33,471 nt of DNA from Acidobacteria bacterium AH-259-O06 (GTDB lineage Bacteria > Acidobacteriota > UBA6911 > RPQK01 > JADFOI01): positions 1 to 33,471 of the forward strand of contig JALLOM010000004.1 of assembly GCA_027717865.1 (NCBI GenBank), given 5' to 3'. The stretch's first letter is position 1. Every line of letters starts with the position of its first letter. A model generated the notes under the pieces. That model did not search any database. It was not told the origin of the DNA and was given only the letters and a program-made list of their open reading frames with translations. Positions 1-33,471 of the stretch are shown here, one piece after another. Made by a program: the position numbers and the translations under genes.

Positions 1-962
1 GTGCAAACATGGCTAACCCAATCTGAATTGCTCTCATACCAGCGTATGGTGTGGGCGAGTCCCTCTTCAAAAGGAATCTGTGGCTTCCAACCCAGTTCCC
101 GTTGTAGAACAGTCGCATCAATCGCATATCGACGGTCATGAGCGGGACGATCTTTGACGAACTGGATGAGATTGGGAGATTTCCGTAGTATTTCGAGAAT
201 CTGACGGACAACCTCCAGGTTTTGTCTCTCCTGGTTGCTTCCGATGTTATAAATTCGACCGGGATGACCTTCCGTTAAGATACATTCCAGCGCTCGGCAG
301 TGGTCTTTGACATGAATCCAGTCGCGAGTATATAGGCCGTCTCCGTAAACTGGAAGTGGTTTGTCCTCAAGCGCATTTAGAATCATCAAGGGGATCAATT
401 TCTCAGGAAATTGATAAGGGCCGTAATTATTACTGCAGCGAGTCACAATCACGTCCATGTTAAAAGTTTTGCAATAGGCACGTGCCAGGAGATCTGCCGC
501 GGCCTTGCTGGCAGCGTAAGGACTATTGGGAGCGAGGGGACTTTCCTCAGTAAATTCCCCTCTCTCTCCCAAGGAGCCATAGACTTCGTCGGTGGAAACT
601 TGGATAAAGGTTAAGACCTTTTTTTGGCGGGATGCCTCCAGCAAGACCTGAGTCCCCTGCACATTGGTCCGAACAAAAGCGGATGAGTCTAGAATACTGC
701 GATCCACATGTGTCTCCGCGGCAAAATTGATGACAGCCTCAACCCCTTGATTGAGACATTTTTCGACATCCTGAACACAAGCAATATCTCCACGGACAAA
801 GGTGTAGCGTGGATCGGAGGATACCTCGGCCAGATTTTCGAGATTGCCCGCATAAGTCAGGCAATCAAAGTTAACGACTTGGGCATCCCTTCTTTCTTTC
901 AGGATGTGGTGGATGAAATTAGAGCCGATAAACCCGGCCCCGCCTGTGATCAACAGCTTCAT
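1..962 (-). CDS. rfbB: dTDP-glucose 4,6-dehydratase, 3' end cut by window edge
   Basis: This gene is absent from the ORF track because it runs off the left edge; I translated it from the ATG at 962. About 320 codons are visible, so only the last few residues of a usual 330-350 are missing. It opens with MKLLITGGAGFIGSNF, the Rossmann NAD-binding glycine motif of extended short-chain dehydrogenases. The STDEVYG motif holds the catalytic Asp-Glu pair, and YAASKAA is the YxxxK motif. The family converts dTDP-glucose to dTDP-4-keto-6-deoxyglucose in the cytoplasm, the second step towards dTDP-rhamnose and related sugars. It starts 10 bases after the rfbA stop and is the last visible gene of the glycan operon. 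The family call is very secure; the final sugar (rhamnose or another) cannot be told because rfbC and rfbD are not in the window. Confidence 0.95.
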   Translation of the reverse strand, partial: MKLLITGGAGFIGSNFIHHILKERRDAQVVNFDCLTYAGNLENLAEVSSDPRYTFVRGDIACVQDVEKCLNQGVEAVINFAAETHVDRSILDSSAFVRTNVQGTQVLLEASRQKKVLTFIQVSTDEVYGSLGERGEFTEESPLAPNSPYAASKAAADLLARAYCKTFNMDVIVTRCSNNYGPYQFPEKLIPLMILNALEDKPLPVYGDGLYTRDWIHVKDHCRALECILTEGHPGRIYNIGSNQERQNLEVVRQILEILRKSPNLIQFVKDRPAHDRRYAIDATVLQRELGWKPQIPFEEGLAHTIRWYESNSDWVSHVC

Positions 963-971
963 GGCAAGTTC

Positions 972-1751
972 TTATGACTCGGCAACTTCTTTCGCAGTTT
1001 GTTCGTGTTTTTGATTGGCGGTCTGTCTTTTCTTTTTCTGCCTCTGTGCCACGAGGTTGCTTGCTCGCAGCAGAGACTCGATTGTTCCAGCGTCCGTCCA
1101 CCAACCTTCCAGGATGTCGTAGGTCATCTCTCCCCACTCGATATATCGGTTGTTGACATCCGTAATTTCAAGTTCGTTTCGATCGGAAGGTTCTAAGGTA
1201 CGGATGATATCAAACACACGATGATCAAACATGTAGACACCGGTTACGGCATACTTGGAAGGGGCAACTCGTGGCTTTTCGTAGATTTTAAGCACCTTGT
1301 CTCCCTCCAGCACCGGCACACCGAATCTTTGAGGATCCGGAACCTCTTTCAGTAGGATCTTTGCACCTCCGCCCTGTTTTTTGAACTTCTTGACGTAGGG
1401 GCGAATGGAATTCTCAATAATGTTATCTCCCAGCACGACACAGAGGAGATCGTCATCTGCAAAGAACTGGGCCAGTGAGAGTGCTTCGGCAATTCCTCCC
1501 TCTCCTTCCTGGTAGGCATAATGGAGGTGGTGAAGCCCGAACTCCCTTCCGTTTCCAAGTAGGCGCAAGAAATCGCCCGCACTGTTACCACCCGTCACCA
1601 CCATGATGTCGGCTATGCCGGCATCGACCAGTGTTTCCAAGGGATAGAAGATCATCGGTTTGTCAAAAACCGGCAATAAGTGCTTGTTTGTTACTTTAGT
1701 CAGAGGCCGCAGACGTATGCCCAATCCTCCCGCCAGTATGATCCCCTTCAT
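972..1751 (-). CDS. rfbA: glucose-1-phosphate thymidylyltransferase (short RmlA type)
   Basis: The 259-residue protein begins MKGIILAGGLGIRLRPLT, the GGxGxRLRPLT nucleotide-binding signature of sugar nucleotidylyltransferases, followed by NKHLLPVFDKPMIFYPLE. VVLGDNII carries the metal-binding Asp, and YEKP and GWWTDAGT fit the sugar-binding side. The family joins glucose-1-phosphate and dTTP to give dTDP-glucose, the substrate of the next gene, rfbB. Length and sequence resemble the shorter RmlA branch (about 240 residues) rather than the 290-residue enterobacterial enzyme. The last 25 or so residues are a Lys/Gln/Glu-rich tail (RQKKKRQTANQKHEQTAKEV) not expected in the core fold. It lies 24 bases after the GT4 gene in the same operon. 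A related nucleotidyltransferase specificity (for example UTP) cannot be excluded from sequence alone. Confidence 0.9.
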   Translation of the reverse strand: MKGIILAGGLGIRLRPLTKVTNKHLLPVFDKPMIFYPLETLVDAGIADIMVVTGGNSAGDFLRLLGNGREFGLHHLHYAYQEGEGGIAEALSLAQFFADDDLLCVVLGDNIIENSIRPYVKKFKKQGGGAKILLKEVPDPQRFGVPVLEGDKVLKIYEKPRVAPSKYAVTGVYMFDHRVFDIIRTLEPSDRNELEITDVNNRYIEWGEMTYDILEGWWTDAGTIESLLRASNLVAQRQKKKRQTANQKHEQTAKEVAES

Positions 1752-1775
1752 TTTCTTCTCCGGAAAACCGTTATG

Positions 1776-2870
1776 TTATCCGATGCCGGCGGATGCTAGC
1801 AATTTTGAGTACAGGTCTTCTGTCTCATCGAGCTTCCGCTTCAAGGTAAAAGTTTCCTTCACCCGACGCCGCCCTGCATCCCCCATTTTTTGACGTAGGT
1901 CGCGAGAGCCAAGGATTTTGGACAAGGCGGCGGCTAGCTGCTCTGCATCATTAGGAGGAACCAAGATGCCGGTTTCACCGTCGACCACCAGTTCGGGGAT
2001 GCCCCCCACCCGTGTGGTCACGACAGGCAGACGGCTGGCCATGGCCACCAAGATCGCTGAACTCAGTCCTTCCGAGATGGAAGGAAGGCAAAAAACATCG
2101 AAATTCTTCATCAACGCTTCGCTGTCAGAGCGGAATCCGCTAAAAACCACATGTTCCTGGATACTCAATTCTTGAACTTTCTTCTCCAATTCCGACCTCA
2201 GATGACCGGCTCCCACAAAGACGAAGACGACATCTGGAAACCCGGACACAACCTTAACGGTGGCTTCTAGAAGGGTGCGATGTCCCTTTTCGGGACTCAA
2301 GTGTGCTACTGTTCCTACCATCAATCCATTCTTAAGGTGAGCAAGCGGTGGTGGTTTCAGAAGGTCGATCCAGTTCAGATCAACACCTTCATAAATCACA
2401 TTGATCAGTTCAGGACGAATACCCCCTTCAATCAAAGTCTGGCGGATACTATGGGAGACAGTCACCACGCTGTCCTGCATCCAGTTGTATTTGAGGTGGC
2501 TGAACCTTGACTTGAGTGGAAAGTTGACCCGCCGTGAGCAGACTTGGAAAGGAACCCCGCAAAGTTTCGAAGCCAGTCCTGCACATAGAATGGTACGGGA
2601 AGTGTTCAGGTGAATAATGTCACAGTCTGTCTTCCTTAGGATGTTCCACAGCTGAAAAAAGGCCCAGGGGCTCAGCTCGTTTCGCTGATTGAATGCGACG
2701 GTTCGGAGGCCTATGTCTCGAGCCTTCTTGCTTAACGGTGATTTGGATGGTGCAGCCAGCCACACGCGATGTTGGCGGTCTTTCATTCCCACCATCAGAG
2801 TAAAAAGCTGTTCCTGGCCGCCCCGCCAGACCTTTTCAATATCCACGTAGAGGATTTTCAGACTATTCAT
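1776..2870 (-). CDS. GT4-family glycosyltransferase with an altered EX7E motif
   Basis: The 364-residue protein has the two-domain GT-B layout of family GT4. The N-terminal half begins with KILYVDIEKVWRGGQEQLF, the usual acceptor-side start with a GGxE-like turn. The C-terminal half has MVGTVAHLSPEKGHRTLLEA, VFVGAGHLRSELE and a donor site at PSISEGLSSAILVAMASRLP followed by VGGIPELV. GT4 enzymes use a nucleotide sugar and retain the anomeric configuration; they build lipopolysaccharide, capsule or glycolipid chains at the cytoplasmic face. In the donor motif the first Glu (SEG) is present, but the position normally holding the second Glu (EAMA) is Val (VAMA). The gene is 16 bases from the upstream GT2 and 24 from rfbA, so it belongs to the glycan operon. 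Sugar and acceptor are unknown. Confidence 0.85.
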   Translation of the reverse strand: MNSLKILYVDIEKVWRGGQEQLFTLMVGMKDRQHRVWLAAPSKSPLSKKARDIGLRTVAFNQRNELSPWAFFQLWNILRKTDCDIIHLNTSRTILCAGLASKLCGVPFQVCSRRVNFPLKSRFSHLKYNWMQDSVVTVSHSIRQTLIEGGIRPELINVIYEGVDLNWIDLLKPPPLAHLKNGLMVGTVAHLSPEKGHRTLLEATVKVVSGFPDVVFVFVGAGHLRSELEKKVQELSIQEHVVFSGFRSDSEALMKNFDVFCLPSISEGLSSAILVAMASRLPVVTTRVGGIPELVVDGETGILVPPNDAEQLAAALSKILGSRDLRQKMGDAGRRRVKETFTLKRKLDETEDLYSKLLASAGIG

Positions 2871-2886
2871 CCTGCAGGGTAGTTGT

Positions 2887-3648
2887 CTATTCCTTCCGGG
2901 CGCCGCATTGGATTTCCCACAATTTTAGATACTTGAAAAGAGTTGACACGGCAGCCAGCGTAGACACGACCAGTCCAGGTATCCCGTCTACAAAACCCTT
3001 CCGCACCAGATAGTTCTTGAAAAACACAACAGGGGGATAGAAGGTGAAGTGGATCCAATGGGCTCTTTTTCCCTGATCATACCAATCCTTCGCCGCTAGA
3101 GTAGAGAAATGCTCTAGCTGTTGAAGGTACTCCGAGAAAGAGGCATAGGTGTGGTGGTAGATTTGGCCTTTGAACTTCCCGGTGGGACCGGCTACTCGGA
3201 AAGACTCGTGTACTCGCCCTCCCTCCCAGCGCCCGCAAGACTTTTGAAACAGACGTAATTGCCAGTCTGGATACCAGGTGGTGTGTTCGATCCAGCGCCC
3301 CATGAAAAACGTTTTTCGGGGAAGGTAATAGCCCTTACAGTCACATTCTTGGAACTTCCACTGCAGAATTTCCTCTCTCAGTTGCGGGCTCAGCATTTCG
3401 TCCCCATCAAGGCTGAGCACCCAATCATAGCTGGCCTGTTCGGTGGCGAACTGCTTCTGGGCACGATAGCCCTCCCAGGCTCTTTGGAGGACACGGTCCG
3501 TGTAACGACGGCAGATTTGCGCGGTGGCATCTGTACTGCAGGAATCCACCACAACAATCTCGTCGCTGACCGCTTTTAAACTCGTGAGTGCCCCTTCAAT
3601 CTTGTCTTCTTCGTTGTAGGTTACGAGTACCGCCGAAATTCTCTTCAC
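2887..3648 (-). CDS. GT2 glycosyltransferase, WaaE/KdtX-like
   Basis: The 253-residue protein begins MKRISAVLVTYNEEDKIEGAL, a GT-A fold GT2 start. VVDSCSTDAT is the first acidic motif and LSLDGDEMLS the DxD-like metal and nucleotide-sugar site. The middle (FFMGRWIEHTTWYPDWQLRL, then GGRVHESF) resembles the WaaE/KdtX branch of lipopolysaccharide-core glucosyltransferases. The C-terminal region FYPPVVFFKNYLVRKGFVDG followed by a hydrophobic stretch suggests membrane contact. Its start codon overlaps the stop of the preceding GT2 gene by four bases (ATGA), so the two are probably translationally coupled. It likely adds one sugar to a lipid-linked core or repeat unit; the exact residue is not readable from sequence. 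Confidence 0.88.
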   Translation of the reverse strand: MKRISAVLVTYNEEDKIEGALTSLKAVSDEIVVVDSCSTDATAQICRRYTDRVLQRAWEGYRAQKQFATEQASYDWVLSLDGDEMLSPQLREEILQWKFQECDCKGYYLPRKTFFMGRWIEHTTWYPDWQLRLFQKSCGRWEGGRVHESFRVAGPTGKFKGQIYHHTYASFSEYLQQLEHFSTLAAKDWYDQGKRAHWIHFTFYPPVVFFKNYLVRKGFVDGIPGLVVSTLAAVSTLFKYLKLWEIQCGARKE

Positions 3649-4700
3649 ACCTCAGCTTCCTCGAACTCAGGGTGTCTTTGGATGACCTCCTGCTGATTAT
3701 AGTAGATTTCAATGGGTGTGGATCGATAGAAGCGGTTGAGTAGACGCGAAATTTCCGCGTCAGTTCTTCGAGCTTTCTCTCGTTCGAGCTGCCTGAGCCG
3801 CCTGACTTGGGGAACCTTAAGGAGCGCTTGGAAAAAAGAGCGGTAAAAAGGGATATCAAGGACGAGGATACGGGTGAGAAAGAGGAGGGAAAGTATGATC
3901 AGGTGGCGGCACAGATAGGTTGAGGAATGAAGGTTAATCCAGTGGAAAAGCAGTCTATTGCGAAAGGACACTGTCTCCACGAACTTCTTCTTAAAGTGGG
4001 CATTGATGGTGGAACTGCTTCGATGATAGGCAATACTGCGAGGCTCATAGTGAATTTCCCAGCCCCGTTTCCACCCCCGATAGGAGAGATCCACATCCTC
4101 CCAATGGAATGGAGACAGAAGTTCACTAAAACCACCGAGGGCTTCCAGCTTTTCTCTGCTGTAAGTGGAAAACGCGCCAACCGCATGGGCGGACAAAAGC
4201 TTCCGCCTCTCGATCCATTCCTGGGCTGAGGAAACCGAGACATCGTAATTGAAATACAGACTCCAAAACCCTCTGCGAAAGCGGCCGAACTTTCCACCCG
4301 CGGCAAAGATAGGTCGATCCCACTCAAACACCTTAGCCGTCACGGCAAACACCTTCGGATCATGGAAATGAAGAGCTTGAAAGACCAAATAATTTTCATC
4401 GATGCGAACGTCGTTATTGAGAAAAGCCAGCAAAGAAAATCGACAGCTTTGCAATCCGGTGTTGCAAGCGATTGCGAAACCCTGATTGTGCCTTCGTTTC
4501 ACAAGACGAATGTCAGGAAATTCCGAAGGAATAGCGAGCGCGGTTTCGTCTTGACTGCCATCGTCCACGACGATGATTTCGGTTGAGCCCCCACTCTTAC
4601 GGCGATAGGCCTGGGCAGCCGCTTGAACGCAGGGCAAGTTTTCGCGCAGCAGATGGAGACCATTCCAGGTGGGGATGACTATGCTGACATCGAAGCTCAT
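3645..4700 (-). CDS. GT2 glycosyltransferase, rhamnosyltransferase-like
   Basis: The 351-residue GT-A protein starts MSFDVSIVIPTWNGLHLLRE, then EIIVVDDGSQDET and LAFLNNDVRID (the DxD-type site). HWEDVDLSYRGWKRGW is the E(D)xxLxxR-type catalytic-base motif common in rhamnosyl- and galactofuranosyl-type GT2 enzymes. Near residues 260-300 a hydrophobic segment (LIILSLLFLTRILVLDIPF) could sit in or on the inner membrane, and an Arg/Glu-rich region follows. It lies 18 bases after gpmI and overlaps the next GT2 by four bases. With dTDP-sugar genes in the same operon, a dTDP-linked donor such as dTDP-rhamnose is plausible, but this is inference. Confidence 0.86.
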   Translation of the reverse strand: MSFDVSIVIPTWNGLHLLRENLPCVQAAAQAYRRKSGGSTEIIVVDDGSQDETALAIPSEFPDIRLVKRRHNQGFAIACNTGLQSCRFSLLAFLNNDVRIDENYLVFQALHFHDPKVFAVTAKVFEWDRPIFAAGGKFGRFRRGFWSLYFNYDVSVSSAQEWIERRKLLSAHAVGAFSTYSREKLEALGGFSELLSPFHWEDVDLSYRGWKRGWEIHYEPRSIAYHRSSSTINAHFKKKFVETVSFRNRLLFHWINLHSSTYLCRHLIILSLLFLTRILVLDIPFYRSFFQALLKVPQVRRLRQLEREKARRTDAEISRLLNRFYRSTPIEIYYNQQEVIQRHPEFEEAEV

Positions 4701-4718
4701 TTCAAGCCGATATGTGAA

Positions 4719-6260
4719 TTACTCTACATGAAGCAAAGAATTTCCGCTCATCTCGGGAGGCTTTTCGATTTCCAGGTAGTGGAGTATGGTGGGAGCAATA
4801 TCCTCTAAAGCGCCACCCTGGCGAAGTTTACTTCCGCAGTGCTCATCGACCAAAATGTAGGGGACAGGATTAGTCGTATGAGCCGTGTGGACCTCACCCG
4901 TTTTGGGGTCCATCATTTGCTCGGCATTTCCATGATCTGCGGTTACCATCATCACCCCTCCAATTTCCCGTACCTTCTCGTAGATGCGTCCCATGCAAGT
5001 GTCCACCGTCTCCACAGCCTTAACGGCTGCCTCCATCACCCCTGTGTGTCCCACCATATCAGCATTGGCAAAGTTGAGGACGACCGTGTCGTAGGAGCCG
5101 GTGTCGAGTTCATGCAAGAGCCGGTCAGTAATCTCAAAAGCACTCATCTCAGGTTTCAGATCATAAGTGGGCACCTTGGGAGAGGGGATTAGAATACGCT
5201 CTTCCCCCTCGGAGAGCTGTTCTTCGCCGCCGTTGAAAAAATAAGTCACGTGTGCGTATTTCTCCGTTTCTGCCAGCCGCAAATTGCGTAGCTTGTTCTG
5301 CGTGAAGAGCTTGACCACAATGCGCTCCAGACGAATCGGGGAATAGGCGATGGGCACAGTAAAAGTCCGATCGTACTCGGTCATGGTCAAAAAGTGATGG
5401 ACGCGACCTGGAGGGCGTGGGAAATGGTCGAACTCCTCCAGCGTAAGGGCGCGAGTCAGCTGACGCGCCCGATCAGCACGGAAGTTAAAAAAGATAGCCG
5501 CATGCCCTTCTTCGAGTCGTGCGGCAGGCTCTCCATTTTCTTCGACTACTGTAAACGGGATTATAAACTCATCGCTTACATTCTCTTGGTAAGAGGAACG
5601 TATTCCTTCAAGTGGGTCTTTGAATTTCTTTTCAGCCAGGCCCTCGACGATAGCACGGTATGCCTTCTCGGTGCGCTGCCACCGATTATCACGATCCATG
5701 GCGTAGTATCGTCCACTGACCGATGCAATCCGGCCAATGCCAATGCGCTCGGCTTGTTCTTGCAGGTGCTGAATATACTGTACACCCCCCTTCGGGGAAG
5801 TGTCCCGCCCGTCAGTGAAGGCGTGGATGAACACTTTGTCAATTCCCTCTTGCTTGGCAAAACGCAAAAGCGCCACAAGATGGCCAAGGTGGCTGTGTAC
5901 TCCCCCATCTGAAACCAATCCGAGTAAGTGAAGTGCCTTGCCCCGGGCGGTTTCCAATATGCGGCGGATCTTTTCGTTGCGGAAAAACTCGCCAGAGGCA
6001 ATGGCTCGGTCAATGCGGGTGATGTCTTGACAAACGACCCGTCCGGCTCCAATGTTCAGGTGGCCGACTTCACTATTTCCCATCTGGCCTTCGGGTAAAC
6101 CCACCCGTGTTCCGCTAGCTTCCAGGGATACCCACGGATATCGGGAATAAAGCTTTTCCAGGTTGGGCAACCGAGCGTGGGCCATCGCATTTCCTTCTTT
6201 GAGATCGCTCAAACCCCAACCATCAAGCACGGCAAGGATGAGGATGGGTGGTCTCGGCAT
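4719..6260 (-). CDS. gpmI: 2,3-bisphosphoglycerate-independent phosphoglycerate mutase
   Basis: The 513-residue length is normal for the family. The protein starts with ILILAVLDGWG, whose Asp-13 binds metal, and has GQMGNSEVGHLNIGAGR around the phospho-acceptor Ser-63. DGRDTSPKGG lies in the transferase domain. NFANADMVGHTG and VTADHGNAEQM supply the second set of metal ligands of the alkaline-phosphatase-like domain. The enzyme interconverts 3- and 2-phosphoglycerate using two metal ions. It follows eno (65 bases, filled with repeat) and precedes the glycosyltransferase genes by 18 bases, so it links glycolysis with the glycan genes. Its product is the substrate of the neighbouring enolase. 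Confidence 0.97.
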   Translation of the reverse strand: MPRPPILILAVLDGWGLSDLKEGNAMAHARLPNLEKLYSRYPWVSLEASGTRVGLPEGQMGNSEVGHLNIGAGRVVCQDITRIDRAIASGEFFRNEKIRRILETARGKALHLLGLVSDGGVHSHLGHLVALLRFAKQEGIDKVFIHAFTDGRDTSPKGGVQYIQHLQEQAERIGIGRIASVSGRYYAMDRDNRWQRTEKAYRAIVEGLAEKKFKDPLEGIRSSYQENVSDEFIIPFTVVEENGEPAARLEEGHAAIFFNFRADRARQLTRALTLEEFDHFPRPPGRVHHFLTMTEYDRTFTVPIAYSPIRLERIVVKLFTQNKLRNLRLAETEKYAHVTYFFNGGEEQLSEGEERILIPSPKVPTYDLKPEMSAFEITDRLLHELDTGSYDTVVLNFANADMVGHTGVMEAAVKAVETVDTCMGRIYEKVREIGGVMMVTADHGNAEQMMDPKTGEVHTAHTTNPVPYILVDEHCGSKLRQGGALEDIAPTILHYLEIEKPPEMSGNSLLHVE

Positions 6261-6290
6261 CGTTGATTAAGCTACACTGGTGGAGAATAA

Positions 6291-7639
<1,349 letters not shown>

Positions 7640-7720
7640 TCATCGCAGCCACAGTGCCGACATCGTCCGTGAGGTTTCAGCCGCTCCCGGCCCACTCGCG
7701 AATCGCCATGGCGCGGCATG

Positions 7721-7747
7721 TTGACACGTTAAAACAGAGCGTGTCAA
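7721..7747. promoter_or_regulatory. TTGACACG inverted repeat between divergent eno and STAS genes
   Basis: TTGACACG (7721-7728) and CGTGTCAA (7740-7747) form a perfect 8-bp inverted repeat around an 11-base AT-rich centre. Each arm contains a perfect TTGACA box, one per strand, pointing outward. The matching -10 boxes are weak on both sides (CAAGAT on plus, CAACAT on minus). On the plus strand the site ends only 10 bases before the STAS GTG. It could be a dyad operator, two overlapping promoters, or both. Confidence 0.5.
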
Positions 7748-7757
7748 GATTGCTCGC

Positions 7758-8099
7758 GTGGAAGTAAAGGTTGAGGACCAAGAGGGCGTTTTCTTCATCA
7801 TTCCCTCCGGAGAGCTCTCGACCGGAGAAGGTGACAAGCGACTGCGCCAGGAGTTAGACAGACTGCAGCGAGCCGGAAATACGAAGGTTGTTATAGACCT
7901 CTCCGATGTTCCCTACATCGACAGTTCCGTTCTGGGGCAACTCGTGTACGGGCATTCTGTGTTGAAAAAGGAAGGAGGCGGACTGAAGCTGCTCAATCCC
8001 TCCAAGAGGATCACGGATTTGTTGTCCCTAACTCGATTGATCAGTGTCTTTGAGATTTTCCAGAGTCGAGAAGAGGCTTTGGCGGGCTGGAAGCGTTAG
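7758..8099 (+). CDS. STAS-domain anti-sigma-factor antagonist
   Basis: The 113-residue single-domain protein contains KVVIDLSDVPYIDSSVLGQL, the STAS core in which the Ser of the DSS motif is normally the phosphorylated residue, as in SpoIIAA and RsbV. The following LKLLNPSKRITDLLSLTRL matches the rest of the fold. Such proteins bind an anti-sigma factor or kinase and release its partner when unphosphorylated; others are phospho-switches in signalling. No anti-sigma kinase or sigma gene lies beside it, so its partner is elsewhere. The start is a GTG with no visible Shine-Dalgarno sequence. It is divergent from eno and convergent with the TPR gene. Confidence 0.88.
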   Translation: MEVKVEDQEGVFFIIPSGELSTGEGDKRLRQELDRLQRAGNTKVVIDLSDVPYIDSSVLGQLVYGHSVLKKEGGGLKLLNPSKRITDLLSLTRLISVFEIFQSREEALAGWKR

Positions 8100-8102
8100 A
8101 GA

Positions 8103-8160
8103 AGCCAGAATTCAGAATTCAGAATTCAGAATCCAGAATTCTGGATTCTGAATCCAGAAT
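8103..8160. repeat. CAGAATTC repeat cluster with a 30-bp perfect palindrome
   Basis: Tandem CAGAATT(C) units follow the STAS stop by a few bases. Positions 8124-8153 form a perfect 30-bp palindrome with half-site ATTCAGAATCCAGAA. A matching cluster in opposite orientation lies at 8289-8336 before the stop of the convergent TPR gene. The 8204-8494 minus ORF in the track partly translates this DNA (EFRSQNPEFRSQN) and is not treated as a gene. Confidence 0.88.
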
Positions 8161-8288
8161 AAAGCTGTAGCGGGCCATGTATCTATGGACTGGCTTTGAA
8201 TCATCATGTTTTCTGTGTGATCTCGGCTATTGAAACTGAAGAGTTCGAAGCTTTCACCTGAATTTGGCTCCCGGTTTGTAGCTCCTCA

Positions 8289-8336
8289 TTCTGACTTCTG
8301 AATTCTGGATTCTGGCTTCTGAATTCTGAATTCTGT
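8289..8336. repeat. Second CAGAATTC repeat cluster, inverted relative to the first
   Basis: Units of TTCTGAATTCTG and TTCTGGATTCTG run up to five bases from the TPR stop codon. They are the reverse complement of the units at 8103-8160, so the two clusters bracket about 130 bases with no gene. The arrangement puts one copy at the 3' end of each convergent gene. Confidence 0.85.
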
Positions 8337-8340
8337 CCCC

Positions 8341-9315
8341 TCACTTCCGGTGCATCCGTTCCTTCACGCGCTTCAGGCTCTCCTCGATTTGTGGAGCCGG
8401 GTGGAGATTTTGGGCTTTTTGATAGTTTTGTAGAGATTTGTTGTAATCCTTCTTTTTTTCGTAGATATAACCAAGACGATCGTACACTTCCCAATTGTCC
8501 GGCGCTAAGCTTACACTGTTCAAGAACGCGCTTTCGGCCGCTTCCAGATTCTGGCTAAAGAGCTGGGCGAGTCCCAGGTTGAACCAAGCGTCCGCATCCT
8601 GCGCATTCTCCTTCACATAATCTTTGAGAACAACGGCTGCTTTATTGTAGTTGTTTGCCTCAATAGCGCTGATGGCCTGTTGGTATTGCAACCGAGAGAG
8701 GTGGCGCTTCGCTTCCGAGGCGCCCGGATCCAAGGTCAGAGCTTGTTTCAGATATTTCTCCGCCTGCGTGAAATTTCCAAGTCGGTAATGAGAGATTCCC
8801 AGTTGTAGCACGTCTTTGAGTTTTCCTCGCTGGATGGAAATCGCTTTCTGCAGATCGGAGATGGCCTGATCGAACTCATTGATGTTGTAGTAAGCAGACC
8901 CTCGTGTGTGATACAGCTGATATTGATCGCGAGGTGAACGAGCGTAGCGCTCCCCTTTGAGCAAGGTGGCAATAGCGTCACCATATTTGCCACTGTTATA
9001 GTAGGCGAGCGCCAACCCGTAATAGGAAATGTAGTTGTTGCTCTTCAGCCGCAGTGCCTTCTGGAAGGCCTCGATGGCTTTCTCATACTTCTTTATTCTT
9101 AAGTAGGAATCTCCCAGGATTCGATGACCACTCTCGTAATCAGGATTTGCCTTGACGATCTGTGCAAATTCCTCAATTGCTTTGGAGTACTGCCCTTGCT
9201 TGTAATGGGAAAGTGCCTTCTCGAAGTCGCCCTGGGCCATCAGAGAAGCAACTACCCAGGTGAGCAGCAGAACGGTGGAAAATTTATTTTTCACTGCCTT
9301 ATTCGAATATTCCAA
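8341..9315 (-). CDS. TPR-repeat protein of the exbB-exbD operon
   Basis: About eight tetratricopeptide repeats fill the 324 residues, for example YKQGQYSKAIEEFAQIVKAN, KKYEKAIEAFQKALRLKS and NFTQAEKYLKQALTLDPGA. The N-terminal FSTVLLLTWVVASLMAQG looks like a signal peptide, so the protein is probably periplasmic or anchored to the inner membrane. The ORF begins at a TTG that overlaps exbD by 17 bases; a GTG at 9294 just after the exbD stop would give VKNKFSTVLLL and is an equally good start. It is last in exbB-exbD-exbD-TPR, an order in which the TPR protein may be a scaffold for the energy-transducing complex. Its exact role is unknown. Confidence 0.82.
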   Translation of the reverse strand: MEYSNKAVKNKFSTVLLLTWVVASLMAQGDFEKALSHYKQGQYSKAIEEFAQIVKANPDYESGHRILGDSYLRIKKYEKAIEAFQKALRLKSNNYISYYGLALAYYNSGKYGDAIATLLKGERYARSPRDQYQLYHTRGSAYYNINEFDQAISDLQKAISIQRGKLKDVLQLGISHYRLGNFTQAEKYLKQALTLDPGASEAKRHLSRLQYQQAISAIEANNYNKAAVVLKDYVKENAQDADAWFNLGLAQLFSQNLEAAESAFLNSVSLAPDNWEVYDRLGYIYEKKKDYNKSLQNYQKAQNLHPAPQIEESLKRVKERMHRK

Positions 9316-9736
9316 ACGCCTTCCAGCGTTCGACTTCGGTCCGGGTAGGGATGGATATGTGCTCTACTTGCAAGTATTTGAGGCGATCAAAAACGTCAAT
9401 CATAACGAAGTACGGGACGTCAGGCTGGGTTTGGATGATGACGGGCTTTTGGGGATTCTGATCCATCTTCATCTGTATGTAGCCGCCCATCTCTTCCAGC
9501 GACATCGGTGTCTTGTCCACCATGTACTGTCCCTCTCCCATAATTTTGATGTGGATCGCTTCTTCGGGTTGCACATCCACTTGCGTAGGGTCATCTTTGG
9601 GGAATCTGAACTGCAGCCCTCTGGTGGTGACAAACACGGCGGTGAGCATGAAAAAGATGATAAGTAAGAAGGCGATATCGGCCATCGAAGAAGTCGGAAT
9701 CGCACCTGGTGATCGAAGACGCGCTCTCAATTGCAT
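9299..9736 (-). CDS. exbD: ExbD/TolR-family biopolymer transport protein, second copy
   Basis: The 145-residue protein has the ExbD layout: a short cytoplasmic start, one membrane helix SMADIAFLLIIFFMLTAVF near residues 17-35, and a periplasmic domain. The Asp in MADIAFLL is the conserved proton-carrying residue of ExbD/TolR. It forms a proton channel with ExbB and passes proton-motive force to TonB or a similar transducer. It begins one base inside the stop of the preceding exbD. Two ExbD copies with one ExbB suggest a heteromeric stator. No tonB is in the window, so the coupled transducer is elsewhere. Confidence 0.9.
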   Translation of the reverse strand: MQLRARLRSPGAIPTSSMADIAFLLIIFFMLTAVFVTTRGLQFRFPKDDPTQVDVQPEEAIHIKIMGEGQYMVDKTPMSLEEMGGYIQMKMDQNPQKPVIIQTQPDVPYFVMIDVFDRLKYLQVEHISIPTRTEVERWKAFGIFE

Positions 9737-10167
9737 CAGGTGCCCCTCCTGACTTTCTTCTCGGTTAACAGACCAATCCTCTTGGCACCATGGACCCGCA
9801 ATTGGTCCAACACTGCATCGATCAGCTGGTAGCGGACCATGCGATCGGCTTTGATGAGAAACTCTTTGTCCGGGATAAACTCGATGATCTCCTGAGTGAG
9901 CAGGCCGATTTCTTCTGGACTGCCCAAAGGAAAGGAGGGCCGCTCACCGTCTGTAAATTGAATGGCACCGTCGGCTGTTATGGCAATAATTGCCGAATTC
10001 CTCGGTACCTCGGTTCGGATTTCCGAATCTGGAAGTTGTACCGTCGTCCGTTCCGGTGAAAAGGAGGTCGTCAGCATAAAGAAGATGATCAGCAAAAAGG
10101 CGATATCAGCCATGGAGGCGGTTGGTACCACTGGAGCGATTCGACGAGACTCATGCCTTTTCTTCAT
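9736..10167 (-). CDS. exbD: ExbD/TolR-family biopolymer transport protein, first copy
   Basis: This 143-residue paralogue of the next gene has the same TASMADIAFLLIIFFMLTTSF helix with the conserved Asp. A periplasmic domain follows (VQLPDSEIRTEVPRNSAIIA, then FLIKADRMVRYQLIDAVLDQ). The Arg-rich start MKKRHESRR fits a cytoplasmic N-terminus. It overlaps exbB by four bases and exbD2 by one, so the three are probably translated together. Similarity to the second ExbD is strongest in the membrane helix and weaker in the periplasmic part, which suggests division of labour and not a recent duplication. Confidence 0.9.
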   Translation of the reverse strand: MKKRHESRRIAPVVPTASMADIAFLLIIFFMLTTSFSPERTTVQLPDSEIRTEVPRNSAIIAITADGAIQFTDGERPSFPLGSPEEIGLLTQEIIEFIPDKEFLIKADRMVRYQLIDAVLDQLRVHGAKRIGLLTEKKVRRGT

Positions 10168-10856
10168 ACCACTTTCGTTTGTTGCCGGCTGACCTCTTCC
10201 GCTTCTATCGGCTGTCGTTGTTCTTGACCCTCGATTTCACTGAAGGTCTCTAGGAGCATGGAAGAGCTGGTTTCCATGTCGAGAACAAAGTTGGACACCT
10301 TATTATTAAAGTAGTTGTAGGCAGCCTGGACAGGCAGGGCGATAGTCAAGCCAGTGGCAGTAGTGATCAGGGCTTCAGAGATACCGCCCGCCACCGCCTG
10401 AGGATTTCCCAGGCCCACCTCGGCTAGAGCTTCGAAAGAGCGGATCATTCCAGTGACTGTTCCCAGAAAGCCGAAGAGGGGTGCAATGTTGGCCACCGTG
10501 GCCAGGATCCAAAGCCCTTTCTCCAATTTTGACACTTCGTGCAGGGCCACACTTTCCATGGCTTTGTCGATTTCGGGGTGAGACTTGCCGAAACGAAGAA
10601 GCCCCGACTTCAAAGTGGTCGCGACGGGATGGTCAAACGACTCGCAAACCTCAACGGAGCGACGCAAATCTCCACCCAGCAGAGACTCACGAATTCTTGA
10701 AAAAATTTCCGCTGTATCCCCCTTGATTCGGTTATAAGAGATGACTCTCTCAACGATGAAAATCAGGCCAAGCAGCGAGCAGAGGAAAAGCGGTATCATC
10801 ATCAGACCGCCTTGTCGGACGTAAGTGAAAAGAGTTCCACCGATTGCTAGCAGCAC
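10164..10856 (-). CDS. exbB: MotA/TolQ/ExbB proton-channel family protein
   Basis: The 230-residue protein has three membrane regions typical of ExbB/TolQ: LMMIPLFLCSLLGLIFIVER near residues 18-37, ATVANIAPLFGFLGTVTGMI in the middle, and ALITTATGLTIALPVQAAYN. The second and third carry the conserved small and Thr residues that line the proton path. It is the first gene of the operon and starts at GTG 10856 behind a clear ribosome-binding site (CTGGAGGAAAA). With the two ExbD proteins it should power TonB-dependent receptors like the one at 18975-22367. A TolQ-like role in the envelope is the alternative. Confidence 0.9.
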   Translation of the reverse strand: MLLAIGGTLFTYVRQGGLMMIPLFLCSLLGLIFIVERVISYNRIKGDTAEIFSRIRESLLGGDLRRSVEVCESFDHPVATTLKSGLLRFGKSHPEIDKAMESVALHEVSKLEKGLWILATVANIAPLFGFLGTVTGMIRSFEALAEVGLGNPQAVAGGISEALITTATGLTIALPVQAAYNYFNNKVSNFVLDMETSSSMLLETFSEIEGQEQRQPIEAEEVSRQQTKVV

Positions 10857-11009
10857 TTATTTTTCCTCCAGTCGTTATAGCTGTACGTTTATGGGTTAAC
10901 ACTTTCTTAGATTCATTGAACCCTTGAAAAGTGTCAATTTTTTAAGGCAAAACCCATGATAGTGCTGGGCCCTGTTGGAAGTCAAACTGGAGTTCCCGGG
11001 TTTCCCGGC

Positions 11010-11041
11010 GTCAGGGGGTCAGGAGATCAGGAAGTCAGGGG
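11010..11041. repeat. CTGAC-spaced direct repeats over the stop of the NtrC-type regulator
   Basis: On the minus strand four CTGA(C/T) units occur with 5-9 base periodicity: CTGACTTCCTGATCTCCTGA, then CCCCCTGACG. The stop codon of the response regulator (complement of 11027-11029) is one of these TGA triplets, and its last residues PLTS come from the repeat. The rest of 10857-11026 between exbB and this gene is AT-rich leader DNA without a recognisable gene. Confidence 0.7.
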
Positions 11042-12418
11042 GACCTTGATGTTGAGGCGCTTAAGTTTTTCGTTCAGGGTGGTGGGATTGACACGCAGCA
11101 AGTTGGCGGCTTTTTTCTGGTTCCAATCGACCTTTTGAAGGGCGGTCATGATGAGGTTTTTCTCATACTCCAAAACCAGATCTTTCAAAGTGGCACCATT
11201 GTCCAGCAAATTCAGCTTGCCAAGACTCACCGAGGTCGAATCTAAGATTTCGCGGGGAAGTAAGTCTTGGGTGATGCCGCCCTGATTCGGTGCCAACACC
11301 ACGGCTCGTTCCATCACGTTTTCCAGTTCCCGAACGTTTCCTGGCCAGTCATACTCCATCAGCAGCTTCAGCACCGACTGGTCCAAGGAGCAAACGGGAC
11401 GCTCGTTCTCTTTACAAAAATGTTGCAGAAAGTGTTCGGCAAGAAGAAGAACGTCTTCTCGGCGCCGGCGAAGAGGTGGGAGAGCAATCCTGATGACGTT
11501 CAAACGGTAGTAAAGATCTTCACGGAATTCTTGATTTTCCACCGCTTGCTTAAGATCAATGTTGGTGGCGGCAATAATCCTGACATCCACCTTAATATTT
11601 TCCAGTCCACCGACGCGGCGGAACTCCCTTTCCTGGATTACGCGCAGCAGTTTAGATTGGGTGTCGAGGGGCAAAGTCCCCACTTCGTCAAGAAAAATCG
11701 TTCCAGCACTGGCGACCTCGAACAGACCTTTCTTGGTAGCGGTGGCCCCCGTGAAGGCTCCTCTGACGTGACCGAAAAGCTCGCTTTCCAACAAGTCGCT
11801 GGGAATTGAACCGCTGTTGACAGCCACAAAAGGGCCATTGGAGCGAGAGCTGCAGCTGTGCATGGCTTTGGCCACTAGCTCCTTTCCCGTTCCGCTCTCT
11901 CCCGTGATCAAGACAGTACTTCGGCGCGGCGCGACTTGAGTGATCAACTCGAAAACCTGCTGCATTTGCTCGCTTTTGCCAACAATGTTCTCAAAGGTAG
12001 AACGCTCTCTGAGAGTCTTCTTAAGCCGCCGGTTTTCCATCTCCAGGCTGCGCTTTTTGAGCCCGTTCTTGACCACCAACACTAATTCCTCGTTTTTGAA
12101 GGGCTTGGTGATGAAATCAAAGGCGCCGGATTTGGTTGCCTTGACGGCATTCTCGATCGAGGCGTAGGCGGAGATCATCACCACAACTATGTCGGGATCC
12201 ACCCGGAGAATTTCCTCAAGAGTGGCCAACCCACCCTTTCCGGGAAGCATCAGGTCAAGAAGAACAAGATCAACACCTTGCTCTTTGGTTTTTTCGATCC
12301 CCTCTTCCCCCGTTGCAGCGGCAGTTACCTTATAGCCTTCTTCCTGGAAGAGGGTGGTGACGATTTCCCGCATGATTTCTTCGTCATCAATGACCAGAAT
12401 GGAAGCTTGTGTTGACAT
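11027..12418 (-). CDS. σ54-dependent NtrC-family response regulator
   Basis: The 463-residue protein has three parts. Residues 1-120 are a receiver domain with acidic DDE and phospho-acceptor Asp-55 (LVLLDLMLPGKGG), the Thr/Ser switch (MISAYA) and the Lys in FITKPF. Residues 145-385 are an AAA+ domain with Walker A GESGTGKE, the σ54-contacting GAFTGA loop, Walker B IFLDEVG and an arginine-finger region (FREDLYYRLNVI). The last 60 residues hold a Fis-type helix-turn-helix (NQKKAANLLRVNPTTLNEKL). It is 12 bases after the PDZ-type kinase, its probable partner. When phosphorylated it should activate σ54 promoters, very likely including the one upstream of its own operon (15386-15401). Confidence 0.95.
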   Translation of the reverse strand: MSTQASILVIDDEEIMREIVTTLFQEEGYKVTAAATGEEGIEKTKEQGVDLVLLDLMLPGKGGLATLEEILRVDPDIVVVMISAYASIENAVKATKSGAFDFITKPFKNEELVLVVKNGLKKRSLEMENRRLKKTLRERSTFENIVGKSEQMQQVFELITQVAPRRSTVLITGESGTGKELVAKAMHSCSSRSNGPFVAVNSGSIPSDLLESELFGHVRGAFTGATATKKGLFEVASAGTIFLDEVGTLPLDTQSKLLRVIQEREFRRVGGLENIKVDVRIIAATNIDLKQAVENQEFREDLYYRLNVIRIALPPLRRRREDVLLLAEHFLQHFCKENERPVCSLDQSVLKLLMEYDWPGNVRELENVMERAVVLAPNQGGITQDLLPREILDSTSVSLGKLNLLDNGATLKDLVLEYEKNLIMTALQKVDWNQKKAANLLRVNPTTLNEKLKRLNIKVPLTS

Positions 12419-12430
12419 GGCCGGATTTTC

Positions 12431-15295
12431 TTAATTCACTCTTTTGATCGGGAGGTGGAGTCGAAAGGTGGTGCCCTTGCCTCGTTTGCTTTCAACGCTG
12501 ATGCGCCCTGAAAGCTCCTGAATTATGCCGTAGGAGACGGACAGACCGAGCCCGGTGCCCCTGCCAATGTCCTTAGTGGTGAAAAAAGGATCGTAGATTC
12601 TTTTGACGTCCTGCTCGGATATTCCCACACCACTGTCCTGAATTTCAACGACCAGCAGAGAATCTGTGCGGTAGGTCTTCACACTGAGTTGTCCTCCTTG
12701 GGGCATTGCGTCCTTGGCATTAAGACACAGGTTCATGAAAACCTGCTGCAGCTTGCTTCCGTTAGCCAAAGTCGGGGGCATGGTGGGGTCCAGATCCAGC
12801 TTGACGTCAAGACCAGCCTTTCGAAACTGGTGATCAAGCAGCGAAAGAGTCTCCAACATCAGTGAATTGACATTGATTTCGTGAAAATCGGAGTCTTTGA
12901 CTCGTGCAAAATTCAACAAATTGTTCACAATGTTCGAGGCGCGGAAGCCCTGCCTTTCAATCTTCTTCAACATTTTATGCCGTGGGTCGTCCGCAGGGAT
13001 CTCTTTCAGAAGCATCTGTGAGTAACTGGAAATGGCAGTGAGTGGAGTATTGACTTCATGTGCTATGCCGGCTGCCAGAAGGCCAATGGAGCTCAGTTTT
13101 TCAGCCTGTAGAAGTTGGCTCTCCAGCTGAACCTTCTCAGTGATGTCGTCAAGGACCAGCAGCGTCCCAGTCACCACGTCGTCTTGCAAGAGAAAAGGTG
13201 AAACTGTGATGTTTACCAACCGGCTGTGGCCGTCTGTGGATTGGATGTGAGTTTTATAGAGTCGGCTGGTCTCTTGGACAATCCAGGGTGGACCTTCGAC
13301 AATCTTTTGCAGCGTGCGCACAAGATCTACAGGAAAAACTTCAGAGATATTCTTGCCCAGAACCTCGTCCGCCCGCAGGCCACAGATGGTCTGCATGGAA
13401 TCATTCCAAACAGTAATTTCTCCTTCCGGAGTAATAACAAGAACGCCGACCGTGATGCTTTCCACCACGTTCTCACTATAGGCCTTAAGCTGAGCTAATT
13501 CATTGGCTTTGGTCTCTAGTGAGCGATAGAGCAGGGCGTTATCAATGGCAATGGCAGCATAACGGGCCAAGGTGCCGATCAAGTCAAGATCTTCGCTGCT
13601 CAGAAATTGACCATCAAACCGTTTCCCCAAACCCAGAAATCCAATCACCCGACCCCGAACTCGGAGAGGTTGGACATAGTGCAAATCCCACTCTGACAAT
13701 TGTGCCCTGACCCGGTCGACGACCTCACTGGGAGGCAATAAAAACAGGGGATTCAGCTCTCGATCAAAATCGGAAAAGATGGTGTCCGGAATAACCAGTT
13801 CAGTGGTTTTGCTCGTGCCGACTGGAAGATGCTGGGCGTGAAAAAGACGATACAGGTCCCCTTGTGCATCGTCCCGCAGAAAAAGCGCTATTGGAGCCAC
13901 ATTCAGGGTCTTGCGCAGTCGGGTTGAGATCCTCTCTGTGAGTGAAGAAAGCCCGATTTCCGAGCGCAGAGTTTTACCGAAGTCGGCTAGCGATTGGCGG
14001 TAGTCATACTCCTCTCGGTAAAAATAGCGGTCGATTTGGTCCTGAATCTTGTTTTTCAAGGGGGCAAATAGAAAGGCCACCAGAAGAGCTGATAGGGCAA
14101 AAAGTACAAAGCCTGATTCCGGGGAAAAGCCTTGGATGACTCGGCCAATCGACAGAACGATAACCACATACAGTCCTAAAAGGGCTGAGCTGGCCAGCAC
14201 ATAGGCGGCACCCTGCTTGAAAATCAGCGCCACGTCCATGAGTCTGTGCTTGGTGATGGCGTAGCCGAAGCTCAGAGGAATGAGCACCAATCCGAGAATG
14301 GAAGCTTCCATATAGGGGGAAATCGGCAAGCCGATCAAAAAAGGCACAGCATACAAACACAGAAAGGGAAGGATGGCGATTAGAGTTCCGCGCGTCACCC
14401 ATTTCATCTGCAGCCGTTGGATAGGGGAGGGCGCTTGGCGACGAGAATAAACAAGGGCCAGGGTCCCGAGCAGAAAGAAAGTCATGAAATGACTCAAGTG
14501 AACCTTGTCCAAAAAGTGTTCAATACCCGCGGTGCGGGGTAAACCAAGCGGCTTCAGGCTGCCCGAAAACCAAAGTGCCTGAAATCCCAGTAAAAAGAGC
14601 GATGGTAGGTAAAACAGGAATCTCAAAGAAGGCCAGTTTCTGACCAGAGAAAGTGGTTGGGGGAAATAACAGCAAAAGTGAACAAAAAGTGGAGGCAGCA
14701 GTACAAAAGCCGTGGCGGAAGACCAGTAGATAAGCAGGTCGAAGGTGTCTGCACGTCCTGAATAACGGTAGAGATAGAGTACAAAGGCGACCAAACAGAT
14801 CAGGTAAAAGTGAAAAGCCCCTTGTGCCTTCCAGCTGCGCAGGAAGATCAAGAGGCCGATGCCCAGGTGAGTGAAGGCAACCAGGGCAAGCAAGAAGTCA
14901 GTAAAACTGGTGCGCGGCTGGAGTTGAATCTCGATAGGATACGAGAGCCGAGAACCAGATCCTGCCTTTTCCAGTAAATAGGTTGCTTGGGTGCCGGGGG
15001 GCAAGGTTCCCGCCAGCAGCTCAACCACTTCGGTGTAATCGTCAAGGTTGCGGATGGGCATACCATTAATGCTAAGCAGCCGGTCGCCGCTGCCCAGACC
15101 ACTCCTGGTTGCTATCAGCCGAGGAGCTTCCAGTGACTTCACTTCCACTCCCCGGGGCGTCTGAGTCCAATTGACACCGTCGGAAGGCTCCCTCCATTGC
15201 ATCCGGTCCAGTAAATTGAGTAACCCGACGTAAATGGACAACGCAGATAGGATCAGGACCAAAACTGTCGTGGAGCGCCTGAAAAAAGCCATCAA
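12431..15295 (-). CDS. Membrane histidine kinase with PDZ, multi-TM, GAF and PAS modules
   Basis: The 954-residue sensor has an unusual order of parts. A first membrane helix (residues about 9-29) is followed by a periplasmic PDZ-like domain (about 45-115; SGLGSGDRLLSINGMPIRNL). A block of roughly eight hydrophobic helices follows (about 130-420), ending in GYAITKHRLMDVALIFKQGA and the FYREEYDYRQSL linker seen in multi-TM GAF kinases of the PrsK type. Then come a GAF domain (about 440-590), a PAS domain (about 605-725; GVLVITPEGEITVWNDSM), HisKA with the phospho-His in IAHEVNTPLTA, and HATPase boxes NLCLNAKDAM, DSGVGIS and GTGLGLSV. PDZ domains bind peptide C-termini, so the input may be an envelope peptide or protease product; this is inference. 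It probably phosphorylates the adjacent σ54 regulator. Confidence 0.93.
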   Translation of the reverse strand: MMAFFRRSTTVLVLILSALSIYVGLLNLLDRMQWREPSDGVNWTQTPRGVEVKSLEAPRLIATRSGLGSGDRLLSINGMPIRNLDDYTEVVELLAGTLPPGTQATYLLEKAGSGSRLSYPIEIQLQPRTSFTDFLLALVAFTHLGIGLLIFLRSWKAQGAFHFYLICLVAFVLYLYRYSGRADTFDLLIYWSSATAFVLLPPLFVHFCCYFPQPLSLVRNWPSLRFLFYLPSLFLLGFQALWFSGSLKPLGLPRTAGIEHFLDKVHLSHFMTFFLLGTLALVYSRRQAPSPIQRLQMKWVTRGTLIAILPFLCLYAVPFLIGLPISPYMEASILGLVLIPLSFGYAITKHRLMDVALIFKQGAAYVLASSALLGLYVVIVLSIGRVIQGFSPESGFVLFALSALLVAFLFAPLKNKIQDQIDRYFYREEYDYRQSLADFGKTLRSEIGLSSLTERISTRLRKTLNVAPIALFLRDDAQGDLYRLFHAQHLPVGTSKTTELVIPDTIFSDFDRELNPLFLLPPSEVVDRVRAQLSEWDLHYVQPLRVRGRVIGFLGLGKRFDGQFLSSEDLDLIGTLARYAAIAIDNALLYRSLETKANELAQLKAYSENVVESITVGVLVITPEGEITVWNDSMQTICGLRADEVLGKNISEVFPVDLVRTLQKIVEGPPWIVQETSRLYKTHIQSTDGHSRLVNITVSPFLLQDDVVTGTLLVLDDITEKVQLESQLLQAEKLSSIGLLAAGIAHEVNTPLTAISSYSQMLLKEIPADDPRHKMLKKIERQGFRASNIVNNLLNFARVKDSDFHEINVNSLMLETLSLLDHQFRKAGLDVKLDLDPTMPPTLANGSKLQQVFMNLCLNAKDAMPQGGQLSVKTYRTDSLLVVEIQDSGVGISEQDVKRIYDPFFTTKDIGRGTGLGLSVSYGIIQELSGRISVESKRGKGTTFRLHLPIKRVN

Positions 15296-15307
15296 ATTTC
15301 CCTACTT

Positions 15308-15351
15308 AGTGCCTCGCCACAAACGTCGCCGTACTTACGAAACGAGGCACT
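15308..15351. promoter_or_regulatory. Inverted repeat AGTGCCTCG in the kinase leader
   Basis: AGTGCCTCG (15308-15316) and CGAGGCACT (15343-15351) are perfect 9-bp inverted arms separated by 26 bases. They lie downstream of the σ54 promoter and end 13 bases before the kinase start, so they are in the 5' leader. They could be an RNA stem that gates translation or a DNA operator. Confidence 0.5.
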
Positions 15352-15385
15352 TACCCTGATCGACAAAAAATCCAGTAGAATATGA

Positions 15386-15401
15386 CGCAAATTCGGTGCC
15401 A
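15386..15401 (-). promoter_or_regulatory. σ54 (-24/-12) promoter of the kinase-regulator operon
   Basis: Read on the minus strand, the sequence is TGGCACCGAATTTGCG. This matches the σ54 consensus TGGCAC-N5-TTGC at every fixed position, with GG and GC ten bases apart. The predicted transcript starts about 12 bases downstream, giving a leader near 80 bases before the kinase ATG at 15295. The operon encodes a σ54-dependent activator, so autoregulation is likely. The rest of 15402-15590 holds no gene; it contains GGGACAG/GGGACTT and TGATCCAA direct repeats of unknown meaning. Confidence 0.8.
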
Positions 15402-15590
15402 GCACCCGGAAATTCAAACCCAACTCCCTGTAAATGCTCCATTAACGGCGGATAGGTGCAAGGGACAGAAAACAGGGACTTGAGTAGCCCCTTCCCCTGA
15501 TCCAATTTTTCCAATCATGATCCAAAAATTTGAACTATAAGGAGCGAAGAACTAGCCTGAAGTCGGTTCGAGGATCTTCCCTAGTGTTAA

Positions 15591-17387
15591 CTAGAATCGG
15601 AGGGCGACTCCCCCGCGGACGGTCCTTGGACTTCGAACCAGGACAACATCCCCCATCGCGGTTTGCATCTTGCCCAGATCTTCATTGGTGAGGTTGCGGA
15701 TGTCGAATAGAGCTTCGATCTTATACTGGTAGACCGAGAGAAAATCCAGTCCAACGAAGCTCAACCATCCTGCGGGTACCGGTATCATCTGACGCACGAA
15801 AAGGTTGATTCCCTCGTTCCCGGTCTCGTACGTGTCAGAGAATGGATCCAAGGTCGTGATGGGGTTACCGTTGGGAACAAATTTGACTAGCGCATTAAGA
15901 TGAGTTCTGGAGGAGGGAATGTAGGCTTCAATCTCAGTGGAAACTGCATGATAGTTCTTGCGTGCCACCAGCGCGCGCGTGCTGGACTCTTCAAAAACCA
16001 AAGCCGCCGGTCCCTGCCAATTAACTCCAGCTCCGTTACCACGAATGTAAGACACCGAAGTATGTAGGTTGGGGCCAAGACGGCGACGCAATGTCAGTCG
16101 GTATCCGCTGTTATTTGCCTGTTCGTCGTCCAAATGTAGAGCTTGTACTTCGGGCTGATATTTGAAGACAGCCAGGAAAGGAGTGGCTCCCCCGAACAGC
16201 TGATTCTCATAGGCCGCAAACTCGATCCCGGTGTTTTGGTTGAGTTGCTGAGTGATGCTGGCCTGGTAGTGCCGTGAGGTTCCGATACTAAATTGATCGC
16301 CGACCCGCGAGAAGTAAACTGCATCGCTCAGGTTCACCACATCGCCATCGGGTAGGACCAAACTGCTGCGGTGGGTAATTCGTTTGGAAGCCATTAAAAG
16401 CTGAACTTTGGTGTGCCCAGTGGGAGAAAAAGAAAGCTCGGCATTCGGGTTGAGAAAGGTTCGACGAACATCTGTCCGCACCTGATCAAGTTCCAGACCC
16501 CACAGCAAAGAGAGTGCACTTCCTAAAAGCAGGCTTTCCTGGAAACCCAGACTTAGAATCTGAGTCGTTCCCAAAGCCCGTGTGTAGTCGAGGTTATCGC
16601 CTAGAGCAGTGGGATTGCTTAGAAGGGCCAAGCTTGGCTGATCAAAGCTCATTCGACCGTAACCGACAAACACCCGCATTGAATGGGAATCATTCAGGGG
16701 GTACTCAATGATATTCTTCAGGCGCCACAGTGAGTCTTCTCCTGAATTTAGCTGTCCAGCCATAATATATTTGTTGTTCCCCCAGGCCGACTCCACGAAA
16801 GCAAAATTGGTAGTTGTTCCACCTGCAGCATTGCCTGGGAAAACGAAGTAGTCCCCATCCAAGCCTGCATTGCTGTAGACTTCAAAAGCCGCCTCCTCAA
16901 AGAAAGGCGCCAAAGGACGGGTTTCAGAAGTCTCACTTGTGGCCTCAGGAAAATCGCGGAAGATGAGTCGTCGCTCCTCTGAGGTTCTCAGCAGTGTCTT
17001 GACACTAAGGTTTTCTCCCCCGGAAGAGTCCAGTTGAAACAATTGTTGAAGGATCAGGGTCACCACGGTGGTCTTACCCGGCCTTACTTGAATTACATTT
17101 TTTTGCGGGCTTAGATATTTTGAACTCTTGACCAGTATTTCGTAATTGCCCGTCTCAATATTATTGAGCTGGATTTCCCCTCCTGCATTGCTGCGTGTCA
17201 GAATCGGTAAGCTCTGTGCCGATGATTTCTGAAGGAGCGCAACCAGGATATTGGCCACCGGCTGTCCGGTCTGGTCCTGGAGTATCCCGGTGAAGTGCCC
17301 GAAGGAAGAAGCAAGAACCTGGGGAGAGATGAGAACTAGGCAAAGAGAGCACAATAGGAGAGAAGAGCGTCGAATTTCAAAAAACAT
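15591..17387 (-). CDS. Outer-membrane barrel-like protein with N-terminal carboxypeptidase-regulatory-like domain
   Basis: The 598-residue protein begins with a signal peptide (RRSSLLLCSLCLVLISPQVLA, cleavage near residue 26). A carboxypeptidase-regulatory-like β-sandwich follows at about 28-118 (FTGILQDQTGQPVANILVAL, then GNYEILVKSSKYLSPQK). The remainder has alternating aromatic and polar strands and ends GGVALRF, the terminal Phe expected for an outer-membrane β-barrel. No plug domain like that of TonB-dependent receptors is recognisable, and the length is about half that of the intact receptor at 18975. It is probably a small relative of the Oar/SusC-like receptors that has lost the plug, or a separate barrel family. 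It is co-oriented with and just upstream of the PDZ kinase operon, but the kinase has its own promoter. Confidence 0.72.
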   Translation of the reverse strand: MFFEIRRSSLLLCSLCLVLISPQVLASSFGHFTGILQDQTGQPVANILVALLQKSSAQSLPILTRSNAGGEIQLNNIETGNYEILVKSSKYLSPQKNVIQVRPGKTTVVTLILQQLFQLDSSGGENLSVKTLLRTSEERRLIFRDFPEATSETSETRPLAPFFEEAAFEVYSNAGLDGDYFVFPGNAAGGTTTNFAFVESAWGNNKYIMAGQLNSGEDSLWRLKNIIEYPLNDSHSMRVFVGYGRMSFDQPSLALLSNPTALGDNLDYTRALGTTQILSLGFQESLLLGSALSLLWGLELDQVRTDVRRTFLNPNAELSFSPTGHTKVQLLMASKRITHRSSLVLPDGDVVNLSDAVYFSRVGDQFSIGTSRHYQASITQQLNQNTGIEFAAYENQLFGGATPFLAVFKYQPEVQALHLDDEQANNSGYRLTLRRRLGPNLHTSVSYIRGNGAGVNWQGPAALVFEESSTRALVARKNYHAVSTEIEAYIPSSRTHLNALVKFVPNGNPITTLDPFSDTYETGNEGINLFVRQMIPVPAGWLSFVGLDFLSVYQYKIEALFDIRNLTNEDLGKMQTAMGDVVLVRSPRTVRGGVALRF

Positions 17388-17433
17388 ACTGTGTTTGGCC
17401 CATCCTGAACTTCTCTGAAAAAATGATTGCTCT

Positions 17434-17463
17434 ATTCTAGACTTGTCAGATGACCATATTCAA
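17434..17463 (-). promoter_or_regulatory. Possible σ70-type promoter of the barrel-protein gene
   Basis: On the minus strand TTGAAT (17463-17458) and TAGAAT (17439-17434) are 18 bases apart. The predicted start gives a leader of about 40 bases to the ATG at 17387. The match is reasonable but the region is AT-rich, so chance is possible. Confidence 0.4.
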
Positions 17464-17598
17464 GAAAATAGTTCAATAAAAAGTTGAAAGTTGAACAATC
17501 GGACAGGATCTATAATTCCCGGCCCACATACCATCGACCCCTAATAACACACTTCATAAGGAGAGTCCAGTAGTCAGAAGGGTCAATCGTGTCTCTCA

Positions 17599-17811
17599 TT
17601 AGAAAATCGTAAGAGGTTTACCATCTACTTCGTTGGGGATCTCCACTTCGAAAATACGGTAAAGAGTTGGGGCAATGTCAAGGATGCTCGGCTCTGATGC
17701 TTGGATTTTACGATTGGATACAAAGACACCAGAGGTGTCACCTATGATCTCCAGTTTGATCTTTCTAAACCTCTGCGTTATTTTTTGGTCAGAACGCCAT
17801 TAGACTTATGA
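17599..17811 (-). pseudogene. C-terminal remnant of a phosphodiesterase/alkaline-phosphatase-family protein
   Basis: I translated this on the minus strand; it is too short for the ORF track. About 70 codons end at a stop complementary to 17599-17601 and read GDTSGVFVSNRKIQAS, then SILDIAPTLYRIFEVEIPNE and VDGKPLTIF. The order SGVF(I/V), ILDIAPTL, IP-DGKPL is characteristic of the C-terminal end of type I phosphodiesterase/nucleotide-pyrophosphatase and sulfatase-like proteins. An in-frame stop lies just upstream and no catalytic N-terminal part is present, so it is a relic. It points to a deletion of several hundred codons. Confidence 0.7.
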
Positions 17812-18373
17812 TGTTTTACGGGAAGCTCGTCAGCATCTTAGCCGCCCTTTTTATTCATGAGTGTTCTTCATCCTGAAGATCCTCTTCTAAGCAGTTCTCA
17901 AAACTCCTTTATTTAGTGTCACACAGTTAGTGTATCATTTGTGAATCTGATCGCTGGAATTATGAGCTTCCTCCGATTTCCGCATTTTTTCTCATTTTTG
18001 GTGACGGCCATCACTGTAGGGATTGTTAAGACCTGAATAGGATGCTCACCATGTTAAATCCGCTTCAGCTTTTCTTCCACGGACCCGGCTACCTTGAAAA
18101 GAGGGCGGGCACTAAAGAGGCTATGATAAACATCTTTCGTCCGTTATTCGGAGTTAAGTCAATAGTCATTAAAGTTTGCGAAAGTAATAATTACGGTCGC
18201 AATTCTCATCTGAGTTCTACGAGGGGAGGGGTGAGTGAGGGCAAAGAATCCATTTTTTTGGATCAAAATTTAATAATGTGGGGACGTTCTCGCCATGGCA
18301 ACCCTTTCCATGGAGAACTATTTGAGTGCTAATCGATTGGAAAAATTGTACTTAGTTCAAATACTGGGTAGAG
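17812..18373. other. Gene-poor, probably degraded stretch
   Basis: About 560 AT-rich bases without a convincing gene. The track ORF at 18042-18332 (96 residues, MLTMLNPLQLFFHGPGYLEK) has no recognisable domain, no good ribosome-binding site and an atypical composition. I treat it as chance. The region lies between a phosphatase remnant and a truncated receptor, which supports decay of former genes. Confidence 0.5.
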
Positions 18374-18390
18374 TTGGAACATATTTTGCC
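18374..18390 (+). promoter_or_regulatory. Possible σ54 promoter ahead of the TonB-receptor region
   Basis: TTGGAACATATTTTGCC contains GG and GC exactly ten bases apart and matches TGGCAC-N5-TTGC except for one base in the -24 box (TGGAAC). It points to the truncated receptor at 18600 and the intact receptor at 18975. A σ54 activator gene is about 6 kb away. A leader of about 200 bases would contain the hairpin CCGGGC-CAATAT-GCCCGG (18544-18561). Confidence 0.45.
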
Positions 18391-18599
18391 TTGAGTCAAC
18401 TCGGTTTGGCGTCTGCGAGGTGCAAATACGTAAGAATTCGCTAGATAGATTGTGGAAAGGAGTTACACTTACGCAGAATCTTTCAATCCTCGGTTAGGAA
18501 TTGCAGGTGTGTACGCAGACTGGGGTTGGGAAGTTTTCTTCTGCCGGGCCAATATGCCCGGAAGGGTTATTTCGAGTGTCAACTCAGCTTAGGGAGGTG

Positions 18600-18914
18600 A
18601 TGATGACACAGCACCTAACAAAGCCAAGAATTCTTCTCCCTTTTTGTCTTTCCATCCTTGGATTGTGCCTGGTGGCAAACACTCACGCACAGTTGGGTAC
18701 GGGGAATATTACAGGAACGGTCAAAGATGCCACTGGGGCGGTTCTACCCGGCGTCGAGATCACCGTCCGGAATGAGGCGACAAATGTGACCCGGACGGGG
18801 GCCGTGTCTTTAACCGCCCATAGTGAAGCCATTATGTTGGCAATGCGCAGGAGTCATTGCTACGATTCTCGTTTATACCATTGCTCTTATGGTCTTAGTC
18901 TTAAAAGACAGTAA
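18600..18914 (+). pseudogene. Truncated N-terminus of a TonB-dependent receptor
   Basis: The frame starts at ATG 18600 or 18603 behind an excellent ribosome-binding site (AGGGAGGTG). It encodes a signal peptide (RILLPFCLSILGLCLVANTHA) and the first half of a carboxypeptidase-regulatory-like domain, GTGNITGTVKDATGAVLPGV, close to GAIRGIVRDATGAVIPGV in the intact receptor downstream. Homology stops after about NVTRTG; the remaining 35 or so residues are unrelated and end at TAA 18912. The plug and barrel are missing, so it is a pseudogene left by deletion. Another frame over 18815-18940 reads GVIATILVYTIALMVLVLKD, a likely membrane helix from a different lost gene. Confidence 0.8.
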
Positions 18915-18957
18915 ACTTCCTTATAACAGTAAACTTCTTAATTAGACATTAAACTTT
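18909..18957 (+). repeat. Three spaced copies of CAGTAAACTTC before the receptor gene
   Basis: CAGTAAACTTC occurs at 18909-18919 and 18927-18937, with a variant CATTAAACTTT at 18947-18957. The spacing is 18 and 20 bases, about two helical turns. The array ends just before the AAGGAG ribosome-binding site of the receptor. It may be a set of regulator sites or a small decayed tandem repeat. Confidence 0.55.
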
Positions 18958-18974
18958 TTTAAGGAGAAAGCTAT

Positions 18975-21900
18975 ATGAGTTGTATGAATTGTGCCAAGAA
19001 GTTAGGGCCTAGGGTAAGCCCACTAACGTTTTTTGTCTTACTGGGTACCGTCGCTTTCCTTGTGTGTTTTGCTCACGCTCAGACGACTACTGGTGCAATT
19101 CGCGGTATTGTGAGGGACGCTACGGGTGCTGTAATTCCAGGTGTCGAGGTCACGGCGACAGAGGTCAACACGGGGATGTCAAGAAGCACCGTGAGCGGCG
19201 ACTCTGGTTTTTATGAGATCCTTCAGCTTGTGCCTGGGACCTATGACGTGAAGGCAGAGCTGCCAGGTTTTCGGACCTTTGTAGCCAGGCGAGTCACGCT
19301 TCAGATTCGCGAAGCTGTTCGGGTGGACATCAACCTGGAACTTGGAGAAATCACTGAAACCGTAATAGTAGAAGGTGCCACAAGTACAGTCGACACACAA
19401 AAAGCAGAAGTTGGGAAGGTTGTCGCCAACCGAGACATCATAGACCTCCCACTGGACATACCCCGAAGCGCTCTTGCACTGGCTCTCACTCAACCTGGCG
19501 TCATGCCTCCCGAGCCGGGCTCGGTCAGTAGCAGCAACTTCTCGGTGAACGGGCAGCGCGGCCAGAACAACAATTTCTTGCTGGAGGGCGGCAACAACAA
19601 CGATCTGGCGGCCAATTTCCCCACCTCCAACCCGCACGTAGAAGCGCTTCAGGAGTTTAAGGTTCAGGCTTCCAGCCACGACGCCGAATTTGGGCGCAAC
19701 AGTGGTGCCCAAATCAATGTTGTCATTAAATCGGGAACCAATGAAATTCACGGCAACGTTTATGAATTTCATCGCAATAACGTGCTGGACGCGCGCAGCT
19801 TTTTTCTCGCTGAGCGCGAGAAGTTGATTCGCAATCAATTCGGTTTCACGCTGGGCGGACCGGTGATCAAGGACAAGTTCTTCCTTTTCGGCTCGTACGA
19901 AGGATACCGCCATCGAGCTGACCAGGCCATTACCGACCCTTTTGTGCCCTCCCAGGCGGTTCGAAATGGCAATGTGGCCGGACTGTTAAGTGGTCTCGGT
20001 GCTGCTGTTCTGGACCCAGACGGAGATGGCATGATCGAGGTTCATCCCATTGCCAAAACGCTTCTTGATCGCTTTGTCCCCCTTCCCACAGGGGCCGTCG
20101 ATACCAGCACAGGTCTGGGCCAGCTAAAGGCGGCGGCGGGCGAGTTTGACGACAGTGATCAATTCATCATCAAAGGCAACTATGAGCTGAGGGATAACAA
20201 CAGCCTGGCGGTAACGTATCTTTTTGATGACGGCGAGGATTTCGACGCCTCTGCTTTTGGAAATCCATCCAACACTGTCCCCGGTTTTGGAGACTTTGGA
20301 GGTTCCAGGACTCAAAATGCCATCATCAACGATGTTCACACCTTCGCTCCCAATTTGATTAATAACTTCCGCTTCGCCTACAATCGTCTCTCTCTCTTTT
20401 CCGTGATCCCAGAGAACACGATAGCGCCTTCCGAGCTGGGATTTGACGGCATCCTCCCCAACAACGCAGCTTTCCAATCGACTCCCAACATCCGAGTCGA
20501 CGGTGCTTTTTCTCTAGGTGGTTCGATTCAGGGCCCTCAAGGCCGCGGAGATGACACCTTCGATCTTGGCGATACCTTGACCTGGGTGAAAGGGGACCAC
20601 AGCCTGAAATTCGGATTCAATTGGACTCACTTTAACCAGGATCAGATCTTTAACTTTACCAACAGTGGCGTTCACGTTTTCGCACCCGTGTTAGGGCAGG
20701 GCACGGCATTGGTTGACTTTCTGGCCGGCTTCTCCGTCTTCTATTTGCAGTCGGCTTTGCCTGATTTGCACTTCCGGCAGAACACACTTTCCTGGTTTGG
20801 CAATGATAACTGGAGACTGACGAATCGGCTCAGCATGAACCTGGGGCTTCGTTATGAAGTCTTCTTTCCGACTTTTGACACCCAAGATAAAATCGCCACA
20901 GTCGATTTCATTGGAAATGGCCAGATTGGAACCACCCAGTCGACGCGCTTTCCAAACGCTCCGCCGGGACTTCTGTTTCCCCGAGACGCCGGTATTGCCC
21001 GATCGACCACTCAAACAGACAAAGTCAATTTAGCTCCCCGAATCGGATTGGCGTATGATCTCACAGGCAATGGCACGATGGCGCTGCGAGCTGGCTATGG
21101 CATTTACTACAACGTGATCCAGACCGAATTGCAGTTGCAGTTTCTAAGCGCCCAACCATTCGGCATATTTGCTAGCGTCGGGCCTCTGGCGGGAGGCGCC
21201 CTTCCCTTCGCGGGCGGTCTTTTCGGCGGGCTCATCGGAGGACCTCAGCACTTCGGAGCTCCATTCGACGGTCAGACCAGCCCCTTTCCGTTCAGCTCTC
21301 CAGCGGCGGATTTCTTTCTCCCCATCGACTTTTCGTTGATCAGCAACCGTCTGAAGATCCCTTACTCTCACCAGTACAGCCTGTCGTATCAGTGGGAGTT
21401 TCTCAAAGATTATGTGCTGGAGGTGGCCTATGTGGGCTCGACCGGGATCAATCTCCTCTACCGGAACTTCGTCAATTTCATTCCTTTTCAGAGAAATCCC
21501 GATAATTCGATTGAGGTTCTCGGAGACGGGCCACCCAATGAGAGCTTTGGCCCTAACCTGCTTACACAGGAGTCGAGAGCCAACTCCAATTACAATTCCT
21601 TTCAAGCTTCCCTCAATAAGCGCTTTGGCAATGGCCTCGGCTTGCTGGCTGCTTATACCTACTCACATTCCTTGGACAATGCATCCGGGTTAAGGGACGA
21701 TGACATTCACGATCCACTGCGCCCCGACTTGAAAAAGGCCAATTCTAACTTCGACATTACTCAGCGATTTGTTTTCTCCTTCCAGTACGAGCTGCCCTTT
21801 GGACCCGGCAAATGGCTCGGAGCCGGTTCGAGCGGCCTACTGGCTCGGTTGATTGAAGGATGGCAGATTGGGGGTATCTTTGCAGCAGATGACGGGTTTC

Positions 21901-22367
21901 CACTCACCTTTTTCGTCAGCGGATCCAATTCCACTACTGAAATCCTGGCCTTTGACGACTTGCCGACTCTGGTGGGTGATCCTATGGCGGGAATCAGCAC
22001 CGGGAAAACTCAAGGCCGCGGTGTGGATGAGGAAACAACCTATTTCAATACGGACGCCTTCATTCGCTGCGACGATACCGACAAGGGTGGAATAGGTGGC
22101 CCCTGTTTTGGCAACCTCAGTCGAAACTTCCTGCGGGGACCCGGAGATGTCAACTTCGACTTTATCTTGCTCAAGCGGACCCACATCCCCCAAATCAACG
22201 AAGTGGCTAACGTGGAGTTTCGCTTCGAGGCCTTCAATCTTTTCAACAACCCGAATTTCGATGAGCCGGGGGCTGGCCTTGGGGGCGCCACCTTCGGAAA
22301 GATCACATCGATCAAGTCTCTTTTCGCACCTCGAATTCTCCAGTTCGCTCTTAAGTTCAACTTTTAA
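18975..22367 (+). CDS. TonB-dependent receptor, Oar-like, with carboxypeptidase-regulatory-like domain
   Basis: The 1130-residue protein starts behind AAGGAG with good spacing. A signal peptide ends near residue 35 (VAFLVCFAHA). A carboxypeptidase-regulatory-like domain covers about 37-120 (AIRGIVRDATGAVIPGVEVT, then GFYEILQLVPGTYDVKAELP). A plug-like region follows at about 125-250 (FSVNGQRGQNNNFLLEGG, then GAQINVVIKSGTNEIHG), and then a large β-barrel ending LQFALKFNF with terminal Phe. Barrel pieces such as NLGLRYEVF, RIGLAYDL and PYSHQYSLSYQWEF are typical of this family, which is greatly expanded in Acidobacteriota. It probably imports an oligomeric or bulky substrate using ExbB/ExbD/TonB energy. 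The substrate is unknown. A terminator-like hairpin follows the gene. Confidence 0.93.
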   Translation: MSCMNCAKKLGPRVSPLTFFVLLGTVAFLVCFAHAQTTTGAIRGIVRDATGAVIPGVEVTATEVNTGMSRSTVSGDSGFYEILQLVPGTYDVKAELPGFRTFVARRVTLQIREAVRVDINLELGEITETVIVEGATSTVDTQKAEVGKVVANRDIIDLPLDIPRSALALALTQPGVMPPEPGSVSSSNFSVNGQRGQNNNFLLEGGNNNDLAANFPTSNPHVEALQEFKVQASSHDAEFGRNSGAQINVVIKSGTNEIHGNVYEFHRNNVLDARSFFLAEREKLIRNQFGFTLGGPVIKDKFFLFGSYEGYRHRADQAITDPFVPSQAVRNGNVAGLLSGLGAAVLDPDGDGMIEVHPIAKTLLDRFVPLPTGAVDTSTGLGQLKAAAGEFDDSDQFIIKGNYELRDNNSLAVTYLFDDGEDFDASAFGNPSNTVPGFGDFGGSRTQNAIINDVHTFAPNLINNFRFAYNRLSLFSVIPENTIAPSELGFDGILPNNAAFQSTPNIRVDGAFSLGGSIQGPQGRGDDTFDLGDTLTWVKGDHSLKFGFNWTHFNQDQIFNFTNSGVHVFAPVLGQGTALVDFLAGFSVFYLQSALPDLHFRQNTLSWFGNDNWRLTNRLSMNLGLRYEVFFPTFDTQDKIATVDFIGNGQIGTTQSTRFPNAPPGLLFPRDAGIARSTTQTDKVNLAPRIGLAYDLTGNGTMALRAGYGIYYNVIQTELQLQFLSAQPFGIFASVGPLAGGALPFAGGLFGGLIGGPQHFGAPFDGQTSPFPFSSPAADFFLPIDFSLISNRLKIPYSHQYSLSYQWEFLKDYVLEVAYVGSTGINLLYRNFVNFIPFQRNPDNSIEVLGDGPPNESFGPNLLTQESRANSNYNSFQASLNKRFGNGLGLLAAYTYSHSLDNASGLRDDDIHDPLRPDLKKANSNFDITQRFVFSFQYELPFGPGKWLGAGSSGLLARLIEGWQIGGIFAADDGFPLTFFVSGSNSTTEILAFDDLPTLVGDPMAGISTGKTQGRGVDEETTYFNTDAFIRCDDTDKGGIGGPCFGNLSRNFLRGPGDVNFDFILLKRTHIPQINEVANVEFRFEAFNLFNNPNFDEPGAGLGGATFGKITSIKSLFAPRILQFALKFNF

Positions 22368-22412
22368 ATCGTGTTAGCCCGCGCACAATACGCGCACGGG
22401 TTTCCCCTTTCA

Positions 22413-22438
22413 GGAGGTGGTCCCTTGGGATCACCTCC
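22413..22438 (+). terminator. Strong hairpin after the TonB-receptor gene
   Basis: GGAGGTGGTCCC (22413-22424) pairs with GGGATCACCTCC (22427-22438) across a two-base loop, with one G·U pair. It lies 46 bases after the receptor stop. A pyrimidine-rich stretch follows, not a perfect T run, so it is a likely but not textbook terminator. Confidence 0.65.
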
Positions 22439-22489
22439 ATGTTCTCTTTCTGGTAAAATCGCCTGGTGAGTTCAGCTGACCTCTTCCTC

Positions 22490-24121
22490 ATGAGTCCTCG
22501 GGTGAAGAGCTCTATTTTTCTTCTGATCTTTGCCTTTTCAAGTGTAGCCTTCTCCCAAAAGGAAAAGGAGGAAAGAATACAGCAGCAGGAGGAAAAGCTA
22601 GACTATTTTCAGAAATGGCTCATTGAAGACGTGGTTTACATTATCACTCAGGCGGAGCGAGAGGTGTTTGAAGGCCTGACGACTCCGGAGGAAAAAGAGC
22701 GCTTCATCGAGCAATTCTGGAGACGCCGGGATCCGGACCCGAGTACCTCAATCAATGAGTTCAAAGAAGAACATTACCGCAGAATTTCCTACGCCAATGA
22801 GCGCTTTCATTCAGGGATTCCAGGATGGAAGACGGACCGGGGACGTATCTACATCCAGTACGGGCCTCCCGATGAAATCTCGGGAAAGCCGGCTGGCGGC
22901 ATGTATGTGCGCCCCCCCTACGAGGGAGGCGGCACCACTTCTGTTTTTCCCTTTGAAGTCTGGCGTTACAAGTACCTTGAAGGGATCGGTCCGGATGTGG
23001 AAATGGAATTCGTAGATCCTCATCAAAGTGGCGAATTCCGTCTGGCCAGAGACCCGCTGGAAAAAGATGCGGCCCTTTATATCCCGAATTCCGGTCTGAC
23101 GCTTTCCGAAGCGGCAGGGCTTACTGACAAGAGAGACCGCATCCTGGCCCGCAACCTCGCCAATCAAAAACTCTCTGCTGGCAATCCTTACTATGTGTAT
23201 CGTGCCAAAGACCAGCCATTCGAGAGGCTCCTACTTCGAAGTCAACTGGACAAGCCGCCCCGCGTCAAATACACGGACCTGCAAACCATCGTCCAAACTC
23301 GAATCAGTTACGATAAGATTGCCTTTCAATCCAGACTTCATTACCTTCGTGTCAGCGGCGATGATGTCCTTGCACCCTTAACGATTCTGATTCCCAACCG
23401 GGAACTTGGCTTTGAAAAACTGCCGTCTGGCGTTTACCGAGCTTCGGTTCAGCTCTATGGGGAAGTGTGGGACGTGGCGAAGAACATGGTCTACAACTTT
23501 GAAGACGAACTCTCCGTCGATTTCACGGAGGATAAACTTGCGGCTGGACAGAAGAAGAACTCCATCTTTCAGCGATATGTACCGTTAAAACCGGGGCGAT
23601 ATGTTTTGAAGATGGTGATCAAAGATGTCTCCAGCGATAAAGTGAGTACCGCCGACCAGCTAATCGTGGTTCCTAGGTTCCCGGAGGATTCAATTTCTGC
23701 GAGTTCCATGATTCTGGCTGATGCGATCATTCCAGAGAACACTGTCACAGAGCCAGGAATGTTTACACTGGGAAACGTCAAGGTGATACCCAGTGTAGAT
23801 TACGAGTTTGGACGGGACGATTACGTTTTTGTCTACTTTCAGCTCTATCAAGTGGGTGTGGATCAGCAAACCCTGCAGCCTAAGGTGCAGTTGAACCGGG
23901 TCCTGAGAGCCGGAAAACAAGTGGTATTACCTTTTTACCGAAATCCCAGGGTGCAAATTATCTCTGATGGTCGCGTTGTCGTCATCGATGCCATTCCGGT
24001 CAAGAGTTTGCCAGAAGGTCGTCATACATTGGAATATGAGATCGAAGATCTGGTCACAGGAAATAAATTCACCGTTTCCTCGGCAGAGTTCAAAGTTCAC
24101 AAGAAGGGGCCGGGTCTTTAA
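22490..24121 (+). CDS. GWxTD-domain secreted protein
   Basis: I prefer the ATG at 22490 over the track's GTG at 22466, because it puts the signal peptide SIFLLIFAFSSVAFSQ at the start (543 residues). A coiled-coil-like KEKEERIQQQEEKL follows. The GWxTD domain has YITQAEREVF-type helices, FWRRRDPDP, then GWKTDRGRIYIQYGPPDEI with the name-giving motif at residues 112-116. The C-terminal half consists of β-rich domains (FEKLPSGVYRASVQLYGE and PLKPGRYVLKMVIKDV). The family is common in Acidobacteriota, Bacteroidetes and related groups and its function is unknown. The last residues GPGL and the stop codon are provided by the left arm of a 25-bp inverted repeat, so the natural C-terminus may have been altered. 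Confidence 0.88.
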   Translation: MSPRVKSSIFLLIFAFSSVAFSQKEKEERIQQQEEKLDYFQKWLIEDVVYIITQAEREVFEGLTTPEEKERFIEQFWRRRDPDPSTSINEFKEEHYRRISYANERFHSGIPGWKTDRGRIYIQYGPPDEISGKPAGGMYVRPPYEGGGTTSVFPFEVWRYKYLEGIGPDVEMEFVDPHQSGEFRLARDPLEKDAALYIPNSGLTLSEAAGLTDKRDRILARNLANQKLSAGNPYYVYRAKDQPFERLLLRSQLDKPPRVKYTDLQTIVQTRISYDKIAFQSRLHYLRVSGDDVLAPLTILIPNRELGFEKLPSGVYRASVQLYGEVWDVAKNMVYNFEDELSVDFTEDKLAAGQKKNSIFQRYVPLKPGRYVLKMVIKDVSSDKVSTADQLIVVPRFPEDSISASSMILADAIIPENTVTEPGMFTLGNVKVIPSVDYEFGRDDYVFVYFQLYQVGVDQQTLQPKVQLNRVLRAGKQVVLPFYRNPRVQIISDGRVVVIDAIPVKSLPEGRHTLEYEIEDLVTGNKFTVSSAEFKVHKKGPGL

Positions 24122-24168
24122 AATTTAAATTTCGGGCCAAAACTTAAATTTTAAAGACCCGGCCCCTT
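24104..24168. repeat. 25-bp perfect inverted repeat over the GWxTD stop codon
   Basis: The left arm 24104-24128 begins AAGGGGCCGGGTCTTTAA; the right arm 24144-24168 is its exact reverse complement, ending AAAGACCCGGCCCCTT. The loop is 15 bases. The GWxTD stop codon (24119-24121) is inside the left arm. T residues after the right arm make it terminator-like in the plus direction. The nuoJ relic begins 15 bases further on, so the element sits at a rearrangement point. Confidence 0.92.
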
Positions 24169-24182
24169 TTCCAAGGATTTGC

Positions 24183-24329
24183 ATGGAATATATTCTCTTC
24201 TACATGCTGGCGGTAGTCTCTATCGCGGCCTCCGTAATGGTAGTAGCCATGCGCCGGGCTGTTTACAGTGCCCTGTCTCTGATCGTCTGTTTTGGGGCCA
24301 TTGCCGGGCTATTTTTTCAGCTCGGGGCA
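24183..24329 (+). pseudogene. nuoJ: N-terminal fragment of NADH-quinone oxidoreductase subunit J
   Basis: From an ATG with an upstream AAGGA site the frame reads MEYILFYMLAVVSIAASVMV, then RRAVYSALSLIVCFGAIAGL and FFQLGA. This is the start of NuoJ, whose first helices read (N/R)xxxxALxLIxxFxxxAGxFxxLGA. NuoJ is a membrane subunit of complex I in the proton-pumping arm. Homology ends abruptly after about 49 residues; the frame then runs through unrelated YPFLVSVPGTTG to a stop at 24366. No other nuo gene is near. It is a relic and cannot be functional. Confidence 0.8.
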
Positions 24330-24439
24330 TACCCCTTCCTGGTCTCAGTGCCGGGAACTACAGGATGAGAGTGGTCATTGAAGATCGTTTGAGCGAAGAA
24401 CGCGTGATGGGGCAGGATCAATTCACCGTGCTGAACTGA
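24326..24439 (+). pseudogene. C-terminal fragment of a GWxTD-like protein fused to the nuoJ relic
   Basis: In the frame shifted from nuoJ the sequence reads GIPLPGLSAGNYRMRVVIED, RLSEERVMGQDQFTVLN and stop. It aligns by eye with the C-terminal end of the intact GWxTD protein upstream (AIPVKSLPEGRHTLEYEIED, then a GNKF...FKV ending). The shared pattern is IP-L-G-IED and a final F-V. This suggests a second, tandem GWxTD paralogue of which only the last 38 or so codons survive, joined to nuoJ by a deletion near 24326-24330. Confidence 0.6.
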
Positions 24440-24519
24440 GAATCGATCAATTCGTCAACCCATTTTTGTCCACTAGCTCAGAACTCTCCTAAGTATCAAT
24501 TGCGATCTCCTGATTATCA

Positions 24520-24548
24520 CTGACGATCATTAAGTGCCGGTATATACT
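24520..24548 (+). promoter_or_regulatory. Probable σ70-type promoter of gltX
   Basis: CTGACG (24520-24525) and TATACT (24543-24548) are 17 bases apart. Transcription would start at about 24555, only one or two bases before the gltX ATG at 24557, and no Shine-Dalgarno sequence precedes the ATG. This suggests a leaderless or nearly leaderless mRNA. The rest of 24440-24519 shows no gene. Confidence 0.5.
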
Positions 24549-24556
24549 GAGCTCCC

Positions 24557-26047
24557 ATGACGGTTCGAGTGCGATTTGCTCCCAGTCCAACCGGTCATCT
24601 TCACGTGGGGAACGTGCGCACGGCACTGTACAATTGGCTTTTCGCACGCCAGAAGAAAGGCACCTTTATCCTGCGGGTGGAAGATACCGATCTGGCTCGT
24701 TCCGAGAGACGCTTTGAAGAGCAGTTGATGGAGGACTTGAGGTGGCTGAGCCTGGTCTGGACGGAAGGAGTTGATGTCGAAGGTGAGCATGGCCCTTATC
24801 GACAGACAGAGCGCTTTGATCTTTACCGAGAGTATGCTGAGCGGCTCTTGAATGAGGGAAAGGCCTACTATTGTTTTTGTTCTGCTCAGGAGCTGGAGCA
24901 AGAACGTCAAAGACAGCTCGCTGCGGGACAGCCGCTTCGGTACTCTGGGAAATGTCGAGTTGTCTCTCCCCAAGAGGCACGGCGGCGTGTGCAGGAGGGC
25001 GAAAAAGCCGTGCTGCGCATGAAAGTCCGCGAAGGGGTCGTAGCTTTTGAGGATATCGTATTTGGTTCCCTGCAGATCCAGTGCAGTGAGATTGGAGACT
25101 TCGTTCTTCTGAGGTCGGACGGATCGGCTCAGTACAACTTTGCCTGCGTAGTGGACGACGCTTTGATGGAGATTACCGCTGTGATCCGCGGGGAAGGTCA
25201 CATCTCCAATACCTATCGGCAGCTTCTACTCTATGAGGCATTCGGCTTCAAGCCTCCTCACTTTGCTCACCTTTCCACTATCCTGGGAAAGGACGGGTCC
25301 AAACTGAGCAAACGCCACGGGGCAACCTCGATCGACGAATTTCGCCAACAGGGTTATCTTCCGGTAGCGCTTGTAAATTATCTGGCTCTTCTGGGATGGG
25401 CCCCCCGGAAAGAAGGCCGTGAGATTTTAACTTTGGAGCAGCTCATTGCTGAGTTTGATCTTTCTCGAGTTCATCGCAGCCCGGCGACCTTTGATTGGGA
25501 AAAATTAAATTGGGTGAATCGCAGCCATCTGAGGAAATTGGACCGATCTCATCTCACCGAACTGGTGACTCCCTATTTGCAAGGCCGCGCCTGGATCCCT
25601 TCTGAACCTTCTCCAGAGATCAAGCATTGGATAGGAGATGTTATCGAAGCCGTTTTCAAGTATTTAAACAAGCTGGAGGATGTTCTCAGAGACGCCGAAC
25701 TCATTTTTGATTTTAGTCCCGCAAAGAACCTGTCAGAGACGCATGTTCAAGAAGTGCTCTCGGTAGAGGGGGCCGTGGAAGTCATTCGGGAGTTTCACAC
25801 TCGAGTCCAGCAACGCCAGAGCTTGGATCTGGAGGCATACAAGGGGATTATTGCCGAGGTTAAGGAAGCCACGGGTCAGAAGGGTAAAAATCTGTTTCAC
25901 CCCGTGCGTGTGGCGCTGACAGCTCAAAGCTCGGGGCCTGAACTAGACAAGCTTGTCTCCATTTTGGAGCAGGGTAGCCGGCTCGAATTGCCTGTGAAGA
26001 TACTGGGAGTGAAGGAGAGAGTCCAGGCAGTAGTCGAGCATCTGTGA
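24557..26047 (+). CDS. gltX: glutamyl-tRNA synthetase
   Basis: The 496-residue class I synthetase starts MTVRVRFAPSPTGHLHVGNV, with the HIGH-type motif GHLHVGN in the usual place, which fixes the start codon. FILRVEDTDLARS and GPYRQTER belong to the active site, DGSKLSKRHG is the KMSKS loop, and HRSPATFDWEKLNWVN begins the anticodon-binding part. Length is normal. The enzyme charges tRNA-Glu and, in bacteria lacking GlnRS, also tRNA-Gln; which applies here cannot be decided. It is directly followed by rlmB with no gap, so the two form an operon. Confidence 0.97.
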   Translation: MTVRVRFAPSPTGHLHVGNVRTALYNWLFARQKKGTFILRVEDTDLARSERRFEEQLMEDLRWLSLVWTEGVDVEGEHGPYRQTERFDLYREYAERLLNEGKAYYCFCSAQELEQERQRQLAAGQPLRYSGKCRVVSPQEARRRVQEGEKAVLRMKVREGVVAFEDIVFGSLQIQCSEIGDFVLLRSDGSAQYNFACVVDDALMEITAVIRGEGHISNTYRQLLLYEAFGFKPPHFAHLSTILGKDGSKLSKRHGATSIDEFRQQGYLPVALVNYLALLGWAPRKEGREILTLEQLIAEFDLSRVHRSPATFDWEKLNWVNRSHLRKLDRSHLTELVTPYLQGRAWIPSEPSPEIKHWIGDVIEAVFKYLNKLEDVLRDAELIFDFSPAKNLSETHVQEVLSVEGAVEVIREFHTRVQQRQSLDLEAYKGIIAEVKEATGQKGKNLFHPVRVALTAQSSGPELDKLVSILEQGSRLELPVKILGVKERVQAVVEHL

Positions 26048-26776
26048 ATGATTATTTACGGCATTAACCCAGTCACTGAAGCCCTCAGATCGAAGTCTCG
26101 GCCCCTTGAGCGCATTTGGATCAGGCGTGGAAAGGCAAATCCACGGCTGCAAAGGATCATCGAACTGGCGCGAAGTCGGGGCGTTCCTGTTCGCTTTGAG
26201 TCAGCCGAAGTGATCAACCAGAAGGCTTCAACGGCTCCTCACCAGGAAGTGATTGCCGAAATCTCACCAATCCACTATGCAGATTTGGAAGCAATTCTGC
26301 AAACCGAACCCAGATTGCTTCTGTTGGTGGATGGGGTGGAAGATCCTCACAATCTAGGCGCACTGCTGCGCACCGCCGAAGCAGTCGGGGTGGGAGGCGT
26401 ATTGATTCCCGAACGACGCAGCTGCACAGTGACACCAGCTGTTGTGAAATCCAGCGCAGGAGCAGCGATGCATCTAAAGATCTCGCGCATCGGCAATGTG
26501 GTTCAAGCTTTGGAAAAGCTCAAAGAGCAAGGTTTTTGGGTAGTGGGTTTGGACATGCAGGGGGAAAATTGTGTCGATGAGATCGATGTAAGCCTGCCGC
26601 TGGCGGTGGTGGTGGGAGGAGAACATCGGGGGGTGCGGCGGCTGGTCCGCAAGCACTGTGATATTCTCGTGTCCCTGCCCATGAAGGGGCAGGTCTCCTC
26701 CCTGAATCTGTCAGTGGCCGCGGGGGTGCTGCTTTACCAGGTTGTGCTGAAAAAACAGCTGACAACTGACAGCTGA
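26048..26776 (+). CDS. rlmB: 23S rRNA 2'-O-ribose methyltransferase, RlmB/TrmH (SPOUT) family
   Basis: The 242-residue protein starts immediately after the gltX stop (MIIYGINPVTEALRS). It has an N-terminal rRNA-binding region and the three SPOUT motifs with the trefoil-knot cofactor site: DPHNLGALLRTAEAVG, VVVGGEHRGVRRLV and LPMKGQVSSLNLSVAAGVLL. RlmB methylates G2251 of 23S rRNA in the peptidyl-transferase region using S-adenosylmethionine. The related TrmH and TsnR groups are alternatives, but length and motifs fit RlmB best. The last six residues (QLTTDS) and the stop codon are encoded by a TGAC repeat copy, so the C-terminus was probably remodelled when the repeat arrived. Confidence 0.93.
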   Translation: MIIYGINPVTEALRSKSRPLERIWIRRGKANPRLQRIIELARSRGVPVRFESAEVINQKASTAPHQEVIAEISPIHYADLEAILQTEPRLLLLVDGVEDPHNLGALLRTAEAVGVGGVLIPERRSCTVTPAVVKSSAGAAMHLKISRIGNVVQALEKLKEQGFWVVGLDMQGENCVDEIDVSLPLAVVVGGEHRGVRRLVRKHCDILVSLPMKGQVSSLNLSVAAGVLLYQVVLKKQLTTDS

Positions 26777-26815
26777 CATCTCACAGTCAGCGTGTCAGAT
26801 GTCAGTTGTCAGCTG
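26756..26815. repeat. TGAC inverted repeat shared by convergent rlmB and hyuA ends
   Basis: CAGCTGACAACTGACAGCTG at the left and AGATGTCAGTTGTCAGCTG (26797-26815) at the right are inverted copies. The rlmB stop (26774-26776) lies in the left copy and the hyuA stop (complement of 26802-26804) in the right copy. It could serve as a two-way terminator. Confidence 0.88.
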
Positions 26816-28814
26816 AATCCGGCTCGATAACGATGTTCCGCCAGGCGTCAATGTGAGCTTTGAAATCGGCTGGGATGAGGGTGGTAGAGCTATACTCGAG
26901 AATCGTGGCTGGTCCCTGGATACGATTGCCGGGACGCAAGTTTTCGCGAAGATAGAAGCGAGTAGGAGTGAGGCGGCCATTGAAGGTCACTTGTTTTTCT
27001 TGCATCATCGCACCCGTGGGAAGCTTCTTTGATTCCAGCGGGAATTTGGGAATCGGAACTGTGGGATATTTCGCAGAACCACGAACTCTGATGTTGACGA
27101 TTTCCACCGGCAGTTGGGGATTGCAGTAGCCATAGAACTGTTGATGCAGTCGATGGAAAGTCTCCAGAAAATCGTCATCAAAGGCGACGTTCAACTCATA
27201 GGATTGCCCCACGTAGCGTGCATCCAGTGTCCTTTCCAGGACAAGGTCCTTATTGGAGAAGCCTTCCTTCGCGAGCTGCCGCCGAAGTGGCTTATCTAAA
27301 GGCCTGAAGGCTTCCTTGAGGCGGCCTGACAAGTCCCGGTCTTGAGAGTGCATCATGACTGTGAGAGAGGCATCTTTCACTGCCTCGGCGCGAAGGATTC
27401 CCATAGCTGAAAGCATCCCTGGATTTGCCGGCACCAGAATGCGGGGGATAAGCAGTGCTCGCGCCAACTCGCAGGCATGAAGACCGCCTGCTCCTCCGAA
27501 ACTCACCAGCGTGAAATCTCGGGTATCGTATCCTCTTTGCAGAGAAATCAACTGCAGGGCTGCTTCCATCTGGGTGTTGACAATCTTCACTATTCCTTCA
27601 GCAATCTCAGCGAGTTCCCAGGATCTACGGGTGAACTGCCTCAGTTTTACCGCCAATTCTTCTAGAGCAGGGTGGACTCTATGCGGGTAAAGTTTCAGTT
27701 CACCGCCGAGAAAATAGTCGGGTTCCATCCGTCCCAAAAAGAGGTTGGCATCGGTCACGGTCACATCCCGCCCTTTACCGTAACAGACGGGCCCGGGATC
27801 TGCTCCGGCGCTTTGAGGGCCGACGCGGAGAAGGCCACCCGGGTCGATCCTGGCAATGGACCCACCTCCAGACCCGACCGTATGGATTGCGATCATCTGG
27901 ACCGGGATTGGTTGATGGTCAATGGTGGCCTCCTTGGTCGTGGAGATTCGATTGTCGCACAGACACACATCGGTGGAGGTTCCGCCCATATCGAAGGTAA
28001 TAATCCTGTCATAGCCCGCCTGCTGTGCCAGTTCAAAGGCTCCCACTACGCCGCCCGCGGGACCTGAAAGAAGAGTGCGCAAAGGTTGTGAGCGAGCCGC
28101 TTCGGCCGGAATTGTTCCTCCGTTGGACTGCATGATAGTCAGTTTTCCCTTCTGCGCCAGAGGGTCGGAGCTCAGTGCGGAAAGATAATTTGACATGGTG
28201 GGAGTCAAATAGGCGTTAATGACGGTTGCCGAAGTACGTTCATATTCTCTGAACTCGGGAAGAACCTGGTGGGAGAGAGACAGCGGAAGTTGGGCGAACT
28301 CGAGGGCCTCGGCAATTCGCTTTTCCACCTCGGGGTTCAAGTAGCTATAAAGTAGCACTACCGCGATGGCCTCAGGGGCAAGCTGTTTGACCTTGTTTTG
28401 CAGCCAATCCAGGCTCTTCTTTTCCAGAGGGATCAGTGATTTGCCGTCCCAAACGGTGCGCTCTTTTATTCCAAGACGATACTTGGCCGGAACGAGAGCT
28501 TCAGGGCGGGAGGAAGAGAGTTTATAAAGCCCCGGACGGTTCTGTCGACCGATCTCCAGAATGTCTTCAAAGCCTTCGTTGGCCACCAATAGGGTTCTTG
28601 CCCCTTTTCTTTCAATGAGAGTGTTGGTGGCAACAGTCGATCCATGTTGGATCAGGTAGCCCCCCCGATTTTTAACGATTCGCGAGAGTCCTTGAAGCAC
28701 TGCTTTTTCAGGGTGCTTCGGCGTGGAGGGAAGTTTGAACACACTAATTTTGCCGTCCTCCAAGACGACAAAGTCGGTGAAAGTCCCGCCAGTATCAACT
28801 CCAATTCGAAGCAT
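26802..28814 (-). CDS. Hydantoinase/oxoprolinase family protein, HyuA-like, without HyuB
   Basis: The 670-residue protein is read from ATG 28814, which gives the family start MLRIGVDTGGTFTDFVVLED; the TTG at 28835 in the track would add repeat-derived residues. The phosphate-binding motifs are VDTGGTFTD and DMGGTSTDV, with LSGPAGGVVGA between. The family has an actin/Hsp70-like ATPase fold and activates hydantoins, 5-oxoproline or ketones by ATP hydrolysis, normally together with a B subunit. No hyuB gene is in the window and the gene is monocistronic here. The B subunit may be elsewhere, or the protein may have another role. The substrate cannot be told. Confidence 0.87.
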   Translation of the reverse strand: MLRIGVDTGGTFTDFVVLEDGKISVFKLPSTPKHPEKAVLQGLSRIVKNRGGYLIQHGSTVATNTLIERKGARTLLVANEGFEDILEIGRQNRPGLYKLSSSRPEALVPAKYRLGIKERTVWDGKSLIPLEKKSLDWLQNKVKQLAPEAIAVVLLYSYLNPEVEKRIAEALEFAQLPLSLSHQVLPEFREYERTSATVINAYLTPTMSNYLSALSSDPLAQKGKLTIMQSNGGTIPAEAARSQPLRTLLSGPAGGVVGAFELAQQAGYDRIITFDMGGTSTDVCLCDNRISTTKEATIDHQPIPVQMIAIHTVGSGGGSIARIDPGGLLRVGPQSAGADPGPVCYGKGRDVTVTDANLFLGRMEPDYFLGGELKLYPHRVHPALEELAVKLRQFTRRSWELAEIAEGIVKIVNTQMEAALQLISLQRGYDTRDFTLVSFGGAGGLHACELARALLIPRILVPANPGMLSAMGILRAEAVKDASLTVMMHSQDRDLSGRLKEAFRPLDKPLRRQLAKEGFSNKDLVLERTLDARYVGQSYELNVAFDDDFLETFHRLHQQFYGYCNPQLPVEIVNIRVRGSAKYPTVPIPKFPLESKKLPTGAMMQEKQVTFNGRLTPTRFYLRENLRPGNRIQGPATILEYSSTTLIPADFKAHIDAWRNIVIEPDSADN

Positions 28815-28827
28815 ATGATTTGCTCGG

Positions 28828-29017
28828 GCTGACAACTGACAGCTGACAACTGACCGTTGACAACTTCCACGTCATAGATAATCCGCCGAAAAGTGCTAAA
28901 ATACACGACGCAACGGATGACTGGCAACTGAGATCACGGATCACGCGGAATTTTGACGGATTTTCACAGATATTTTGTCGACGGTCGATTGTCAGTTGTC
29001 AGCTGTGAGTTGTCAGC
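28828..29017. repeat. 27-bp inverted repeat pair between divergent hyuA and ntrY
   Basis: The copy at 28828-28854 starts GCTGACAACTGACAGC, and the copy at 28991-29017 is its reverse complement with one mismatch in 27. They enclose 136 bases without a gene, and together look like the ends of a miniature inverted-repeat element. One copy ends 14 bases upstream of the hyuA ATG, the other 3 bases upstream of the ntrY ATG, so each replaces the normal ribosome-binding site region. Confidence 0.85.
28932..28971. repeat. Degenerate ACGGATCAC/ACGGATTTT repeat
   Basis: Inside the preceding inverted pair, near-repeated units read ATCACGGATCACGCGGAA and GACGGATTTTCACAGAT. They have the periodic CACGGAT(T) look of intergenic repeats found in many bacterial genomes. 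It forms part of the 206-base hyuA-ntrY spacer, which contains no gene. Confidence 0.45.
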
Positions 29018-29020
29018 TCG

Positions 29021-31228
29021 ATGAAACAGCGTCTTCTTCGAAAAATCTATTGGATTTCTGCCATCCTGGCGGTCGTCATTCTGGTCTTTCTCACCAGTGT
29101 CATTTTCTTGCATCCCTCTTCGGTAGGGAATCCGCGCTTCGTTTGGAACATTACTTTCTGGGCAGTGTTTTGGGCTCTCAATTTCATCCTTGTTTTGGTC
29201 CTCTCCTTCATCCTGGCTCGCAGTCTGATCAAGCTTTTCTTCGAATATCAGGCAGATCGTCCGGGTAGCCGCATTAAGAGTAAGCTGGTCACCACGCTGA
29301 TTATTTTTTCTTTGTTTCCGGCTCTCATCATGGCCTTCCTGGCCTTCGGTCTGATCAACCAGAATCTCCGCCAGTGGTTCAGCTCCCCTTCTGAACAACT
29401 TTTAGAGTCCTCGCAGGTGATTGCCCGCAGTTACTACGAACGAAACCGGCTCTTGCAGCTTGCCACGGCGCAGTTATTAGCGCGGCGGGTGAAGGCAGGG
29501 AAGTTGGAAACAGCAGGCCACTTTGAGGATCTGCGTGCAGAATATGGTTTTGATGGAGTGTTACTGTTCGATGGCCAAGGTCAAATTGTCTTTCAGGCAG
29601 GCAAGTGGCCTGGGGATCAGCCACTTGAGTCTGCTGTTGAACAGGTGTTGAGGGGGGAGAAATATTACACTCTGGAACGCCGGATTCGTTTGGGAGATAG
29701 CGAATCTATAGTGGATCACGGCATTGTTGGCGTCCCCATTCACGATACCTCCAGTTCGGTGCGGGGAGCACTGTTTGCCGAGTTTGTGATCCCTGACAGC
29801 GTAGCTTTTCATGCGATCCAAGTCGACGAAGCTTCAAACCAATACGAGGCCATTAAGGAAGGAGTTAACCAGCTTGAACTCAATTACTTTTCGGTATTGG
29901 GTCTGACCACTCTGGCAGTGGTGTTTGGCTTTGTCTGGCTTGGGACTTATATCGCCAAAAAGATTACGGTTCCGCTAGAGGCTTTGGCGGAAGGTTCTCG
30001 CGAATTGGCTGAAGGCAATCTCGATCACCGTGTCGATGTCACCGCAGTGGACGAGCTGGGAATTCTAGTCGATTCCTTTAATCGAATGGCGGAGGAAATC
30101 AAACAAAGCAGACAGAAGCTGGAAAAAGCCAATGCTGAAATGAGGGAGACGAACGTCCAACTGGATGAGCGCCGGCGCTACATTGAGACTATCCTTCACA
30201 ATATTGCCACCGGTGTCATTAGTATTGATGAGTCAGATGTCATTCGTGCGGTCAACGAGGCGGCACTCAAGGTGCTGCAGGTGAATCGGGAAAACATCCT
30301 AAACCGTTCTATCCGTGAGGTTGCTGACGCAGATCTCTACAGAGAATTTCTGAACATGAAGAAACGGGCCCGTCTTTATGGCACCTACCGCAAAGAGGTG
30401 ACCTTCAGGCGGGGAGAGCAGGAGCTGCGTGTTGCAGCCACAATTACCTCCAATCCTCTTCCCTTTCAGCAAGAAGTCGAATACCTGATTGTGTTGGATG
30501 ATTTGACAGAGCTGATCAAGGCGGAGAAATTCGCAGCCTGGCAGGAGGTGGCACAGCGCTTGGCCCATGAGATCAAAAATCCCCTTACTCCCATTCAGCT
30601 GTCGGCGGAGAGAGTGGAAAAGCGTTTCAAGAAAGTTGCAGCCGCCCGCTCTTCTAAAGAAATCCGCGAGTTTCAGAAGCTCCTGGGTGAAGCCATGCGA
30701 ATCATTGTGGCAGAAGCGGAGATGCTCAAAACGTTGGTGGAGGAGTTTTCACGATTTGCCCGGCTGCCGATTTGTAAGCCTGTGGAGCTGCAACTCCATC
30801 GGTTGATTGAGCAAACACTCACACTGTATGACGGGGACCTGGAGAAGGTACAAATCAAAAAGGTCTTCGATCCCAAAATCGAGAAGGTTAAAATGGATCC
30901 TGAGCAGATGCAGCGCGTTTTTATTAATTTGATTGACAATTCTCTGGATGCGTTAGCGGAATCCGAAGCGGATCGATACATCCTCATCCTGACACAATTT
31001 AACAAGGGGCATGAATCGGTAACCATTGAATTCCAAGACAATGGGATCGGAATTTCGCCGCAGGATTATGAGCATCTTTTCCTGCCATACTTTTCCACCA
31101 AAAAGAAAGGCACCGGTTTGGGATTGGCCATCGTTCGTCAGATTGTCTCCGAGCACAACGGGTTTGTTCGGGCCGAACCCAATTACCCCACTGGAACACG
31201 GTTTATCGTGGAACTGCCCGTGAGCTAA
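29021..31228 (+). CDS. NtrY-like membrane sensor histidine kinase
   Basis: The 735-residue kinase has three N-terminal membrane helices (about 7-28, 39-62 and 88-110). An extracytoplasmic sensor region follows (about 115-280), then another helix (YFSVLGLTTLAVVFGFVWLG) and a HAMP domain (ITVPLEALAEGSRELAEGNL). A PAS domain follows at about 385-500 (ATGVISIDESDVIRAVNEAA). The HisKA motif RLAHEIKNPLTPIQLSAERV is the NtrY form, and the HATPase boxes are NLIDNSLDAL, DNGIGIS and GTGLGLAIV. NtrY/NtrX systems are linked to nitrogen, redox and envelope control. The start has no Shine-Dalgarno site because repeat DNA occupies that position. It is nine bases upstream of its partner regulator. Confidence 0.93.
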   Translation: MKQRLLRKIYWISAILAVVILVFLTSVIFLHPSSVGNPRFVWNITFWAVFWALNFILVLVLSFILARSLIKLFFEYQADRPGSRIKSKLVTTLIIFSLFPALIMAFLAFGLINQNLRQWFSSPSEQLLESSQVIARSYYERNRLLQLATAQLLARRVKAGKLETAGHFEDLRAEYGFDGVLLFDGQGQIVFQAGKWPGDQPLESAVEQVLRGEKYYTLERRIRLGDSESIVDHGIVGVPIHDTSSSVRGALFAEFVIPDSVAFHAIQVDEASNQYEAIKEGVNQLELNYFSVLGLTTLAVVFGFVWLGTYIAKKITVPLEALAEGSRELAEGNLDHRVDVTAVDELGILVDSFNRMAEEIKQSRQKLEKANAEMRETNVQLDERRRYIETILHNIATGVISIDESDVIRAVNEAALKVLQVNRENILNRSIREVADADLYREFLNMKKRARLYGTYRKEVTFRRGEQELRVAATITSNPLPFQQEVEYLIVLDDLTELIKAEKFAAWQEVAQRLAHEIKNPLTPIQLSAERVEKRFKKVAAARSSKEIREFQKLLGEAMRIIVAEAEMLKTLVEEFSRFARLPICKPVELQLHRLIEQTLTLYDGDLEKVQIKKVFDPKIEKVKMDPEQMQRVFINLIDNSLDALAESEADRYILILTQFNKGHESVTIEFQDNGIGISPQDYEHLFLPYFSTKKKGTGLGLAIVRQIVSEHNGFVRAEPNYPTGTRFIVELPVS

Positions 31229-31236
31229 GAGACTCC

Positions 31237-32586
31237 GTGACTGCCAAGCTCCTCGTTGTTGACGACGAAGAAAACGTTCGAATCTCCCTTCAGGGGATTC
31301 TCCAGGACGAAGGATACACAGTGGATTCTGTCTACTCGGGAGAGACCTGTCTAGAGGAACTGGAGAGAAAAAAATACGATGTTGTTTTTCTCGATGTCTG
31401 GCTGCCGGGAAAGGACGGAATCGAGGTACTCAAAGAGCTCAGGAGCAGACGCCCCGGACAATACGTCATCATGATTTCCGGCCACGGAACCGTAGAAACA
31501 GCGGTGCAAGCGACTAAACTAGGGGCCTTCGACTTTATAGAAAAACCCCTTTCCTTAGAAAAAGTGGTTCTGGTCCTAGAGCACGCCCTCAGGCAGAAAC
31601 GCTTGGAAGAGGAGAATCGGACTCTAAAAGACTTTATTCGTCAAGAAACGGTGATGATCGGAAGTTCCGTCCCTATGAAGGCGCTGCGCCAACAGACTGA
31701 ATATGCGGCACCAACGGAAGGAAGGATTCTAATCTACGGAGAAAATGGGACAGGAAAAGAACTGGTGGCCAAACTGCTCCACCTGAACAGTCGTCGCAAA
31801 GACCAACCCTTTATTGAAGTGAACTGCGCCGCTATCCCGGATGATCTCATCGAGAGTGAATTGTTTGGAAGTGTGAAGGGGGCCTATACGGGGGCCACAG
31901 AGAGTAGGAAGGGTAAGTTCGAGTTGGCCGATCAAGGGACTCTGTTCTTGGACGAAGTTGGAGACATGAGTCTGAAGACTCAAGCCAAGGTGCTGAGGGT
32001 CCTGGAAGAACAGCGATTCTACCCGGTCGGAAGTAACGAGGCCATTGAGGTGGATGTGCGCGTAATCGCAGCCACTAACAAGGATCTCGAGCAGGAGATC
32101 GAAAAGGGGAATTTTCGACAGGACCTTTTTTTCCGTCTGAATGTGATCCCTTTTGAGGTACCCCCCCTGCGGGATAGAAAGGAGGACATTCCCGAACTGG
32201 TGGACTATTTTATGGAGGATTTCTGCCAGCGGTATGGAAAACGCAAAAAACGGATCCAAACCGAGGCCATGAGCAAACTGCAGTGTTACCAGTGGCCTGG
32301 TAACGTTCGAGAGCTCAAGAACACAATAGAGCGTCTAGCCATTATGGTTCCAGGCCAGGAGGTCACCCTTTTTGATCTTCCTTCCTCGATTCTCAAACAA
32401 TCCCAGGGAGCCAGGGAGAGGAATCTCCAGAAGTGGCAGGGAGCTCGCGAGGAATTCGAACGCCAGTTTATCTTGGAGAAGCTGGTCGAGAACGAGGGCA
32501 ACGTTTCGCGCACCGCTGCTGCCATCGGGATGGAACGAACTCATCTGCACCGCAAGCTGAAAGCCTACAATATCAAATTGAAGTAG
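31237..32586 (+). CDS. NtrX-like σ54-dependent response regulator with a GAYTGA loop
   Basis: The 449-residue regulator starts at GTG 31237. The receiver domain has DDEE and phospho-acceptor Asp-53 (VVFLDVWLPGKDG) and FIEKPL. The AAA+ domain has Walker A GENGTGKE, Walker B LFLDEVGDM, and a σ54-contact loop that reads GAYTGA where the first regulator in this window has GAFTGA. The C-terminus is a Fis-type helix-turn-helix (NVSRTAAAIGMERTHLHRKL). A Tyr in the loop is conservative and probably still active, but NtrX-type proteins can act without σ54, so function should not be assumed. A TGAC palindrome follows the stop by five bases. Confidence 0.93.
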   Translation: MTAKLLVVDDEENVRISLQGILQDEGYTVDSVYSGETCLEELERKKYDVVFLDVWLPGKDGIEVLKELRSRRPGQYVIMISGHGTVETAVQATKLGAFDFIEKPLSLEKVVLVLEHALRQKRLEEENRTLKDFIRQETVMIGSSVPMKALRQQTEYAAPTEGRILIYGENGTGKELVAKLLHLNSRRKDQPFIEVNCAAIPDDLIESELFGSVKGAYTGATESRKGKFELADQGTLFLDEVGDMSLKTQAKVLRVLEEQRFYPVGSNEAIEVDVRVIAATNKDLEQEIEKGNFRQDLFFRLNVIPFEVPPLRDRKEDIPELVDYFMEDFCQRYGKRKKRIQTEAMSKLQCYQWPGNVRELKNTIERLAIMVPGQEVTLFDLPSSILKQSQGARERNLQKWQGAREEFERQFILEKLVENEGNVSRTAAAIGMERTHLHRKLKAYNIKLK

Positions 32587-32590
32587 TTCA

Positions 32591-32612
32591 TCTGACAGCT
32601 GTCAGCTGTCAG
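32591..32612. repeat. TGAC palindrome after ntrX
   Basis: The 14-bp palindrome CTGACAGCTGTCAG (32592-32605) is followed by another half-unit CTGTCAG. It begins five bases after the ntrX stop and ends 24 bases before the recombinase ATG. It belongs to the same family as the copies at eno, rlmB and hyuA. Confidence 0.85.
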
Positions 32613-32636
32613 TGATATGGATGTTCAGTGCCGCCA

Positions 32637-33471
32637 ATGCACAAGTATATCGAGTCTTTCCTGGACTATCTCCGATTCCAAAAGAACTACTCTTCCCATA
32701 CTCTGAAGAGTTACCAGCGCGACCTTCTTGAGTTCAACGGCTACCTTGCACGTGGCGAGAGGGAGAACAGCATTGATCCTGGAGAAATCGATCATATCAG
32801 CATTCGCGATTTCCTGACTCACCTGTACCAAAAGGGTAACGGCAAGAGTTCGATCGCTCGTAAGTTGGCAGCCATACGTTCATTTTTCCGCTATTTGTAC
32901 AATGAGGGGAAAGTCCTATCCAATCCCGCCAAGCTTGTTCGAACGCCGCGCTTACCGGACAGAAAGCCTCGTTTTCTTTCCGTTCGGGAGATGGAGACGA
33001 TCCTGCAGTTGCCTGATAATCGCACTGAGCGAGGGGTGAGAGATCGGGCGATTCTCGAGTTGTTGTATGCGAGTGGCCTTCGCATTGGCGAATTGGTGCG
33101 AATGAATCTCGAAGATCTCTCACTCGAAGAGCGACTCATCAAGGTTTACGGGAAAGGCAAGAAGGAACGATTGGTCCCATTCGGAGAAAAAGCCAAGGAA
33201 GCCCTGCAGCGCTATCTGCCCACACGGGCGGCTTTACTGCGTCGGCAAAGGACGACTCGCGAGCCGAACGCGCTTTTTTTAAATCTTCGCGGTTTCCGGA
33301 TTTCGGCTCGATCTATCCAGCGGAACTTGGAAGAATACATTAGAAAAAGCGCCTTGCTTTTGGACGTTCATCCTCACCTTTTCCGTCACTCCTTTGCGAC
33401 TCATCTGCTCAATAACGGAGCTGATCTTCGTAGCATCCAGGAATTGCTCGGGCACGAGAATCTGTCTACCA
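32637..33471 (+). CDS. xerC: XerC/XerD-type tyrosine recombinase, 3' end cut by window edge
   Basis: This gene is not in the ORF track because it has no stop in the window. From ATG 32637 (GTG 32628 is an in-frame alternative) it reads MHKYIESFLDYLRFQKNYSS, the start of the core-binding domain. The catalytic domain shows the Arg in LYASGLRIGELV, the Lys in YGKGKKERLVPF, the HxxR motif in HPHLFRHSFATHLL and the later His in LLGHENLST. The nucleophilic Tyr would come about 10-15 residues beyond the edge. About 278 codons are visible of a usual 295-310. Such enzymes resolve chromosome dimers at dif with FtsK. XerC and XerD cannot be separated here, and a mobile-element integrase is less likely given length and motifs. 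Confidence 0.9.
   Translation, partial: MHKYIESFLDYLRFQKNYSSHTLKSYQRDLLEFNGYLARGERENSIDPGEIDHISIRDFLTHLYQKGNGKSSIARKLAAIRSFFRYLYNEGKVLSNPAKLVRTPRLPDRKPRFLSVREMETILQLPDNRTERGVRDRAILELLYASGLRIGELVRMNLEDLSLEERLIKVYGKGKKERLVPFGEKAKEALQRYLPTRAALLRRQRTTREPNALFLNLRGFRISARSIQRNLEEYIRKSALLLDVHPHLFRHSFATHLLNNGADLRSIQELLGHENLST

Follow-up and report, generated by a model that had tools for sequence, protein, structure and literature searches.

What would a histidine kinase that exposes a PDZ domain to the periplasm respond to, and which genes would it control? The question is raised by a reading frame on the minus strand of the window (the whole 33,471-nucleotide stretch of DNA analyzed here) that is open over its length from 12431 to 15295. 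The listed start is a TTG at 15295, followed directly by an ATG at 15292; the latter is the likelier start, giving a PDZ sensor histidine kinase encoded at 12431..15292 (953 aa including the stop; ORF, Pfam, and AlphaFold2 model). The protein runs from a first transmembrane helix through a PDZ domain and nine further helices to GAF, PAS, and HisKA/HATPase domains. This is the order given in the preliminary description, whose block of eight helices becomes nine by hydropathy and AlphaFold2, ten in all. PAS, GAF, HisKA, and HATPase_c score above the Pfam curated cut-off, and PDZ_6 and PDZ fall slightly below it. The cytoplasmic GAF, PAS, HisKA (His745), and HATPase_c domains occupy 12443..13942 (minus strand), and the catalytic residues H745, E746, N854, N858, and D886 are invariant across a set of 38 orthologues. 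The AlphaFold2 model has a mean pLDDT of 80 and a pTM of 0.51, so the domain arrangement is uninformative, though the single domains are well modelled. A Foldseek search with the full model matched only kinases and photoreceptors, and nothing was matched for the ten-helix block.

The assignment of the PDZ domain (residues about 34-126; 14915..15193, minus strand; Pfam, orthologue profile, and AlphaFold2 model) is settled by a profile of the 38 kinase orthologues, which matches the PDZ domains of DegP (E=5e-15), RseP (2e-8), and DegS (about 1e-6). Within the domain, Gly39 lies in the loop preceding the strand at residues 40-45, with a helix at 83-96; the glycine is invariant (38/38), and it is directly preceded by Asp38 in 33/38 orthologues. 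In HtrA proteases the position just before the PDZ loop glycine holds a hydrophobic residue. Both family-averaged hydropathy and the AlphaFold2 model give ten membrane helices: TM1 (residues about 2-32) precedes the PDZ domain, and the nine helices TM2-TM10 (residues about 130-424; 14021..14905, minus strand) follow it. An even number of helices together with a cytoplasmic kinase puts the N-terminus inside and the PDZ domain in the periplasm, and the loop charges fit this topology, with five K/R residues in loop 283-303. The predicted topology thus places the PDZ domain in the periplasm, as had been supposed.

The gene that follows the kinase gene, at 11027..12418 (minus strand), encodes an NtrC/AtoC-type response regulator in which the receiver, a sigma54 AAA+ domain with GAFTGA motif, and a Fis-type HTH are all present (Pfam, NCBIfam, and motif comparison), and the two genes adjoin almost everywhere among the loci examined. 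A sigma54 (-24/-12) promoter pattern, TGGCACCGAATTTGCG (15386..15401, minus strand), lies 106 bp upstream of the TTG listed as start of the kinase gene; in most genomes a promoter of this kind occupies the gap between kinase and upstream barrel gene and is directed into the kinase gene. Some 100-150 bp upstream of the promoter are tandem inverted repeats of the form TYCAA-N4-TTGRA, mostly 19-22 bp apart; in the window they lie at 15501..15534 (minus strand), the first exact and the second degenerate, and constitute a putative regulator site. The repeats occur in 33 of 38 loci whose regulator has the usual recognition helix versus 0/15 in a sister clade with another one (p = 2.5e-9, a value inflated by relatedness). 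The sister-clade regulators have GAFTSA in place of GAFTGA, a different recognition helix, and no repeats (GAFTSA loci: L196, L199-L201, L205, L206, L208-L211, L213, L215-L217, L219, and L051). Such covariation of repeat and helix would be expected of a regulator and its cognate site, and we infer that the regulator binds the TYCAA-N4-TTGRA repeats. RpoN is encoded in 57/60 genomes. The window holds a second kinase-regulator pair at 29021-32586 (plus strand), the regulator of which matches NtrX best of the NCBIfam models, though below the cut-off.

Beyond the regulator gene, at 8341..10856 (minus strand), are ExbB, ExbD, ExbD, and TPR genes (Pfam) that keep the same order in many relatives and are possible downstream genes of the system. 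For the wider regulon, the pattern of repeats plus sigma54 promoter was searched in 60 genomes with the reversed pattern as control. The search returned 60 matches at 58 distinct places, and the control none. Twenty of these places are the kinase's own promoter and 38 lie elsewhere; 36 of the 38 have a readable downstream gene, which in 30 cases is TonB-dependent-receptor-like. Of these calls, 25 (of 31 genes compared) come from BLAST to the receptor-like protein of the window and the other five from size and N-terminal sequence. When the same BLAST test was applied to ORFs near the kinase, a baseline local to its neighborhood, 1/438 qualified (Fisher p about 1e-34 for 25/31). The remaining downstream genes encode LpxC, rubrerythrin, and two unassigned proteins, along with two short or cut ORFs. 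The LpxC gene (L147, G056:C34) has the pattern directly before it; this is a single case and may be chance.

The genome from which the window comes has 19 perfect sigma54 patterns, mostly without the repeat, and three further receptor genes with repeat and sigma54 promoter (L175, L222, and L252). In the window itself, a repeat with one mismatch, TCCATTTTTTTGGA (18249..18262, plus strand), is alone not above chance and was read together with the adjoining exact sigma54 pattern, TGGAACATATTTTGC (18375..18389, plus strand), 113 bp past it. The proposed target is a TonB-dependent-receptor-like protein with CarboxypepD_reg and OMP_b-brl_4 domains (18975..22367, plus strand; Pfam). Between this pair of sites and the receptor start are 0.6-0.7 kb that include a short fragment, and this distance and fragment make the link of the site to the intact receptor less direct. 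The fragment, ORF 18501-18914 (plus strand), looks like a cut TonB-dependent receptor N-terminus with a partial CarboxypepD_reg domain, perhaps a gene remnant. A GWxTD-domain protein is encoded after the receptor gene, at 22466-24121 (plus strand), and another immediately upstream of the L045 barrel gene. In one genome (G019) a site stands before a receptor gene, yet no orthologous kinase was found. At the level of sequence prediction, sigma54 promoters with upstream sites are present at the target genes, and the regulator very probably activates receptor genes through sigma54. The connection between sigma54 and the envelope that was first proposed is therefore supported, since the regulator belongs to the sigma54 activators and its inferred targets are mainly outer-membrane receptor genes. 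Stress is not indicated by these targets, which are receptors and not chaperones or proteases.

Full-length or nearly full-length kinase orthologues are found in most of the 60 Acidobacteriota genomes, nearly all of them draft assemblies and mostly from metagenomes; in our counts each genome stands for itself, even where several are related. In 85,462 species, a scan with 16 kinase N-terminal sequences gave 44 kinase loci, almost all of which carry an Acidobacteriota label; the label Acidimicrobiia on one of them is probably due to misbinning. The preliminary description had named co-occurrence of the kinase with the barrel protein encoded upstream as a check on its proposal, and the two genes adjoin in 55/59 Acidobacteriota loci with more than 1.2 kb of sequence upstream of the kinase, as judged by a barrel profile (about 18 of the 55 were not used in building it). 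This includes loci where BLAST misses the barrel; each of the four loci without an adjacent barrel has an unlinked homologue, and the adjacency stays while other neighbor genes change across the phylum. In family f15 (G041 and G056; loci L287 = G041:C88 and L288 = G056:C30) no full barrel homologue was detected, and these small genomes retain sites linked to receptor genes and a diverged kinase that has a PDZ-like stretch. A clean presence/absence co-occurrence for the kinase was dropped, because G041, G047, and G056, at first scored as without the kinase, carry such diverged kinases. The barrel as a general target of the system was likewise rejected: most loci have no conserved sigma54 site before it, and where the barrel-kinase gap is short a promoter shifted to before the barrel was searched for and none was found. 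The barrel usually lies outside the sigma54 transcript and has its own promoter region. A mirror-tree analysis for contact between PDZ domain and barrel was not specific; nearly every kinase region was significant and the PDZ domain was weakest.

We favor, with moderate confidence, the reading that a sigma54 two-component system found across the phylum is coupled to an outer-membrane barrel and sets the expression of TonB-dependent receptor genes. The kinase would be held in the inner membrane by its ten helices with the PDZ domain facing the periplasm. The PDZ domain and membrane block would most likely sense the condition of the partner barrel, either while it is still unassembled and in transit or through its N-terminal arm in the periplasm. 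By way of GAF and PAS the signal would reach His745 and then the NtrC-type regulator. At the tandem TYCAA-N4-TTGRA sites and with sigma54, the regulator would turn on the genes for the kinase and for itself (positive autoregulation) as well as TonB-dependent receptor genes, including one in the window. We count in favor of this reading the barrel adjacency, the sigma54 promoter, RpoN, the covariation of repeat and helix, the receptor targets, the profile matches of the PDZ domain, and the ten helices; against it stand the position of the barrel outside the sigma54 transcript, the f15 genomes without a full barrel, the G019 site without a kinase, the mirror-tree result that does not single out the PDZ domain, and the repeats missing in a whole clade. 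Its parts differ in strength: it is likely that kinase and barrel act together, with the barrel as the presumed input; that the PDZ domain receives an outer-membrane signal is a real possibility, if slightly on the doubtful side; and that it binds a free C-terminus is improbable.

The barrel protein itself (15591..17387, minus strand; Pfam, alignment, model, Foldseek, and barrel profile) consists of a signal peptide, a CarboxypepD_reg domain, a low-confidence linker, and then the barrel, and ends in VRGGVALRF. The linker holds a conserved motif, LLRxxxxRRLIFR (residues about 122-145; 16953..17024, minus strand; alignment and model), and the most conserved part of the protein is the C-terminal stretch; either could be readable by the kinase. 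One alternative that gives weight to the linker is that the barrel is a ligand-binding nutrient sensor whose periplasmic arm (CarboxypepD_reg plus linker) reports substrate to the kinase, so that matching receptors are made. The receptor targets and the ExbB/ExbD genes after the regulator in many relatives suit this idea, as does the barrel fold, for which the best Foldseek matches are TonB receptors (E about 1e-7, but with TM-scores of about 0.3), and the linker motif is kept even where CarboxypepD_reg is lost. However, no plug domain was found in the barrel protein by Pfam, the CarboxypepD_reg domain is not universal, the linker is predicted to be disordered, and its contact with the kinase is hypothetical; we regard the nutrient sensor as rather unlikely. 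It is unlikely, too, that the system is a phylum-wide feedback control on the supply of outer-membrane proteins, in which the PDZ domain directly reads unassembled barrel or receptor proteins in the periplasm and adjusts sigma54-driven transcription of TonB-dependent receptor genes, the barrel being a reporter built into the system for this purpose.

The other alternative places the weight on the C-terminus. The preliminary description had proposed a DegS-like envelope stress sensor, in which misfolded outer-membrane proteins are bound by the PDZ domain at their exposed aromatic C-termini and sigma54 takes the place of sigmaE, and it had correctly noted that the upstream barrel ends in an aromatic residue (...VALRF). 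The kinship of the PDZ domain with those of DegP and DegS, its invariant loop glycine, the conservation of the barrel's C-terminal stretch, and an inferred regulon of outer-membrane proteins are all in keeping with this proposal. However, in family f10 the barrels extend one residue beyond the Phe, and this residue is variable (Y/Q/N/R/H/E; loci L046, L049, L050, L052, and L063-L066) while the kinase PDZ domain is kept; this speaks against a strict requirement for Phe at the free C-terminus. The terminal Phe is also found in 20/21 long receptor targets, so that it alone could not single out the barrel. With the Asp38 beside the loop glycine, these observations weaken the case for PDZ recognition of the barrel's C-terminal aromatic. 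The targets, moreover, are receptors and not chaperones or proteases, and making more of them would aggravate misfolding if the signal were not an inhibitory one; we consider a stress sensor quite unlikely. That barrel and kinase are neighbors without a signaling link, the barrel being a housekeeping protein and the kinase sensing otherwise through its PDZ domain or membrane block as ComP senses ComX, would agree with the barrel's own promoter region, family f15, and the unspecific mirror-tree result, but is very unlikely given adjacency in 55/59 loci across a phylum in which other neighbors change.

The favored reading, a sigma54 two-component system coupled to the barrel, would matter for the Acidobacteriota: these bacteria are abundant in soil and have many TonB-dependent receptors, about whose control little is known. 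Across the phylum it would link an operator, made up of tandem TYCAA-N4-TTGRA repeats and a sigma54 promoter, with a regulator, a kinase, and a partner in the outer membrane. The regulon could be tested directly, and the kinase is a candidate for a PDZ sensor that receives information from the outer membrane. A search of the open-access full-text literature, outside which most subscription papers lie, yielded no account of this system.

Several known systems share parts of this arrangement. As in NtrC, AtoC, and ZraR, the regulator combines a receiver, a GAFTGA AAA+ domain, and a Fis-type HTH, with sites upstream of a -24/-12 promoter; here, however, the inferred targets are TonB-dependent receptors, the repeat (TYCAA-N4-TTGRA) is its own, and it is missing from a sister clade in which GAFTGA is replaced by GAFTSA. 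In FecA-FecR-FecI cell-surface signaling, an outer-membrane barrel informs an inner-membrane protein that controls receptor genes. A similar arrangement is proposed here, but with a kinase and sigma54 instead of an anti-sigma factor and ECF sigma, and with no plug found in the barrel. The DegS-RseP-sigmaE pathway shares a sequence-related periplasmic PDZ domain of the HtrA kind and a link to outer-membrane proteins; unlike it, the present system has a kinase, sigma54, and inferred receptor targets, with no anti-sigma factor, and no protease domain was found in the kinase or among the window proteins scanned with Pfam. The closest likeness in layout is Bacillus ComP, predicted to have TM1, an extracellular PDZ-like region of ~85 residues, helices totalling ten, and a kinase, and for which PDZ-ComX binding has been suggested (PMC9620489); among the four non-protease classes in a survey of PDZ proteins from microbes is "sensor histidine kinase ComP", drawn with HisKA_3 (PMC6411480). 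The two share TM1, an extracytoplasmic PDZ domain, nine further helices, a regulatory region, and a kinase, a likeness of layout: here Pfam finds HisKA together with GAF and PAS in place of the HisKA_3 of the ComP class (PMC6411480), and the regulator is of the sigma54 NtrC type with a link to an outer-membrane barrel, whereas ComP serves Gram-positive quorum sensing with ComX. The sensor design, first taken for an uncommon one, is thus of a known type, and since the ComP-type layout is already known, the placement of the PDZ domain by itself is not new. What is new is the surroundings of the kinase: the pairing with a barrel, the sigma54 promoter with its repeats, and the receptor-linked sites.
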